A stretch of DNA of 64,000 bases from contig CALINO010000013.1 of the NCBI GenBank assembly GCA_938045295.1, positions 62,001 to 126,000 of the forward strand. The letters are read 5' to 3'. The stretch comes from an uncultured Arenicella sp. Lineage in GTDB: Bacteria; Pseudomonadota; Gammaproteobacteria; Arenicellales; Arenicellaceae. The translations under genes and the position numbers were made by a program. The notes beneath the pieces were generated by a model. That model was not told where the DNA came from. It saw only the letters and a program-made list of their open reading frames with translations, and searched no databases. Below are positions 1 through 64,000 of this stretch, piece after piece; positions within the stretch are counted from its first letter, which is position 1; each line of letters starts with the position of its first letter.

Positions 1-157
1 TAAAGTTAAAAGCTCACCCACCGCATTAGACAGCTCAACCTACAAAGCATTGAGCGTTAAAACAAAAGATCACCCCGTTGAGCATTATGCGACCGTTAAC
101 CCGCTAATGTTTAACCGAATTATTGAGAAGTACACGGGAGCGCAAAATGGCCAATAA
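1..157 (+). CDS. cyoA: Cytochrome bo3 ubiquinol oxidase subunit II, C-terminal end (partial)
   Basis: An open frame enters from the left edge (first full codon at position 2) and stops at TAA 155-157. The 51 visible residues include [21 protein letters not shown], the kind of tail that ends CyoA after its cupredoxin domain. CyoA is the periplasm-facing subunit of the quinol oxidase and lacks the CuA site of cytochrome c oxidases, but that part lies outside the window. The frame overlaps the cyoB start (ATG 147) by 11 bp, so the two genes are translationally coupled. Identification rests on the tail sequence plus its position immediately before cyoB. Confidence 0.85.
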
Positions 158-2231
158 AGCCACCATTGTCACGGATCCACACCCTATTTTCGGTAAACTT
201 ACGTGGGATTCTATTCCCTACCATGATCCGATTATTCTCACTACGTTTTTAGTAGTGGTAATGATCGGTGTTGGCGTTGTTGGTGCCATTCTGTATTACG
301 GCAAACTGCGCTACTTGTGGGACGAATGGTTAACCTCAGTTGACCATAAAAAGATTGGCATCATGTACATCATTGCCGCGTTCATTATGTTGATACGTGG
401 TTTCTCTGATGCACTGTTGATGCGTTCTCAACAAGCCTTAGCGGTTTCCGACACCTCCGGTGTGGGTTATCTGCCGCCAGAGCATTACGACCAAATTTTC
501 ACGGCTCACGGCGTGATTATGATTTTCTTCGTGGCCATGCCGTTGATCGTTGGCCTGATGAATTTGGTGGTGCCGTTGCAAATTGGTGCCCGAGACGTTG
601 CCTTTCCGTTTCTAAACTCATTGAGTTTTTGGTTGTTCGTTGTGGGCGCCATGTTGGTCAACGCTTCTTTGTTTGTGGGCGAGTTTGCCGCAACCGGTTG
701 GCTGGCGTACCCGCCATTATCGGGCTTAGAGTACAGCCCGTGGGTTGGGGTTGATTACTGGCTCTGGGCATTGCAGATATCCGGTATTGGTACCTTGCTC
801 AGTGGCGTAAACTTTTTCGTTACCATTATTCGCATGCGCGCACCGGGCATGAGCTTAATGAAAATGCCTGTGTTTACTTGGACGTCATTGTGCGCCAACG
901 TATTGATTATATTGGCCTTCCCAATTTTAACCGTCACCATTACATTGTTAACGCTTGATCGTTACATTGGCACCAACTTTTTCACTAACGATCTGGGCGG
1001 TAACCAGATGATGTATGTGAACTTGGTTTGGGCATGGGGGCACCCAGAAGTGTATATATTAATGTTGCCAGCCTTTGGTATTTTCTCTGAAGTGACGGCC
1101 ACATTTTCACGCAAACGCTTATTCGGTTACACCTCATTAGTATGGGCAACGGCCTGTATTATGGTGTTGTCGTTCATGGTTTGGTTGCATCACTTTTTCA
1201 CCATGGGCGCGGGCGCCAGTGTGAACGCCTTCTTTGGTATTGCCACCATGATTATCTCCATTCCAACCGGGGTGAAGATATTTAACTGGCTGTTCACTAT
1301 GTACAAAGGGCGTGTGCGTTTTGATTCGCCAATGTGGTGGACGGCGTCGTTTATCATTACCTTCACCATTGGTGGTGTTACTGGGGTAATGCTCGCGATA
1401 CCGGCGGCCAGCTTTGTGTTGCATAACAGCCTGTTCTTAGTGGCTCACTTTCATAACGTAATTATTGGCGGTGCCTTATTTGGTTACTTCGCTGGCCTAA
1501 CGTATTGGTTCCCTAAAGCCACTGGTTTTAAATTGAACGAGACGTTGGGTAAATGGGCGTGTGCATTGTGGACCATTGGCTTTTTCATGGCCTTTATGCC
1601 GCTCTACGTACTTGGGTTTATGGGCATGACACGTCGCTTGAACTACTACGATAACCCAGTCTGGAATGATTGGTTGTTAGTGGCCGGTGCTGGTGCCTTG
1701 ATTGTATTATTGGCAATTTGCGTGCAGTTCTACCAAATTTTCGCCAGTATTCGTGACCGCAAGAAGAACTTAGACTTAACCGGTGACCCGTGGGATGCGC
1801 GCACGTTAGAGTGGGCAACCTCATCGCCGCCACCGTTCTATAACTTTGCCAGAACTCCGGAAGTGCGTGACCGTGATCAATTTCATTTTATGAAAGAGCA
1901 TAACCTTGCGTACAAGCAACCAGAAAGCTACAGCCGTATTCACATGCCTAAAAACACGTGGGCGGGCATTGTTATTGGTTTGCTTTCAGGTGTGATGGGC
2001 TTTGCCATGATCTGGCATATCTGGTGGCTGGCTATTGTAAGTACGGCGGCGATGCTAATTTCGTTCATCGTGTACAACTTCCAAAAAGGCAAAGACTATT
2101 ACGTTGAAGTTGATGAGATTGTTGCTTTGGAAAATGAGCATTTTGCAAAAGTAGCACAAGCCACTGACGCGTCAGAAGATGGCGAATATTCAGTGCGCCA
2201 ACGTGGCACACCATTGTCGATGCCGGCTTAG
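147..2231 (+). CDS. cyoB: Cytochrome bo3 ubiquinol oxidase subunit I
   Basis: Catalytic subunit of the proton-pumping quinol oxidase of the inner membrane. It oxidises ubiquinol and reduces O2 to water. Length is 694 aa (E. coli CyoB 663). Haem-copper oxidase signatures are all visible: the haem-ligand His in [10 protein letters not shown], the CuB/His-Tyr motif [10 protein letters not shown], the HHFF pair and [11 protein letters not shown] near the end of the core, within about 14 or 15 hydrophobic segments. The ATG at 147 was preferred over the upstream TTG at 123 because GGGAG lies just before it and it makes the usual short overlap with cyoA. The cyoC start follows 15 bp downstream. Confidence 0.96.
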
Positions 2232-2246
2232 TAGGAGAATTTGAAA

Positions 2247-2867
2247 ATGAGTCAATTAACGGTTCCTGAGGCTGGCTACACAGGGTACGTCAGCGAAGAG
2301 CATCACCACGATTATGCCGGTGATACTTTACTGGGTTTTTGGATCTACATAATGAGCGATTGCATTTTGTTTGCGTCGCTGTTTGCAACCTATGCGGTAT
2401 TAAGCACCAGCTTTGCTGGCATGATTACCCCAAAAGAGTTGTTTGATCTGAACTTTGTTGCGGTTGAAACGGCGTTGCTGCTGTTCTCGAGTTTCACTTT
2501 TGGCATGGCCATGTTGGGTGCGCAAAAGAAGAACATGACGCAACTGATGTTGTGGTTAGGCATTACCTTTGCCATGGGTGCGGGCTTCTTAGCTATGGAG
2601 CTGTACGAATTCTGGCACTTTACACACGAAGGTGCGGGCTATTTCACCAGCGCTTATTGGTCAGCCTTTTATGCCTTAGTCGGCACGCACGGTTTGCACG
2701 TGTTCGCCGGCATGTTGTGGATGGTGATTTTAGTGGTGCATTTACTTAAAGACGGCATTACTGACACCAACTTCACACGTCTTTCGTGCTTGAGCTTGTT
2801 CTGGCACTTTCTTGATATTATCTGGATCTGTGTATTCAGCTTAGTTTACTTAATGGGAGTGATGTAA
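2247..2867 (+). CDS. cyoC: Cytochrome bo3 ubiquinol oxidase subunit III
   Basis: A 206-aa integral membrane subunit of the bo3 oxidase with five predicted membrane segments. It starts with the soluble stretch EEHHHDYAGDTLLGFWIYIMSD, and the WIYIMSDCILFASLFATYAVL region is typical of CyoC. It stabilises subunit I and is not itself redox active. The ATG at 2247 sits nine bases after AGGAG (2233-2237), a better spacing than the in-frame TTG at 2241. Its TAA shares one base with the cyoD ATG, so subunits III and IV are coupled. Confidence 0.95.
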   Translation: MSQLTVPEAGYTGYVSEEHHHDYAGDTLLGFWIYIMSDCILFASLFATYAVLSTSFAGMITPKELFDLNFVAVETALLLFSSFTFGMAMLGAQKKNMTQLMLWLGITFAMGAGFLAMELYEFWHFTHEGAGYFTSAYWSAFYALVGTHGLHVFAGMLWMVILVVHLLKDGITDTNFTRLSCLSLFWHFLDIIWICVFSLVYLMGVM

Positions 2868-3202
2868 TGGGCGCTCATACTGACACTCACGGCGGCGCGG
2901 CCCACGGCAGCGTTAAAGAATATATCTGGGGTTTGATTTGGTCGGTTGTTTTGACCGCAGTCCCATTCGGCATGGTCATGGCTGGTGGCTTTGAGAATGG
3001 CTTAACACTGGTTGTTATATTGCTTTGTGCAATTGCTCAGGTGTTTGTGCAACTCATTTTCTTTTTGCACATGAACACATCCAGCGAACAAATTTGGAAT
3101 ACGGTTTCCGCGGTGTTTATTGTTCTTATTGTGGTTATCGTCGTGCTTGGGTCGATTTGGATTATGAATCACCTAAATCACAACATGTTGATGGGGCACT
3201 AA
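2867..3202 (+). CDS. cyoD: Cytochrome bo3 ubiquinol oxidase subunit IV
   Basis: A 111-aa small subunit with three membrane helices (about residues 17-37, 43-65 and 77-100). The His-rich N-terminus (HTDTHGGAAHGS) and the FVQLIFFLHMN motif are characteristic of CyoD, an assembly and stability subunit of the bo3 oxidase. Its ATG overlaps the cyoC stop by one base. In E. coli the haem O synthase gene cyoE follows directly. Here the next gene encodes an SCO protein, so haem O synthase must be encoded elsewhere if the enzyme uses haem O. Confidence 0.95.
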   Translation: MGAHTDTHGGAAHGSVKEYIWGLIWSVVLTAVPFGMVMAGGFENGLTLVVILLCAIAQVFVQLIFFLHMNTSSEQIWNTVSAVFIVLIVVIVVLGSIWIMNHLNHNMLMGH

Positions 3203-3225
3203 GCTATTTAGGGTTAAGCACAAAT

Positions 3226-3822
3226 ATGAACCGCGTTGCACGTCTCTCATTAATAAGTATTGCGTTAGCCGCATTGGCGATCGTGGTCTTGTTTGTGCTG
3301 ACATCGCGGGACGACTTTGCCAATAAGGCCAAGCCTTTTTCTGAGCTTGGCGGTGATTTCACCTTGAACTCTAATGACGGTGAGGTGTCACTGTCTGACT
3401 TTAGTGACAAAGTGGTTGTGATGTATTTTGGGTTTTTAACCTGCCCGGAAGTGTGCCCAAATTCAATGGGGGTGATTCGCTCGGCACTTAATCGTTTAGA
3501 GCCAGCGCAATTACAACAAACGCAAGCGCTGTTAGTCAGTGTTGACCCAGCGCGCGACACGCCAGAAAAATTGGCCGAATACACCCAGTTCTTTCATCAA
3601 GGCTTGGTGGGTTTAACTGGCACTAAAGAACAAATTGATGCAGTAACCCGTCAATACGGGGCGTATTACAATTTTACAGAAATTGAAAGCGTGACGGCCG
3701 ACTACGGTGTGGAACATTCGTCACGTTATTACATTATCGGGAAAGACGGAAAGCTAGTTGCAGCAATGCGGCACAGCACCACCCCGAACGAATTAATGAC
3801 CCAAATTGGGGAACTTTTATAA
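3226..3822 (+). CDS. SCO1/SenC/PrrC family copper metallochaperone
   Basis: A 198-aa membrane-anchored periplasmic thioredoxin-fold protein. One N-terminal hydrophobic helix (about residues 6-25) is followed by the SCO copper site: the CxxxC motif in TCPEVCP and a distal His in GVEHSSRYY. SCO proteins deliver copper to, or keep reduced, the copper centres of haem-copper oxidases. An upstream in-frame extension to 3025 lies inside cyoD and lacks a signal, so the ATG at 3226 is chosen. The gene follows cyoD by 23 bp and is probably part of the cyo operon. A bo3 oxidase has only CuB, so the likely client is subunit I (inference). Confidence 0.88.
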   Translation: MNRVARLSLISIALAALAIVVLFVLTSRDDFANKAKPFSELGGDFTLNSNDGEVSLSDFSDKVVVMYFGFLTCPEVCPNSMGVIRSALNRLEPAQLQQTQALLVSVDPARDTPEKLAEYTQFFHQGLVGLTGTKEQIDAVTRQYGAYYNFTEIESVTADYGVEHSSRYYIIGKDGKLVAAMRHSTTPNELMTQIGELL

Positions 3823-3853
3823 AACGGTATAGCCGATTTAAGCAGGTAAAACC

Positions 3854-5035
3854 ATGTTGTTTTTAGAACGTTTTTTTCAACCTAATAGATACACTGTGAT
3901 GTTTGGTGGTGTGTGTGCGCTTATTTTAACAATGGGCATCGCACGTTACTCATTCACCCCAATGATCCCGTACATGCAAAATCAAACTGGCATGAGTGAA
4001 AGCTTGGCCGGCTGGTTGGCTGGCTGGAGCTATATTGGTTATTTGGCCGGCTTGTTCATTGTTTGGTTGATGCGTGACTTACGCCTTAAAGATTATTTTT
4101 ACCGTTACGGCTTATTTATTGCTGTTTTCACCACCTTGATCATGGCGTTTCATGATCACCGTCTGGTCTGGTATTTGAGCCGTTTCTTTGCCGGTATTTC
4201 GACGGCTTTGGGCTTTATGTTAGGCACCGGTTTGGTGCTTAAGTGGTTGATGCATAATAACCAAAAACAAGAAATGGGCTTACACTTTGCCGGTGCTGGT
4301 TTGGGCATTATTACCGGTGCATTAGTCGTGAGCTTTGCGGCGGAAAGCTTAATGGGCGGGCTTGGCTGGCGTGGGCAATGGATCGCATTAGCGGGCGTTG
4401 GTGCGTTATTGTTAGTACCTGCCTTCTTGTTGATGCCGTTTCCTAAGTCAGAGCAAATTGAACAAGCGGTTAATATTGACCGTAGCAACGAGCCTTCTAA
4501 GCGTTGGTTGACCTTGCTGACCATTGCTTACATTTGTGCGGGCTTTAGTAATACCGTGAATATTACGTTCACCAGTTTGATTACTGAGTATGTTCCGCTG
4601 GAAAATAAAGGCACCATTATGTGGTTGTATGTGGGCATTGCCGCCGCACCTGCGCCATTTATTTGGGATCGCGTGGCTCGTCGTATTGGTTATCTAAATG
4701 CCATTCGCGGTGCGTTCGCCATTAATATTGCCAGTAACTTTTTGATGACCGCGACCACGTCTTATTCAGCGATATTTTTAAGCTCAATTCTGTTTGGCTT
4801 TGCGTTTATGGGTATTGTATCGTTAACGTTGACCATTATTGGTAATAAATATCGTTACCGAGCAACGCAAGTAATGGCGCAGTTGACGTTAGGTTACTGT
4901 GTGGCGCAAATTCTTTCGCCAATCATTGCCGGTATTATTGCCGAGCAAAGTGGCAGCTTTAACTTAGCGCTATTTGCCGTCAGCGGCATTATGGTGTTGG
5001 GTATGTTGTGCTTGTCTCTGATGAAAAGAGAATAA
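3854..5035 (+). CDS. MFS transporter, YbfB/YjiJ-like
   Basis: A 393-aa polytopic membrane protein with about 12 hydrophobic helices in two halves joined by a cytoplasmic loop near residue 200. The N-terminal MGIARYSFTPMIPYMQ and the following AGWLAGWSYIGYLAGL resemble the YbfB/YjiJ subgroup of the major facilitator superfamily. The substrate is unknown. It lies 31 bp after the SCO gene, so it may be the last gene of the cyo transcript, which ends at the terminator 33 bp downstream. A link to copper or quinol metabolism is only suggested by position. Confidence 0.8.
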   Translation: MLFLERFFQPNRYTVMFGGVCALILTMGIARYSFTPMIPYMQNQTGMSESLAGWLAGWSYIGYLAGLFIVWLMRDLRLKDYFYRYGLFIAVFTTLIMAFHDHRLVWYLSRFFAGISTALGFMLGTGLVLKWLMHNNQKQEMGLHFAGAGLGIITGALVVSFAAESLMGGLGWRGQWIALAGVGALLLVPAFLLMPFPKSEQIEQAVNIDRSNEPSKRWLTLLTIAYICAGFSNTVNITFTSLITEYVPLENKGTIMWLYVGIAAAPAPFIWDRVARRIGYLNAIRGAFAINIASNFLMTATTSYSAIFLSSILFGFAFMGIVSLTLTIIGNKYRYRATQVMAQLTLGYCVAQILSPIIAGIIAEQSGSFNLALFAVSGIMVLGMLCLSLMKRE

Positions 5036-5067
5036 AGCCAGCGCCGGGCATTCAAAAATAGAAAAAT

Positions 5068-5106
5068 AAAAGCGTCAGGTGCCATGCGTGCCTGACGCTT
5101 TTTTAT
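5068..5106. terminator. Bidirectional rho-independent terminator
   Basis: The sequence AAAAGCGTCAGG, a short loop region, then CCTGACGCTTTTTT forms a 12-bp perfect stem with a T-run on each strand. It separates the converging MFS gene and the flavin reductase-like gene. The minus-strand gene ends right at its edge, so one hairpin serves both transcripts. Confidence 0.85.
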
Positions 5107-5717
5107 TATTTAGGCCGTTTAATCGAAAAGCTTTCGGTGATGCCTGCGTACTCTGCCGCCCCTAAGCGCGAGAGCGGGTCAATGTCGTTGGCGTTAATAG
5201 ACACTCTTTTACCATCAACATGCGTTATTTTATCGCTCGCAAACAGTTGTTTTACTTGAGCGTAAATAATGGCTTGTTGATTAGGGCCAATCAGATGATG
5301 TTCATAAAGTGTGCACTGAAACGCGATGTCACAGTCGCTCAGTCTGGGCAGTGAGCAGCCTTCAAAAGGGGTGAGTTCGAGCTGCGTTAGCGCCAGCTCA
5401 GACTCACCGTAATCCAAGCTTGATGAGGTGGTGGTTAAATTGCTGGCTTGCGTTGAATTGGCAATATGCACCACAAACTCTCTTCCACTGAGTATATTTC
5501 TGGCGGTATCTTTAAGCTCACCGCCGTCTTTACGCCCAATGGATAGGGCTAATAGAGCCGGATCGGAACAAATGGCATTAAAGAAGGAGAAGGGCGCTAG
5601 GTTCATTGACGCATCCTCATTTTCAGACAGCACCCAAGCAATCGGCCTGGGGATAACGGTCTGTGTTAATAAATGATAGCGCTGGTTAGAACTTAGAGAG
5701 TCGAAGTCTAGTTGCAT
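5106..5717 (-). CDS. Flavin reductase family (DIM6/NTAB-like) FMN-binding protein
   Basis: A 203-aa soluble split-barrel flavin-binding protein. The N-terminal motif TQTVIPRPIAWVLS, followed by NLAPFSFFNAICSDPALL with the downstream GRKDGGELKDTARNI, is the usual signature of the flavin reductase-like fold (FMN-binding, often NAD(P)H-dependent). The C-terminal part keeps the GRLGAAEYA-like segment as SRLGAAEYA. Substrate and partner oxygenase are unknown. The start at MQLDFDS (5717) is chosen because upstream residues look non-coding, but no strong ribosome-binding site is visible, so the start could be earlier (frame open to 5777). Confidence 0.8.
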   Translation of the reverse strand: MQLDFDSLSSNQRYHLLTQTVIPRPIAWVLSENEDASMNLAPFSFFNAICSDPALLALSIGRKDGGELKDTARNILSGREFVVHIANSTQASNLTTTSSSLDYGESELALTQLELTPFEGCSLPRLSDCDIAFQCTLYEHHLIGPNQQAIIYAQVKQLFASDKITHVDGKRVSINANDIDPLSRLGAAEYAGITESFSIKRPK

Positions 5718-5883
5718 GTTTTTACAGTCGGTCAGTGAAGCATGGTAAGCGCAAAATGCTATCATAGAGCAATGCACTAAACACGGTTTGTTGAGTCAAA
5801 ACACGGGCGAGGTGTGTTTAAGTGCGGTTCTCTTACGGCCTGTTTTTTGTCTGGGTGTTTTTTGTAATCTATAGAGGTGATTT

Positions 5884-6303
5884 TTGTCAGTTAATTTTTG
5901 GGTAAAGCTTGTCTCGGCAATGGTGCTGTTTGGCTTTGCCATTTTGGCGGTTCAGCTTTATAAGTCAGAACTCATTCGAGACATAAGAGCCCGGTTTTTA
6001 CGGCGCAAATTAGTGCCTAAAGTACGCGCAGTATTACCGCTGTTATTGCAACAAGCGGCACAGCCCGCAACGGCTGAAACCATTGATTACGAGGTGCGTG
6101 CCCTGCGTGCCGATTTAGAATCACTTTTTGGCCACGCTAAACCACTGTTTAATCAAGAGCGCGATAACTTAGCGAAGTTCTTAGTAGGTTTGTCGTACTT
6201 GTCAGCACAACAGGGTCGTGATCAACTGACGCCCGCTGATGCGCAAGACGTTGTTTTGTTAGGCCAACGAGTGGTGCAAGAGCTGACCGAAATAGGGCTG
6301 TAA
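5884..6303 (+). CDS. Uncharacterised protein with one N-terminal membrane helix
   Basis: A 139-aa protein of no family I recognise. Residues about 6-25 (VKLVSAMVLFGFAILAVQLY) are hydrophobic and flanked by Arg/Lys-rich sequence (IRDIRARFLRRKLVPK). This suggests a single-pass inner-membrane protein with a cytoplasmic, mostly helical, roughly 100-residue domain. Translation probably starts at TTG 5884, four bases after GAGGTGA. The next possible start is ATG 5920, inside the helix. It stands alone between a divergent flavin reductase-like gene and the LuxR-type regulator. Confidence 0.6.
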   Translation: MSVNFWVKLVSAMVLFGFAILAVQLYKSELIRDIRARFLRRKLVPKVRAVLPLLLQQAAQPATAETIDYEVRALRADLESLFGHAKPLFNQERDNLAKFLVGLSYLSAQQGRDQLTPADAQDVVLLGQRVVQELTEIGL

Positions 6304-6455
6304 GCAATTTCAGTGATGTTTTGTGAAGTATTGGCGTCAGTAATTTAATTGATTTGGCGTTTGCGTTCGTATTTTGTGCGCCGTATGATGGAGTTGACTC
6401 AATCCATAACACCCGCTTTATTTCTATAATAAACTTGTTCGGTGTTTACTCATTA

Positions 6456-6483
6456 ATTCATGATCACAGGCGTGTTCATGAAT
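6456..6483. promoter_or_regulatory. Inverted repeat in front of the LuxR-type gene, candidate operator
   Basis: ATTCATGA (6456-6463) is repeated in inverted form as TCATGAAT (6476-6483) with a 12-bp gap. It lies 17 bp before the ATG of the LuxR-type gene and 26 bp after a TATAAT hexamer (6425-6430). The hexamer has no convincing -35 at normal spacing. Dyad symmetry of this size is typical for dimeric HTH regulators, so autoregulation is plausible but unproven. Confidence 0.45.
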
Positions 6484-6499
6484 ACTCTTTACTGTGTCT

Positions 6500-8155
6500 A
6501 TGAGCGACTCAAATTTCAGTAGTTTAATATACAGAATTATTGGCAAGCCGGAGCGTTGGCACGACGATTATATTGTTGAAATGATGCAGCAATATTTAGA
6601 TCAAGCTGATGCCGTCGATGACCCGCTTAACCTGTTAGAGTTGGCGGCCGGTGAACAAATTTTATCTCGACTAAGCCAAGGCAATGTGGCAATCAATGCC
6701 TTTAATTCCTTGCTGGATAAAAGCCGTTTTCAGATGATCATTCTCGATGATCAGTTCACGCCGTTGTATCACAATACGATTGCCAACAATCTGTACAAAT
6801 ACATACAAAATCCCAACAAGCCCAACAGTTTGAAAATTGAGCTGTTGGAGCAAATAAAAAAGGTGCCTGACTCGCAAGAGTTGAATCACCTTAATGCCAT
6901 GCACGCATTAGACTTTTATGCTGAGAGTGGCGCACAGCTTTACGTTAGAACCATTCAAAGTCAGGTGACGGGTGGAGGGCAGTCAACGGTCTTTCACATA
7001 CTCATGTCACTGAATAAAAGTGATGCTCATTTAAAACTAAACCCTGATTTGGCGGCACGATATGGTCTGACCGAAAAGGAACAAGAGATCATTTGGCACT
7101 TGGTGCACGGTGACAGCATTAAAGACATTGCGGCCAAATGCTTTGTCACTGAAAACACGGTGCGCAGTCACTTAAAGTCAATTTTCCGTAAAACCGATTC
7201 AAACTCTCAGGGTGCATTAATCAGTTTGATGCTAACTCACGAATCTCAGGTCTTAGACTCTTATTTTGATTCAAGTATTACCACCATTTCAAGTGATCAA
7301 AGTTCTCACGCTGATCAACAAATAACCTTATCTAACGGTCAGCAAATTACTTATTGTGAATATGGGCCCAAAGATGGTTTCCCTATCATAGTATTTCACA
7401 GCGGCTTTGGCTCGCGTTTGGCCGTGCCGTTAGATTATGAGCAAGCTTGCTTGAGGCACAACAAGCGGTTGATCATACCTGATCGCCCAGGCCTTGGCCG
7501 AACTCCGTTTAAGCAAGGCCACCCTGATGGTTGGAGTGACAGCTTAAATGAAATGATCGAACTTCTGGGTATTGAGGAATATCATGTGATAGGCAGTATT
7601 ATTGCGTGCCAAATGGCAATGCAATTTGCGTCTCAAGCCGATTCACGATTAAGTAAATTAATACTTACATCGCCGGTTTTTTTAAATGACGATAGTGACA
7701 CTGAATACTTAACCGAAATTCTGGCCCCTGCGGCGAAGTACGTAAAGCTGTCGCCTGAATTCGCTAGAGAAATTTATGCGCTATGGCTGAAAGCGGTTAC
7801 CCTGAATTTAGATGCTCATTACCCGGCCATACTGGAAGAAAGTATTGGCAACGCTGAAAAAGAGCAATTTCAACGCGATGGCACTATTCAATTGCTGACC
7901 AATGTATTTAAAGAGGGCGCACGGCAAAGCCTTGACGGCATCTTAAATGAAATGGTGTACTGCATGACGCCACTTCATCTAGAGTTAGAAAAAATAACCG
8001 TGCCGGTCGAGTTGTGGTACGGAACGGAAGATAAACGAATAACCCAAGCCGGTATTGAAACTATTTTTAACGGCTTGCCAAACTGCACTCTGCATATAAA
8101 AGAGGGTTACAGCGAACATATTTACTATTCTTTGTTTGACGAAATCATTGCATGA
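6500..8155 (+). CDS. LuxR-type HTH regulator fused to an alpha/beta-hydrolase domain
   Basis: A 551-aa cytoplasmic protein. Residues 1-185 form an uncharacterised N-terminal region. Residues about 190-245 carry a LuxR/GerE helix-turn-helix (LTEKEQEIIWHLVHG and VTENTVRSHLKSIFRKT). Residues about 278-551 look like an alpha/beta hydrolase, with an oxyanion-hole region (VFHSGFGSR) and the conserved DRPGLGRT. The usual G-x-S-x-G nucleophile elbow reads G365-S-I-I-A, so the nucleophile position is Ile367 and a Ser sits one residue early. The acid (D511) and His (H540) are kept. It may therefore sense a ligand rather than hydrolyse it. ATG 6500 is used; GTG 6494 is an alternative. The target genes are unknown. 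Confidence 0.78.
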   Translation: MSDSNFSSLIYRIIGKPERWHDDYIVEMMQQYLDQADAVDDPLNLLELAAGEQILSRLSQGNVAINAFNSLLDKSRFQMIILDDQFTPLYHNTIANNLYKYIQNPNKPNSLKIELLEQIKKVPDSQELNHLNAMHALDFYAESGAQLYVRTIQSQVTGGGQSTVFHILMSLNKSDAHLKLNPDLAARYGLTEKEQEIIWHLVHGDSIKDIAAKCFVTENTVRSHLKSIFRKTDSNSQGALISLMLTHESQVLDSYFDSSITTISSDQSSHADQQITLSNGQQITYCEYGPKDGFPIIVFHSGFGSRLAVPLDYEQACLRHNKRLIIPDRPGLGRTPFKQGHPDGWSDSLNEMIELLGIEEYHVIGSIIACQMAMQFASQADSRLSKLILTSPVFLNDDSDTEYLTEILAPAAKYVKLSPEFAREIYALWLKAVTLNLDAHYPAILEESIGNAEKEQFQRDGTIQLLTNVFKEGARQSLDGILNEMVYCMTPLHLELEKITVPVELWYGTEDKRITQAGIETIFNGLPNCTLHIKEGYSEHIYYSLFDEIIA

Positions 8156-8266
8156 ATTAGGCCTCGCCCACGGTCATTATGTGCATCAGTGCTGCCTTTG
8201 TAAATTTACATTGTTGAGGTTTTGAACCTCAGCTTGCCGTTAACCGTTAATCATTTTTTAAACATT

Positions 8267-9151
8267 ATGAGTATTCCGAATCAGCCCGCCGATTACACGC
8301 CGCCAAAAGTATGGAAATGGAATTCAGAAAACGGAGGTGAGTTTGCCAATATTAATCGGCCCGTTTCAGGAGCTTTGAACGACAATCAGTTGCCCGTGGG
8401 CAAGCATTCGTTTCAACTGTACTCCTTAGCCACGCCGAATGGGGTGAAAATCACAACCATGTTCGAAGAGTTATTAGCCGCCGGCTATGCTGAGGCTGAA
8501 TACGACGCTCACCTAATAAAGATCCTCGAAGGTGAACAGTTCAGCCAAGGGTTTGTGGATGTGAACCCTAACTCTAAAATTCCAATACTGGTTGATCACA
8601 GTGGTGATAAGCCAATTCATATTTTTGAATCGGGCTCTATCTTGCTTCACTTAGCTGAAAAATTTGGTGCTTTTTTACCGAAAGCGCCTGCTGAGCGAGC
8701 GCAGACAATTAATTGGCTGTTTTGGCAAATGGGCAGCGCGCCTTATTTGGGTGGTGGTTTTGGCCATTTTTACGCTTATGCGCCCATGAAAATTGAATAC
8801 TGCATTGATCGTTTCACCATGGAAATTAAGCGGCAATTAGACGTGTTGGATAAACAGCTGGCTAACAATGAGTATGTGGCTGGCGATGAATTTACTATTG
8901 CCGATATGGCAATCTGGCCTTGGTATGGCGCCTTAGTGTTAAATCAAGTCTACTCGGCCGCTGAATTTTTAGATGCCGATTCGTACCAAAACCTCATGCG
9001 TTGGGCTAAGCAAATTGATCAGCGCCCAGCCGTGCAGCGTGGAAAAAAGGTGAACAAGACATGGGGCGAAGCGCACGAGCAGCTTTTAGAGCGCCACGAT
9101 GCGAGTGACTTTGAGCTGCGCACTCAAGACAAATTAGTTGGGGCTGAGTAA
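8267..9151 (+). CDS. yghU: Glutathione-dependent disulfide-bond oxidoreductase, YghU-like GST
   Basis: A 294-aa cytosolic glutathione S-transferase superfamily protein (E. coli YghU is 288 aa). The N-terminal extension PADYTPPKVWKW, the KHSFQLYSLATPNGVK strand and the ESGSILLHLAEKFG glutathione-binding segment match the YghU/YfcG Nu-class type. These bind two glutathiones and reduce disulfides. The C-terminal helical domain follows, with MGSAPYLGGGFGHFY. The ATG at 8267 was chosen because the in-frame extension upstream does not resemble the family. It converges with the TfoX-domain gene with only 6 bp between the stops. Confidence 0.88.
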   Translation: MSIPNQPADYTPPKVWKWNSENGGEFANINRPVSGALNDNQLPVGKHSFQLYSLATPNGVKITTMFEELLAAGYAEAEYDAHLIKILEGEQFSQGFVDVNPNSKIPILVDHSGDKPIHIFESGSILLHLAEKFGAFLPKAPAERAQTINWLFWQMGSAPYLGGGFGHFYAYAPMKIEYCIDRFTMEIKRQLDVLDKQLANNEYVAGDEFTIADMAIWPWYGALVLNQVYSAAEFLDADSYQNLMRWAKQIDQRPAVQRGKKVNKTWGEAHEQLLERHDASDFELRTQDKLVGAE

Positions 9152-9157
9152 GACGGC

Positions 9158-9493
9158 CTATTTTTTCTTTTTCGATGCGGTTCTAAGCGCCGCATCGAAG
9201 GCCAAATTGGCCCAATAGCGTGCCTGTTCTGGGTCGTCGAAAATAGCTTCCGGAGCCTGATAGTAAGACATTTTGTGAAGCTTGCCATTTTTATTGTATT
9301 GAAACGCAGTCAGCTCATGGCTCTCAAATTCTGTTACTGATTGTGGGTCAACTTTCAAATAAAGTTCGTCGTCGGCAATTAACCCGAACATTAAGCCATC
9401 GTGGTAGATGCCATAACCGCCAAACATTTTTCGGCTGCTGATCGAGCCAAACTCAATAAAAACCTCGTGCAGATGATCTAAAAATTCACTCAT
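9158..9493 (-). CDS. TfoX N-terminal domain protein
   Basis: A 111-aa protein made of a single TfoX N-terminal domain. The signature is ISSRKMFGGYGIYHDGLMFGLIADDELYLK, shared with the competence regulator Sxy/TfoX. The C-terminal TfoX half is absent, as in many stand-alone homologues. Their role is unclear, and a competence function should not be assumed. The C-terminus is lysine-rich (ASKKKK). It lies 11 bp downstream of the LON-domain gene on the same strand and is probably co-transcribed with it. Confidence 0.85.
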   Translation of the reverse strand: MSEFLDHLHEVFIEFGSISSRKMFGGYGIYHDGLMFGLIADDELYLKVDPQSVTEFESHELTAFQYNKNGKLHKMSYYQAPEAIFDDPEQARYWANLAFDAALRTASKKKK

Positions 9494-9504
9494 TGTGTGC
9501 TTAT

Positions 9505-10176
9505 TTAATGGCAGGTTTGCGAGCGGCTAACCGTGCCATTAAGTATCGCTGTAAAGGTGAGTATGCGTCTTTCCAGTGAATTGGCTTCTAATAGCGTCTG
9601 GCGATCACCGGTGTCTATCGGTAATACGTTCATTAGGCTGCTGATCAAGCTGTTGGTGCTTAATTTTTCAAACACATCCCAGTCTGCCGGCATATTATGG
9701 CCTTCTAAGAAAGCTCGCAATGTGTGCATAAACTCGTTGATTACAAGATCCGAAGGCTCGGTAATTCGTTCGTAGTCTTGTCGAAATGCAGACCAGTCTG
9801 GGCGAATCACTCGGTAGCCGCGTACGCTGCTCAGTTCTTCTTTAACCGCAAATCGGCACAGTCCAGACAACACAATTTCTAACCGCCCATCGTCCGTTTC
9901 GCTGTAATCGGTAATGCGCCCAGCGCAACCAATTTCATACAGTGATGGTTTATCGGCGCTTCTAAGGGTGGCGGGCTCTGGTTTGGGTTGAATCATGCCA
10001 ACCAACGCATCATTACTCATGGCGTCGGCAATCATATTCAAATATTTATGTTCAAAAATATTTAGCGGTAAGCGGCCGCCCGGAATGAGCAAGGCGTTAG
10101 GCAATGGGAATATGGGCAGCGTGTGAGGTAGCTGTTCAAAAATTTGCGCAAAAGGGCTGAGTGCTCGAACTTTCAT
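9505..10176 (-). CDS. LON peptidase substrate-binding domain protein
   Basis: A 223-aa cytosolic protein consisting of the LON N-terminal substrate-binding domain without the AAA+ ATPase or protease. IFPLPNALLIPGGRLPLNIFEHKYLNM near the N-terminus is the family hallmark, followed by IGCAGRITDYSETDDGRLEIVLSG in the second half. Bacterial stand-alone members are common, and their exact role is unknown. ATG 10176 is preferred over a GTG at 10197 that would only add MCRIITV. It lies upstream of the TfoX-domain gene on the same strand. Confidence 0.85.
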   Translation of the reverse strand: MKVRALSPFAQIFEQLPHTLPIFPLPNALLIPGGRLPLNIFEHKYLNMIADAMSNDALVGMIQPKPEPATLRSADKPSLYEIGCAGRITDYSETDDGRLEIVLSGLCRFAVKEELSSVRGYRVIRPDWSAFRQDYERITEPSDLVINEFMHTLRAFLEGHNMPADWDVFEKLSTNSLISSLMNVLPIDTGDRQTLLEANSLERRILTFTAILNGTVSRSQTCH

Positions 10177-10254
10177 AACGGTAATTATTCTACACACTCT
10201 ACTGGCAGAGGCTTGTCAACGCAACTTAGCGTTTAAAACGGTAACCTTTTTTTG

Positions 10255-10288
10255 CCCACAAGCTGAGCTATAAAGCTCAGCTTGTGGG
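10255..10288. terminator. Strong hairpin, terminator-like
   Basis: CCCACAAGCTGAGCT (10255-10269), loop ATAA, then its exact complement (10274-10288) form a 15-bp perfect stem. On the plus strand it is followed by GCTTTT. On the minus strand no T-run follows. It sits between two minus-strand genes (the 62-aa ORF and the LON-domain gene), so it may separate their transcripts, although the T-run favours the opposite direction. Confidence 0.5.
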
Positions 10289-10308
10289 GCTTTTAAGTGG
10301 TCAAACAG

Positions 10309-10497
10309 CTAGATGATTGAACTTGCATGAGTCATTGACTCAGGCAGAGCGTCTAACACGCTTCTCACGTTCTCAATGTTTTGCTCATCGTGGTTTGAGC
10401 TGCTGCCTTCCATGCTAATGACTTCCACTTCTACAGTAACGCCATTTGGAAGTGTGCACGTCATGCCTTGAGTATCAGGATTGTTAGTAATTTTCAT
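10309..10497 (-). CDS. Small uncharacterised protein, 62 aa
   Basis: A short ORF supported by a strong Shine-Dalgarno sequence (GGGGGAG, about 8 bases before the ATG) and by the hairpin that follows its stop. The protein is acidic and hydrophilic, with MTCTLPNGVTVEVEVISMEG near the start. It has no signal peptide and no membrane segment. No family is recognised. A TTGACA on the minus strand about 55 bp upstream could belong to its promoter, but no good -10 stands at normal distance. Confidence 0.6.
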   Translation of the reverse strand: MKITNNPDTQGMTCTLPNGVTVEVEVISMEGSSSNHDEQNIENVRSVLDALPESMTHASSII

Positions 10498-10762
10498 AAA
10501 AAAGCTCCCCCAAGCTCAGTTAATCAAACTTTATCTTAATTTAATGTTGTCAAAAAATCAGAGCCACAACGTAATTGAATAGTTGAAAATGACCCTAGCC
10601 ACTTAATAGTATGGCAAAGCACGGTGGCGCACATCCCCCAAAAGGGTGATTTTATTGGTCTAATCGCTACGGCAAGAGCATGAGAAAGGCCATTAGTGGT
10701 TTACTATTTGCTTAATTTTTGCTGCAATTAAGCCCGTTTTTGGCCACCCTAAATTATTCATA

Positions 10763-11377
10763 GTGAAGGCAAGTATTCCTTTCTCCGAAGCGTGTGAGCG
10801 CAATAAGTCGGCTATATTTTCAGTTATCGAGGCGCATTTAGATCAAGCGCAAACAGTATTGGAAATTGGCAGCGGCACAGCTCAGCATGCGGTTTATTTC
10901 TCTCAACAAAAGCCGCACGTGGTGTGGCAAACCAGCGATCGGGCAGAATACCTGGCGGGCATTCATGCACAGTTAGCGTTTGCGTCAGTGGCCAATGTCA
11001 AAGCTCCGGTGTTATTGGACGTAAATCAGGCCGAGTGGTTTCAAACTCCGCGAGAGTTTGATTTGGTGTACACCGCAAACACCTTTCATATTATGAGCGA
11101 GGGTGACATCCGGGCATTCTTTGCCGGTTTAGTGAACGTGCTTGCGCGCAGTGGCGGCACGTTGATTGTGTACGGGCCATTTAAATATCAGAAAAAGTTC
11201 ACCAGTGACAGCAATGCCGTGTTTGATCAGAGTTTGCGCGCGCGCGGTGTTGGTAGTGCCATTCGAGACATTGAATGGATTCAACAGTTAGCCTTAGAGC
11301 AAAACCTGGCACTGCATGAAGACCACAGTATGCCGGCCAATAACCAATGTTTGGTTTTCAAGCCCGTGACCATATAA
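10763..11377 (+). CDS. DUF938 family SAM-dependent methyltransferase-like protein
   Basis: A 204-aa cytosolic protein with a class I methyltransferase fold. Motif I is VLEIGSGTAQHAVYF, followed by the acidic strand end (WQTSDR) and a motif IV-like LVYTANTFHIMS. The N-terminal FSEACERNKSAI and the internal YGPFKY are typical of the DUF938 family, whose substrate is not known. Translation starts at GTG 10763, since no ATG is available. An A/T-rich hairpin at 10710-10733 (GCTTAATT with its complement) followed by CCGTTTTT lies just upstream. Confidence 0.8.
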   Translation: MKASIPFSEACERNKSAIFSVIEAHLDQAQTVLEIGSGTAQHAVYFSQQKPHVVWQTSDRAEYLAGIHAQLAFASVANVKAPVLLDVNQAEWFQTPREFDLVYTANTFHIMSEGDIRAFFAGLVNVLARSGGTLIVYGPFKYQKKFTSDSNAVFDQSLRARGVGSAIRDIEWIQQLALEQNLALHEDHSMPANNQCLVFKPVTI

Positions 11378-11391
11378 GTCAGGTTAGCATT

Positions 11392-11763
11392 GTGAATCAA
11401 ATTGAACATGTATTAACCGATCGAGGTTCTAAATACGCCGTCAGTGGTGCTCAAGCGCAGAGCAAGGCGCAAGCGCTTTCACGGGTGAAAACACTGTGCA
11501 AGAAAAAGAAGTTTGCCAAAGCCACGCATAATACTTGGGCGCTGATTCAACGTGATGGTACTCAAATTAAACAAGACGACGGTGAGAGTGGCGCCGGTGC
11601 GATTATTTTGCGCATACTGCAAGACAAGCAATGCTTTGATCATGTGGTGATTGTGACTCGCTGGTACGGAGGAGTGCACTTAGGAGGTGACCGGTTTCGC
11701 CATGTTAAAACCTGCACCAACGACTACATTGAGCAATTTTTAATGGGCGAAAATGTTATCTAA
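11392..11763 (+). CDS. UPF0029/IMPACT (YigZ-like) domain protein
   Basis: A 123-aa protein built from one Impact/UPF0029 N-terminal-type domain. The motif TRWYGGVHLGGDRFRH near the C-terminus and the DDGESGAGAIILRIL core are diagnostic. It is much shorter than E. coli YigZ (about 200 aa) and lacks the second domain. The family function is unknown in bacteria, while eukaryotic IMPACT regulates GCN2. GTG 11392 is chosen because a start at 11347 would lie inside the preceding gene. It follows the DUF938 gene by 14 bp and is likely in the same operon. Confidence 0.75.
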   Translation: MNQIEHVLTDRGSKYAVSGAQAQSKAQALSRVKTLCKKKKFAKATHNTWALIQRDGTQIKQDDGESGAGAIILRILQDKQCFDHVVIVTRWYGGVHLGGDRFRHVKTCTNDYIEQFLMGENVI

Positions 11764-11832
11764 TAAGCGTTGCTTATTAATCAATCGCAGTATGTAATAA
11801 CCGTTCATGGTGATTTAACGCGTAATACATAT

Positions 11833-12702
11833 ATGCTAGGTGAAGTCGTAAATTCTGATGCGCCATTTGTGAGTATCAATGGCGTAAGTAAAAACTTTGG
11901 CAGTACTAAGGCGCTGGACAATGTAAGCCTGAGTATTGGTGCCGGTGAAATAGTGGGGTTGATTGGTTCCAATGGCGCTGGAAAATCCACATTGCTAAAA
12001 GCCATGATGGGCTTATTAAAGTTTTCTGGTGACTTAACCGTATTTGGCCAAAACCCCATGGCCGGGCGTGCCGAGCTGTTAAAAAAAATGAGTTATATCG
12101 CCGACGTGGCATCTCTGCCAAGTTGGATGAAGGTCAGTGAATTGCTCAGTTTTATGGCTGATGTGCACCCTCAGTTTGATATTCAGCGCGCCAAAGCCTT
12201 ACTTAAAGACACGCCTATTCAGCAGGGCGCTCGTATACATGCGTTGTCTAAAGGCATGAAAACACGCTTGCACCTTACGGTAATACTCGCCATTAACACC
12301 GATTTCTTAGTGCTTGATGAGCCTACTTTAGGGCTCGATGTGTTGGTGCGCCGAGAGTTTCAAGACCGTTTGGTTGAAGATTACTTTAACCAGCAACGCA
12401 GCATTTTAATTACCACGCATCAGATTGATGAAATTGAAAGTATTTTGACCCGAGTGATTTTTATTAAAGATGGCCGTATTACATTAGACGTCAGTAAATC
12501 AGAGTTAAAAAACAGTTTTAGTAAGTTGCGAGTCACGGGCAATGTGGTGTTTTCAGACCCAGACTTAAAGCCTATTTATCAACGCCAGTTGGTTGACCAC
12601 ACCGAACTTATTTTTAAGGGCGCAGACCCCAAAGTATTGTCGGCTTACGGTGAAGTGGCCGTGCCGTCGCTGGAAGATTTATTTGTTGCCACCAACTCTT
12701 AA
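11833..12702 (+). CDS. ABC transporter ATP-binding protein (ABC-2 type exporter)
   Basis: A 289-aa nucleotide-binding subunit of an exporter. The Walker A (GSNGAGKSTLL), a degenerate signature (ALSKGMKTRLHL instead of LSGGQ), Walker B with the catalytic Glu (LVLDEPTLGLD) and the switch His (ITTHQIDE) are all seen. The altered signature resembles the YtrB/CcmA-like group often paired with small permeases. The frame is open back to 11770, but ATG 11833 begins the family-like part. The permease gene follows after 24 bp. Substrate unknown. Confidence 0.88.
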   Translation: MLGEVVNSDAPFVSINGVSKNFGSTKALDNVSLSIGAGEIVGLIGSNGAGKSTLLKAMMGLLKFSGDLTVFGQNPMAGRAELLKKMSYIADVASLPSWMKVSELLSFMADVHPQFDIQRAKALLKDTPIQQGARIHALSKGMKTRLHLTVILAINTDFLVLDEPTLGLDVLVRREFQDRLVEDYFNQQRSILITTHQIDEIESILTRVIFIKDGRITLDVSKSELKNSFSKLRVTGNVVFSDPDLKPIYQRQLVDHTELIFKGADPKVLSAYGEVAVPSLEDLFVATNS

Positions 12703-12726
12703 CGGTGGCCATTAAACGGTAATAAC

Positions 12727-13485
12727 ATGAACGTATTTATAGCCTTACTCAAACGTGAAGTACTAGAGCACAAAAATTTATGGCGCGTGCCTGCCGTGTT
12801 ATTGGCGATGGCGCTGTTGGTGAAATTAAGCTTTGCTTTTGGCAATTTGTCGCTCGATTTTGATGTGCCTAAAGGCTTTGATATTGAGTCCACAGTCGAT
12901 TCGTTTGTTAACAGCGCGCTTGGTAAAGCCTTAAGCGTGATGAACTACCTGATCATGTTAGTGATGTTTGTGGTGGGTATCTTTTATGCCTTGGCCAGCC
13001 TGTTTAACGAGCGCCAAGATCAAAGTGTGTTGTTTTGGCGTTCTCTGCCCATTTCTGATGCTCAGACTGTGGGCGCTAAGTTAACCATTGCCTTGGTGCT
13101 TATTCCGCTCATTATTTTAGTCTTGCAAAGTTTGGTGGCCTTGCTGTTTTTAGGTGGCCAGAGCGGCAATTATCTCGCACCGTATTTTGCCAGCACGCTT
13201 GGTCGAATGGGGCAGGTGTTACTGTGGTCTATGCTGCCAACCATTGCATGGTGTTTACTGTGTTCACAGGTGGCTAACAAAAGCCCAGTGTTAATGGCGT
13301 TGGTACTTCCTTTGTTGGCCATTTTGGTCGACAAACTATTTTTAAGTGGCGCATTGAGTGATGCGTTTGTGATTAACCGCTTAACTGGCGTGGATCACTA
13401 TTCGCTGGGCATATTAATTGCCGGAGTGGTGTTTGCCGGCGTGTGCCTGCTGGTCACCGTTGCCAAGCGGGGGGAGCGGTTTTAG
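12727..13485 (+). CDS. ABC-2 type permease
   Basis: A 252-aa membrane protein with about six hydrophobic segments. The first follows a short basic N-terminus (ALLKREVLEHKNLWRVPAV), and residues about 70-95 contain LIMLVMFVVGIFYALASLFNERQDQSVLFWRSLP, a layout typical of ABC-2 permeases. It presumably forms the exporter with the ATPase just upstream. No substrate can be inferred. It converges with the DUF374 acyltransferase gene over a 28-bp gap. Confidence 0.82.
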   Translation: MNVFIALLKREVLEHKNLWRVPAVLLAMALLVKLSFAFGNLSLDFDVPKGFDIESTVDSFVNSALGKALSVMNYLIMLVMFVVGIFYALASLFNERQDQSVLFWRSLPISDAQTVGAKLTIALVLIPLIILVLQSLVALLFLGGQSGNYLAPYFASTLGRMGQVLLWSMLPTIAWCLLCSQVANKSPVLMALVLPLLAILVDKLFLSGALSDAFVINRLTGVDHYSLGILIAGVVFAGVCLLVTVAKRGERF

Positions 13486-13513
13486 CTAGCCGTATTTTTA
13501 TGATTCGCGCGGC

Positions 13514-14170
13514 CTACTGATGATTAACGTGCGCCTCTGCCTGTTGGTTGGCGGCGTCCAGCGCGGCTTTAATTTGGGCGGTGCCTTCGTCCACGCTTAA
13601 TGAGCGCTCAAGAAAAATAGGCTCACCGTAGACAATGGTTAAGCGGCCAAATAGAAACGGAAGGAAGGAGTTGTCCCAGCTTTTAAAGCGCTTTACCTTA
13701 CTGGCCGAATAGGCCAGTGGAATGATGGGGGTGCCGGTCGATTGTGCCAATTGTACCGCGCCGGGTTTTACTTCAAACGCAGGGCCACGTGGCCCGTCAA
13801 CGGCAATCGCCAACTCGGCGCCACTTTTGAGTAAACGCAGCATGCGTTTTAATGCGCTGGCGCCTTTGCGAGAGCTTGAGCCACGAATGGTTGATTTACC
13901 AAACCGCTTAGCCAGCCAGTCCATGTAATCGCCGTCTCGACTGTCGGACACCAATGCATGAATGTTTCTTTTTTGTCTAAGCTGGGGCAAAATAAATTGC
14001 TGGTTATGCCAAAAAACAAAGGTGTGCCCGGTGGAGTTTGCGCATAACTGATCAGCGTGGCTCTCGCCAATAATGCTGACTTTTGAAAACCACATTATCA
14101 TGCGCAAATAAAGCCAAAAAAGCGGCGCAACCACGGTGTAAATTAATATTGAAATGAGCTTCTTTTTCAC
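13514..14170 (-). CDS. DUF374 lysophospholipid acyltransferase family protein
   Basis: A 218-aa inner-membrane-associated acyltransferase. An N-terminal helix (about residues 8-27) is followed by FVFWHNQQFILPQ, with the catalytic-type His, and by AIAVDGPRGPAFEVKPGAV, both characteristic of DUF374. The usual HX4D box is modified in this family. Members are thought to act on lipid or lipid A precursors, but the acceptor is not settled. It is divergent from the LpxL-like gene across about 150 bp, so two lipid acyltransferases may share a control region. Confidence 0.85.
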   Translation of the reverse strand: MKKKLISILIYTVVAPLFWLYLRMIMWFSKVSIIGESHADQLCANSTGHTFVFWHNQQFILPQLRQKRNIHALVSDSRDGDYMDWLAKRFGKSTIRGSSSRKGASALKRMLRLLKSGAELAIAVDGPRGPAFEVKPGAVQLAQSTGTPIIPLAYSASKVKRFKSWDNSFLPFLFGRLTIVYGEPIFLERSLSVDEGTAQIKAALDAANQQAEAHVNHQ

Positions 14171-14320
14171 AACTTTTTTGCGGCTACTCGTGAATTAAAA
14201 ATCGACAGTAAAATGGGCAGAGCGGGTAGCTCTAAAGGTGCCTATCATACGCGTTCATGTGGTCTAATTGAACCGTTCTGGGCGCCTTGTGGTATTCTCT
14301 TGCGTCGCGCAGCCTTAATT

Positions 14321-15268
14321 ATGTCGGCAAGTAATAAATCCGTGACAGAACAAACAACCCCGTTTCCATTTAAAAAATTCCTATCGCCCAAGTATTGGCC
14401 TACTTGGTTGGCGCTTGGCCTTGTGCGCCTAATCACACTGCTGCCATTAAAAATATTGGCTTTGTTAGGGCATGGTTTGGGCATGTTAGCTTATTATTTA
14501 GGCGCCTCACGGCGGCGCATTGCGCTCAAAAATATTCAAGCCTGTTTTCCTGAATGGTCATTGGCCGAGTGTGAGCGTATTAATAAACGCCATTTTAGCT
14601 TGGTGGGGCAATCGGTGTTTACCGTGCCTGCCAATATGTGGGTGTCAAAATCAAGGTTTGAAAAACGCGTTACCATTACCGAACGCAGCCACTACGATCG
14701 CGCGTTGCAAGAAGGCCAAAATATTATTTTGTTATTGCCTCATTTTATTGGTTTTGATACCGCTGGGTTTATTGTGTCGATGGAGCGTGATGCCACATCG
14801 ATGTATCAATACGCTAAAAATGCGCTGATGGATGAAGTAGTAAAACGCGGCCGTATGCGTTATGGCGGAGTGTTAATTGAACGTAAAGCACCTTTGCGCT
14901 CAATTATTAAAGCCATACGCAAAGGTACGCCGTTTGTCTATTTGCCCGATCAAGACGCCGGGCGTAAGGGGTTGTTTGTGCCGTTTTTTCATACGCCAGC
15001 CTCTACCATTCCGGCATTGGGCAAGTTTGCCAAACTGGGCAATGCGGTAGTGATACCGGTGATGTCTAAAGTCAAACCTTATGGCGGCGGTTACGAAGTG
15101 AGTTTTGGTGAACCCATGGCTGATTTTCCTAGCGGCGATGATGTGGCCGATACCACGGCTATGAATAAAGCCATTGAAGCCATGGTGCGCGCCGCACCAG
15201 AGCAGTATTTTTGGGTGCACAAACGATTCAAAACTCGCCCACCTGAAGAGACAGAAAAATTCTATTAA
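14321..15268 (+). CDS. LpxL/HtrB-family lipid A acyltransferase
   Basis: A 315-aa inner-membrane enzyme of the lysophospholipid/lipid A acyltransferase family, which adds a secondary fatty acyl chain to Kdo2-lipid IVA. One N-terminal membrane helix (about residues 25-60) precedes the catalytic HFIGFD (HX4D) box. FVYLPDQDAGRKGLFVPFF and EQYFWVHKRFKTRP are hallmark motifs. The ATG at 14321 is chosen, because a frame reaching back to 14213 adds unrelated sequence. Whether it is LpxL, LpxM or LpxP cannot be decided here. Confidence 0.9.
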   Translation: MSASNKSVTEQTTPFPFKKFLSPKYWPTWLALGLVRLITLLPLKILALLGHGLGMLAYYLGASRRRIALKNIQACFPEWSLAECERINKRHFSLVGQSVFTVPANMWVSKSRFEKRVTITERSHYDRALQEGQNIILLLPHFIGFDTAGFIVSMERDATSMYQYAKNALMDEVVKRGRMRYGGVLIERKAPLRSIIKAIRKGTPFVYLPDQDAGRKGLFVPFFHTPASTIPALGKFAKLGNAVVIPVMSKVKPYGGGYEVSFGEPMADFPSGDDVADTTAMNKAIEAMVRAAPEQYFWVHKRFKTRPPEETEKFY

Positions 15269-15280
15269 CTCGGCTCGCTA

Positions 15281-16264
15281 TCATGGCTGCTCGCTTGCCA
15301 ATTTAATGATTTCGTTGATGATTGCGGGTTTGTTCACACGGTCAATAAAGTGACCCATGCCGTCAAGCAGCACTAAGCGGCTATTGTTAACCAATTCAGC
15401 GGTGTGAGTACCGTGTTCAACCGGAATTAGTTGGTCGTCTTTGCCGTGAATTACCAAGGTGGGTTGGGTGATGTTTTTTAATAATGCGACCCGATCACCC
15501 GCATCTCCTATTGCCCACATCTGGCGGGCAAACCCATCGGGGTAATGAGATCGGTCATAACTTCGGGCTTGCAATGTAAGCCATTCGGCCTCGCTCAATT
15601 CGGCAACGGTGCCGTCTAATTTCTGACCAAATTTGGCGGACGCTGCAATCACGTCTTCTCTCGATGTGCCGGCCCGTGCATCAGTGTCAATGCCTAACGT
15701 GCCTTGCGGTAAATGTTCAGCCCCAGACGTGGACATGATCGAGGTTAAACTTTTGATTTTTTCAGGATATTTACCAGCCATGATTTGCGCAATCATGCCA
15801 CCCATAGACATACCCACTGCATGCGCGCTTTCTACTTCTAAGTAATTGAGCAAGCCGATGGCGTCGGCGGCCATATCATCAAGCGAGTAGGGGGCATTGA
15901 GTGATAAGCCGAGTTTGTATTTAATGCCGGTAATAACGTTGGGCGTGTCGGCGTCGTACAATTTGCTTGACCAGCCTGCATCGCGGTTGTCAAAGCGCAC
16001 CACATGAAAGCCAGCATCCACTAATTTCCACACCAAATCGTCATCCCAGTGAATCAGTTGGCCACCTAAGCCCATAACCAAAATGATGGTTTCATCTTCA
16101 GGGTTACCAAACTCTTGGTAGGCGATGCTAATGTCGTTCACATGCGCATAGTAGGTTGGGTACTCTACTTGTTCGCTTCGTTCAGCCATGCTGGTATGAG
16201 ACAAAAAGAGCGAGAGCAATAGCATCAACGCAGCGATAAAATGGGGCTTGGTGTTTGTTGTCAT
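15281..16264 (-). CDS. Secreted alpha/beta hydrolase
   Basis: A 327-aa alpha/beta-hydrolase-fold enzyme with a signal peptide (hydrophobic core ALMLLLSLFLSHTSMA, cleavage probably after SMA near residue 27), so probably periplasmic or exported. The nucleophile elbow GMSMGG, a conserved oxyanion loop (LVMGLGGQLIHWDD), the acid in HGKDDQLIP and the His in GMGHFIDR are all present. Similar enzymes are esterases or lipases; the substrate is unknown. It converges with the LpxL-like gene (12 bp apart). Confidence 0.85.
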   Translation of the reverse strand: MTTNTKPHFIAALMLLLSLFLSHTSMAERSEQVEYPTYYAHVNDISIAYQEFGNPEDETIILVMGLGGQLIHWDDDLVWKLVDAGFHVVRFDNRDAGWSSKLYDADTPNVITGIKYKLGLSLNAPYSLDDMAADAIGLLNYLEVESAHAVGMSMGGMIAQIMAGKYPEKIKSLTSIMSTSGAEHLPQGTLGIDTDARAGTSREDVIAASAKFGQKLDGTVAELSEAEWLTLQARSYDRSHYPDGFARQMWAIGDAGDRVALLKNITQPTLVIHGKDDQLIPVEHGTHTAELVNNSRLVLLDGMGHFIDRVNKPAIINEIIKLASEQP

Positions 16265-16443
16265 AAACGTGTCTGCAAGGATATCGGTTATGAAAGTATA
16301 CGGCTTTTTCTGAGTGCTCTAAAATATTCTCAATATTAAGCCAGCCTACTAGTGAAAATGTGAACTAAGAGGGTTGCTTGCGCGCCTTTTTAGGCTGGGG
16401 TAGAAAGTGCTATGCTTTGTGCATTAAAAATATTGAGAATGCC

Positions 16444-17622
16444 ATGAAAAAGCACACCCAATTGGTTAATGCTGGCCGCCGTAAAGAGTTTACTGGTAAG
16501 GCCGTTAACCCCAGTATTGTCAGAGCCTCCACCATTGTTTTTGACTCGGTGCAAGAGATGGTTGACGCTGGTAAACGCAACCACGATGATGTGGAGTATT
16601 ACGGTCGGCGTGGCACGCGCACCACCTTTGCACTCACTCAAGCCATGAGCGAGCTTGAAAACGCCGCCGGCTGTTATGTGTATTCATGTGGCACGGCCGC
16701 CATTACCTCAAGCTTATTATCGTTTCTTGCCAGCGGTGATCATTTGCTAATGGTTGATTCGGTCTATGAGCCTACGCGAGACTTTGTTAATGGCACCTTG
16801 GCACGCATGGGCATTGAGGCCGATTATTACGACCCCTTAATTGGCGAAGGCATTGAGGCACTCATTAAGCCTAATACTAAGGTGATATTCTTAGAATCAC
16901 CCGGCAGCTTGAGTATGGAAGTACAGGATGTGCCTGGCATTGCAAAAGTGGCGCAAGCGCACGATATTGTCACCATGATCGATAATACCTATGCCACGCC
17001 GTATAACTTTACGCCCTTAGATGTAGGCATTGATATTTCGATTCACTCAGCAACCAAATATTTGTGTGGCCATTCAGATGTCATGCTGGGTGTGGCCAGT
17101 GCCAATGAACGCACATGGAAACGCCTACAACAAAACAGTTATCAGCTAGGGCAGTGTGCATCAGTAGATGATTGTTATACGGTGCTAAGGGGCTTGCGAA
17201 CCTTGGCTGTACGTATGGCGCAGCATGACCTTAGTGCTAAGAAAGTAGCCGCTTGGTTGAGCCAACACCCTATGGTGGATCACGTTCGCCACCCAGCTTT
17301 GGCTGAGTGTCCTGGCCACGAGTACTTTGTACGAGACTTTTCCGGTGGCAACGGTTTGTTTTCATTTGTGTTAAAACAGCACGACCAAGTGGCACTGAAT
17401 GCCATGCTCGACAGTTTTAGCCATTTTAAAATGGGCTTTTCTTGGGGAGGGTATGAAAGTTTGGTACTCGGTGCGGCGAACATGGCCAGCCGCCGTTCGG
17501 CCACTCAATGGCAGGTTCAAGGTGACTTAGTTCGAGTTCATATCGGCCTTGAAGACACACAGGATTTGATCGATGACCTGGCTCATGGTCTGGATGTGTT
17601 TAAACAACACTTAGCCGGTTAA
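16444..17622 (+). CDS. metC: Cystathionine beta-lyase
   Basis: A 392-aa PLP enzyme of the Cys/Met metabolism family. It splits cystathionine to homocysteine, pyruvate and ammonia in methionine synthesis. The phosphate-binding YYGRRGTRT, SCGTAAI, the Asp/Tyr region MIDNTYATPYNF and the PLP-Lys motif SIHSATKYLCGHSD are visible. VLRGLRTLAVRM and the C-terminal ESLVLGA follow the MetC type. ATG 16444 is used because an upstream in-frame extension to 16378 is unlike the family. The nhaC-like gene follows by 18 bp. An inverted pair of ATTCTCAATATT sequences flanks the promoter region. Confidence 0.92.
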   Translation: MKKHTQLVNAGRRKEFTGKAVNPSIVRASTIVFDSVQEMVDAGKRNHDDVEYYGRRGTRTTFALTQAMSELENAAGCYVYSCGTAAITSSLLSFLASGDHLLMVDSVYEPTRDFVNGTLARMGIEADYYDPLIGEGIEALIKPNTKVIFLESPGSLSMEVQDVPGIAKVAQAHDIVTMIDNTYATPYNFTPLDVGIDISIHSATKYLCGHSDVMLGVASANERTWKRLQQNSYQLGQCASVDDCYTVLRGLRTLAVRMAQHDLSAKKVAAWLSQHPMVDHVRHPALAECPGHEYFVRDFSGGNGLFSFVLKQHDQVALNAMLDSFSHFKMGFSWGGYESLVLGAANMASRRSATQWQVQGDLVRVHIGLEDTQDLIDDLAHGLDVFKQHLAG

Positions 17623-17640
17623 CCGCACACGGATATTGGT

Positions 17641-19134
17641 ATGAACGAGCTCCCTACTTGGTTAAGCATTTTGCCACCATTGGTGGCTTTGGCGTTTGTG
17701 TTGTGGCGCAAAGAAGTGGTGTCTTCGCTGATGGTCGGCTTGTTTGTTTCCGAAGCGCTGCTGACCGTTAACGGGGGGCGTTTTTCATTGCTTGGCAGCT
17801 TTACCGCGGCCATTGAGCGCGCGGTGACTGAATTAACCAACCCCGGTAATGCACGGCTTATTTTATTCAGTCTTTTAATTGGCGCATTGCTTGGTTTTAT
17901 GCGCTTCTCTGGGGGCGTGCAGGCCACGGTCGATCGTTTGATTAATTTAGGCGTGGCGCGTAACCCGCGGCGTGCTGGGTTAATGACGTTTTTCACCGGC
18001 GTAGTGGTGTTTTTGGAATCAAATTTAAGTGTGCTAACAGCCGGTATTGTGTCGCGCGGTTTGTTTGATAAGTTCTCAATGAGTCGTGAACGCTTGGCCT
18101 ATATTATCGACAGTACTTCAGCGCCGGTTTGCATTTTGATTTTCTTAAACGGTTGGGGCGCTTTTGTGATGGGGCTGGTTGCGCCGTATGACATAGGTCG
18201 AACGCCGGCCTCGTTAATGTTGGGCGCTGCGGCGCTGAATGTGTACGCTATTTCAACTTTGATGGTGGTGTTCTATACCGTATGGAGCGGCCGAGTGTAT
18301 GGCCCTCTGGCTCGCTGCGAAGCATTGCAGGCACAGTCTAAGAAAACGCCAAGTTTGGCCAAAGAGGAAAATAAACTGGTCGACACTGTGTCGGAAAAAA
18401 CCGAGGATGAAGTATCCAGCAATGGCCGAGCTAAAGACATGCTCATTCCGCTTGCTGTGTTGGTGTTGGGCATGGTTGGCTTTATGTACATTACTGGCCA
18501 CGAGAGTTTATTAAGTGAGGTATCTCACAACCAGCCGTCGCCGACAATTTGGCAAGCCATATTAGCCGGTAGCGGCAGTAAGTCTGTGCTGTACGCGACT
18601 ATTTTAGCGACTTTGGTGGCGTTTTTTATGTTGTTAAGCCAGCCCAGGTTTACTCATAAGCAGTTAATGCAGCAAGCGTTCACAGGTATGTCTGAATTAT
18701 TGCCATTGGTGGCAATATTATTTATGTCCATTTGCTTAGGCGCCAGTGTCAGAGAGCTGGGTACGGGTGAATTTATTGCCGGCTTGGTGGCTAATTATTT
18801 GCCCATATGGGCAGTGCCGGCCATTGTATTTATTGCCGCTGGTGCGGCGTCGTTCACGACTGGCACGTCATGGGGCACGTTCGCATTAATGGTGCCCATT
18901 GCCATGCCGATCTCGATAAGCCTCGGTATTCCGGTTGAGCTTATGTTGTCGGCGGTGCTTGGCGGTGGCGTGTTTGGCGACCATTGTTCCCCGGTTTCAG
19001 ACACCACGGCGGTTTCATCTTTGGCCGCCGGGTGTGACTTGCTAGATCATATTCGTACCCAATTGCCGTATGCCTTAGTGTGCGGTGGGGTGAGTGTGCT
19101 GTTGTACCTATTGATGGGGCTGTTTGTGGCTTGA
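17641..19134 (+). CDS. Na+/H+ antiporter, NhaC family
   Basis: A 497-aa polytopic inner-membrane protein with about 11-13 hydrophobic segments. ESNLSVLTAGIVSR, IIDSTSAPVCILIFLNGWGAF and GGGVFGDHCSPVSDTTAVSS are conserved motifs of the NhaC family. Some members exchange Na+ for H+, while others swap metabolites such as malate and lactate. A charged cytoplasmic loop lies at about residues 220-265. The short gap to metC suggests co-transcription, and a role in moving an amino acid or organic acid cannot be excluded. Confidence 0.85.
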   Translation: MNELPTWLSILPPLVALAFVLWRKEVVSSLMVGLFVSEALLTVNGGRFSLLGSFTAAIERAVTELTNPGNARLILFSLLIGALLGFMRFSGGVQATVDRLINLGVARNPRRAGLMTFFTGVVVFLESNLSVLTAGIVSRGLFDKFSMSRERLAYIIDSTSAPVCILIFLNGWGAFVMGLVAPYDIGRTPASLMLGAAALNVYAISTLMVVFYTVWSGRVYGPLARCEALQAQSKKTPSLAKEENKLVDTVSEKTEDEVSSNGRAKDMLIPLAVLVLGMVGFMYITGHESLLSEVSHNQPSPTIWQAILAGSGSKSVLYATILATLVAFFMLLSQPRFTHKQLMQQAFTGMSELLPLVAILFMSICLGASVRELGTGEFIAGLVANYLPIWAVPAIVFIAAGAASFTTGTSWGTFALMVPIAMPISISLGIPVELMLSAVLGGGVFGDHCSPVSDTTAVSSLAAGCDLLDHIRTQLPYALVCGGVSVLLYLLMGLFVA

Positions 19135-19138
19135 ACAG

Positions 19139-19176
19139 TGATTGCTTAGTTGGTTAGCTGGCTAGTTAAGCAATCA
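19139..19176. terminator. Intergenic hairpin between converging genes
   Basis: TGATTGCTTA (19139-19148) and its exact complement TAAGCAATCA (19167-19176) enclose an 18-base partly paired loop. The hairpin lies between the nhaC-like gene and the AEC carrier gene and includes the stop of the latter. No T-run follows it, so it may terminate weakly or protect transcript ends. Confidence 0.45.
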
Positions 19177-20077
19177 GCATCGCCGCGACTATTGGCAACC
19201 ATAGAAAAGAAAATAACGTGCTGTAGCCGAGCAGGGTGGCGCAAAATCTCGGGGCCAGGCCAGCTTGTATCGCCATAATGCCGGGGGTAATCATGCATGG
19301 CATTGCGGTTTCAAAAATCGTGGCTTGCTTTGCCGCAATAGCAATAGGTAGGTTACTCACTATTAGGTAAGCGAGGGCGGGTGCCAGCAGCATTTTCAGG
19401 CTGATTGCGGTGATTAAGGGTTTGCGGTGCTCGGGTAATAATTGCGGTTGAAATTGTAAACCAATCACAAAAAGGGCGGCCGGCATCAGGGTGTTGCCTA
19501 GCATGCTTAACAGTGGCTCGGCGGTGTTCACCATGGCATCTACGGGTAAGAGGCTGGCGGCCAACAACGCAATAAACGGCGGAAAGCTAAACACGCGTTT
19601 TGCAATGTTGGCAAAGGTCACTTCATGCCCAGAGCCTTTGGGTGCGTACGCCGCGATAATCAGTAAACCCACCGTGCTGAGTAATAAAAAGTTACCTATT
19701 TGGTCGTAAACAATCGCGTAGCTCAGCACGCTGTCATTGAAGAAGGCTTGCACCATAGGGAAGCCTAAAAACGATGTATTGCCTAATAGAGCAAGTAATA
19801 ACACCGCGCCTTCAAGTGGTTTGGGGAAATGTAAGAGTCGCGAGATCAGTATGATTAATAGGCCACCAACCACAGCCCACAACCACGGTAAGGCGGCCGG
19901 CACCAACATGGCTGAATTTATCGACATGGGCGGCACTTTAAGCAAAATGATGCTCGGCATGGCGATGTAAATAATGTGATTATTTAGCCATTTAACAAGA
20001 GTGTGCGGCTCGTTAATGAGCCTGCGGGCCAGGTAGCCCAGCGCAAAAATACCAATAATTAAGAGAATGGTATGCAC
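19166..20077 (-). CDS. AEC family (auxin efflux carrier-like) transporter
   Basis: A 303-aa integral membrane protein with about ten hydrophobic helices. The N-terminal GIFALGYLARRL, an internal NTSFLGFPMVQAFF and the C-terminal TAMPCMITPGIMAIQAG-like segment (here ETAMPCMITPGIMAI) are the usual AEC signatures. Bacterial members export or import small organic acids or amino acid derivatives. The substrate is unknown here. It is transcribed alone, downstream of the NUDIX gene with a 98-bp gap. Confidence 0.87.
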   Translation of the reverse strand: MHTILLIIGIFALGYLARRLINEPHTLVKWLNNHIIYIAMPSIILLKVPPMSINSAMLVPAALPWLWAVVGGLLIILISRLLHFPKPLEGAVLLLALLGNTSFLGFPMVQAFFNDSVLSYAIVYDQIGNFLLLSTVGLLIIAAYAPKGSGHEVTFANIAKRVFSFPPFIALLAASLLPVDAMVNTAEPLLSMLGNTLMPAALFVIGLQFQPQLLPEHRKPLITAISLKMLLAPALAYLIVSNLPIAIAAKQATIFETAMPCMITPGIMAIQAGLAPRFCATLLGYSTLFSFLWLPIVAAMLIA

Positions 20078-20175
20078 AATTTAGTTTGCTCGTATTTTAA
20101 CCTGCGTGGTTAGAGTCTAAACCCGCTGGTATCGTTAGTTCTTAGATCCAGTTAGCCGTTTATATAGTCAACCGC

Positions 20176-20673
20176 TTAGAGGCGCGTTAACAGTGCCAGA
20201 GTCTTGGCGTCACAGATGTCACCGTTGCGAGCCATCTTAAGAACCTCATCAAAGGGTAACCAGTGAGCTTCTAACTTCTCGGCAGCATCTAGCTTTAGTG
20301 TGCCTTGCTGTAACGCTCTGGCTTCATAAAGATACAGTATTTCGTTGCTAAAACCAGGGCTGGGCACAATTTTACCTAACTCACGCCACTCGCTTGCGAC
20401 AACGCCGGTTTCTTCTTCGAGTTCGCGCTTGGCGGTTTCAATTGCGGGCTCATTAGGTTCTAGGCAACCCGCTGGAAACTCCCAAATAAATTCGCCAACC
20501 GCGTGTCGCCATTGCTTTAGTAAACAAATTTCTCCGCGCTCATTAAACGCTGCAATAACAGCGCCACCGGGGTGTTTAACGATATCAAAATAGGTGTGCT
20601 CACCATCGTCAAGCTCCACACGTTCTTTGTGAAGCTCAATCAAGTTGCCTTTATGCAGTAGTTTGTTGGTCAT
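20176..20673 (-). CDS. NUDIX hydrolase, ADP-sugar pyrophosphatase-like
   Basis: A 165-aa cytosolic enzyme with a complete Nudix box, GX5EX7REXXEEXGV (from GCLEPNE to EEETGV). [38 protein letters not shown] is the typical layout of ADP-ribose and sugar-nucleotide pyrophosphatases (MutT/NudF group). These cut the diphosphate bond using Mg2+. The frame is open to 20703, but MTNKLLHKG at 20673 is the likelier start. No partner is visible. Confidence 0.87.
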   Translation of the reverse strand: MTNKLLHKGNLIELHKERVELDDGEHTYFDIVKHPGGAVIAAFNERGEICLLKQWRHAVGEFIWEFPAGCLEPNEPAIETAKRELEEETGVVASEWRELGKIVPSPGFSNEILYLYEARALQQGTLKLDAAEKLEAHWLPFDEVLKMARNGDICDAKTLALLTRL

Positions 20674-20700
20674 AGAACTAGAGTGGTTCAGTCTGGGGGG

Positions 20701-20735
20701 CAAAGCCTGCGATAAGCGCAGTATCGCAGGCTTTG
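20701..20735. terminator. Rho-independent-type hairpin after gpmI
   Basis: A perfect 14-bp stem, CAAAGCCTGCGATA (20701-20714) with its complement (20722-20735), and a 7-base loop. It lies 11 bp after the gpmI stop on the minus strand. The better T-run (TTTTAT) is on the plus strand, so the direction of termination is not certain. Confidence 0.6.
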
Positions 20736-20745
20736 TTTTATGATG

Positions 20746-22377
20746 CTATTTTGAAAACGTCAATAAACTCGGTTGGTAATCTTCCGGTGCTTGGTAACCC
20801 ATTAAGTTAAATGCCGTGGCGGCTATGTGGGTTAGGCCGGCATCGGCGGATGGAGTCAGTTCATATTCGCCATCATAGTTGGGGTCAATAATGGCAAACG
20901 GCACCGGGCTGAGTGTGTGGCTGGTTTTGGGAACACGCACACCGTTCTTTTCTGTGTACATGATGTCGGCATTGCCGTGATCGGCGGTGTAAATCAAAAT
21001 ACCGTTGTGCTTTTCAATGGCGGCAATGAGCTTTGCAACGCATTCGTCCACCACTTCCATTGCTTCGATGGCGGCAGCCATATCACCGGTATGGCCCACC
21101 ATGTCGCCGTTGGCGATATTTAAGCGGCCAAAGGTAAATTCGCCGCTTTCGATCAGTTTGATGGTCTCCTCGGTGATTTCACGTGCCTTCATGGCTGGGG
21201 CTTCATTGAATTCAATGTTGTCTGAGGGAATTTCAATGTAGGTTTCCAATGACTCATCAATATAGCCAGAGCTGTTACCATTCCAGAAGTAAGTAACGTG
21301 GCCGTATTTTTGCGTTTCCGAAATGGCGAATGATTTTACCTTCTCGGCGCACAAAAATTCGCACATGGTGCGGTCAATCGCTGGTGGGTTTACTAAGTAT
21401 TGATTGGGGATGAAGTCATCGCCGTCATACTGCAACATGCCGGCGTAAAACAGTTTTGGGTGTTGGCCGTGTTCGTTACGGTCAAATTTGTCGAAGTCAT
21501 CGCGCTCGTAGGCGAGTGAAATTTCGATGGCGCGATCACCGCGAAAATTAAACAAAACAACGGCATCGCCATCGTGCATTCTGCCTACGGCTTTGCCTTC
21601 TTTTTCGACCACAAACGCGGGTAAATATTGATCGTCTTTGCCTGTCGAGTCATACATAGCTTGTACGGCTTCAGCCGCAGATGGAAAAGCTTGGCCGACA
21701 CCGTGAGTGTGGCAATTGTAGCCACGGCGTACCATTTCCCAGTCGGCTTCATAACGATCCATGGTGATTTCCATGCGGCCGCCACCACTGGCGATTCGGT
21801 AGTTGGCGCTGTATTCGTTGTTGATTTTTTCAATCAAGTTTTCGGTTTGCTCAATAAACAGCAACGCTGAACGAGCGTCCACGTCACGGCCATCAAGCAA
21901 TATATGAATGCAGCATTCACGCACCCCTTGTTCCGCGGCTTTTTCCATTAACGCGTACATGTGTTTTGTGTGCGCGTGAATGTTGCCATCTGAGTGCAAG
22001 CCTAATAAGTGCAAGGTGTTATTTTTGCCATGTTCAATGGCTTGCTGCCAAACCTCGGTTTGGTACACGTCGCCGCTGTCGAGTGCTTGGTTCACCAGTT
22101 TGGCGCCTTGAGAGAAAATACGCCCAGCGCCCAGTGCGTTGTGGCCAACTTCACTGTTGCCCATGTCGTCGTCAGACGGCAAGCCGACCGCAGTGCCATG
22201 AGCCGCTAATTCGGTGTACAGCGTTTGGTTTGCCAATGCATCTAAGGTTGGCGTATTGGCTTCGCTAACCGCATTACTGGGGCCTGCGGGCGCAACGCCC
22301 ACGCCATCGGCGACTAAAATAACTACGGGGCCTTGGCGGCCAGAGAAGGATGGGTGTTTTTTTAATTGCAAAGTCAT
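20746..22377 (-). CDS. gpmI: Cofactor-independent phosphoglycerate mutase
   Basis: A 543-aa glycolytic enzyme that interconverts 3- and 2-phosphoglycerate through a phosphoserine and two Mn2+ ions. The metal site VADGVG, the phosphorylated Ser in DDDMGNSEVGHNALGAGR, the substrate-binding LLDGRDV and the second metal site TADHGNADIM are all visible. It is somewhat longer than most homologues (about 510 aa). It lies 4 bp after rdgB on the same strand, so rph-rdgB-gpmI is probably one transcript closed by the hairpin downstream. Confidence 0.96.
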   Translation of the reverse strand: MTLQLKKHPSFSGRQGPVVILVADGVGVAPAGPSNAVSEANTPTLDALANQTLYTELAAHGTAVGLPSDDDMGNSEVGHNALGAGRIFSQGAKLVNQALDSGDVYQTEVWQQAIEHGKNNTLHLLGLHSDGNIHAHTKHMYALMEKAAEQGVRECCIHILLDGRDVDARSALLFIEQTENLIEKINNEYSANYRIASGGGRMEITMDRYEADWEMVRRGYNCHTHGVGQAFPSAAEAVQAMYDSTGKDDQYLPAFVVEKEGKAVGRMHDGDAVVLFNFRGDRAIEISLAYERDDFDKFDRNEHGQHPKLFYAGMLQYDGDDFIPNQYLVNPPAIDRTMCEFLCAEKVKSFAISETQKYGHVTYFWNGNSSGYIDESLETYIEIPSDNIEFNEAPAMKAREITEETIKLIESGEFTFGRLNIANGDMVGHTGDMAAAIEAMEVVDECVAKLIAAIEKHNGILIYTADHGNADIMYTEKNGVRVPKTSHTLSPVPFAIIDPNYDGEYELTPSADAGLTHIAATAFNLMGYQAPEDYQPSLLTFSK

Positions 22378-22381
22378 GATT

Positions 22382-22993
22382 CTATCTGTCTGAAAAGTGT
22401 TTAAGCTGTGCCTTTAAGCTGGCTAATGCTTTGCCTCGATGGCTAAATTTCTTCTTGTCGGCGGGCGCCAATTCGGCGGAATGGCAGGCCATTTCGGGTA
22501 CCCAGAACAGAGGGTCGTAACCAAAGCCGTGCTCGCCTTTAGCGGTTAATGCTATCTCCCCTTCCCAGGTGCCTTGGCAAATAATGGGGGTGGGGTCATT
22601 GGTGTGTTCCATGTACACAATAACGCACTGAAAGCGGGCACTGCGGTTATCGCTATCACGCAATGCGTTTAGCAGTTTGGCATTATTGGCGGCATCACCG
22701 CGGCCTTCGTGTTCTGAGCCGTCGGCGTAGCGACTGGAATAAATACCCGGGGCGCCATTAAGCGCGTCAACCTCTAAGCCTGAGTCATCGGCAATGGCCG
22801 CTAGCCCCGTGTGTTGGCAGGCATGGCGAGCTTTGATAATGGCGTTTTCAACAAAGCTCAGGCCGTCTTCAACCGCTTCTTCAAACGGGTAGTCGCTTTG
22901 TGGTATCACGGTAAAGCCAAACTCTTGAAGTTGGCTTTGCATTTCCACCACTTTGCCTTGGTTGCCGGTGGCTAAAATAACTTGCTTACTCAT
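22382..22993 (-). CDS. rdgB: XTP/dITP diphosphatase (RdgB/Ham1)
   Basis: A 203-aa house-cleaning enzyme that hydrolyses non-canonical purine nucleotides (dITP, XTP) to monophosphates and PPi and so keeps them out of DNA. ATGNQGKVVEM, SFVENAIIKARHA, ADDSGLEVDALNGAPGIYSSRYA and GEHGFGYDPLFWVPE are the full set of family motifs. It follows rph by 23 bp, the usual rph-rdgB pairing of gammaproteobacteria. Confidence 0.96.
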   Translation of the reverse strand: MSKQVILATGNQGKVVEMQSQLQEFGFTVIPQSDYPFEEAVEDGLSFVENAIIKARHACQHTGLAAIADDSGLEVDALNGAPGIYSSRYADGSEHEGRGDAANNAKLLNALRDSDNRSARFQCVIVYMEHTNDPTPIICQGTWEGEIALTAKGEHGFGYDPLFWVPEMACHSAELAPADKKKFSHRGKALASLKAQLKHFSDR

Positions 22994-23016
22994 GGGTCGT
23001 TACGCTGGGTGTTACG

Positions 23017-23751
23017 TTAGCTGTTTAACGCTGCATTTTGAGCTTCAATTAACTCGGCCACGCCTTTTTCAGCCAGTTCTAGCATGGCGTTCATTTCTTT
23101 GGCGCTGAATGGATTGGCTTCGGCGGTGCCTTGTACTTCAATAAAGTCGCCGTTGTCGTCCATCACGACGTTCATGTCGGTTTCGGCATTGCTGTCTTCA
23201 GGGTAATCCAAGTCCAATACCGGCTGACCTTGATAAACGCCCACAGATATTGAGGCTATTTGCCTGGCTAACGGGCTTTCTTTAATCATTTTTTTCTCAA
23301 GCATGACACTAATGGCGTCGGCCAAGGCCACATACGCACCGGTGATTGAGGCCGTGCGGGTACCGCCATCGGCTTGAATGACATCGCAGTCCAACGTAAT
23401 GGTGTGTTCGCCTAATTTCGTTAGGTCGATGGCGGCGCGTAATGAACGGCCAATCAAGCGTTGAATTTCTTGGGTACGCCCAGACTGCTTGCCACGTGCG
23501 GCTTCACGCCCCATACGAGAATTCGTCGAACGCGGCAACATGCCGTATTCGGCGGTTACCCAGCCTTTGCCCTTGCCTTTAAGAAAGTGCGGTACCTTAG
23601 GTTCAACGGTGGCGTTACACAGTACCTTGGTTTGACCGCAACTGATTAATACAGAGCCTTCTGCGTGGGCGGTGTAGTTTCGCTCAATGGTAATGTCGCG
23701 AAGTTGGTCAACGTTTCGGCCACTGGGGCGAGTGAAGGGGGAGTTGCTCAT
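23017..23751 (-). CDS. rph: Ribonuclease PH
   Basis: A 244-aa phosphorolytic 3'-5' exoribonuclease that trims tRNA precursor ends and acts as a hexamer. [19 protein letters not shown] at the start, [18 protein letters not shown], the [15 protein letters not shown] active-site region and [18 protein letters not shown] are all typical, and the length matches the E. coli family (238 aa). It is full-length, with no sign of the frameshift known in E. coli K-12 rph. Confidence 0.96.
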
Positions 23752-23844
23752 TTAATTGCTCTCTGGCTGGCAAAATAAGAAATTGGTGTGAGGGGGCCGC
23801 TAATGTTTATGATTAACGGCGTTTTTATCTCAAACAGTAATAGG

Positions 23845-24747
23845 TTAAAGCTGGTCGTCCAGTTCGGTAATGAAGCTTTCTATTTCGTTAATTGCGCTAT
23901 CAAGATCCTTAATATCGAAAGTTTCTTTTTCGGCACTCTCTGCAGACGCTTTGTTTGCCGCTTCAATTGACTGGCTTAATAATTGAATGGTATCAGGCTC
24001 TTCAAAATCATTGAGCGCTGGGTTATCTAATTGCTTAACACCCCAATACATAATCACCACCGATAAGTTGTCGCTGGGCGGTTTATTGCGATTTTCAAGT
24101 GTTTGCAGCAGGCTGTCTAAACCCAAACTTGGGTGTTGTGGGTCTACGTATTCGGCTAAATCTTCTGGGTCAAAACAAGCCCAAGCGCCGTCGCTGGCTA
24201 AAAATAAAATATCGCCATCGCTTAGCTGCCTTGGTTCACCCACTTCCGGTCTTGGGGCTTCTAAACCACCCACGCAGCGGTTGATGGGCGCATTGCTTTT
24301 GCGGCCAGATTTTTTGGAAATATGGTCTTCAGTAATGTAGCGCGCTTTGCGGTCGCGTATTAAATACAATCGGCTGTCGCCTGAGTGAGCCCAGTGAGCC
24401 ACATCTTTGTAGATCAAACACACCACGCAGGTGGTTTTGGGCGACTCTACCGGTAAGCCCATTGATTTGGCTCGGCGGTGAATGGCGTGATGGGCAAAGT
24501 TAATCGAAAGAGTTAAAAAACTGTCGGCTTTTTCCAGTTGCGACCGGGTGGCTTGCTTGAATGAATCACCCATGGTGTCGATAAAGCATTGCGACGCCAC
24601 TTCGCCACCTTCATGCCCACCTAGGCCGTCAGCCACGACAAGCAAAATAGCATCGTCGCGTTCAAAAATGGCGGTGCGATCTTCATTGTAGTCGCGCCCG
24701 CCTTGATGGCTTCGTTGGCCTATTGAATACTCCATACTCTTACTCAT
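23845..24747 (-). CDS. PP2C-type Ser/Thr protein phosphatase
   Basis: A 300-aa soluble metal-dependent phosphatase. The PP2C motifs RDYNEDRTAIF, LVVADGLGGHEGGEVAS, WAHSGDSRLYLIRDR, DILFLASDGAW and DNLSVVIMYW supply the metal-binding Asp residues. A C-terminal acidic tail of about 70 residues is unlike the catalytic core and may be regulatory. It starts at ATG 24747, two bases from the kinase stop, or at GTG 24753, which overlaps that stop. It pairs with the kinase gene as a writer/eraser module. Confidence 0.9.
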   Translation of the reverse strand: MSKSMEYSIGQRSHQGGRDYNEDRTAIFERDDAILLVVADGLGGHEGGEVASQCFIDTMGDSFKQATRSQLEKADSFLTLSINFAHHAIHRRAKSMGLPVESPKTTCVVCLIYKDVAHWAHSGDSRLYLIRDRKARYITEDHISKKSGRKSNAPINRCVGGLEAPRPEVGEPRQLSDGDILFLASDGAWACFDPEDLAEYVDPQHPSLGLDSLLQTLENRNKPPSDNLSVVIMYWGVKQLDNPALNDFEEPDTIQLLSQSIEAANKASAESAEKETFDIKDLDSAINEIESFITELDDQL

Positions 24748-24749
24748 GG

Positions 24750-25640
24750 TCACCGAGTGGTCATAATCTCCACAAACTCATCAACGCTTTGAGGCCGTTT
24801 TTCAGGCTCAAGGTTGCTAGCCATATCAATGGCTTCGATGAGTTTAGGTCGGTAGTAACGCCCGTGCGTTTCTTTTAATGGGCGCAGTGTGTCTTTTTTT
24901 AATCGCTTTACTGCACTCGGTGGCGATTTGTGCGTAATGCATGCTCGCATGGTCATGCCAATAGCGTACAAATCAGAGCACAAGCCAAGCTCTGTTTTCT
25001 CATGTTGCTCGGGCGCCGAATAACCGTGGGTTAAGGTATGCACTTTATGGCGTTCGGTGGACGGAAATTTGTACGCCGCGCCTAAGTCTAAAATTAATGG
25101 CACACCACTGGCACGCAGCAAAATATTGCTGGGTTTAATATCTAAGTGCAAAAAGCTATTTTTGTGCACTTCTTTCAAACCAGCCAACACCATGCTGAAC
25201 ACACTCAGAATAAACTCTTCGTCTGGAACATAATCGGTGTTTTTAATAAACCAACGTAAATCTTTGCCGTTTTCAAAGCGCATCACTAAATACGCGGTGT
25301 TGTTGGCGCGAAAAAAGTTAGAAACGCTGACAATATTAGGATGGTCGATTTGCGACAACGTTAAGCCTTCGTCAAAGAAGCGTTTTAAGCCGATGTGGTA
25401 TTTGTGTTCCTGATCCTTAGGGTAAACGTGCAGTGAACCGTCACGCGCACGGCGCATACAGTTGGTGGCATAAAATTCCTTAATCGCGACAATGGTGTTG
25501 GTCTTGGTGTCCAGAGCACTGTACACCACGCTAAACCCACCCACTCCGATCACACGGCCAATTTTGTAATGTTCAACCATGGTGTCCGGTTTAAGCGGCA
25601 TGGCTGGAATACTTTGACTTTTGGGTTTTAATAAGCTCAT
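24750..25640 (-). CDS. Soluble Ser/Thr protein kinase
   Basis: A 296-aa Hanks-type kinase without a membrane helix or sensor domain. The Gly-rich loop GVGGFSVVY, the Lys in VAIKEFYA, the catalytic loop HLDIKPSN (HLD rather than the usual HRD) and the metal motif DLG (instead of DFG) are all present, followed by APEQHEKTELGLCSDLYAIGMTM. Partner phosphatase PP2C is directly downstream. The HLD/DLG changes occur in other bacterial kinases and do not by themselves imply loss of activity. ATG 25640 lies only six bases after a TATAAT, so the mRNA may be leaderless. Confidence 0.9.
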   Translation of the reverse strand: MSLLKPKSQSIPAMPLKPDTMVEHYKIGRVIGVGGFSVVYSALDTKTNTIVAIKEFYATNCMRRARDGSLHVYPKDQEHKYHIGLKRFFDEGLTLSQIDHPNIVSVSNFFRANNTAYLVMRFENGKDLRWFIKNTDYVPDEEFILSVFSMVLAGLKEVHKNSFLHLDIKPSNILLRASGVPLILDLGAAYKFPSTERHKVHTLTHGYSAPEQHEKTELGLCSDLYAIGMTMRACITHKSPPSAVKRLKKDTLRPLKETHGRYYRPKLIEAIDMASNLEPEKRPQSVDEFVEIMTTR

Positions 25641-25646
25641 TCGGTT

Positions 25647-25674
25647 ATTATAGACACTAACAGCAAATCATCAA
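25647..25674 (-). promoter_or_regulatory. Sigma70-type promoter for the kinase-phosphatase genes
   Basis: Read on the minus strand, TTGATG (25674-25669) and TATAAT (25652-25647) are spaced by 16 bp. The A of the kinase ATG is the seventh base after the -10 box. The start of transcription would then coincide with the start codon, which predicts a leaderless message. The divergent yicC gene begins 58 bp away. Confidence 0.5.
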
Positions 25675-25698
25675 TCATTGTAAGCACTAGAATTTAAT

Positions 25699-26559
25699 AT
25701 GACACAAAGTATGACCGCCTACGCGCAGGCCAGCGTGAACACCGAGCTTGGTGAGTTAAGTTGCGAATTACGCAGCGTAAATCACCGTTACTTAGAAGTT
25801 GCCCCTAGAATGCCCGAAGAATTGCGCTTGCACGAAGGCGCGTTGCGCGAAGCCATCGGCGAGCAATTGGCGCGTGGTCGAGTTGATGTGTTTATTCGTT
25901 TAAAAGAAAACGAAGTCAGCGCTCTTGAGCCGAACGAGGAAGCCGCGGGCAATTTGAACGCACTATTACAAAAAATGCGTAATACCGTGCCTGAAATGGC
26001 CGAAATCAGAGCCATTGATGTGCTGCGTTGGCCCGGTGTGTTGCAAGCTAAGCAAGTTGACCCAGCGCTAATGAAAGTCAGTTTGTTGGAGGTGTTAGGC
26101 GAGGCGTTAATTAATATGAAGCAAGCGCGCGCAACCGAAGGCGAAAAAATGGCCGGTTTGATTCAGCAGCGTTTGGCCGGTATGAAAGAGGTTATTAGCG
26201 AAGTTGAAGCCTTTTTGCCAGAAATCGCTGAAGCGTATCGTACCCGCTTAGATGAAAAAATGGCCGACATTAAAGACCAGCTTGACCCCAGCAGGTTAGA
26301 GCAAGAAATGGTGATCTTTTTACAAAAAACCGACGTGGCCGAAGAGTTAGACCGTTTAAATGTGCACATTGAAGAGGTTGCGGCGGTATTAGCCAAGCCT
26401 GAACCCGCCGGCCGACGCTTAGACTTTTTAATGCAAGAGCTTAATCGCGAAGCCAACACCTTGGGTTCAAAAGCGCAAGACCCAAGACTCACCAAGGCCA
26501 GCGTGGATTTAAAAGTATTGATCGAGCAAATGCGTGAGCAGGTTCAGAATATTGAATGA
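25699..26559 (+). CDS. yicC: YicC/YloC family endoribonuclease
   Basis: A 286-aa cytosolic RNase of the YicC family (E. coli YicC 287 aa). MTQSMTAYAQA at the start, CELRSVNHRYLEVAPRMPEELR, and the C-terminal RRLDFLMQELNREANTLGSKAQD are family hallmarks. The family works with PNPase in sRNA turnover (RyhB in E. coli). In many gammaproteobacteria it is next to rph, and here the kinase-phosphatase pair lies in between. ATG 25699 is preceded by only a weak ribosome-binding site. Confidence 0.93.
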   Translation: MTQSMTAYAQASVNTELGELSCELRSVNHRYLEVAPRMPEELRLHEGALREAIGEQLARGRVDVFIRLKENEVSALEPNEEAAGNLNALLQKMRNTVPEMAEIRAIDVLRWPGVLQAKQVDPALMKVSLLEVLGEALINMKQARATEGEKMAGLIQQRLAGMKEVISEVEAFLPEIAEAYRTRLDEKMADIKDQLDPSRLEQEMVIFLQKTDVAEELDRLNVHIEEVAAVLAKPEPAGRRLDFLMQELNREANTLGSKAQDPRLTKASVDLKVLIEQMREQVQNIE

Positions 26560-26678
26560 TACTTTAGTCAGTGTTATTTTCTAATCAGATAGCTTTACAT
26601 AATGCCTAAACGTTTCTTGGTTGATCATCGGCCATATCCTTTTAACTTGCATTAAGACGAGAACCAGGACGCACAATC

Positions 26679-28958
26679 ATGGCCGAAGCTCTTCATAGCC
26701 AACACACAACGACCTTTCCAGATTTACTAAATCAGGCCAATGCAAGCTTGGTGGTGTCCACCTATCAAGCCGGCAAACTTATTCTATTACGTGCCAATGG
26801 TGATTCATTAAACACGCATTTTGTCAGCCTACCAAAACCCATGGGGGTGGCATTTGATCAAGGCCGGTTAAGCGTTGGGTCTGGGGCGCATGTCATTGAC
26901 TATTTTAATATGGCCAATGTTGGGCCGAAGGTGGAGCCGATAAATACTCATGATGGGGCGTTTTTGCCGCGTCGTATGCACGTCACCGGCGATATTGATA
27001 TTCATGAGATGGGGTTTGACCGCGACGGAGAACTCTGGATCGTTAATACCAAGATGTCTTGTTTGTGCACGCTTGATATTAACCACAGTATTGTGCCGCG
27101 CTGGCGACCACCGTTTATTACTGGTTATGACCTCACTGATCGGTGCCATTTAAATGGCCTTGCCATGCGCGATGGTAAACCCAAATACGTGAGCGCACTG
27201 GGCACCTCAGATAAGCCGGCTGGCTGGCGTGAAAACAAGGCGTTCGGTGGCATGATCATGGATGTGGACAGTGGTGAAATGATCGCTGAAGGCTTATCAA
27301 TGCCGCATTCGCCACGCTGGTATCGCGGAAAGCTTTGGGTGCTAGAGTCAGGCGCAGGTCAACTGATTACGGTGGACGAAAAAACCGGCGAAAAGACGGT
27401 TATTGCGGAAATGCCAGGGTTTTGCCGTGGTATTGATTTTGTTGAACGATACGCATTGATTGGCTTGTCTGAAGTGCGAGAAACGGCTGTTTTTGCTGGG
27501 CTTCCGCTCACAGAGCGTGAGCAAGATCGCAAATGCGGCGTCTGGATTATTGACATTGAAACCGGCGAAACCGTGGGTTTTTTAGTGTTTTCTGGTGGCG
27601 TTCAAGAGATCTTTTCTGTGCAATTGGTGCCTTCGAAATACCCCGCATTATTAGATTTGAATGACCCTCTGCTGCACACTTCATACTCTATACCCGATGA
27701 CGCGATTCAAGAATTCACACCGCCTGATCCGAAACTGCTTAGAGTTGAAGAAGCCATCGCTTTCCATCGGCGCCGAGAGTTCGATAAAGCGATTCCAGCC
27801 TACAAAGAAATACTCAGCGATGAACCGAACAACGTCACTGTGCTTTACCACCTTGGGGTTGCCTTGTCGGATACGGAACAGTGGGATGAGGCCATTCACT
27901 TTCTCGAGAAAACGGTAAAATTAGAGAGCAATCATGCTGAAGCTCATAACAGCCTTGGGCATGCTTGGGCGGGCAAGCTGAATTTTGATAATGCCATTAA
28001 AGGCTACGAAGCCGCGATAGCGGCCGATCAAACTTACGCCATAGCGCACTTTAACCGTGGCTGTGTGAAACTCAAACAGGGTGAATTTGCCGAAGGTTGG
28101 AAAGAATACGAATGGCGCTGGAAAATGCCAACCTTTCAGCCATTCAACTGCCCGCAACCGCAATGGCAAGGCGAGGACATCTCAGATAAAGCAATCTTGA
28201 TCCATACCGAGCAAGGTAATGGTGATGCGATTCAATTCGCTCGGTTTTTGCCGTTGGTCAAAGAGCGGTGCCGCAAGTTGATCATCGTATGTACTGAACC
28301 GCTGCGCTTACTTTACAAAGAGCTCGATTGCGTTGACGAGGTTCGCTTGCCAGGCAATTTGCCAGCCGATTTATTTGATGTTTACTGCCCAATCATGTCT
28401 CTCGCAGGGGTGCTGGGCATTACCTTAGATAATCTACAGAGCAACACGCCTTACATTAGTATTCCCAAAGAAGTTGTCGTGCCTCAACTGGCCGATAATG
28501 GTAAACCGAAGATTGGGCTAGTTTGGGCAGGGTCACCCACTCAACAGATTAACCATCACCGCTCATGCCCCATCGACGACATGATGGCATTGACCACACT
28601 GCAACAGTTTGACTTTTATAGCTTGCAGCTGCCGCTGTCAGAGAACGATAAGCAAACATTGAAACAACACGATGTGACTGATTTAGAGCAAGAGCTGGTC
28701 AGTTATTGCCATACCGGTGCGCTCGCTCAGCAGATGGATTTGGTTATTAGCGTGTGTACGTCTGTGGTGCACTTAAGTGGCGCTTTGAATGTTCCGTCTA
28801 TGGTGTTGTTATCCCCGCACGCTGACTGGCGTTGGCTGACGGATGAAGCACAAAGTACGTGGTATCCGAACACATCAATTTTGCGTCAACGTGTGTCAGG
28901 CGATTGGGCGGAGTTGATAGAACGCGCTAAGCAGGAACTGGTTTCTAAGTTGGGTTGA
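26679..28958 (+). CDS. TIGR03032 protein with TPR repeats and a glycosyltransferase-like C-terminus
   Basis: A 759-aa soluble multidomain protein. Residues about 15-340 match the TIGR03032 (DUF4915-like) domain, a beta-propeller-like region (LVVSTYQAGKL, FLPRRMHVTGDIDIHEMGFD, HLNGLAM). Residues about 350-450 hold tandem TPR motifs (AIPAYKEILSDEPNNVTVLYHLG). The C-terminal roughly 280 residues, with IHTEQGNGDAIQFARFL, KIGLVWAGSP and a late SVCTSVVHLSGALNVPSMVLL, resemble TPR-linked GT9-type glycosyltransferases. TIGR03032 has no defined function. It heads the accessory block and is followed by a PP-loop enzyme and a methyltransferase. Confidence 0.82.
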   Translation: MAEALHSQHTTTFPDLLNQANASLVVSTYQAGKLILLRANGDSLNTHFVSLPKPMGVAFDQGRLSVGSGAHVIDYFNMANVGPKVEPINTHDGAFLPRRMHVTGDIDIHEMGFDRDGELWIVNTKMSCLCTLDINHSIVPRWRPPFITGYDLTDRCHLNGLAMRDGKPKYVSALGTSDKPAGWRENKAFGGMIMDVDSGEMIAEGLSMPHSPRWYRGKLWVLESGAGQLITVDEKTGEKTVIAEMPGFCRGIDFVERYALIGLSEVRETAVFAGLPLTEREQDRKCGVWIIDIETGETVGFLVFSGGVQEIFSVQLVPSKYPALLDLNDPLLHTSYSIPDDAIQEFTPPDPKLLRVEEAIAFHRRREFDKAIPAYKEILSDEPNNVTVLYHLGVALSDTEQWDEAIHFLEKTVKLESNHAEAHNSLGHAWAGKLNFDNAIKGYEAAIAADQTYAIAHFNRGCVKLKQGEFAEGWKEYEWRWKMPTFQPFNCPQPQWQGEDISDKAILIHTEQGNGDAIQFARFLPLVKERCRKLIIVCTEPLRLLYKELDCVDEVRLPGNLPADLFDVYCPIMSLAGVLGITLDNLQSNTPYISIPKEVVVPQLADNGKPKIGLVWAGSPTQQINHHRSCPIDDMMALTTLQQFDFYSLQLPLSENDKQTLKQHDVTDLEQELVSYCHTGALAQQMDLVISVCTSVVHLSGALNVPSMVLLSPHADWRWLTDEAQSTWYPNTSILRQRVSGDWAELIERAKQELVSKLG

Positions 28959-29152
28959 TGGCGTGTTACGTTAAATTGGCCAGTCGAGTGTCAGAGCGCT
29001 GGCAAAGTTTTGATCGGGGCTTGAAAGGTCTTCTAATAATGCCTATTTGAAGGCCTTATGATCAAGACCCTCTAGCCCTTTATTAGAAAAAAACTATATA
29101 CTTGTTGAATATTAGAACGGTAAGTTAAACACCGCACCACATCTGGCTTTAA

Positions 29153-29794
29153 ATGAACAAACACACCATTCTTTGTATGTTTTCCGGCGGCATTGATTCT
29201 TCGGGGGTATTGCATTCGTTGGTCACAGACCCGGCGTTTCGAGACAGAGAACTCATTGTTCACCACATTATTCTGCAAAATCGAGAAAATCGTGCCAAAG
29301 CGGAGATGGATTCCGTCACCGCTATTATCAAGCATTACCAAGAACAGCACCCTGAGCGTCCGTTCACTTATACACAGAGCGTTTTCAATACGATGGGGTT
29401 TGCTCCACTGCAAGCCAATCGGTTTCCGTTTGATATGGATGTGTGTGCCTTCACAGCGGCCAATATCGCCGTTGCGAGAAAAGACGTGCGCCAAATTGCC
29501 ATGGGGCGCACCAAAACCGATGTGGACTCTGGCGGTCAAAATTTTCAAAAACGCATGGAACGCGCGCAAAATGTATTTCGAGCGGTTTACTCATTGGAAA
29601 CTGAGACAGTACCCGATTATATTTTCCCCGTTATTAATATGACTAAGCAGGCTATTTGGGAAATGCTGCCCGAGCCAGTGCAAAACGCATCTTGGTACTG
29701 TCGGCAACCTCAATACAGTGAAGACGGATTGGCACACCCTTGTAAACAGTGCATTACTTGCAAGGAAGTCCAAGAATTTATCGAGCATGCCTGA
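29153..29794 (+). CDS. QueC-like PP-loop ATPase
   Basis: A 213-aa cytosolic protein with an N-terminal PP-loop (FSGGIDSSGVLH) that would activate a substrate through ATP hydrolysis to AMP. The C-terminus has a Cys cluster (WYCRQPQY and HPCKQCITC) like the zinc site of QueC, which makes 7-cyano-7-deazaguanine. The central part differs strongly from QueC: it reads FDMDVCAFTAANIAVARKDV and AMGRTKTD. A specialised QueC relative or another amidating PP-loop enzyme is therefore possible. The stop overlaps the methyltransferase start by 8 bp. Confidence 0.72.
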   Translation: MNKHTILCMFSGGIDSSGVLHSLVTDPAFRDRELIVHHIILQNRENRAKAEMDSVTAIIKHYQEQHPERPFTYTQSVFNTMGFAPLQANRFPFDMDVCAFTAANIAVARKDVRQIAMGRTKTDVDSGGQNFQKRMERAQNVFRAVYSLETETVPDYIFPVINMTKQAIWEMLPEPVQNASWYCRQPQYSEDGLAHPCKQCITCKEVQEFIEHA

Positions 29795-30521
29795 CAAATT
29801 TTACGCCGAGATATTTGCGCAAAACGGAAACTCGTATCATCAAGCGATGCAAACTTGGCCTCAGGCACGCGATCAAGAGTTCAATACAGCCCTAGCATCA
29901 CTGAACTTGGCACAAGGCGCACATGTCTTAGATGTGCCCGCCGGTGGTGGCTACTTACAGCGCTATTTGTCAGACTCTCATCATTACCATGGTTTTGACT
30001 TTAGTGGCGGGTTTGATGCGGCTCACAACATTGTCGAAAATTGTTCTGAAACCAAGATCGATATTGCCGACAGCAGTATGGATGCGGCCCTTTGCCTGGC
30101 ATCGCTGCACCACATCGAAAACCGAAGCGAGTTTTACCAGGAGGTAAGGCGCACTCTGAAACCTAATGGCGTGTTTCTAATTGCGGATGTGGTTGCCGGC
30201 TCACCGCAAGATGGTTTTCTAAACACCTTTGTTAACCAGTGGAATAGCCTAGGGCACGAAGGCGTGTTCATTGATCTTGAGCGTGATCAAGAAGCCCTTG
30301 TTAACGCTGGCTTTAGCTGTGATTATTCGGTGCAACACTACCATTGGCAATTTCGCAGTTCAGCCGAAGCCTTAGAATACTTTCGTTTATTATTCACGCT
30401 CGATCGCCAACCGTCAGACGCATTACTGACCAAGGCGATCACACAGTTGGGCGAAAAAAAGACCAGCGCCGCTTATTGCGTACGCTGGTCTTTGGGCTTT
30501 ATTAAAGCCGTAAAACGATAA
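29787..30521 (+). CDS. Class I SAM-dependent methyltransferase
   Basis: A 244-aa cytosolic protein. VLDVPAGGGYLQRYL is a motif I glycine-rich loop, GFDFSGGFDAAH contains the acidic motif II, and AALCLASLHHIENRSEFYQEV is motif IV, as in small-molecule methyltransferases of the Methyltransf_11 type. The start ATG 29787 lies inside the QueC-like gene (8-bp overlap), so the two proteins are probably made in step. The substrate is unknown. The gene ends 27 bp before the stop of the converging beta-helix gene. Confidence 0.82.
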   Translation: MPDKFYAEIFAQNGNSYHQAMQTWPQARDQEFNTALASLNLAQGAHVLDVPAGGGYLQRYLSDSHHYHGFDFSGGFDAAHNIVENCSETKIDIADSSMDAALCLASLHHIENRSEFYQEVRRTLKPNGVFLIADVVAGSPQDGFLNTFVNQWNSLGHEGVFIDLERDQEALVNAGFSCDYSVQHYHWQFRSSAEALEYFRLLFTLDRQPSDALLTKAITQLGEKKTSAAYCVRWSLGFIKAVKR

Positions 30522-30548
30522 TGGTTTACTAATACGCTGCTTAATACA

Positions 30549-33500
30549 CTACAAACAGAAAGTAACCACCTTGCCGTTGGCGGCTTTTACTACGAAACAC
30601 GTTGTTTCTTCATATTCCACCGACCCAATGTCGCAAGCGCCATCACTGCGTGGAAAACCACGCTGATCACGAGTAATAGGGGTGATAAACCCACCATCAC
30701 AAAAGGATTGCTCGCCACCATTGATTGCCGGGCTGCCATCAACCAAAATGTGGGTTTGCGTTGTTCCCCCATTAGCTGTTAGCGGGCCAATAATTCGGCT
30801 GAGTGCTGTTGCCGAAGGGTTGGGATTGCCCATGGCGTCTAATGAGGTTGCAATGGTGCTGTTATTCAAGGTCAACGAATTGACTATATTAGAATAAATC
30901 GATTGGGAGTAGTTAAGCGCGCTGGAGCCAATCAAGCTGCCAGCGGTGTAATTGCCAACCTGACTGCCCGCAGTTAACGTACTGCTGGAGCGATAGAAAG
31001 ACCGAAACATAAGGTCTTGCCCATAGGCCGGAAGAGCGGCTCCAGCACTTCCAGTGCCTTTACGATTGCCCGAGACAATTGAGTTTACTAGGGCTAAGAA
31101 CGAATCTTGGTCATAAGAATTGTTTTCGCCACCGCTGGTAAGTCGTTGAATATTGATGCCGCCGCCGTATTCATCAGCAACATTGTTCGACAACGTGGAA
31201 TTAAACAAAAAGGCGGAGCCATTATTCAGGCCAATGCCACCCCCGGTTCTGGAGCTCTGATTGCCTGAAATGGTTGAGTTTCTGACCACGGTTAACGCGC
31301 CGCGCCCAATATAAAGACCACCTGCTCGTTGGCCAACGTCATAAACTGAAAGATTACCATCAACGGTATCGGTGGAGATGTTTCCTGAAATCGTACTGTC
31401 GGCAATAACGCCTAATTCTCTTCCTGTGACTCTAAGCCCACCAACAGAACGAGTGCCTTCCGCCGAATTTCCACTAATGGTGGTTTTCGAAATAGTAAAA
31501 TGGGTATTTGAAAGGCTCACACCACCAGCGCGCCGGCCACTATTGCCGGTGATGAGCATTGATTGCATGACTAAACGGCCACCGAATGCACTCAAGCCGC
31601 CGCCGCTGTATTGCGAGCCATTGGCTACAGTGAAGTTGTTGAGGTACAAATGCGCATTTGAAGCCCTAAGTACGGGGTGTTCACCACCGCCATCAACTCG
31701 CACTGCGTTTGTACCAGGGCCTTGAATAGTGACCGCCGCATTAATGCGTGGTAAGCGTGCCGTCAATGAAATGGTGTTGCGTGCTCCAGCGGGGAACACA
31801 CTGGGGTCAAAACCAATAGTCGTAATATCCGCCGAACCAGTACACGTGGCCGCCGCTCTTGGTTGGTATAGAGAACCTTCACCACCTTCGCCGCCTTCAC
31901 CGCCGGAAGTAAGGAGTAACGCGTCTCGTAATGAACAATCGGCCGTTGTTCTGTTAATGTCGTCAGACACAGCATCAACCAATATGCTGGTCTCTACCGC
32001 TTCGGTAGCCCCGATATCACACACACCAGCGCCACGTGTTAGGCCTCGTTGATCGGTGTTGTTGATTGGCGAACTGGTGCAAATGGTGACATTGCCCGCT
32101 TCAAGTAATGGGCTGTTAAATACAGGAGTGTGGTAAGGGCCTGACCTGAGCCGCAACGTTCTTGAATAGTTACCACTACCGTATTTGCCGCCAGGGAAAG
32201 CGCCTATCTCGAAGCTCTGCGATTGAGATTGATTAGAATTGCGTAAACGGCTTAGGCCGGCATTACCATCCGCGGGCTGCCCGCAAGTATCATCTTCGAA
32301 AAAGTTTGCACTGCCAGAGGTGATGGTTGCTCCTCCTTCATTAGAGGTGGCGCACAGAACTCGGCCTGGTAAGCTTGGCAGGCCTGCGTAAGCTTGCCCA
32401 TACTCGCCGCCATAACGAAAACCCTCGCCACCAAACGCACCAACGGTGTTGTTCAGAGTTATTTGGCCTTCATTTGCCGCGTATAAAATTGCACCTGGCT
32501 GAGGCGAGGCTGAACCGGAGGTTTCAGGAATGCCTTCGCCGCCGACCAAGGTAGAGTTAGTTATGATCAGAGAGCCATAAACGCTCGTGACCCCGCCGCC
32601 ATTAGCGGCTAAATTTTTACTGATCGTACTGTTAGAGATGGTGTGTGTGTTATCGGAAAAAAGAGCGATTGCGCCACCGACGCCTGAAATTGTTTGGGTA
32701 CCGCTTGAGGTAGTCACAACACGGTTAGAGATCAGTGAGGTGTCTGCAACATCGAGTTGACCATTGCCGAAGCCAGAGAAAACGGCGCCACCAAAGACTC
32801 CAGCCTGGTTATATTTAAAGTGAGCATCGGCAATCGATATATCACCGTATTTGCTTGAGATTGCGCCGCCCAACCCATTGGTGGCTCGGTTTGAAGAAAA
32901 CTCTCCGCCTTGTACGGTCAAGCTCGCGGCACCCGTACCCGTACCGTTGCCGGCTCCTAGATACACGCCACCACCGGACTGCTGGGCGCTGTTGCTGCTT
33001 AAACGACTGTCAGTCAAGGTGACACTTGTGCCGCGGCTGGTGTAAACCCCGCCCCCTTGATTGGTGGCCGTATTTCGGTTTAGCCGAGAGCGGTAAATGG
33101 CCAACTGCGCACCGTCATTTAATGCAATCGCGCCGCCATTATTGGCTCTATTGGTAGATAAATAACTGTAGTTAATATTAACTTGAGCGCTTGAGCCAGT
33201 GGCATACACCGCTCCCCCTTTTCCGGTTGCTTCTGTTGCCACTCTATTGTTAGTAAGCGTGCTGCTATTGAGCGTTAAGGTGCCACCGTCCACAAACACG
33301 CCAGCGCCATTTTCGCCACCAACCGATAACTCACCACCTTGCACCGAAATATCATTGAGTGTTAATGAGCTGCCTGACGCAACGCGAAATAAGCGAAATT
33401 CTTCTTCCCCTATGCGTGAAATTTGGCCTGGAGCCTCGTTTGAGGTGCCACCGGCAATGGTTTTGCCCTCAATCGTAATGTTCGAGGTGATATTGAACGC

Positions 33501-33767
33501 GGTTGCCCCGGAGGCTAAGAAGTATGATGGTGAGGTTAGCACTGCACTTTGGCTGTGGAGCCTAACCACATCATCACCACTGCCGGCACCACATTGCCCT
33601 GTCGCCGTATCAGTGTTGGCCGATACAATCGCGTCTTGCAGTGTGCAATTTAGTGCGGGGTTTGTGCCATTAACTGTGATGACGGCTGCTTTGGCAGCGC
33701 CCATTGTTAATGCTTGACCAACAGCTAATGCGACGCAGCTTTTCTGGAAACCATTTAATGGAGGCAT
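30549..33767 (-). CDS. Large secreted right-handed beta-helix protein (CSLREA/choice-of-anchor Q type)
   Basis: A 1072-aa exported protein. An N-terminal signal (about residues 1-28, LAVGQALTMGAAKAA) leads into two similar halves. Each begins with a cysteine-containing segment (NCTLQDAIVSANTD near residue 40, DCSLRDALLL near residue 610). Both halves then carry repeats such as SGNSAEG or NRVATEATGKGG rich in G, S, N and T (beta-helix rungs) and close with DIGATE or DIGSVEYEE. A GGEGGEGGEG linker lies at about residue 625. It resembles polymorphic outer membrane and parallel beta-helix repeat proteins. No autotransporter barrel is visible. Role unknown, possibly adhesion or polysaccharide binding. 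Confidence 0.8.
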   Translation of the reverse strand: MPPLNGFQKSCVALAVGQALTMGAAKAAVITVNGTNPALNCTLQDAIVSANTDTATGQCGAGSGDDVVRLHSQSAVLTSPSYFLASGATAFNITSNITIEGKTIAGGTSNEAPGQISRIGEEEFRLFRVASGSSLTLNDISVQGGELSVGGENGAGVFVDGGTLTLNSSTLTNNRVATEATGKGGAVYATGSSAQVNINYSYLSTNRANNGGAIALNDGAQLAIYRSRLNRNTATNQGGGVYTSRGTSVTLTDSRLSSNSAQQSGGGVYLGAGNGTGTGAASLTVQGGEFSSNRATNGLGGAISSKYGDISIADAHFKYNQAGVFGGAVFSGFGNGQLDVADTSLISNRVVTTSSGTQTISGVGGAIALFSDNTHTISNSTISKNLAANGGGVTSVYGSLIITNSTLVGGEGIPETSGSASPQPGAILYAANEGQITLNNTVGAFGGEGFRYGGEYGQAYAGLPSLPGRVLCATSNEGGATITSGSANFFEDDTCGQPADGNAGLSRLRNSNQSQSQSFEIGAFPGGKYGSGNYSRTLRLRSGPYHTPVFNSPLLEAGNVTICTSSPINNTDQRGLTRGAGVCDIGATEAVETSILVDAVSDDINRTTADCSLRDALLLTSGGEGGEGGEGSLYQPRAAATCTGSADITTIGFDPSVFPAGARNTISLTARLPRINAAVTIQGPGTNAVRVDGGGEHPVLRASNAHLYLNNFTVANGSQYSGGGLSAFGGRLVMQSMLITGNSGRRAGGVSLSNTHFTISKTTISGNSAEGTRSVGGLRVTGRELGVIADSTISGNISTDTVDGNLSVYDVGQRAGGLYIGRGALTVVRNSTISGNQSSRTGGGIGLNNGSAFLFNSTLSNNVADEYGGGINIQRLTSGGENNSYDQDSFLALVNSIVSGNRKGTGSAGAALPAYGQDLMFRSFYRSSSTLTAGSQVGNYTAGSLIGSSALNYSQSIYSNIVNSLTLNNSTIATSLDAMGNPNPSATALSRIIGPLTANGGTTQTHILVDGSPAINGGEQSFCDGGFITPITRDQRGFPRSDGACDIGSVEYEETTCFVVKAANGKVVTFCL

Positions 33768-33878
33768 GTTCGTTAACCTATTTCTTATTTTTACCCTTAA
33801 TTAACATAAAGTAACATTTGTGTGCTGTGAACAAAACAAACTTTAGCCCGAAAGATGGCTTAAAATCAGCCTGCGGCG

Positions 33879-34433
33879 CTAGCTCTGGACAAATTGAACG
33901 CGCGCAAAGTCAAAAAGCCACACATCCTGCCCGGCGAACTCACCAACATACCGATACCCAAGGTTGCTGAAGAGCTTGCGCGTACCCGTTCGAGCAAGTT
34001 TTCTGTTTTCATTGACATTAACCACACCCAGTGGCCCATAATTAGACAGTTCGTTTTTGGCAAAGTAGAGGGTCAAGGCCGTTGCGGTGACCATCAATCG
34101 AGACCCGCGAAATTCTGGACTAATGAACATTCGATAGAAATAGTAATCTTGGCTCTCAGAGCCAATCTTGTCAACGTATAAGGTATTTACACCAATCAGT
34201 TTGCCAGTGAGCTTTTCAGTAATGTAATAGCAAACCTGTTCACTGCGTTCCCATGCCGCTTGTTCTGAAGTGATCACCCGATTTTGCAACCAAAGGTCTA
34301 CACAGGCTTGGCGTTGAACGTCATCAATTTTTTTATAAACGTTTTCCAAACAAAACGTTGCTGTTTCAAACTTGACGATATCGTCTTTCGAAAAGGGAAA
34401 TAGTGCTGAAGGTGTTTGTATGTGTGTAATCAA
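33879..34433 (-). CDS. GNAT-like acetyltransferase
   Basis: A 184-aa soluble protein of the GNAT fold type. The segment YYFYRMFISPEFRGSRLMVTATAL matches the acetyl-CoA-binding beta4-alpha3 region in outline, but the usual R/Q-x-x-G-x-G/A motif is degenerate (FRGSRLM). NENRKLARTGTRKLFSNLGYRYVGEFAGQDVWLF is typical of the C-terminal half. The only start available is TTG at 34433, and no ribosome-binding site precedes it. The N-terminus is therefore the least certain part. Substrate unknown. Confidence 0.55.
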   Translation of the reverse strand: MITHIQTPSALFPFSKDDIVKFETATFCLENVYKKIDDVQRQACVDLWLQNRVITSEQAAWERSEQVCYYITEKLTGKLIGVNTLYVDKIGSESQDYYFYRMFISPEFRGSRLMVTATALTLYFAKNELSNYGPLGVVNVNENRKLARTGTRKLFSNLGYRYVGEFAGQDVWLFDFARVQFVQS

Positions 34434-34850
34434 GAAACTGTTCTTTAGTGTTTGTTCTCTAATATTTGTTCTCTAGTATTCGTCGTGGTTCGCATAAGCC
34501 GTAACAACAATATTTATTGGAGCATCCCGTTTTTATTGATGATCAAGAAAAACTATCAAGAGAATTTATATTATTACGGTCAAGTTTTTCCATGCCACCA
34601 GCATTCAGCATTGCAAATCTTTCAAACCATTAATCAAAGCAGTATAAGCGCAAAACTGAGAGCCAACAAAAAATGTAAGACGCCATGCTTTTTAAGGTTA
34701 GCAGTCCAGCGCGCCACGGCTAAGAGTTTAATAAGGGTTTAAATACTGCGTTTATAAGGTAAGATAGCGTGTTTGGTGCACGGCCGGCTTGGCTGTCTTG
34801 TTAGTTATTGTTTTAACCGTTCAATTTACCGCGCAGTTCGCTCACGCTTC
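34434..34850. other. Intergenic region, 417 bp, no convincing gene
   Basis: AT-richer than its surroundings. The short duplication TTTGTTCTCTA occurs twice within 34450-34480. The 96-codon plus-strand ORF at 34452-34742 has no ribosome-binding site and a composition unlike the genes around it, so it is not called. The region presumably holds the promoter of the DUF3348-DUF802 operon, but no clear hexamers are picked out. Confidence 0.5.
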
Positions 34851-35606
34851 ATGCCTCAAATCCCATTGTCAACAGTGCTGGAACGTTCACGTTTGGTGAG
34901 CTTGTTGACGGACTTGTCGGCCAGCAAATTAAGCTCAGCGGAGTACAATTTGGCTGAACGCTTGGGGCACTTAGTTGGTTTGTCGGGGTCAATTACTTTG
35001 GCCAATGGGCTGCGCAAATTGCCTTATGAAGCTGGGCGCTCATTATTGGACGATGCGGCGGTATTGCATGGCGAAGTATTGGATTCGCGCGAGCGCATGA
35101 TCAATGTGATTGCGAGCAGTTTTAACGCCGAGGCCGACATTCATATTAAAGTGCCCAGTGCCACCGGCGGGCTTCGCCCCGAAGCGTTGCAAACCTATGA
35201 GCCGTATCAGCGCTTTTACACCGCGCATCAGGTTGAAATGGCCGTAGGTGTGAGTAATTTAAGGGCGCGCGTGCGAGCCGTTATGTCTGGTTTCTGTGTT
35301 GAGTTACACCAACTCGCTGAGCTGGATAAAACTTTGGACGAGAGTTTGGCGGTGCACACACGAAAGTTGTTTAATGTGATACCTAAATTATTAGAGCAAC
35401 GATTTAAATCGTTGTTGCAGGCGCATCGGCAAGACATGAATGGGAACGTGGATAACGACCTTGAAAACTGGCTTGATTCCGGTGGCTGGTTAGACCTTTT
35501 TTATCGAGATATGCGCGAGCTATTGCTGGCCGAATTTGATGTGCGTTTGCAGCCTGTATTGGGCTTGCTTGAAGCGTTGAATGAACAAACAGATACTTCA
35601 GAATGA
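34851..35606 (+). CDS. DUF3348 family protein, first gene of a stator-like operon
   Basis: A 251-aa soluble, helix-rich protein matching DUF3348 in outline: N-terminal PLSTVLERSRLVSLLTDLSAS, a conserved ADIHIKVPSATGG region, and YEPYQRFYTAHQVEMAVGVSNLRARVR. No signal peptide or membrane helix. ATG 34851 is preferred; the frame is open to 34773. The stop overlaps the following ATG (ATGA), and the genes downstream encode a MotA-like and a MotB-like membrane protein. It is therefore a candidate cytoplasmic partner. Function unknown. Confidence 0.75.
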   Translation: MPQIPLSTVLERSRLVSLLTDLSASKLSSAEYNLAERLGHLVGLSGSITLANGLRKLPYEAGRSLLDDAAVLHGEVLDSRERMINVIASSFNAEADIHIKVPSATGGLRPEALQTYEPYQRFYTAHQVEMAVGVSNLRARVRAVMSGFCVELHQLAELDKTLDESLAVHTRKLFNVIPKLLEQRFKSLLQAHRQDMNGNVDNDLENWLDSGGWLDLFYRDMRELLLAEFDVRLQPVLGLLEALNEQTDTSE

Positions 35607-37495
35607 CAAAAATTCTTTTTAATGTGGCGTTTGCCATCGGTGTGTTGGCAATCATTTGGGTTGGCCGAATTTTTCTGGGCGACGACTCATTGGGTTTCTG
35701 GGTAACCTTACTCATTGGTGCGGTATACGTGCTGGGGGTGTGGGAGTTATTGCGTTATCGACGAGCCACAGTCAGTCTTGATACGTCGCTTTCGGAGTTA
35801 TCGGCGCCGCCGGCTGATTTCAAACAATGGGTGTCGACCTTAGAGCCGCGCTTTCAAGACATTGTGCGTTTGCGTATGGATGGTGCTCGCAACCCTCTGC
35901 CCGCACCGGTACTGACGCCGTATTTGGTTGGCTTGTTGGTTATGTTGGGCTTGTTAGGCACCTTTATTGGTATGGTTGATACCTTAAAAGGGGCCGTAGT
36001 GGCCTTGCAGGGCAGCAGTGAACTTGAAGCCATTCGCGCCGGCCTTGCTGCCCCGATTGAAGGTTTAGGCTTGGCGTTTGGTACTTCTATTGCCGGCGTG
36101 GCGGCCTCGGCCATGCTGGGGTTGTTGTCAACATTAAGCCGCCGAGAACGCATGCACGTGAGTCAGTTGCTAGATAACAAGTTGGCCAATGAACTGCATT
36201 CGTTTACCGCTAATCACCAACAACAAAGTGCCTTTTTGGCCATGCAGCAACAAGCGCAAGCGTTGCCAGAGTTGGTGCAAAAAATGGGTGACTTGGCCAA
36301 CAACCTTGAAGCCATGGGTGAGCGAGTCAACCAAGGCTTGCTGGCAAATCAAACCCAGTTTCAAGACACCGTCATACAGCAATATCAGGCGTTAAATGAG
36401 TCTGTGGACAGCACGCTTAAAACCAGCTTGTTGGAAAGTTCTCAATTGCTCAGTTCAAGCATTCAGCCCATGGCGCAAGAAACACTCGAACGGCTGAACG
36501 AGTCGGCCTTGAGCGCGCAGCAACAGATGGCGAAGCTCAACCAAGAGCAACTCGGTGTGATCAATGAATCTGTGCAGAGCAATAATGAATTGGTGCGTGA
36601 AGCACTCGATGCTGGCATAAATCAGCAGCGCCAATCAACCGATGCGCTATTGGCCAGTGTTAATGACGCGGTTAATAATACGGTCAGTGAATTGAAAACC
36701 AACAGCGCTGGCTTATTGGAAAGCCACGGTGTGGCGAATGAGCAGTTTTTGCAGGCTCAGCATGGCCAGGCTGAAGAGTTTGTGGGGCGCATTCGTGATG
36801 AATTGTCTCGCTTGCGAGAAGAGGAAAGCGAGCGTGCGAATACAGCGATTGAACGCTTGAGTGATTTACAGGCAACGGTCAGTAACCATTTACTGGCCTT
36901 AGGTCAGGGGCTTGAAGAACCAATGCAACGGCTGATTGAAACGGCGTCGCAAACGCCCAAGGCGGCGGCCGAAGTCATTGAAAAGTTACGTGGTGAAATC
37001 AGTAAAAATCTTGAACGCGACAATGACTTGTTAAGTGAGCGCACGCGTTTGATGACGCAATTAGAAAGCGTGTCTGAATCATTAGAGCAGAGTTCGAATA
37101 GCCAACGCGATGCCATTGATAGTTTGGTCAAAAGCTCGGCGGATACGCTCAGTAAAGTGGGCGAGCAGTTTGGCACAAGCCTGCAACAAGAGTCGTCTAA
37201 ATTGACCGGTGCGGTTGAGTACTTTGCCAGCAGCAGCGCTGAAATGGCCAGTTTGGGCGATGCCTTTAATGCGGCCGTGACGTTGTTTAGCGAATCAAAC
37301 AGCCAGTTGATTGAAAGCTTTACTCGCATTGAATCGACTCTAGAGCAATCTAATAGCCGCAGCGATGAACAGCTTGCTTATTACGTTGCTCAAGCGCGTG
37401 ACATCATTGACCATAGCCTGCTTGCGCACAAAGAAGTGATTGACACCTTGCGCGCTCAGCAGCGGGTGCAAGCGGTGGCTAAAGAGGTGAGTTAA
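35603..37495 (+). CDS. DUF802 protein, MotA/TolQ-like channel with a long cytoplasmic tail
   Basis: A 630-aa membrane protein. Four hydrophobic segments lie at about 3-21, 30-50, 103-125 and 150-177. The last two resemble the MotA/TolQ/ExbB core (LGLLGTFIGMVDTLKGAV and EGLGLAFGTSIAGVAASAMLGLLST). Residues about 180-620 are almost entirely polar and helical, with coiled-coil character (many Q, E, S, N), so a long cytoplasmic tail is expected. In MotA-type complexes these subunits form a pentamer around a dimer of the MotB-like subunit. The gene overlaps both neighbours (ATGA, TAATG). The family itself is uncharacterised. Confidence 0.8.
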   Translation: MTKILFNVAFAIGVLAIIWVGRIFLGDDSLGFWVTLLIGAVYVLGVWELLRYRRATVSLDTSLSELSAPPADFKQWVSTLEPRFQDIVRLRMDGARNPLPAPVLTPYLVGLLVMLGLLGTFIGMVDTLKGAVVALQGSSELEAIRAGLAAPIEGLGLAFGTSIAGVAASAMLGLLSTLSRRERMHVSQLLDNKLANELHSFTANHQQQSAFLAMQQQAQALPELVQKMGDLANNLEAMGERVNQGLLANQTQFQDTVIQQYQALNESVDSTLKTSLLESSQLLSSSIQPMAQETLERLNESALSAQQQMAKLNQEQLGVINESVQSNNELVREALDAGINQQRQSTDALLASVNDAVNNTVSELKTNSAGLLESHGVANEQFLQAQHGQAEEFVGRIRDELSRLREEESERANTAIERLSDLQATVSNHLLALGQGLEEPMQRLIETASQTPKAAAEVIEKLRGEISKNLERDNDLLSERTRLMTQLESVSESLEQSSNSQRDAIDSLVKSSADTLSKVGEQFGTSLQQESSKLTGAVEYFASSSAEMASLGDAFNAAVTLFSESNSQLIESFTRIESTLEQSNSRSDEQLAYYVAQARDIIDHSLLAHKEVIDTLRAQQRVQAVAKEVS

Positions 37496-38196
37496 TGCAC
37501 GAGTTAGACGATAACGCCTCGCACGCACCGCCAATTTGGGCCATCTTTGGCGACTTAATGTCGGGCTTGGTGGGCGTGTTTGTGCTGTTGCTGATTTGGG
37601 CTTTGGGGTTTCAATTGGAGTTGGCGCAATCACTGAAAGCGGAAACCGCCAAACGCCAGATTGAAGAGCAGCGCCGCATGGCATTAGAACAAGCATTGGC
37701 CGACCCTTTGCGTAATGGGCGCGTCACCTTAGAGAACGGCCGTATTGCGATCAGTGGCAGCGTATTATTCGCGGTTAATTCCGCGCAACTGCAACAAGAG
37801 GGGCGAACATTATTGAGCAGTTTAGTGAGCCCATTGAAAGTGTTCTTAGGCGAGCGCGAGCAAATGTTGATGGTCAGTGGTTTTACCGACAATAAACCCA
37901 TTCGTGGTGATAATCGCAGTTTTTCAGATAACTGGGATTTGTCGGCGCAACGCGCCCTTACGGTTACACGAGTGTTGATTGAAGAGGGCATGCCAGCGGA
38001 CATGGTTTTTGCCGCTGCCTTTGGCGAGCAAAGCCCGGTGGCGAGTAATGACAGCTCACAAGGGCGCGCGAAGAACCGGCGAGTGGAAATGGCGCCGGTG
38101 CCTAAAAACACTCAAAACGAAAAGAAACCAGCTAAAAAAGCAGAGTTTACCGGCTCGAAGATAAACAACGTTGAGTTGAGTGGTGATGAGTCCTGA
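37495..38196 (+). CDS. OmpA-family MotB/ZorB-like protein
   Basis: A 233-aa membrane protein. A single helix (about residues 14-35, WAIFGDLMSGLVGVFVLLLIW) starts with Asp20, in the position of the proton-carrying Asp of MotB. A coiled coil follows (residues about 38-66), then a peptidoglycan-binding OmpA domain (about 75-205) with VLFAVNSAQL, GFTDN, DLSAQRALTVTRVL and KNRRVEM. A basic tail ends the protein. It is the predicted partner of the DUF802 protein. The coupling TAATG upstream and the 11-bp overlap downstream fit fixed stoichiometry. Confidence 0.85.
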   Translation: MHELDDNASHAPPIWAIFGDLMSGLVGVFVLLLIWALGFQLELAQSLKAETAKRQIEEQRRMALEQALADPLRNGRVTLENGRIAISGSVLFAVNSAQLQQEGRTLLSSLVSPLKVFLGEREQMLMVSGFTDNKPIRGDNRSFSDNWDLSAQRALTVTRVLIEEGMPADMVFAAAFGEQSPVASNDSSQGRAKNRRVEMAPVPKNTQNEKKPAKKAEFTGSKINNVELSGDES

Positions 38197-38953
38197 ATTA
38201 GTGGCAATATCGGCAAAGCTGAACGCGGATTATGTGGGCAATTTTGACCCCGTGCGGTTCGCTTTTATTCAGAGTTTAATCAGTAAATTAAGCGACTCGA
38301 GTCACACTGCTAACCGCCATTTACTGGAAAAGGCTTGTACTCACGCGCAACAATATTTGGACGACTTGCAAGCGCATCAAGCGTTGGTAAGCCCGCTGTT
38401 AGAGAAGATTGAAAGCAAGGCGTCAGCACGTTTTGATCATGCTCAACGTTTATTCCAGCAAAATCAGTTTAAGCCGCTTGAGCGTTTGTATGAATTGCTG
38501 TGCATTCAGCAAGTGCGAGATAAGAATTTGGCGGTGTTGAGTGACTTTAATCGCCAAATTAGTCAAGAACCTGAGCCAGAGCAGGGCGATGCCGCGCCGT
38601 TGTCATTAGACGAAGTGCTGTATCAGCAAGAAGAGCAAGCGCGCACGGCCGCCGGGTACACGCCGCCGGTTAAAAATGATGGCCGGGGCGATCAGCTGGA
38701 ACTGCAGTCGGTACGCATTTTTCGCGAGTCAATGAAATACTTTGGTATCGACCGAGTGATTGAGCGGGCGCTCAGCGAATGCCCAGCAAACCCGGGGCCG
38801 CATAACCCGCATATGCTGGCAATCAAGTCACTCACGTTGATGAATGATCTGTCGCCTCAATATTTGCGGCGTATGGCCAATTACTTGGAAACCATGATTT
38901 GGTTAGAAAAAAACGCAGGGAAGTTAAACAGTACTCAAGTGAATGGCGTTTAA
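38186..38953 (+). CDS. DUF2894 family protein, last gene of the stator-like operon
   Basis: A 255-aa soluble helical protein. Conserved pieces include FAFIQSLISKL, LYELLCIQQVRDKNL and a C-terminal RIFRESMKYFGIDRVIERALSECPANPGPHNPHMLAIKSL, which matches the DUF2894 outline. No signal peptide or membrane helix is present. ATG 38186 is preferred to GTG 38180, though both lie inside the OmpA-family gene. Its fixed place behind DUF3348, DUF802 and OmpA suggests a shared complex. Biochemical function unknown. Confidence 0.75.
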   Translation: MSPELVAISAKLNADYVGNFDPVRFAFIQSLISKLSDSSHTANRHLLEKACTHAQQYLDDLQAHQALVSPLLEKIESKASARFDHAQRLFQQNQFKPLERLYELLCIQQVRDKNLAVLSDFNRQISQEPEPEQGDAAPLSLDEVLYQQEEQARTAAGYTPPVKNDGRGDQLELQSVRIFRESMKYFGIDRVIERALSECPANPGPHNPHMLAIKSLTLMNDLSPQYLRRMANYLETMIWLEKNAGKLNSTQVNGV

Positions 38954-38962
38954 CTAGTGGGG

Positions 38963-40705
38963 TTAACTTAACTCAGCCGCGTTCATTGCCTCTAACTGCT
39001 CTCGAGCTTTTATCGGGGTGCTGGCTTTGATTACTCGATTGCCTAACTTTTTCACTTGCTGGGTGTCGGTGGCCAATATTTTTTCTTTTACGTCCAACAC
39101 ATAGTTCGCGTCCATACTGAAGTTGCGTAAGCCGAGCGCTAACAAGATGCGCGTGTAACGCACATTGCCAGCCATTTCGCCGCACAAGGACACCGGAATA
39201 TTTGCCCGTTCACCGGCTTTGATAACTTGGCTAATAAGTTTTAGAACCGCCGGGTGAATGGGGTCGTATAAATAGTTAACCGCGTCATCCACGCGGTCGA
39301 TGGCTAAAGTGTATTGAATTAAATCATTAGTGCCGATCGACAAGAAGTCTAACTTTTTGGCCAGCACATCGGCCATGATGGCCGCGGCGGGCACTTCAAT
39401 CATGCCGCCGACTTTGATGCGCGAATCAAAGTCGATGTTCTTTGCTTTGAGTTCCGCTTTGGTTTGTTTGATTAAGTTGAGTACTTGATCTATTTCATCC
39501 ACATTGCTGATCATTGGAATCATGATCGACACTTTGCCGAATGCCGATGCTCTTAATATGGCACGCAGTTGAGGTTTGAATACTTCTACGTGATTCAGGC
39601 ACAGTCGAACAGCGCGTAAGCCTAAGGGCGACTCGCTGGACTTTTTGTTTGGGTAGTTGAAATCTAACCGTTTATCCCCGCCAATATCTAAGGTGCGTAT
39701 CACCACGGGGCCGTCTATCGACGACACAATTTTTTTATAGGCACGAAACTGTTCAGCTTCAGTCGGTGCTTTGTCGCGATTCATAAACAAGTATTCTGTG
39801 CGGTATAAGCCAATGCCCGCGGCATTGGACTTTTTAACCGCACTGATTTCTTTTGCTGTTTCCACGTTTGCCAGCAATTGAATGCGCTCGCCGTCTAAGG
39901 TTTTGCTCAGCCGGCGAGTGAGGGTTGCTAAGTGTTTTTCGCGTTGGCGAATTTTGCTTAAACGCTGCTTGTATTCTTTGAGTACGCGCTCGGTTGGGTT
40001 TACTAAAACAGTGCCACGCATGCCGTCGACCACCAACAGGTCATCGTCGGTAATGTACTTAGTGGCACCGTGCAAACCGACTACGGCGGGCATTTTTAAG
40101 CTGCGCGCGACAATCGCGGTGTGTGATATTTGCGAGCCTAAGTCAGTAACAAAAGAGACAATTTTTTGCTCTTTCACAAACATGGTTTCAGCCGGAGTTA
40201 AATCTCTGCTGACAACAATCTTGCCTTTCAAATCGTCATCATTGAGCTCATCAAGGCTGTGCGAAACAATGCTCATTAAGCTGCGCAACAAGCGGTTGGT
40301 GACGTGTTCTACGTCGGTCTTTTTAGCCCGTAAATAGGCGTCTTGCATTTGCTCAAAGACTTTAACCAAATTAGCCGATTGTTGAGTTAGTGCGTGTTCG
40401 GCATTCACCCTGTCAGAGCGAATGATCTTAATAGATTCATCGATTAACAGCGGATCGCTCAGCATGAGCATATGTGCTTCAATAAAGGCGCCACTTTCTT
40501 TAGGCGCGCTTTTTGGCAGACTGGTAAGCAGTGTCTGATACTTGGCTTTGGTGTTTTTTACCGCGTTGTGTAAGCGTTCAATTTCGGCATCAATGTCGGC
40601 TTTTTTGATTGGGTAGTGCGGTGTTTGTATATCGCTTTGGCGCAATACATAGGCTTGCCCGATTGCAATGCCTCTACCAATACCTGACCCAAATAAGCTT
40701 AACAT
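38963..40705 (-). CDS. Phosphotransferase system enzyme I
   Basis: A 580-aa cytosolic enzyme that passes phosphate from phosphoenolpyruvate to HPr. The phospho-His site is in GSQISHTAIVARSLKMPAVVG, the PEP-binding pieces are IRTLDIGGDKRLDF and the catalytic Cys-containing VSLCGEMAGN, with SIGTNDLIQYTLAIDR between them. It has no N-terminal GAF domain, unlike E. coli PtsP, so it is more like PtsI in build (E. coli EI 575 aa). ATG 40705 has AGGAG eight bases before it. No sugar permease is seen nearby, so it probably feeds the regulatory PTS. Confidence 0.93.
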   Translation of the reverse strand: MLSLFGSGIGRGIAIGQAYVLRQSDIQTPHYPIKKADIDAEIERLHNAVKNTKAKYQTLLTSLPKSAPKESGAFIEAHMLMLSDPLLIDESIKIIRSDRVNAEHALTQQSANLVKVFEQMQDAYLRAKKTDVEHVTNRLLRSLMSIVSHSLDELNDDDLKGKIVVSRDLTPAETMFVKEQKIVSFVTDLGSQISHTAIVARSLKMPAVVGLHGATKYITDDDLLVVDGMRGTVLVNPTERVLKEYKQRLSKIRQREKHLATLTRRLSKTLDGERIQLLANVETAKEISAVKKSNAAGIGLYRTEYLFMNRDKAPTEAEQFRAYKKIVSSIDGPVVIRTLDIGGDKRLDFNYPNKKSSESPLGLRAVRLCLNHVEVFKPQLRAILRASAFGKVSIMIPMISNVDEIDQVLNLIKQTKAELKAKNIDFDSRIKVGGMIEVPAAAIMADVLAKKLDFLSIGTNDLIQYTLAIDRVDDAVNYLYDPIHPAVLKLISQVIKAGERANIPVSLCGEMAGNVRYTRILLALGLRNFSMDANYVLDVKEKILATDTQQVKKLGNRVIKASTPIKAREQLEAMNAAELS

Positions 40706-40709
40706 TCGA

Positions 40710-40979
40710 TCACTCCTGTTCGTCGAAATAATTATTGATGAGATTGGCGATTGCCTCCATGGCTTCGGCTTCATCTTCACCGCTGGTGCGAACAGTCACA
40801 TTACTGCCTATCGAGGCGGCCAGCATCATCACTTGCATAATGCTTTTAGCATCGGCGTTTTGGCCGCCAAACTCTATTTCAACACGGCTTGCGTAAGCGC
40901 TGGCGGTATTCACCAGTTTGGCCGATGCTCTGGCGTGTAAGCCTAGTTTATTGATGATTTCGAGTTGTTGTTCTTGCAC
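40710..40979 (-). CDS. HPr-family phosphocarrier protein
   Basis: An 89-aa phosphocarrier of the PTS. His in GLHARASAKLV takes phosphate from enzyme I, and a Ser is kept in AKSIMQVMMLA at the position of HPr Ser46. The acidic C-terminus (EDEAEAMEAIANLI) is as in NPr/HPr proteins. It ends 4 bp before the enzyme I start and follows rapZ by 20 bp, so these genes are one unit. Likely targets are the PtsN protein of the same cluster. Confidence 0.92.
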   Translation of the reverse strand: MQEQQLEIINKLGLHARASAKLVNTASAYASRVEIEFGGQNADAKSIMQVMMLAASIGSNVTVRTSGEDEAEAMEAIANLINNYFDEQE

Positions 40980-40999
40980 GTTAATTTTTTAGCGCACTC

Positions 41000-41866
41000 T
41001 TATAACCGTAGCTCGCGGTGCCGAGCTAAGGTATGAATGCTGTTGTCAGTTTTAAAATGGTTTTTCAGGCGCTCAGTTAAATAAACCGAGCGGTGTTGGC
41101 CACCCGTGCAGCCAATACCAACCGTAATGTAGTTTCTGTTGTCATTCACGAAGTGTGGCAGCCATGTTTCAATGAATTGTTTGATGTCATTAAACATTTG
41201 GTTGCATAAGGCTTGGTCGCCGAGAAAGTCGATCACTGGCTGATCTAACCCGGTTTGCGGTTTTAATTCAGCGTGCCAATGCGGGTTGGGTAAGCAGCGC
41301 ACATCAAACACATAATCGGCGTCTGTGGGGCCACCGTACTTGAAGCCAAACGATTGAAATAATAACGTTAGGTCTTTTTCACTCGCCAATGCGGTTTCAT
41401 CACGAATGGTTTTGCGTAATTCGTGCGGTGTGGTGTCTGAGGTGTCTATTTCTCTGTTGGCGATGTTTTGCAGGTGTTCCAACAGTGCGCGTTCTTTATG
41501 AATGGCTTCGCGCAGTGAGGTGTTCTCATCGCTTAACGGGTGCTTACGGCGAGTCTCGCTGTAGCGTTTGAGTAATGTTTCGTCGTTGGCATCAAGAAAG
41601 ATGATGCGGGTTTCAACATTGAATGCTTTCAAGCTCTCGAAGCTCGACTCTATATCGCCAACAATGTCTTGATTGCGCGAGTCTATGCTAAAAGCACAAT
41701 TGTGTTCTTTGGTGTTATTGCCCAGTACTCGGGCGGCCATTTCCGGCACTAATGAGGCCGGCAGGTTGTCGATGCAATAAAAGCCTAAATCTTCCAGCAC
41801 CTGCAGGGCAATGGTTTTCCCTGAGCCAGATGTTCCGCTAACAATGAAAAACTTAGGCATGCTCAT
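41000..41866 (-). CDS. rapZ: RNase adapter protein RapZ
   Basis: A 288-aa protein with an N-terminal P-loop (SGTSGSGKTIALQVLEDLGFYCIDNLPASL) and the C-terminal GIGCTGGQHRSVYLTERL, both hallmarks of the RapZ/YvcJ family. In E. coli RapZ senses glucosamine-6-phosphate and guides RNase E to the sRNA GlmZ, setting GlmS levels. ATG 41866 (MSMPKFF) is used; an upstream TTG at 41887 would overlap ptsN. It is 10 bp downstream of ptsN, as in E. coli. Confidence 0.94.
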   Translation of the reverse strand: MSMPKFFIVSGTSGSGKTIALQVLEDLGFYCIDNLPASLVPEMAARVLGNNTKEHNCAFSIDSRNQDIVGDIESSFESLKAFNVETRIIFLDANDETLLKRYSETRRKHPLSDENTSLREAIHKERALLEHLQNIANREIDTSDTTPHELRKTIRDETALASEKDLTLLFQSFGFKYGGPTDADYVFDVRCLPNPHWHAELKPQTGLDQPVIDFLGDQALCNQMFNDIKQFIETWLPHFVNDNRNYITVGIGCTGGQHRSVYLTERLKNHFKTDNSIHTLARHRELRL

Positions 41867-41876
41867 GATTAGGTAT

Positions 41877-42350
41877 TCACTCCGCAACCCATTGGTCGAT
41901 CAAGTCGATGATTGCCGCGGGGCTGCTGGCTTGGGCTATGGCTTCTTTGTGAGCTTGATTTGACATCAGTTTTGCAATGTCGGCCAACAGATTGAGGTGT
42001 TCTTGGTTGGCCTCTTTGGGTACTAATAAACCGAAAGCCACGTCAACCGGTTGACGGTCTAAGCTGTCGTAGTCAACCGCCTCTTCGAGCGTGATAATGG
42101 CGACCACGGCATGGTCAATAAAGTCACAGCGAGAGTGCGGAATAGCAACGCCATTGCCAATGCCTGTGTTGCCGAGCTTTTCGCGTTCAAGCAGTAAATG
42201 GTAGATGTCTTTTTCTTTGACATCGTCACCTAGCCCTTGGGCTAACAGACCCGCCATGTTTTCCAATAGACGTTTCCGGCTACTAATAAGGCTTTGCACT
42301 TCAATTCTTTCGGTGCTTAAGCTGGTTACTAAAAAATTTGTTGTTTTCAT
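41877..42350 (-). CDS. ptsN: PTS IIA-Ntr nitrogen regulatory protein
   Basis: A 157-aa cytosolic EIIA protein that receives phosphate from the NPr/HPr chain and regulates potassium uptake, nitrogen and other functions. The phosphorylated His is in GNGVAIPHSRCDFIDH. EREKLGNTGIGNGVAIPH and DVAFGLLVPKEANQEHLNLLA are conserved. Start M (42350) is preferred since the upstream in-frame TTG is poorly supported. It is located between hpf and rapZ, as in the E. coli rpoN operon. Confidence 0.93.
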   Translation of the reverse strand: MKTTNFLVTSLSTERIEVQSLISSRKRLLENMAGLLAQGLGDDVKEKDIYHLLLEREKLGNTGIGNGVAIPHSRCDFIDHAVVAIITLEEAVDYDSLDRQPVDVAFGLLVPKEANQEHLNLLADIAKLMSNQAHKEAIAQASSPAAIIDLIDQWVAE

Positions 42351-42472
42351 TTCACTAAAAAATCCACCATTACTGTGGTGGTGAGTATTCAATATGGCTA
42401 CTCGCCTAGGTAACGGTGGATTATAGGTTTTATTTACTGGCCATGACTGCGCATGGCTGATCGAACGTAATA

Positions 42473-42817
42473 CTACGACTCGCTAATTTCATTAACAAAG
42501 ACTTGATCCTTTAATGCACCCCCGGCTCGGTGATGATCGGTAATCTTTTCTTTGTGTTTGCGAACTTGAGAGTCGAGTTTATCAGTTAAATCATCAATTG
42601 TGGCGTACATATTCTCTGAATCAGCATGCGCGTGCATGGTGACGCCTTTGGCGTTAATGGTGGCTTCCGCCTTGTGATGAATTTTTTCCACGTGTAAGAC
42701 TACATCAATGCTGTTCACATGATCGAAATGTCGTTCGATGCGTTGCATTTTTTCCCCGATGTAGTGCTTCATTGAGTCGGTTAAATCGATTTGATGTCCA
42801 GAAATCGTTAACTGCAT
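42473..42817 (-). CDS. hpf: Ribosome hibernation-promoting factor
   Basis: A 114-aa protein of the HPF/YfiA (sigma-54 modulation) family that binds the 30S subunit and drives ribosomes into inactive forms in stationary phase. MQLTISGHQIDLTDSMKHYIGEKM, with VVLHVEKIHHKAEATINAKG, is the family core. The length is that of short HPF, slightly longer than E. coli HPF (95 aa). It is located 106 bp downstream of rpoN, its usual neighbour. Confidence 0.93.
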   Translation of the reverse strand: MQLTISGHQIDLTDSMKHYIGEKMQRIERHFDHVNSIDVVLHVEKIHHKAEATINAKGVTMHAHADSENMYATIDDLTDKLDSQVRKHKEKITDHHRAGGALKDQVFVNEISES

Positions 42818-42923
42818 AGGTAGGTTGCTCCTGTTATGGCATTGCGCCGTTACGTATACACATCGTGTGTTGAGCAGACAAGCATACTGAAGTGGCGTGC
42901 GAATAATGTATGCGCACCTCGCT

Positions 42924-44432
42924 TTAGCTTACCAGCGATTTTCGTTGGCTGGATGGGGCTATTTGCATGCTCTCGCGGTATTTAGCCACGGTTCGTCTGG
43001 CAACGATGTGCCCTTGTTGTTCCAGTTCTTTAGCAATTTTATTATCGCTGAGCGGTTTTGCTTTGGGTTCAGCGTCGATCATCTTTTTAATCAGTGATCG
43101 AATCGCTGTTGAGCTGGATGACGCGCCGTCGGTATTGTTGATGGCGCTAGAAAAAAAGTATTTAAGTTCAAACACTCCGCGTGGCGAATGCAGATACTTA
43201 CCGGCCGTTGCTCGCGAAATGGTTGATTCATGCATCTCTATTGCATTGGCAACATCATGCAACACCATGGGTTGCATTGCCGCTTCTCCTTTTTCAAAAA
43301 AGCCTTGCTGTCGTTCTACTATGGTCTGAGCCACTAAAAGCAAGGTGTCATAGCGACTCATTAAGCCTTTAATAAAATCTTTGGCTTGCGCTAAATTATG
43401 CTGAATATAGTCATTACTTTGCTGGTCCAGCTTGGTCGATGACGTTAGCAATTTTGAATATGTGTCGTTAATTCTCAGTTTGTGGTAGTTGGTTGGGTTA
43501 ATGTGTGCGGCCCATACAGTGCCGACTTTCTTTACTATAACATCTGGTGAGATATAGTTTTCATTGTCTGGGCTGAATTGAGACGCCACCCTTGGGTTTA
43601 GCGAAGTAATAAGCGCCAGTGCATCAGACAATTGTGCCTCGGAAACCCCCAGCACTTTCTTTAGTTTACTCAAATTGTGCGCGCCAACCAAATCTAAATG
43701 TTGTTCAACAATGGTTTGCGCGAGGGTTAAGCCGTGAGTATTGGGTGAGTATTGCGCTAATAATAACGCTAAACGCTCTTGTAAATTTGTTGCGCCTACG
43801 CCAATTGGGTCTAAGGTTTTAATCAGGCTAAGAACCGCATTGACTTCATCGACTTCAATTTTGCTCAAGTCCGAGTCGACCTTCTCGTTAGCGATCGCGG
43901 CAATGTCTTGCAGATCAACTTTTAGGTAACCGTCATCATCCAAGCAATGCAAAATGGAGATGGCTATGTGTTGGTCTTGTTCTGAGAGAGTGGTCATTTT
44001 GACTTGCCACTCAAGGTGTTCAAATAAAGACTCTTGCTTTGCCACAAATTGCGCAAGCTCGGTGTCGCCCATATTGGCATTTGCGGTAATACTCAGAGCA
44101 TTGCTGCGCTGAGTTTCAAACGCTTCTTCCCAGTTTGATGATATGTCTTGTTCCGGTGCTAGCGTGTCTGTGCGCTCCATTTCAGCGCTTGGGTCAGAGG
44201 CTTCAGCGATGGGTTGAGGAATGTTGTTGTCCAGGGCTGGGCTTACCGTATTGATGGCCTCTTGATCAATGCTCTCAGTTTCCGCGCGTTCGAGCAATGG
44301 GTTGTCATCCAGCGCTTGCTGAATTTCTAACTCAAGATCTAAAGAAGGAAGCTGAAGCAAACGCAAAGACTGCTTCAATTGAGGGGTTAGCGTCAGCTGT
44401 TGCGACAGTTTTAAATGCAGGGTTTGCTTCAT
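42924..44432 (-). CDS. rpoN: RNA polymerase sigma-54 factor
   Basis: A 502-aa alternative sigma factor. N-terminal activator-interaction region I (LHLKLSQQLTLTPQLKQSLRLLQ), an acidic region II (about residues 50-110), the core-binding domain (about 120-300), and a C-terminal RpoN box (VARRTVAKYRE, about 475-485) are all visible. RpoN needs AAA+ activators and recognises -24/-12 promoters. ATG 44432 is used; upstream TTG is disfavoured. It lies 165 bp after lptB on the same strand. Confidence 0.97.
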   Translation of the reverse strand: MKQTLHLKLSQQLTLTPQLKQSLRLLQLPSLDLELEIQQALDDNPLLERAETESIDQEAINTVSPALDNNIPQPIAEASDPSAEMERTDTLAPEQDISSNWEEAFETQRSNALSITANANMGDTELAQFVAKQESLFEHLEWQVKMTTLSEQDQHIAISILHCLDDDGYLKVDLQDIAAIANEKVDSDLSKIEVDEVNAVLSLIKTLDPIGVGATNLQERLALLLAQYSPNTHGLTLAQTIVEQHLDLVGAHNLSKLKKVLGVSEAQLSDALALITSLNPRVASQFSPDNENYISPDVIVKKVGTVWAAHINPTNYHKLRINDTYSKLLTSSTKLDQQSNDYIQHNLAQAKDFIKGLMSRYDTLLLVAQTIVERQQGFFEKGEAAMQPMVLHDVANAIEMHESTISRATAGKYLHSPRGVFELKYFFSSAINNTDGASSSSTAIRSLIKKMIDAEPKAKPLSDNKIAKELEQQGHIVARRTVAKYRESMQIAPSSQRKSLVS

Positions 44433-44597
44433 GCGCAATAATATTGATGGCCGCTATTGTTTAATAAAGGTGCAACACGGCAAATCAAGTTATACAAAAA
44501 CACACTCATGCAATTATTCTATGCCTAAGGCTGTGATTTTGCCATCGTATTTTATTAATCAATGGCGTGTTTTGCGCTGTGTGCGTGGTGTTTTTGC

Positions 44598-45323
44598 TTA
44601 AATTTTAAACTTGGAGCCTAGGTATACGTCTCTTACGCCTTGGTGGCTGAGAATTTGCTTGGCCGTGCCTTCGGTTAGCACTTGCCCTTCGCTTAGAATG
44701 TATGAATGGTCACAGATATCTAAGGTTTCGCGCACATTGTGGTCGGTAATAATAATGCCGATGCCTGAGCTGCGTAGGTAATCAATGATTTGTTGAATAT
44801 CGCCGACAGAAATAGGGTCAATGCCGGCGAATGGCTCGTCCAGCAAAATGAAGTACGGCTTTAACGCAATGCAGCGAGCAATTTCTGCGCGCCGCCGTTC
44901 ACCACCAGATAAAGAAATGCCTAATGTGTCGCGCTTATGCCCAATATTGAACTCTTCTAATAATTGCTCAACACGCAAACTGCGCTGTTGCGGCGACAGT
45001 GATTTGTCGGTTTCAAGCACCGCCATTAGATTTTCGGCAACGGTTAATTTGCGAAAAATAGACGGTTCTTGCGGTAAATAGCCAATGCCGAGTTTGGCGC
45101 GCGAGTGCATGGGCAGATGGCTGATGTCTCGGCCGTTTAACAAAATATTGCCACTGTTACTTCGGACTAAGCCAACCACCATGTAAAAGCTGGTGGTTTT
45201 GCCAGCGCCATTCGGCCCAAGCAAGCCCACCACTTGCCCGCTTTCAACCGAAATATTAATGTTTTTTACAACCTCTAAGCCACGATAGCTTTTGCAGAGA
45301 TTCTTAGTTTCCAGAACGCTCAT
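44598..45323 (-). CDS. lptB: LPS export ABC transporter ATP-binding protein
   Basis: A 241-aa cytoplasmic ATPase that drives LptFG to extract LPS from the inner membrane. Walker A ([11 protein letters not shown]), the [14 protein letters not shown] signature, Walker B ([15 protein letters not shown]) and the switch His (ITDHNVRE) are all present, and the spacing matches LptB. It directly follows lptA by 20 bp, and LptFG are not in the window, as is normal for gammaproteobacteria. Confidence 0.97.
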
Positions 45324-45343
45324 CTTTATTATCTTGGGCTACC

Positions 45344-46132
45344 TTAGTTGTTGTCAGTATCGTTGCTGTCGGTTTCGCTGTCATTGTTGCCAGCGTCAGC
45401 GTCGTCGTTTTTCTTCTTCTTTTTGGGCTTTGGTTTTGGCTGGATAATAAGCCTCGAGCGACCCACCGGCACCGGCGGTTGGCTTGCCGCTTGTTTTTTG
45501 GTTTTGCCGTCAGCCTTATCAGCGTTGTCTGTTTTATCGGTGCTTTTCGTATTGGTTTTAGTGGTCTTAGTTGGCGCCGGAGCGTCAACAATCGGGTCGT
45601 CTTTAAATGGGTCTTCAAGCTTACGATTAGGTCTGGCTTTGCCCGTATTGCCGCCCGCGCCTATGCGAGTGCCACCTTTAACCTTAAGGGTGTCGTTGGC
45701 CATGTTGTAGATGATGGTTTCGCCGTTAATGGTGTCAATGCCTTGCTTTAACTTGGCTCGGCCATTAAGCGTTAATGTGTTTTCAACCGAATTAACGAAC
45801 AATTTTTTGCCATAGCCTTCAACGTCGTGCGGCTTGTCGTCTGGGCGTTGTTTAAAACGCGCCGGTTGCCCCCAAGCGGTGGCGTTTTGCAGCTTGCCGT
45901 CTTTGTAGTTGGCAATCACTTTGTCGGCTTTAATGCGTAGCGTGCCCTGAATAACAATCACGTTGCCGATAAACGTTCTTACGCCTGTTTTGAAATTGAA
46001 TTCAGTGTCATCGGCTTCGATATCAGCCGGTTGATCACGGTCAGACTCCAGTGCGTGCGCCAACTGTGAACTGCCCAAGCTGAAGCACAGCAGTATGGTG
46101 ATAGCAATAGCGTGTTGAGCAAGCTTGTTCAT
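45344..46132 (-). CDS. lptA: Lipopolysaccharide transport periplasmic protein LptA, long-tailed
   Basis: A 262-aa exported protein. The signal peptide ends near residue 27 (SQLAHALESD). The OstA-like jelly-roll core (about 35-150: PADIEADDTEFNF, GNVIVIQGTLRIKADKV, NGETIIYNMANDTLKVKGG) forms the periplasmic bridge from LptC to LptD. The remaining roughly 100 residues are a low-complexity extension. A K/T/D-rich stretch runs to about residue 215, followed by PKPKPKKKKK and an acidic end (NDDADAGNNDSETDSND). E. coli LptA is 185 aa, so this tail is extra and unusual. Confidence 0.9.
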   Translation of the reverse strand: MNKLAQHAIAITILLCFSLGSSQLAHALESDRDQPADIEADDTEFNFKTGVRTFIGNVIVIQGTLRIKADKVIANYKDGKLQNATAWGQPARFKQRPDDKPHDVEGYGKKLFVNSVENTLTLNGRAKLKQGIDTINGETIIYNMANDTLKVKGGTRIGAGGNTGKARPNRKLEDPFKDDPIVDAPAPTKTTKTNTKSTDKTDNADKADGKTKKQAASQPPVPVGRSRLIIQPKPKPKKKKKNDDADAGNNDSETDSNDTDNN

Positions 46133-46248
46133 AAGGCAATTAATGGGCTAAATTTGATTGTTGTTATTGTGTCTGACGTCGCAGAGGCGCATCGAGAATT
46201 AAGGTGTAAAATATATCATACAAGCTGACCGTAGGCTGAACGAGTGCA

Positions 46249-46713
46249 CTACGAACCGGAAATCTCTTTTTGTGTCTCTTTGTCTAAAATAATTCGCATG
46301 CGATTGGATTTCATGGTGCCGCCGGGGCCGCGTTCGTCGGCTTCGACCACTATTCGAACATTACCTGACATAAGTATTTCGTCGCCAGAGGAATTCATCC
46401 ACCCTGAATCCGCGTAGGTGTGTCGAGGGGCTAAGCCCGTTTCGTATTCAATAACATGAGGTCGGTCAAAAACGGCCGTGCCGTCATCAGGAAAGTGGAC
46501 CATGCGGTCGGCTTTAAGCACATAACGCCGTTGGCCGTTTTTATCCAGGCCGGTGGCGATAAAGTTCAGCACATAATAGTCTGGGTCGTGGCGCTGCGAA
46601 TATTGCGGGTCTTCGGTTTCCTCTTCATCGAGCAGGGTGCTCTGAAGGTAAATGCCAAACAGGCCAAAAAGGCCAAGAATTGCAATGTATAGAAAAGACT
46701 CGACTTGTTTCAT
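46249..46713 (-). CDS. lptC: LPS export protein LptC, short form
   Basis: A 154-aa bitopic protein. An N-terminal membrane anchor (FLYIAILGLFGLFGIYLQS, about 7-25) is followed by a periplasmic OstA-fold domain (YYVLNFIATGLDKNGQRRYVL, ILMSGNVRIVVEADERGPGG). It connects LptBFG to LptA. E. coli LptC has 191 aa, and here the frame ends after MRIILDKETQKEISGS, so the last two or three beta-strands seem to be missing. No other reading frame downstream continues the domain, so this looks like a true short form. Confidence 0.82.
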   Translation of the reverse strand: MKQVESFLYIAILGLFGLFGIYLQSTLLDEEETEDPQYSQRHDPDYYVLNFIATGLDKNGQRRYVLKADRMVHFPDDGTAVFDRPHVIEYETGLAPRHTYADSGWMNSSGDEILMSGNVRIVVEADERGPGGTMKSNRMRIILDKETQKEISGS

Positions 46714-46779
46714 GTGCGTATTGCCAGCCGCGCTAAGGTGCTTGGTGGCCTGACTCTAATGGCTGTATTGATGACTCGA

Positions 46780-47337
46780 TTATTGGCTTAAATGGTTGGT
46801 AACCAGTGGGTAGTTGTTCTGACTGTACAACAGTACATCACAAATAGCACGCACCGCACCGCTGCCGCCGGTTACTGGCGCAATCCAGTCGGCCAAATCT
46901 TTCACAATAAAGTGCCCGTTGCTCACTGAAAACTTTAACTCACAGGCTTGCATTACTGCCAAGTCAATCACGTCGTCACCAGCAAAAGAGCATTGTTCGC
47001 CGCTTAAGTTTAAGTCGCTAAGCAATTGCTGGAAAACCTCTAATTTATTGTTAACGCCAAGGTGACAATGCTTTATCTTTAAATCGTTCAGTCGTGCTTG
47101 CAGTGCTTTTGAACGTCGGGCTGAAATCACGCCAACGTCAATGCCCACTTCTTGCAGCATTTTAAGGCCATGACCATCGAGGGCATGAAACACTTTGAGT
47201 TGTTCGCCGTTTTCGCTGTAATGCAGCTTGCCGTCGGTTAATACGCCATCCACATCAAACAAAGCCAGTTTAATGTTGCTGGCTTTTTTCATTACTTGTT
47301 CGGGTACGTCATAGGGCAGTGGGGGTAGTTGGCTCAT
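46780..47337 (-). CDS. kdsC: 3-deoxy-D-manno-octulosonate 8-phosphate phosphatase
   Basis: A 185-aa HAD-superfamily enzyme that removes the phosphate from KDO-8-phosphate. Motif I (LALFDVDGVLTDGKL), the Thr/Ser region (GVISARRS) and the terminal acidic motif (FAGDDVIDLAVMQA) are visible, with no cap domain, as in KdsC. Its ATG overlaps the kdsD stop (ATGA), so translation is coupled. It is followed by lptC, which needs LPS made from its product. Confidence 0.95.
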   Translation of the reverse strand: MSQLPPLPYDVPEQVMKKASNIKLALFDVDGVLTDGKLHYSENGEQLKVFHALDGHGLKMLQEVGIDVGVISARRSKALQARLNDLKIKHCHLGVNNKLEVFQQLLSDLNLSGEQCSFAGDDVIDLAVMQACELKFSVSNGHFIVKDLADWIAPVTGGSGAVRAICDVLLYSQNNYPLVTNHLSQ

Positions 47338-48311
47338 AAAACTCCTGCTTTTAATAAGTCTTGCATATTCAGTGCGCCGACCACGCCGGTGTTGTCGGTA
47401 ATAATTAGCGCGCCAATGCGTTTTGCCTTCATGATGGTAACCAGCTCCGCCGCCAGCATGTCGGGCTGTGCGGTAACTGGGTCTTGCGTCATGATTTCTT
47501 TAATGGGTAATTCTATGCTGACTTGCTCGGCTAAGGTTCGGCGCAAGTCACCGTCGGTGTAAATGCCAACCAGCTGTGCATCGTCGTTGATAATGCCAGT
47601 CATGCCTAAGCCCTTGGTGGTCATTTCGACCAAGGCTTCAGACAGAGGTGCGTTGTGATGCACTAAGGGGATGGCACCGCCAGTGTGCATGATGTCTTCG
47701 ACGTACAGTAGCAAACGTCGGCCTAAAGCACCGCCTGGGTGCGATCTGGCAAAATCGGCCTCACCAAAATCGCGGGCGTTAAGCACCGCAATCGCCAACG
47801 CATCGCCCATTGCTAGGGTTACCGTGGTGCTGGCCGTGGGCGCTAAGTTCATGGGGCAAGCTTCTTTGCTGATGGGCAAATTTAAATACACATCAGACAG
47901 TTTTGCCAATGTTGAACCCGATGAACTGGCCATGCCGATTAGCGGCGTGCCCATGCGTTTTACAATCGGTAAAATCGACAACACTTCTGAGGTTTCGCCA
48001 GAATTTGAAATGGCGAGTAATAAATCTTTTGGCGTAATCATGCCTAAATCACCGTGGCTGGCTTCACCAGGGTGAACAAAGAAGGCCGGTGTGCCGGTGC
48101 TGGCAAGTGTGGCGGCAATTTTGTTGGCTATGTGGCCAGACTTGCCCATGCCAGTAACCACCACGCGGCCTTCGCAGGCCAGAATCTGTTTGCAGGCCGC
48201 AACAAAACTCTCATCGATGTATTGTTGCTGCGCATTAATCGCGTCCGCTTCAATGCTTAACACTTCTTTTGCGGAAGCAATAAAATCGTCAGTTGTGTGA
48301 TTTTTTGTCAT
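47334..48311 (-). CDS. kdsD: Arabinose-5-phosphate isomerase
   Basis: A 325-aa enzyme converting ribulose-5-phosphate to arabinose-5-phosphate, the first step towards KDO. A SIS sugar-isomerase domain (about 35-180, VVVTGMGKSGHIANKIAATLASTGTPAFFVHPGEASHGDLGMI) precedes two CBS domains (about 205-325, with AIPLVHHNAPLSEALVEM and GALIITDNTGVVGALN). The length matches E. coli KdsD (328 aa). It is 45 bp downstream of the YrbG-like antiporter gene. Confidence 0.96.
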   Translation of the reverse strand: MTKNHTTDDFIASAKEVLSIEADAINAQQQYIDESFVAACKQILACEGRVVVTGMGKSGHIANKIAATLASTGTPAFFVHPGEASHGDLGMITPKDLLLAISNSGETSEVLSILPIVKRMGTPLIGMASSSGSTLAKLSDVYLNLPISKEACPMNLAPTASTTVTLAMGDALAIAVLNARDFGEADFARSHPGGALGRRLLLYVEDIMHTGGAIPLVHHNAPLSEALVEMTTKGLGMTGIINDDAQLVGIYTDGDLRRTLAEQVSIELPIKEIMTQDPVTAQPDMLAAELVTIMKAKRIGALIITDNTGVVGALNMQDLLKAGVL

Positions 48312-48356
48312 GCGGTTACTTTATTCGTCACGAACGATAAGTGCAATGGCGGCCGA

Positions 48357-49292
48357 TTAACCCGCGGTTAATAGTAAAAAGCCCAGATACGCAAAGTAGC
48401 CGCCGAGCATGATTGAGCCTGATACGCGACTAAAATAGCCTTTTGTGAATGCGATCACCATCATGAAGGCGGTGAAGGCAAACATAATAGGGAAGTCTCG
48501 CGATAAAACACCGGCATCAACCTCAGTGGCTCTGAGTGCGCCAGTTAGCCCTAATACGCCTAAGGTATTAAAGATATTAGAACCAATAATATTGCCAATA
48601 ATGAGGTCGTGCATGCCTTTGCGGGCCGCCGCAATGGCCGCGGCCAGTTCAGGTAGACTAGTGCCAATGGCAACAATAGTGAGGCCAATCACCAATTCGC
48701 TCACTCCAAAAAACTCAGCAATGGTAATCGAGCCCATGACTAAAATGCGTGAAGCAAGCATTAATACCACAATACTGCCGATGGTCCATGCCGCACTAAT
48801 GGAGAGTGGTTTACTTGATTCAACCTCAGGGGCAGCGTCGGTGCGCCCACTTTTGGCCGAGTACACCAAGTAGCTGACAAGAATAACCAATAAAATTAGG
48901 CCATCTAAATGACCTAAGGTGCCGTCCAGTAGAAGAGCAACTGAAATTAACCCAGCCAGCAGTACGATGGGAATGTCTTTGGTGGCGGCGCTTTTTTCCA
49001 CAGGCAGGTTGCGCACAATGGCGGCTGCGCCAAGCACTAAACCGATATTCGTAATGTTAGAGCCTAATGCGTTGCCGAGCGCCAAGTTGCCTTTGTTTTC
49101 TAATGCCGCCATCGCCGACACAAACAGCTCAGGCGCAGAAGTACCAAAGCCGACAATCACCACGCCGATTAAGAAGGTGGAAACGCCCAGTTTGCTGGCT
49201 AACTCAGAGGCATTTTCAACTAAAACGTCGGCGCTCCACATTAGTAGCGCAAAGCCAATTAACACAAGGGTAATTGCTAGATATATGCTCAT
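48357..49292 (-). CDS. yrbG: Calcium/sodium antiporter, YrbG-like
   Basis: A 311-aa inner-membrane exchanger of the CaCA family (E. coli YrbG 325 aa). It has about ten helices with the two characteristic alpha-repeats: GVVIVGFGTSAPELFVSAMAAL and GNALGSNITNIGLVLG in the first half, GLTIVAIGTSLPELAAAIAAARKG and GNIIGSNIFNTLGVLG in the second. The acidic residues in GTSAPE and GTSLPE coordinate the ions. It heads the kds/lpt cluster as in E. coli. Confidence 0.93.
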   Translation of the reverse strand: MSIYLAITLVLIGFALLMWSADVLVENASELASKLGVSTFLIGVVIVGFGTSAPELFVSAMAALENKGNLALGNALGSNITNIGLVLGAAAIVRNLPVEKSAATKDIPIVLLAGLISVALLLDGTLGHLDGLILLVILVSYLVYSAKSGRTDAAPEVESSKPLSISAAWTIGSIVVLMLASRILVMGSITIAEFFGVSELVIGLTIVAIGTSLPELAAAIAAARKGMHDLIIGNIIGSNIFNTLGVLGLTGALRATEVDAGVLSRDFPIMFAFTAFMMVIAFTKGYFSRVSGSIMLGGYFAYLGFLLLTAG

Positions 49293-49601
49293 AGTAATGG
49301 TGTGATAATCAGTGTGGCTTAGCCTTGGCGAGCAGGCGTAATAAGAAAGCGCTTAGTGTCTTGTTTTCGCCTTTAAAATGCAACTCTCAAAGAAAATTAA
49401 ATGAAAATGTCATTAGGCGGGTCTTGAAGGTAAGGCGAAAGGCATTATCTGTAATTAACTTTCGGTTCAGTTTGGGTGTGCTAATGTTGCAAAGAGTTAG
49501 AATTGTTCACAATGATTTAATGTGTAACCCTCTGGCTTTTAATGCTTTAGGTTTACAATACTACCCATTAACCACACAGAGCTCTTAGGAGAGTAAAGTA
49601 G
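49293..49601. other. Divergent intergenic region yrbG-mlaC, 309 bp
   Basis: The region between the two divergent transcripts. The 87-codon plus-strand ORF (49325-49588) lacks a ribosome-binding site and is judged spurious. A TACAAT hexamer at 49554-49559 is a possible -10 box for mlaC, without a convincing -35. The mlaC ribosome-binding site TAGGAG lies at its end. Confidence 0.5.
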
Positions 49602-50282
49602 ATGAATAAGACAGTTGTTAACCAACCCTTGTTAAGGGCGGCTGCGTCTTTTAAAAAGTCCGTGATTAAAAAGTCCGTAATTTCGTGCATCAATATGATG
49701 GCGTTGTTTTTAATGATGGTGCTTTCAACTCAAGCGCAGGCAATGCAATCGCCTGATCAAGTTGTGCGCACTACTGTTGATTCTATGGTGGCTAAAATTC
49801 AGTCAAACCGTGCTCAGTATAAAAACAATGAGGCGGCCTTGTATCAAATGTTAGAGCAAACCTTGATTCCGGCCATTCACATGCCGCGCATGGCCGATCA
49901 AATTTTAGGCAAGGCCTATGCGCGCAGCGCCACGGCTGAGCAAAAAGCCGAATTTGCTGAAGTGTTCAAAAACTTTATTTTGAAAACGTACGCCTCTGGG
50001 TTGTTGAGCGCCACGGGCAAAGAAAAAGTGAATTACAAGCCAATGAACTTAAAGCCCGGTGCCGATATTGTAAAAATTGAAGCCGAGCTGGTGTCAGCGG
50101 CTGGCGAAGCGTACCCGATTAATCTTTATATGAGTAACCGCAGAGATACGCGCTGGCGCGCCTTTAATATTGAAGTGGCGGGCGTAAATTTTGTGCGTAA
50201 TTACCGTGCAACTTTCAGGCCGATTTTGGATAAAAAAGGCATACAAGGTCTGATTGCTGATTTGCGTAAAAAGTCTTCCTAA
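49602..50282 (+). CDS. mlaC: Phospholipid-binding protein MlaC
   Basis: A 226-aa periplasmic lipid shuttle. A long signal peptide (about 1-48, hydrophobic core MALFLMMVLSTQAQA) is preceded by an odd duplicated segment (KKSVIKKSVI). The mature domain has SPDQVVRTTVDSMVAKI, MPRMADQILGKAYARSATAEQKAEFAEVFKNFILKTYAS and the C-terminal FNIEVAGVNFVRNYRATF, all typical of MlaC. ATG 49602 follows AGGAG by about nine bases. It is the only mla gene at this locus, since mlaF, mlaE, mlaD and mlaB are not next to it. A terminator follows directly. Confidence 0.92.
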   Translation: MNKTVVNQPLLRAAASFKKSVIKKSVISCINMMALFLMMVLSTQAQAMQSPDQVVRTTVDSMVAKIQSNRAQYKNNEAALYQMLEQTLIPAIHMPRMADQILGKAYARSATAEQKAEFAEVFKNFILKTYASGLLSATGKEKVNYKPMNLKPGADIVKIEAELVSAAGEAYPINLYMSNRRDTRWRAFNIEVAGVNFVRNYRATFRPILDKKGIQGLIADLRKKSS

Positions 50283-50309
50283 AACCGTAATAACAATACG
50301 CACACCTTA

Positions 50310-50340
50310 AAAGAGCTTTCTTCGGAAAGCTCTTTTTGTT
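50310..50340 (+). terminator. Rho-independent terminator after mlaC
   Basis: AAAGAGCTTTC (50310-50320), a TTCG tetraloop (50321-50324), GAAAGCTCTTT and a T-rich run (TTGTTTTTT). The perfect 11-bp stem with a UUCG loop is a textbook terminator. It isolates mlaC from the ABC exporter genes that follow. Confidence 0.93.
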
Positions 50341-50430
50341 TTTTCTGTCTGCGAGCTGTTTGTGAATGCGCTTATTTGCTAGCATGCGTCCTACTTGTAT
50401 TAGCCTAGCCTATAAGCGGGAGAAAGCCTG

Positions 50431-51372
50431 ATGGTCGATGCTATTAAAATTGACGGCGTTAGCAAACGTTACGGTGATTTGCAGGCGTTAAATAACGTTA
50501 CTCTTAATATCAAAAAAGGCGAATTTTTTGGTTTACTGGGCCCTAATGGTGCCGGTAAATCCACACTCATCAGTGCCTTAGCCGGTTTGATTAAAGCCGA
50601 TGACGGTGCGTTGAGCGTGTCTGGCCATGATGTGGTGCGCGATTACCGGCTTGCCAGAAAGTCGTTGGGGGTGGTGCCACAAGAAATTGTGATGGATCCA
50701 TTCTTTAACGTGCGCGAGACGCTTGAGTTTCAATCGGGGTATTACGGGGTAAAAAATAACGGCCCTTGGATTGACGAATTGTTAGAGCAGCTAGGGCTTG
50801 CTGATAAAGCGGATAAAAACATGCGTCAGCTTTCGGGCGGCATGAAGCGGCGCGTACTCATAGCGCAAGCACTGGTGCATAAGCCGCAAGTGTTGGTGTT
50901 GGACGAACCCACCGCCGGTGTGGACGTTGAGCTGCGTCAATCTATGTGGCGTTTTGTGCGGCGCTTGCACCGTGAAGGCCATACCATTGTGCTAACCACT
51001 CACTATTTAGAAGAAGCCGAAGAGCTTTGTGACCGAATTGCCATTATTAATCACGGCGAAATTATTGCGCTTGAAACCAAGCAAGACTTATTGGCCAAAG
51101 GCTTAGGGTCTAAGTTGTTGGTGCGTGCTCGCGCGGCCATTGAATCGGTGCCTGAGCGTTATCAAAGTGACGTGGTGCGCCATGAAGGCAACGAGCTTGA
51201 AATTGCTTTAAGCAGCCACAGCGAATCGGTGATGCAAATATTAGACCGTTTGCGAGAGCAGGGCATAGAAGTAGATTACGTCAGCGTGCTCAATGACACG
51301 CTTGAAGACGTGTTTGTGCGCATGACTTCAAGCCAGTCTGATGCGTCAACATTATCAGGAGTGTCGTCATGA
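50431..51372 (+). CDS. yadG: ABC exporter ATP-binding protein, YadG-like
   Basis: A 313-aa cytoplasmic ATPase. Walker A (GPNGAGKSTLI), the Q-loop region (GVVPQEIVMDPFFNVRETLEFQSGYYG), the LSGGMKRRVLIAQAL signature, the Walker B (VLVLDEPTAGVDVELRQSMW) and the H-loop (LTTHYLEEAEELC) correspond closely to E. coli YadG, including the C-terminal roughly 90-residue extension. ATG 50431 follows GGGAG. The stop overlaps the permease start by 4 bp. The substrate of YadGH is not established. Confidence 0.9.
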   Translation: MVDAIKIDGVSKRYGDLQALNNVTLNIKKGEFFGLLGPNGAGKSTLISALAGLIKADDGALSVSGHDVVRDYRLARKSLGVVPQEIVMDPFFNVRETLEFQSGYYGVKNNGPWIDELLEQLGLADKADKNMRQLSGGMKRRVLIAQALVHKPQVLVLDEPTAGVDVELRQSMWRFVRRLHREGHTIVLTTHYLEEAEELCDRIAIINHGEIIALETKQDLLAKGLGSKLLVRARAAIESVPERYQSDVVRHEGNELEIALSSHSESVMQILDRLREQGIEVDYVSVLNDTLEDVFVRMTSSQSDASTLSGVSS

Positions 51373-52133
51373 ATTGGGTAGCCACAAGCACATTATTGAA
51401 AAAAGAAGTCATGCGCTGGCGTAAGGTTTGGTTGCAAACGGTGCTGTCGCCAGTGGTAACTGCGTTATTGTATTTGGCGGTGTTTGGGCACGTGCTCGAA
51501 GGCCGAGTTGAGGTGTTTCCGGGCGTCAGTTACGCGCAATTTTTGATACCCGGCTTGTTGATGATGAGCGTTATTCAAAACGCGTTTGCCAATACCTCAT
51601 CGAGCTTAATTCAAGCCAAGGTGATGGGCAGTGTTGTGTTTGTGTTATTGCCACCATTTTCGGCCTTAGAGTTATTTTTAGCTTATATAGGCGCGGCCGT
51701 ATTGCGCGGCATGGCGGTTGGTGTGGGTGTGTTTTTGGTGGCGCTTTTTTATGTAAAGGTGCCGATTGAAAACATATTTGTTGTTTTAGCCTTTGGCTTA
51801 CTTGGCAGTTACGTCATGGGGGCAATGGGTTTATTGGCTGGCATTTGGGCTGAAAAGTTTGACCAAATTGCCTCGTTTCAGAGCTTTTTGATTGTGCCAT
51901 TAACCTTTCTTAGCGGTGTTTTTTATTCGATTAACTCGTTGCCGCGTTTCTGGGCTGAGGTGTCACGATGGAACCCATTTTTCTACATGATTGACGGTTT
52001 TCGTTACGGTTTTTTTGGTCAGTCAGATCAACCGGTGGTGATGAGTTTTGTGATAATGGCAAGCGCAGCATTGCTGCTGACAATATTCTGCGTAAGGCTG
52101 TTGTCGGCGGGTTATAAGCTGCGAGACGCTTAA
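51369..52133 (+). CDS. yadH: ABC-2 type permease, YadH-like
   Basis: A 254-aa inner-membrane permease with six predicted helices. SYAQFLIPGLLMMSVIQNAFANTSSSL, LTFLSGVFYSINSLPRFWAEVSRWNPFFYMIDGFRYGFFG are the typical motifs of YadH and other ABC-2 exporters. It shares a 4-bp overlap (ATGA) with the ATPase gene. This exporter pair occupies the place where many gammaproteobacteria have mlaFED or mlaB beside mlaC and ibaG. Confidence 0.9.
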   Translation: MNWVATSTLLKKEVMRWRKVWLQTVLSPVVTALLYLAVFGHVLEGRVEVFPGVSYAQFLIPGLLMMSVIQNAFANTSSSLIQAKVMGSVVFVLLPPFSALELFLAYIGAAVLRGMAVGVGVFLVALFYVKVPIENIFVVLAFGLLGSYVMGAMGLLAGIWAEKFDQIASFQSFLIVPLTFLSGVFYSINSLPRFWAEVSRWNPFFYMIDGFRYGFFGQSDQPVVMSFVIMASAALLLTIFCVRLLSAGYKLRDA

Positions 52134-52345
52134 TTGCGCGAATTCATGCTTTGTTAACGTGAATTACTGATTAGAAACTGGTCGATCATCAGGCTTTCAG
52201 GTATTCTACACGCCCTTGTTTTATGACCGTTGGCGTAATGACTGGCTTGTATTTGAGCCGCATTGCTTAAATCTATAAAAGGTACATAAAAGGCGCATAA
52301 ACACAATCTAACGATTGAAAATATAAAATACGACGACTCACAATT

Positions 52346-52585
52346 ATGGTAACTCCCGAACAGTTAAAAACTTGGATTGAAACTGGGTTTTCAGGTGCTC
52401 AAGTCACAGTAGAAGGTGACGGCCACCATTTCGAAGCGGTGATCATTGCCGACGAATTTGAAGGCAAGTCACGCATTCAGCGGCACCAGTTGGTGTACGC
52501 CGCGTTGGGCGACAAAATGAAAGCCGAAGTGCATGCGCTTTCAATGAAAACATTCACGCCCAGTGAAGCCCCCAGTGATGTTTAA
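52346..52585 (+). CDS. ibaG: BolA-family protein IbaG
   Basis: A 79-aa protein of the BolA family (E. coli IbaG 84 aa). GFSGAQVTVEGDGHHFEAVIIADEFEGKSRIQRHQLVYAALG holds the conserved His used for iron-sulfur cluster binding together with a monothiol glutaredoxin. The gene grxD follows directly after 129 bp, matching the known partnership. The locus position before murA is conserved in gammaproteobacteria. Confidence 0.93.
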   Translation: MVTPEQLKTWIETGFSGAQVTVEGDGHHFEAVIIADEFEGKSRIQRHQLVYAALGDKMKAEVHALSMKTFTPSEAPSDV

Positions 52586-52714
52586 GGTAGCAGTTAAAGC
52601 GACACTTAAAACTGATAGTTAAAACCGACTGAATTTTAGACCTTTTCTAGACTCTTTTTAGATCCTTTAGGTCTGACACACACAACACATGACACATGAC
52701 ACATAATAGGTGAA

Positions 52715-54395
<1,681 letters not shown>

Positions 54396-54443
54396 GGCTG
54401 TTCGTTAACTGTTGCACTTACACTGCACTTATATTGTACTGAT

Positions 54444-55085
54444 ATGATTACTCTCGCTCTTTCTAAAGGCCGTATTCTTAAGCAAACCCTGCCGCTGCTT
54501 AAAGAGGTGGGCATTGAGCTTTTAGACGACCCTTTTACTAGCCGAAAGCTTATTTTTGAAACCAATCGTGACGATCTTCGTTGCTTGGTGATTCGTGCTA
54601 CCGACGTGCCAACGCACGTGCAGTTCGGTTCCGCAGACTTAGGCATTGTGGGCAAAGATGGCTTGATGGAGCACGAAGGCAGCGGCTTATGCGAACTGCT
54701 TGATCTGCAAATTGCAAAGTGCCAATTAATGACGGCGGTTCGAGCTGAAGACGTGGATAAGCCGCGAGATCAAAAGCGCATTCGTGTGGCCAGCAAATAC
54801 GTTAAGTCGGCAAGAGCGTATTATGAATCGCAACACATTCAAGCTGAAATCATTAAACTTTATGGTGCCATGGAATTAGCGCCATTAGTGGGCTTGGCCG
54901 ATGAAATTGTTGATTTGGTTGAAACCGGCAGTACCTTAAAAGCCAATAATTTGGTTGCGCAAGAATTGATTGCCGACATTTCTTGTCGTCTTATCGCTAA
55001 TGCGGCCACCATGCGTGTGAAACACCAAGCGATCTCACCGTTGGTAAGTCGCTTGTCTGATGTGGTTGCTGCACGCTCAGCTTAA
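54444..55085 (+). CDS. hisG: ATP phosphoribosyltransferase, short form
   Basis: A 213-aa catalytic subunit (HisG-S) for the first step of histidine synthesis. It is short compared with E. coli HisG (299 aa) because it lacks the C-terminal regulatory domain, so it should need HisZ from elsewhere. [43 protein letters not shown] and [15 protein letters not shown] are the core motifs. It is located 19 bp before hisD in a murA-hisG-hisD order common in pseudomonads and relatives. Confidence 0.95.
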
Positions 55086-55104
55086 TACTGATCGATTAAT
55101 AAAC

Positions 55105-56409
55105 ATGTCTGGTTTGCCTAAAATTCTTTCGACTCAAGCGGCTGATTTTTCCACTCAGTTAGACAGCCTGTTGCACCGCGATGCCGAACAAGTGGCTGGC
55201 GTAGAGCAAACGGTGGCGCAAGTGATTGCCGATGTGGCACAACAAGGCGATCAGGCCTTGTTTAACTACACCAAGCAATTTGATGGTTTTGACGCTGAAG
55301 CGCGCGGCATTGAAGTGCCCGAATGGCGTATTAAGCAAGCTTTAGAAGACATTCCGCTTAAGCAGCGAGATGCGCTGCAATACGCGGCCGATCGGGTGCG
55401 CCAGTATCACCAAAAGCAGTTGCAAGAATCGTGGAGTTATACCGAAGCCGATGGCACCAAGCTGGGGCAAAAAGTCACGCCGATTAAGCGTGTAGGCTTG
55501 TACGTGCCGGGTGGCAAGGCCACCTACCCATCGTCGGTGATCATGAACGCCATTCCCGCCAAAGTGGCTGGAGTGAAAGAACTCATCGTTACCTCGCCCA
55601 CGCCTAAAGGCGAATACAACGACATGGTATTAGCCGCCGCCAGCATTGCTGGGGTCGACCGTGTATTTAGAGTGGGTGGTGCCCAAGCGATTGCGGCATT
55701 AGCTTACGGCACGAAAACCATACCTGCGGTAGACAAGGTAACAGGCCCGGGCAATATTTACGTGGCCACGGCGAAAAAACAAGTCTTCGGTCGTGTTGGT
55801 ATCGACATGATTGCAGGCCCTTCTGAAGTGCTGGTGATTGCCGACGATTCAGTAAATCCAGAGTGGGTGGCAATGGATTTATTCGCTCAAGCCGAGCACG
55901 ATGAAATTGCGCAGTCCATTCTTCTCACCACCGATGAAAAAGTGGCGGGCAATGTCATTGCTGCCATTCAAAAACTGCTTCCGAGCATGGAACGAGCCGA
56001 CATTATTCGCAGCTCGCTGACGCAAAACGGCGCGGTAATCGTGGCGCAAAACCGCCAAGAAGTGGTCACCATTGCCGACTATATTGCCGCCGAGCACTTA
56101 GAGGTTTTCACTGAAGACGCTACCCAATTAGCCGAAGACATTACCAATGCGGGCGCTATTTTTATTGGCCCTTACAGTGCTGAATCTTTAGGTGACTATT
56201 GCGCGGGGCCAAATCACGTCTTGCCCACCTCAGGCACGGCTCGGTTTACCTCACCGTTGGGCGTGTACGACTTTCAAAAGCGCACCAGCATGATCCAAGT
56301 GTCACAAGCCGGTGCACAAACCATTGGTAAAAACGCCTCAGTATTAGCCCGAGGCGAATCACTCACCGCACACGCGCGGTCGGCCGAATACCGGCTAGAT
56401 GAGTCTTAG
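55105..56409 (+). CDS. hisD: Histidinol dehydrogenase (3' end exchanged)
   Basis: A 434-aa zinc enzyme that oxidises histidinol to histidine in two NAD+-dependent steps. [77 protein letters not shown] and the zinc-region FAQAEHDE and AEHLEVF are all intact. ATG 55105 is chosen; an open frame from 55060 runs inside hisG. The last 323 bp are repeated at 60596-60918 with only synonymous changes except for the final three codons (D-E-S here, K-K-P there), so the C-terminus was probably replaced when the islet arrived. Confidence 0.96.
56087..56409 (+). repeat. Direct repeat, left copy (3' end of hisD)
   Basis: This 323-bp segment matches 60596-60918 with a constant offset of 4509 bp and no gaps. 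Nine base differences fall in nine codons up to the Arg-Leu before the last three, and all are synonymous (for example GCT/GCG, TTT/TTC, CTA/TTA). It is the copy now in frame with the rest of hisD. Confidence 0.93.
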
Positions 56410-56636
56410 CCTAAGTCATTAATGATAAAGTCGTGTTGTATGGCATTATCGACATCTGAAATCAAAGAAATGTTAAAAGTCAGCTACTTTGACCTCTTTG
56501 ATTTCTATAAGTTAGATGCACACGCTTATGGTTCCAATCGAAGCCCTTCATGTTGTGTAGATATAAAAAGCACAGCCCGGAAGCCTAACGATTATGCGTT
56601 TTCGTAAGCCTGAGTAGCCAATCCGCGAGTCAGGAG

Positions 56637-57015
56637 TCAGCATGTTCTCACTCGAAAGTTTAGATTATATTGATAACAAGTTTCGCTGATACTCAGACAA
56701 GCACAGGCAAATCGAATGCTAACTTGATATCGTGCCACAGCATGTTGCGCCATCTCTTTGTGCAGAGATGGCTTTACAGTTTTCCATCGAGCGCCTCCTG
56801 CCGAGCCTCGGATTTGAGGCGACATTTTCTTAAGGTGCTTATTCTCTGGCTCAAGCTCTTTCAGAGTCATCTATACCATTAAACCTAACGCGTCACTTAT
56901 AAAACGAAGCCTTACTCATGCCATGTTCACGGCATAGATCGGGCACTGAAACACCCTCGTCATCTTGCTTCAAGATAGTGATGATTTGATTGTTTGAATA
57001 TTTAGAACTGCGCAT
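56637..57015 (-). pseudogene. IS3-family (IS407-like) transposase remnant, orfAB
   Basis: Read on the minus strand from ATG 57015, behind AGGAG, an OrfA start is seen (MRSSKYSNNQIITILKQ, then VPDLCREHGMSKASFYK). It stops at TGA where IS3 OrfA normally has FYKW. Further on, TLKELEPENKHLKKM (the end of the OrfA leucine-zipper region) runs into KPSLHKEMAQHAVARY and SISETCYQY, an OrfB N-terminus. The rest of OrfB, with the DDE domain, is missing. The transposase is dead. A possible IS end (TGTAACCCCGCCGAAAAT on the minus strand) lies near 57085. Confidence 0.85.
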
Positions 57016-57173
57016 AGAAAATTCTCCTGTTGGGGTTAAAGAATATTCTACTTAAAACCTCGATTAATTTTCGGCGGGGTTACACTACTTACAACAACTG
57101 TGGATGTTTTGGATAGCCCCGTTGATAGGGGAGGCAATGATGGGATTGGTGAGCAAGCTTTTTGTTAGCCATC

Positions 57174-57219
57174 AAAAAACAGAATAAAGCCCGCGAATTA
57201 TCTTACACGGACTTTATTC
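57174..57219 (-). terminator. Terminator after the 57243-57590 gene
   Basis: On the minus strand GAATAAAGTCCG (57219-57208) and CGGGCTTTATTC (57193-57182) form a 12-bp stem with one mismatch, followed by TGTTTTTTGAT. It lies 24 bp after the stop of the 115-aa gene and closes the transcript of the two secreted-protein genes upstream of it. Confidence 0.75.
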
Positions 57220-57242
57220 TTAGCTAAAAAATCACAAGCCCT

Positions 57243-57590
57243 TTAAAAATCTTGGAGAATATAGTTGATACTAGTACTTGTTATGTCATCATCGTTACAT
57301 GCTGCATTATCTGCTCTCACAATAATCGTGGTGCCTGCATGTGCTGAAGCCAACAGCATGCTGTAATAAGCATCAAAGTTTAGATGCTCAGAGTCAACTC
57401 TAAAATAGTGAGTTCCACGCTGTGGAGTGCAGCTTGCAGATTCAATATCAATTCTAAAAAGCATATCCCCATTGATATGTGGCGATATTCGAGATACTTT
57501 TCCAGAAAAGTTCCTTAACTCTGCAAATGCCGTGGAAGACAAAAGAGCTGTAGTTGATATTAAGACCAATAAAAGCGTTTTTTTAAACAT
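57243..57590 (-). CDS. Small secreted protein, paralogue of the 59728-60081 gene
   Basis: A 115-aa protein with a clear signal peptide (LLLVLISTTALLSSTAFA, cleavage after AFA near residue 23). The mature part of about 92 residues has two Cys (ESASCTP and DNAACND) and a pattern HYFRVDSEHLNFDAYYSMLLASAHAGTTIIVRAD. The same pattern occurs in the other small islet protein. I know no function for the family. It begins 30 bp after the large gene (57621) behind AGGAAA, so both are likely on one mRNA. Confidence 0.82.
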   Translation of the reverse strand: MFKKTLLLVLISTTALLSSTAFAELRNFSGKVSRISPHINGDMLFRIDIESASCTPQRGTHYFRVDSEHLNFDAYYSMLLASAHAGTTIIVRADNAACNDDDITSTSINYILQDF

Positions 57591-57620
57591 AATTAAAATT
57601 TCCTACATTGAGATTAAATA

Positions 57621-59399
57621 TTAAATAGGGCGGACATCAGAGCAACTATTGTCGTCATGTATGCTTGGATTATTTAGACAGTTTGCCGATGGGCACCCTA
57701 GCGTGGCCTTCCAATTGTCAGTATTTGAAGCTGGAATAAAAACTTGATATCGCCGTGTAGCCTGAACACCTGTACCACTATTCAACACGGGAGATACGAA
57801 TTGGCTAATTCTTGTTCTTGGGTTTATCTGTCTATTGAAACCATTGGCAGCTCCGAAACCACTCTCCAGAATTCTCCAACGTATAAAGTTCGAATAACTC
57901 TCGTTTCTAATTGTGACAATTGGATAAGGCCTAAGGCTTGGAAGGTTATGAGGGATGATAACTTGAATATTCAAAGGTCCATCAGCTGAAGAATATTCAG
58001 TACTTCCACAATTAGCAGCCACGACCGAGTTATTTCTTTTAGTTTTAAAAATCCTTTGCCCTCCAAGAATAGCTTCATCAGAGTCTGCCGTTAAACTTTC
58101 ACCACAAAAGCCTACTGAATAACTTGTGTTAACATCCAAATTATTATTTGTGAATTCATTTTTCTCGAACGTGCTATTTAAAACTTTAACGCTGTTTTTG
58201 GTGAAAAATGAGCAGCTGTAATTGTTGAAAATATACTCACCCTTAACAATGATAAACCACGTTCTCTTGGGTAACCCAGCTCTTACTAAGCTGCCAGAGA
58301 AAGTAGCATTGTCATCGCTGCGTGAAACAATACTCAAAGCCAGTGAGTCGCTGTCACCTTTTGTTACGAAGGATTTCAAGTCTCCTTGAGCATTTTGATT
58401 TAAACGTGAATTTCTTGCACAGAAGCGATAATAGTATTTCTTATTGGAAAGAAGGCCTTCGCCTGAACTTGTAGAACCATTATCTGTTTCATCTAAACTA
58501 AGTTTTACTGTGTCTCCGGTATTACGAAATCTTGCGTTAGGAAAGAGAGTTTTGGACCCTGATGGGCATGTAACACTGTTATCCTCATCCAAGACAAAAA
58601 ATGCCGATACATTTGTTCCGCTAACGACTTCACCCTGCAATTCAACAGAATTAGAGGATACTGAATACGGATCTAGAGTTATTACTTCTGTGTTTGCATC
58701 GCCAGTAGTAAAAGTTTTAGAACTACTGCCAACAATTAAGCCGTCATTGTTACTAGCACAAGCTCTGAAAGTGTATATTTGCGCAGGAATTAAGTTAATT
58801 AAGTTTTGACTAAAATTACCTCCGGCAGAAGCCATTTGTGCATTTGAATTTGATGTTCCGCTACAAGATGACAGCGAAAACCCTTGATTAAATATGAACC
58901 AAACTTTAGCCCCTCTTCCGGCTGTTAGAGTAGCATTCAATTTAGCCGAACTATTGGTCACATTGCTTGCAAATTTACTTACAGTTCTTAAGTTGTTGGT
59001 TGTTTTAAAATCATCAATATTACCCGCAGAAATTGTACCTCGCTCATTGACCGCACACGCTCTGTAGTAATAGCGGGTATCTGCAATAAGGTTTGAGATG
59101 TATGTTGAAAATGATTCGCCCGGGTTTATTCTTGTTGAATAAGGCGACATGTCATTGTCTTTGCAAACTAAATTAGAGCTTGTGCCAGCCACAAACCACA
59201 CAAGCGTGTTCTCTTCTCCAGTGTTCAGCGCCAGCTCCACCAAAGCTTCTGTGTTTGTTACATCTGACACACCAAGGGTCTCAACATCGACTCCCCCACC
59301 AATAGGTATCAAGTAGTTTTTATACTTAACAAATGCTGATTGAGCAACAGCAGCGTTAACTGTTAGTAGTAGAGAGAAAAAAATAAGAGTTTTATGCAT
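57621..59399 (-). CDS. Secreted protein with four fibronectin-III-like repeats
   Basis: A 592-aa exported protein. The signal is about residues 1-19 (FFSLLLTVNAAVAQS). Residues about 40-450 hold four domains of roughly 95-105 aa, each with a sequence like LVWFVAG, a Cys in the first half and YYYRACA or YTFRACA (YSVGFCG in the fourth) near the end, so each probably carries one disulfide. A distinct C-terminal domain (about 460-592) has NCGSTEY, FIRWRILESGFGAANGF and three Cys near the end. No anchor is seen. It may bind a surface or ligand, but no function is known. Base composition is clearly more AT-rich than in the chromosomal genes. Confidence 0.82.
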   Translation of the reverse strand: MHKTLIFFSLLLTVNAAVAQSAFVKYKNYLIPIGGGVDVETLGVSDVTNTEALVELALNTGEENTLVWFVAGTSSNLVCKDNDMSPYSTRINPGESFSTYISNLIADTRYYYRACAVNERGTISAGNIDDFKTTNNLRTVSKFASNVTNSSAKLNATLTAGRGAKVWFIFNQGFSLSSCSGTSNSNAQMASAGGNFSQNLINLIPAQIYTFRACASNNDGLIVGSSSKTFTTGDANTEVITLDPYSVSSNSVELQGEVVSGTNVSAFFVLDEDNSVTCPSGSKTLFPNARFRNTGDTVKLSLDETDNGSTSSGEGLLSNKKYYYRFCARNSRLNQNAQGDLKSFVTKGDSDSLALSIVSRSDDNATFSGSLVRAGLPKRTWFIIVKGEYIFNNYSCSFFTKNSVKVLNSTFEKNEFTNNNLDVNTSYSVGFCGESLTADSDEAILGGQRIFKTKRNNSVVAANCGSTEYSSADGPLNIQVIIPHNLPSLRPYPIVTIRNESYSNFIRWRILESGFGAANGFNRQINPRTRISQFVSPVLNSGTGVQATRRYQVFIPASNTDNWKATLGCPSANCLNNPSIHDDNSCSDVRPI

Positions 59400-59727
59400 G
59401 CCTTATCCAACTTTAATACAATTAAAATTTTGACCAGATTGATATATCCTCAATAAAATTAAGGATATGGGCATCAATCTAGAGCGTTTTTATTCCTTCA
59501 AATTTAACCAGAGCTTGTTAAATCATCATGATTTATTTGTTAAGACTCTCATTATCTAGATAACAATTATGAGATTGATTTCAGATAATGCGCATAATAA
59601 AAGCCCACAATTTATGTGAAACTTTTTTATTAATACTCATAAAAATAGAGAGTCTGTTTGAATCAATTTTATTTAAACTCTGCCGAGAGGCGGTACCCAG
59701 TTCTCAGCAGACATCATACGATCAATA
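59400..59727. other. AT-rich intergenic region, 328 bp
   Basis: No gene seen. A weak hairpin (about 59594-59632, pairing CCACA with TGTGA-type sequence between AATAAAAG and CTTTTTTATT) could terminate transcription from the 59728-60081 gene. The promoter of the 592-aa protein must lie here, but no convincing hexamers can be named. Confidence 0.45.
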
Positions 59728-60081
59728 CTAATCGTGGAAAACTTGTATCACTCTAACCTTATGTTGTGTGTTATTGTCGATACATTCCCCGTAAAAGCGT
59801 ATTTGTTTATTTGAAGAGGCGGCAATCATTAGCTGAGCAACCATCTCATCGTAGCCAACACTTGAGCTATCCTCATTAAATCTAAAGTAAGTCCTAGCTG
59901 GGCAAGCTCCACTAACCACTGGCACTGAACCACCTGTTGGCCACACTGTTATTTGCTTTGAATGAAGTGAGCTTTCAACAAGACGAACAGTAAATTTTTC
60001 ACTCCAAGCTTCAACCGCATATGCATTACTACATAGAGTCAGAAATAGTGCTGGGAAAGCTAAACGGATAAAATTTTTCAT
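59728..60081 (-). CDS. Small secreted protein, paralogue of the 57243-57590 gene
   Basis: A 117-aa protein with a signal peptide (LAFPALFLTLCSNAYA, cleavage near residue 22). The mature roughly 95 residues contain two Cys (SGACPART and GECIDN). The pattern TYFRFNEDSSSVGYDEMVAQLMIAASSNKQIRFYG aligns with the other small islet protein, and both end in F-x-D-like tails (QVFHD, LQDF). It is preceded by GGGAG at a good distance. The paralogy of the two and their flanking of the large secreted protein suggest a shared system. Function unknown. Confidence 0.8.
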   Translation of the reverse strand: MKNFIRLAFPALFLTLCSNAYAVEAWSEKFTVRLVESSLHSKQITVWPTGGSVPVVSGACPARTYFRFNEDSSSVGYDEMVAQLMIAASSNKQIRFYGECIDNNTQHKVRVIQVFHD

Positions 60082-60595
60082 GTTACTCCCTCAAGGTTTT
60101 AATATGAATTTTTCACTTCCTAATTTGAATTTATTTAAAACGCAATAGTGAATAACAAGACAGCAATCTAATTGACGGCTGTCCATCGAGCCTTAATTTC
60201 AATATTAGAGGGGGAGAAAGGATATAAAGGAAAAACAATCTTATTCCTTCAAGATCAATCCGCTTTTATCTTCCAACCAGAGTTTGAAAATAAACCTAAT
60301 AATTAAACTTTACACTAAGGCGTCTTACCATAAAATTCGAGCGGTGATGTTACTCTCTTTTATTTAAATGTAAAGCTTTTAATGATTTGGTTTTTAGAAA
60401 AAATTAAAATGAAAAGCTTTTGGTAATTCTTAATAAAAAACGCCGCTACCCTTTGGGTTGGCGGTGCAAAAAGGAAAGAGATGATAGTTGTTGTTGGAAG
60501 TTAGAATTTAATGCTGCCTGAGAGCTGGTCGCTAAACTTTCGTAAGTAAAGAATCAAATGGGGGGAACCTTACTCCGATCCCTTTGAACTCTTTA
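60082..60595. other. Intergenic region at the right end of the islet, 514 bp
   Basis: AT-rich, without a credible ORF. It contains the promoter area of the 59728-60081 gene, the minus-strand terminator at 60435-60470 and an abrupt change at 60595 into hisD sequence. No integrase, no inverted repeat and no obvious att-type core were recognised. Confidence 0.5.
60435..60470 (-). terminator. Minus-strand terminator downstream of the VOC gene
   Basis: On the minus strand CACCGCCAACCC and GGGTAGCGGCG pair around an AAA loop with one bulge, followed by TTTTTTATT. It faces transcripts coming from the right. The nearest such gene is the VOC gene, whose mRNA would cross the hisD fragment in antisense and end here. 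Confidence 0.7.
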
Positions 60596-60918
60596 CCGCC
60601 GAGCACTTAGAGGTTTTCACTGAAGACGCGACCCAATTAGCCGAAGACATTACCAATGCAGGCGCTATTTTCATTGGCCCTTACAGCGCTGAATCTTTAG
60701 GTGACTATTGCGCGGGGCCAAATCACGTCTTGCCCACTTCAGGCACGGCTCGGTTTACCTCACCGTTGGGCGTGTACGACTTTCAAAAGCGCACCAGCAT
60801 GATCCAAGTGTCACAAGCCGGCGCACAAACCATTGGTAAAAACGCCTCAGTATTAGCCCGAGGCGAATCACTCACCGCACACGCGCGGTCGGCGGAATAC
60901 CGCTTAAAGAAGCCCTAG
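60596..60918 (+). pseudogene. hisD: hisD 3' fragment, right copy of the direct repeat
   Basis: Encodes the last 106 or so residues of histidinol dehydrogenase in frame (from [13 protein letters not shown] to RLKKP) but has no start region or promoter, so it cannot make the enzyme. It is 97% identical to 56087-56409. Its stop overlaps, on the opposite strand, the stop of the VOC gene, a compact arrangement that looks ancestral. It is therefore probably the native hisD end, cut off from its gene by the islet. Confidence 0.9.
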
Positions 60919-61511
60919 TCTAGTGCGTCTTGCAGTTGATTAAGTTCAACAGTAAATCCGTCAGGGTCTTGTAATACTGATACCGTTACGCTGATTTCGC
61001 CTTTGCCGTCGTAAGACGGGTATTTCACTGGAGTTGGCTCGCGTACCACCACCACCCCAGCTACTTGACGTGCCCTGGCAAAGCTTTGTTCTAATTCCTG
61101 TGTATTGAAAACCATGATACTGGTGCCTTCGTTAAACGCTTTGTCAGTTAGGTCAACTCTTGGTTGTTTGGGCTTGACGTACTCCAGTAAACCGAGCACA
61201 CCAATATAATCATCATTCGCCTGTAAAAAAACTAAACGGCGAACGCGTTCGGCCTCTTCGGTTGACGCGCCATGAGGGCTAATAATGGGTTGGTCATAAA
61301 TTACCGTCATACCCAAGGCGTCACGATAGAACTCCAGCGACGTGTCTATGTCTGAAACCACCAAGGTAGTTCTGCGCAAGTCGATAGGCACTTTCTTATC
61401 TTCGGGCACAGGCTTGGCACTTATAGTGGACGTTAGGCTCAGTCCAAGCAGCAAAATTAAGGTAGTAACAAAGTTAGTTATGCGGTTCGTTTGGTGTTGA
61501 ATCATGCTCAT
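60915..61511 (-). CDS. Exported VOC (glyoxalase/dioxygenase fold) protein
   Basis: A 198-aa protein with a signal peptide (about 1-32, [19 protein letters not shown]), so unlike most VOC proteins it is probably exported. [31 protein letters not shown] starts the first beta-alpha-beta-beta-beta unit, and [16 protein letters not shown] ends the second, with the common metal-binding Glu. Substrate unknown. The TAG stop overlaps the stop of the hisD fragment on the other strand. Confidence 0.85.
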
Positions 61512-61579
61512 AAGCTCAATGTGAGGGAGTAATGCAATGGAAGAAGGTCGCCTTTGTGTTTATCGGTAAAGCGACTCAA

Positions 61580-61613
61580 AAAATGATCTATTGTTATAGC
61601 AATAGATCATTTT
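61580..61613 (-). terminator. Perfect hairpin with minus-strand T-run
   Basis: AAAATGATCTATTG (61580-61593), loop TTATAG, and its exact complement (61600-61613) form a 14-bp stem. On the minus strand it is followed by TTGAGTC after the stem's own run of T residues (ATCATTTTTTGAG). It is upstream of the VOC gene, so it would terminate something transcribed before it, or could act as an operator. Confidence 0.55.
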
Positions 61614-61864
61614 GGATTCAACTGTAAAAATAGCTTATTGGCGCCGAACTACTGGAAAATCTTCTGTTTTAGCAAGGTAAAACCCTTCAAGTGCAATGCC
61701 GAGAGGGTTGTTAGAAAGTACCGCACGCAGAAAGTACTAAGCAGGCTGTAGAGAGAAGATCATGATTAGCAGAGCTAAATTGAACACTTAGGGTATTTCT
61801 CGAAGTTAGAATAACCCTGATTGCAGGTTTTCAAATTAGAGTATGAAATACTGAAATGGAAAAA

Positions 61865-61900
61865 ATAAAGCCATTCAATAATAAAATTGAATGGCTTTAT
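61865..61900 (-). terminator. Terminator of the oad operon
   Basis: ATAAAGCCATTCAAT (61865-61879), loop AATAAA, and its complement (61886-61900) form a 15-bp perfect stem with TTTATTTTTTCC on the minus strand. It lies 60 bp after the oadB stop and is the natural end of the oadA-oadB transcript. Confidence 0.85.
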
Positions 61901-61959
61901 CGTTTTCGGAAATTGAAAAATTGTTGTGCTAAGCGTAAGTAATCGCTCAGTTGTTATTT

Positions 61960-63132
61960 TTACATACCACCAACCAAGTTAATCATCACACCGGCGGCCA
62001 CCGCTGAGCCGATCACACCTGCTACGTTTGGCCCCATGGCGTGCATGAGTAAGAAGTTTTGTGGGTTGGCTTCTAGGCCTACTTTGTTCGCCACTCGCGC
62101 GGCCATGGGTACGGCTGAAACGCCCGCGGCGCCAATCAATGGGTTGATCTTATTTTTACTCAGTGCGTTTAATAGTTTGGCCATTAATACGCCAGCGGCA
62201 GTGCCAATGCAAAAAGCCACCGCGCCAAGGCCCAAAATACCGAGCGTTTCGTAGTTTAAGAACTTCTCAGCACTCATTTTTGAACCCACACCTAAGCCTA
62301 AAAAGATGGTGACGGTGTTGATTAGCGCGTTTTGCACGGTGTCGCTTAAACGATTTACTACGCCACACTCTTTCATTAAGTTACCAAAGCAGAACATGCC
62401 TAACAGCGGTGCGGCGTCGGGTAATAACATCGCCACCAGCACTAACAGCGTCAGAGGAAAAATGATTTTCTCCGCTTTGCTGACAGGGCGCAGTTGTTCC
62501 ATTTTAATTTCACGTTCTGCCTGAGTGGTCATGGCTTTCATGATCGGCGGTTGAATAATGGGCACTAAGGCCATGTAAGAGTAGGCCGCCACGGCCACCG
62601 CGCCGAGCAGTTCAGGCGACAGTTTACTGGTAACAAATATAGCGGTTGGCCCATCAGCGCCGCCAATAATGCCAATAGATGCGGCGTCTTTAATGCTGAA
62701 GTCTAGAATGCCAAAGTGGCCTAATACCACTGCGCCTAACACCGTGCTGAAAATACCCACTTGCGCAGCCGCGCCTAATAATAAGGTACGAGGGTTGGCG
62801 AGCAGAGGGCCAAAATCGGTCATTGCGCCCACGCCCATAAAAATGATCAGTGGGAATAAGCCAGTTTCAATGCCTGCGGAGTATATGTAATACAGCAAGC
62901 CGCCGGGGCTTTCCATGTGCCCCATAGCATCGTAAACCGGTGCCAATTCAAAGCCTGCGCCGGGTATGTTGGCCAATACCGTGCCAAAACCAATGGGCAC
63001 TAATAGCAAGGGTTCAAAGCCTTTACGAATGGCCAAGAACAATAAGCCCAGGCCAATTAGCATCATGAACAGCTGGCCTAATTGCAGTTGCGCAAGGCCA
63101 GAGCTGTTCCAGAGATTTAACAAGTTTTCCAT
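61960..63132 (-). CDS. oadB: Oxaloacetate decarboxylase beta subunit, Na+ pump
   Basis: A 390-aa integral membrane subunit that decarboxylates carboxybiotin and exports Na+. About 9-11 hydrophobic helices are seen. [58 protein letters not shown] and a late [20 protein letters not shown] are the classic motifs, with the pump Asp in GADGPT. The length is typical for the group (about 376-435 aa). It follows oadA by 10 bp. The gamma subunit would be further upstream, outside the window. Confidence 0.95.
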
Positions 63133-63142
63133 GCTAGCTCTC

Positions 63143-64000
63143 CTAAGCGATGGTTAATAGTACGTCGCCAACGGCCACGCTATCACCTTCGCCCACGCTT
63201 ATGGCCACAATTTGGCCGTCTTTGGGGGCTGACACATTGGTTTCCATTTTCATGGCTTCGAGAATCAATACGGTGTCACCGGCTTTCACTTGTTGGCCAG
63301 CCGATACTGGAACCTTAATTACATTGCCGGCAAGTGGGGCATTCACCGGCTCGCCGCCAGACGTGACCGGAGCGGCGGCCGCATTAGGAGCGGCGGCAGA
63401 ACCACCCGCTGGAGCGCTGATGCCAGAAATGTCGCCGCCTTCGGTAACGGTAACCGTGTATTGTTGGCCATCAACGTCTACGGTGTAAATTTTATCGCCG
63501 TTGTCAGTGGTCGGCACGGTTGACGGAGCTTTACCGGTGGGTACGGGCTCGAACGCACTTGGGTTGTCGCGGTTTTGAATAAAGTTTAAGCCCACTTGTT
63601 GAAACAGTGAGTAGGTTAATACGTCGTCAATAAAATCGTCACCGCTTTTGGCTTTCAAGTCATGCTCTTTTACCAAGCCTTGAAATTCGCTGGTGAGTGA
63701 ATCCATTTCGGCGTCAATTAAATCCGCTGGTCGGCAAGTAATGGCCGCTTCGCCGTCGTCTAATACGCGCGCTTGAATTTCTTTGTTCACTGGCGCTGGA
63801 GTGGCGCCGTATTCGCCACGTAATACACCGGCGGTTTCTTTGGCGATGTTTTTATAACGCTCGCCCATTAGCACGTTGATGACCGCTTGCGTGCCAACAA
63901 TTTGTGAGGTGGGCGTCACCAGAGGAATAAAACCTAAGTCTTCACGCACACGAGGGATCTCAGCCAAGACATCGTCAATTTTGTCTTCAGCGCCTTGTTG
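63143..64000 (-). CDS. oadA: Oxaloacetate decarboxylase alpha subunit, C-terminal part (partial)
   Basis: The frame continues beyond the right edge (residues [16 protein letters not shown] from 64000 downwards), so only the last 285 or so residues are here. They contain the end of the carboxyltransferase domain ([27 protein letters not shown]), a Pro/Ala-rich linker ([18 protein letters not shown]) and the biotinyl domain with the biotin Lys in LEAMKMETN. The subunit carboxylates biotin with the carboxyl of oxaloacetate and hands it to OadB. The TTG at 63967 is just an internal Leu. Confidence 0.95.

What the first reader, a model, noticed from the sequence alone, without database searches (positions are those of the whole stretch)
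34851..38953. DUF3348-DUF802-OmpA-DUF2894: a four-gene stator-like operon of unknown function
All four genes overlap their neighbours. The DUF802 protein has a MotA/TolQ-type membrane core and about 450 residues of cytoplasmic coiled coil. The OmpA-family protein has one helix with an Asp at its start (D20, IFGDLMSG) and a peptidoglycan-binding domain, as in MotB and in ZorB of Zorya defence systems, whose ZorA also has a long tail. Two soluble proteins of uncharacterised families flank the pair. The combination predicts an ion-driven rotary or force-transmitting complex anchored to the cell wall, with a long intracellular shaft and two cytosolic partners.
Basis: partly seen in the sequence, partly recalled or inferred. 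Interest (0 to 1): 0.8.

Follow-up and report, generated by a model that had tools for sequence, protein, structure and literature searches.

The report
Zorya type III phage-defence motor operon
The four genes make up a known kind of bacterial anti-phage machine (Zorya type III), a wall-anchored, ion-driven membrane motor with a long shaft and two helper proteins of unknown action, which in some bacterial genera looks like a lasting part of the genome rather than a passing defence.

Summary
All four genes match PADLOC's Zorya type III models: DUF3348 (E 2e-60), ZorA3 (3e-213), ZorB3 (2e-104), DUF2894 (2e-31). Type III was named in 2021, and one relative protected E. coli from phages (PMC8565338, passages). 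All three junctions overlap. The four genes stand together in 87 of 92 loci; the other five are cut by contig ends. The ZorB aspartate D20 is conserved in 91 of 91.

New detail: the ZorA shaft varies in length but ends in a near-invariant tip, present in 30 of 30 complete ZorA found without using that motif. I read it as the docking site of the soluble proteins, which are predicted all-helical, with no significant fold match and no nuclease found.

Distribution is odd: DUF3348 is in 7 of 18 genomes of the window's genus, at changing sites, but in 20 of 20 genomes of another genus, at one site in the five loci compared, and 40 of 45 of a third. Type III may be core machinery there. Verdict: new member of a known kind.

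The parts
34851..35606 (+). DUF3348 protein (ZorF in the text of PMC8565338, ZorG in PADLOC-DB); soluble, all-helical, 251 aa
   Evidence: Pfam PF11828 6.5e-55; PADLOC PDLC00657 2.2e-60; AlphaFold2 mean pLDDT 88.1, pTM 0.84, helices only
35603..37495 (+). ZorA (MotA/TolQ-type core plus long cytoplasmic tail), 630 aa
   Evidence: PADLOC ZorA3 2.6e-213; profile of residues 1-230 matches the 696-aa chain 8vvn_C, E 2.1e-5; hydrophobic segments
37358..37411 (+). ZorA tail-tip motif, residues 586-603 (RSDEQLAYYVAQARDIID)
   Evidence: 30 of 30 complete ZorA in loci found by DUF3348 alone (26 by pattern, 4 more with one E-to-D change seen)
37495..38196 (+). ZorB: one membrane helix starting at Asp20, then OmpA-family domain, 233 aa
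   Evidence: PADLOC ZorB3 1.7e-104; Pfam OmpA 1.1e-19; D20 91 of 91
38180..38953 (+). DUF2894 protein (ZorG in the text of PMC8565338, ZorF in PADLOC-DB); soluble, all-helical, 257 aa
   Evidence: Pfam PF11445 4e-28; PADLOC PDLC00652 1.9e-31; AlphaFold2 mean pLDDT 85.3, pTM 0.53

Best explanation
This is a Zorya type III anti-phage operon. Inferred mechanism: ZorA and ZorB form a wall-anchored ion-driven motor in the inner membrane (five ZorA around two ZorB, as reported for types I and II). Phage entry disturbs the wall; the OmpA-type domains of ZorB grip peptidoglycan; ions pass at ZorB Asp20 and the ZorA Thr/Ser ring; ZorA turns and its tail turns with it. The signal leaves at the near-invariant ZorA tail tip, where I propose the DUF3348 and/or DUF2894 protein docks and is released or switched. 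Neither looks like a nuclease, so the effect is probably not direct DNA cutting by the operon's own proteins. Shown here: family membership, operon, conserved ion site, conserved tip, helical partners. Inferred: 5:2 assembly, rotation, tip docking, trigger. Published for one relative, not for this operon: phage protection in E. coli.
For: All four proteins hit the type III models best. Four genes together in 87 of 92 loci, the five exceptions at contig ends, and in 20 of 20 loci chosen from four other genera, one of them already among the 92. ZorB D20, W15, F18, L21 and M22 are 91 of 91; ZorA T120, T127, S162 and S169 are 92 of 92 and T161 is 90 of 92. The only PDB chain matched by the ZorA core profile at E <= 0.1 is 8vvn_C, a MotA/TolQ/ExbB protein of 696 aa, with T161-S162 aligned to a Thr-Ser pair; PMC11890865 gives 696 as the last residue of its type I ZorA rod (passage). 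Tip motif in 30 of 30 complete ZorA found without it. No nuclease seen by Pfam, NCBIfam, PADLOC or fold. In the window's genus the operon is patchy and changes site, as expected of a defence system. Trigger model: published proposals for types I and II (passages).
Against: No defence island seen: of 10 other window proteins scanned with PADLOC none is a convincing defence gene. ZorA has no match in 50,697 phage records; it is in 27 of 72,556 plasmid records, and the 20 listed are 0.37-3.5 Mb long. In one genus DUF3348 is in 20 of 20 genomes, at one site in the five loci compared, and in another in 40 of 45, which is unusual for a defence system. Phage protection rests on one plasmid-borne relative in E. 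coli (PMC8565338). No complex was modelled and no phage test exists for this operon.
Confidence: 0.7

Rival explanations
1. A core cellular machine: a wall-anchored motor that watches or repairs the envelope in the genera where it is fixed. Phage protection would be a side effect of sensing wall damage or of plasmid expression in E. coli.
For: 20 of 20 genomes in genus g308 and 40 of 45 in g122, one DUF3348 match in every holder; site conserved in g308 (upstream 6 of 6 pairs, downstream 10 of 10, five loci) and on one side in g122 (15 of 21, seven loci); pairwise dN/dS below 1 for every component in g308; ZorA in no phage record.
Against: A relative protects E. coli (PMC8565338); PMC11890865 calls the distribution of the three subtypes typical of anti-phage systems (passage); patchy in the window's genus, 7 of 18, with moving sites; no match in 362 of 370 genomes of the class sample; sites not shared in most pairs of g314, Variovorax, Ramlibacter, Accumulibacter or Marinobacter loci; soluble partners diverge much faster than a neighbouring gene, as an arms race would give.
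Confidence: 0.22
2. A flagellar or gliding stator variant (MotAB/PomAB-like) that drives motility.
For: ZorB matches MotB-family models and PDB MotB/PomB chains.
Against: Scores are far below the cut-offs of the MotB/MotD/MotS models listed (MotD 99 bits, cut-off 283, 25 of 40 families shown), while the dedicated ZorB3 model gives 346 bits. A 450-residue tail and two DUF partners are not stator parts (established knowledge).
Confidence: 0.03
3. A Zorya type I or II system whose effector genes were lost or lie elsewhere.
For: ZorA1/ZorA2 and ZorB1/ZorB2 models also match, more weakly.
Against: Type III models score far higher, DUF3348 and DUF2894 are with ZorAB in 87 of 92 loci, and no ZorC, ZorD or ZorE match arose among the four proteins or 10 other window proteins. 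The rest of the genome was not scanned for them.
Confidence: 0.05

Closest known systems
Zorya type III (Payne et al. 2021, PMC8565338; passages read)
   Same: Same four families in one operon with ZorA and ZorB in the middle; all four PADLOC models match.
   Different: No difference in parts found. A diverged copy: ZorA is 34-47% identical (best segment) to the 80 named relatives kept and 48-61% to four congeners.
Zorya types I and II (PMC11890865; abstract and passages read)
   Same: MotA-like ZorA with long tail, MotB-like ZorB with Asp and OmpA-type domain; core profile matches 8vvn_C.
   Different: No ZorC, ZorD or ZorE match; the two partner proteins are helical and not recognisable nucleases.
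MotAB/PomAB flagellar stators
   Same: Hydrophobic pattern, membrane aspartate, OmpA-type wall anchor.
   Different: Below the MotB/MotD model cut-offs listed; a long tail, which stators lack (established knowledge).

Membership tests
Zorya type III | zorA-zorB pair flanked by DUF3348 and DUF2894 genes | tested here: met
Zorya type III | Best match of all four proteins to the type III models rather than type I/II | tested here: met
   ZorA3 709 bits vs ZorA1 41; ZorB3 346 vs ZorB1 80
Zorya type III | Conserved ion-site Asp in the ZorB membrane helix | tested here: met
   D20 in 91 of 91; Asp in 30 of the 31 loci found by DUF3348 (12 of these also among the 92), the 31st being cut by a contig end
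Zorya type III | Peptidoglycan-binding (OmpA) domain in ZorB | tested here: met
   (sequence only; binding itself not tested)
Zorya type III | ZorA5B2 assembly with bundled tail | not testable with these tools
   no multimer prediction available; reported for types I and II in PMC11890865 (abstract)
Zorya type III | Protects against phage | not testable with these tools
   published for one relative in E. coli only (PMC8565338, passages)
Zorya type I/II | ZorC+ZorD or ZorE nuclease/helicase effector | tested here: not met
   (four operon proteins and 10 other window proteins; not the whole genome); DUF3348 and DUF2894 models have no PDB match at E <= 0.001
Flagellar stator MotAB | Reaches a MotB/MotD family cut-off | tested here: not met
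   (25 of 40 matching families shown): PRK09038 MotD 99.1 bits against 283; PRK08944, PRK07734, PRK06667, PRK08457, PRK09041 also below
DUF802 (PF05650) | Match to the Pfam model | tested here: not met
   no row at E <= 1; 0 of 1 genome, though the controls did not ring either
Accessory (mobile) defence system | Patchy presence and shifting site among related species | tested here: inconclusive
   met in the window's genus (7 of 18; flank sharing 0 of 10 and 1 of 10 pairs); not met in g308 (20 of 20; 6 of 6 and 10 of 10 pairs)

The most novel reading that the evidence does not exclude
Zorya type III is at root a core cellular motor of some proteobacterial genera: a peptidoglycan-anchored rotary sensor of wall damage whose variable-length shaft carries one near-invariant tip that drives two non-nuclease helical partners. 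Types I and II, or mobile type III copies, would be defence offshoots of it, and its anti-phage action would be one output of envelope surveillance.
Probability: 0.22. Interest if true: 0.78.

Novelty: new member of a known kind. Interest (0 to 1): 0.4.

Why it matters
In Zorya types I and II the motor is reported to recruit nucleases (passages), but here both partners are predicted helical proteins with no recognisable enzyme, so how a turning motor stops a phage is open for type III. The near-invariant shaft tip gives a direct mutational test. That DUF3348 is in every genome sampled of one genus and nearly all of another raises the question of whether a catalogued defence system also has a day job.

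Tried and rejected
Rejected: a novel system (PADLOC type III models match); flagellar stator (below cut-offs); a Pfam DUF802 match; a defence island around the operon (the strong matches of 24750-25640 are to kinase-type models such as mad6 and PD-T4-6, and the methyltransferase and QueC matches are weak); phage carriage (ZorA only, no match).

Led nowhere: Foldseek for DUF3348 against PDB and BFVD and for DUF2894 against PDB gave 282, 287 and 39 matches at E <= 10 and none at E <= 0.001; the best for DUF2894 is the N-terminal domain of Borrelia BB0323 (E 0.84, probability 0.75), too weak to use. Profile searches of PDB sequences gave borderline hits that I set aside as helical look-alikes: for DUF3348 the Aer2 transducer (E 0.0019) and CENP-K (0.0039); for DUF2894 the small type III export protein PscE (E 5e-4). 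ZorA as a single sequence found no PDB chain at E <= 0.01. A first neighbour-clustering script chose longest ORFs, which in GC-rich loci picks antisense frames; I replaced it with a translated flank comparison and with ORFs ranked by conservation (still with some antisense ORFs). Promoter and terminator scans were no better than shuffles.

Corrected on the way: the 80 named loci all hold the tail-tip search peptide and none of the other five, so their tip conservation is biased; I rely on loci found by DUF3348. In one search four of those seemed to lack the tip; one search shows that they carry it with one E-to-D change. One ZorB comparison (L185 with L188, 446 codons) is misanchored and was dropped.
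Full report
What is there. Four + strand genes at 34851-38953 overlap by 4, 1 and 17 bases. Pfam gives DUF3348, OmpA and DUF2894 for genes 1, 3 and 4, and no informative family for gene 2. PADLOC gives Zorya type III for all four: DUF3348 2.2e-60, ZorA3 2.6e-213, ZorB3 1.7e-104, DUF2894 1.9e-31. NCBIfam calls gene 3 the uncharacterised PRK09040 family (339 bits, cut-off 194) and gives gene 2 a weak ZorA match (2e-10, below cut-off). ZorA has six overlapping hydrophobic windows, merged here into four segments, and about 450 residues of tail; of seven periods tried, hydrophobic residues of the tail recur most strongly at 3.67 and hardly at 3.5, which suggests a hendecad-type coiled coil (inference). 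ZorB has one hydrophobic segment starting next to D20.

What is already known. I searched a held library of 5.39 million open papers. DUF802, DUF3348 and DUF2894 occur in two of them. PMC8565338 (passages) named Zorya type III from 6,401 gene pairs flanked by the two DUF genes, and reports that the cloned Stenotrophomonas nitritireducens operon lowers plaquing of at least one phage in E. coli. [quoted passage not shown] A Xylella survey (PMC9148166, passages) found only ZorA and ZorD homologues, poorly conserved. A review (PMC12904381, passages) gives the wall-pinching model for type I. In the listings of my other searches (listings only, some capped) I saw no title on the mechanism of type III or on type III as a core gene. 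The DUF3348 protein is ZorF in the text of PMC8565338 but ZorG in PADLOC-DB.

Conservation. I gathered 92 loci: 12 from whole genomes found by DUF3348 (the window's own included) and 80 named contigs found by ZorA, the best 80 of 575 candidates. All four genes were found in 87 of 92; the other five (L014, L018, L076, L080, L090) are cut by contig ends; in L050 the zorA and in L059 the zorB reading frame is split. ZorB D20 is 91 of 91 (the window's own copy is counted). ZorA T120, T127, S162 and S169 are 92 of 92 and T161 is 90 of 92; T161-S162 aligns to a Thr-Ser pair in 8vvn_C. PMC11890865 describes such a Ser/Thr ring around the ZorB Asp (passage).

The shaft tip. The distance from the motif just after the last membrane segment to the tip varies from 342 to 704 residues (69 of 92 loci scored), yet the tip, RSDEQLAYYVAQAR(E/D), hardly changes. 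Because all 80 named loci had been found through that very peptide, I tested the 31 loci found by DUF3348 alone (12 of the 92, and 19 new): one ZorA is cut by a contig end, and the other 30 of 30 carry the motif, four with a single E-to-D change and a few with other single changes. A near-invariant tip on a shaft of variable length is what a docking site would look like. That it docks DUF3348 or DUF2894 is inference.

The partners. AlphaFold2 models are helical throughout: DUF3348 mean pLDDT 88.1, pTM 0.84; DUF2894 85.3, pTM 0.53. Foldseek found no PDB match with E <= 0.001 for either and none in BFVD for DUF3348; weak and borderline hits are listed under Tried and rejected. No nuclease family matched by sequence. 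DUF3348 has invariant R138, L155, D159, E228, R232 and P235 in 59 sequences; DUF2894 has invariant G206, P207 and N209 in 65.

Distribution, first side. In the window's genus DUF3348 is in 7 of 18 genomes, 6 of the 11 that are at least 90% complete with at most 5% contamination; an eighth, G010, has only a ZorB fragment. All seven hits in the order are of that genus (7 of 109 genomes, 31 genera). In the class sample it is in 8 of 370, three of them of that genus. The five genus copies with enough sequence form one clade in a quick tree whose support values I did not examine, but sit in different places: flanking DNA is shared in 0 of 10 pairs upstream and 1 of 10 downstream. G000 and G006 both carry it between yicC and the ptsI-like gene; in G013 the gene after ptsI is another one, and the operon lies about 14 kb away. 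Identity to four congeners is 75-84% for ZorB but 48-61% for ZorA, 44-55% for DUF3348 and 32-44% for DUF2894, against 69-82% for the ptsI-like gene in the same four.

Distribution, second side. In genus g122 DUF3348 is in 40 of 45 genomes, and in genus g308 in 20 of 20, including two of 3.5 and 3.7 Mb. In wider draws it is in 152 of 296 genomes and 17 of 44 genera of one family, and in 97 of 300 genomes and 41 of 115 genera of another. In 20 loci that I chose from holders in four genera (7 of g122, 5 of g308, 4 of g316, 4 of g314) all four genes are present. Pairs that share flanking DNA, upstream and downstream: g308 6 of 6 and 10 of 10; g316 6 of 6 and 3 of 6; g122 15 of 21 and 3 of 21; Marinobacter 31 of 78 and 31 of 78; g314 1 of 6 and 1 of 6; Variovorax 1 of 10 and 1 of 10; Ramlibacter 0 of 10 and 0 of 10; Accumulibacter 0 of 6 and 1 of 6. 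So a fixed site is clear in g308 only and partial elsewhere. In g308 the neighbour downstream looks like a transketolase (name recalled from its sequence, not from a call). Pairwise dN/dS in g308 (10 pairs) is 0.36-0.55 for DUF3348, 0.34-0.53 for DUF2894, 0.21-0.46 for ZorA, 0.13-0.26 for ZorB (9 pairs, one dropped) and 0.09-0.17 for that neighbour: all parts are kept, and the soluble ones change fastest.

Reading. The first side fits a defence system, the second a core gene. Both can hold if a useful defence became fixed in some lineages, which I prefer because of the published protection and the fast change of the soluble partners. The rival, an envelope machine whose anti-phage effect is secondary, is not excluded. 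ZorA has no match in 50,697 phage records; 27 of 72,556 plasmid records have it, and the 20 listed are 0.37-3.5 Mb long.

Limits. No complex could be modelled; no test bears on phage protection by this operon; DUF3348 stands in for the operon in prevalence counts; completeness limits differ between searches; each species is represented by one genome.

Noticed in passing
window 38963-44438: A nitrogen-PTS type block (ptsI-like, HPr/NPr, RapZ, PtsN-like EIIA, RpoN) follows the operon on the opposite strand; the operon ends 9 bases from the ptsI-like stop codon.
   Followed up: partly
window 30549-33767: A 1072-aa repeat-rich protein with a choice-of-anchor Q domain lies upstream on the other strand.
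   Followed up: no
window 26679-28958: A DUF4915/TIGR03032 protein fused to TPR repeats, 759 aa.
   Followed up: no
window 29153-30521: A protein with a weak QueC match and an overlapping methyltransferase; possibly a small natural-product or modification pair.
   Followed up: no
L017 (G006) and window 25699-38963: The yicC to ptsI interval holds a Zorya III operon in two genomes with otherwise different gene content, so it may be a variable site.
   Followed up: partly
L046: A contig filed under an Akkermansia MAG carries a Zorya III operon that groups with L038, a Comamonadaceae MAG; probably a binning error.
   Followed up: no
literature and PADLOC-DB: ZorF and ZorG are swapped between the text of PMC8565338 and PADLOC-DB 2.0.0.
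   Followed up: yes
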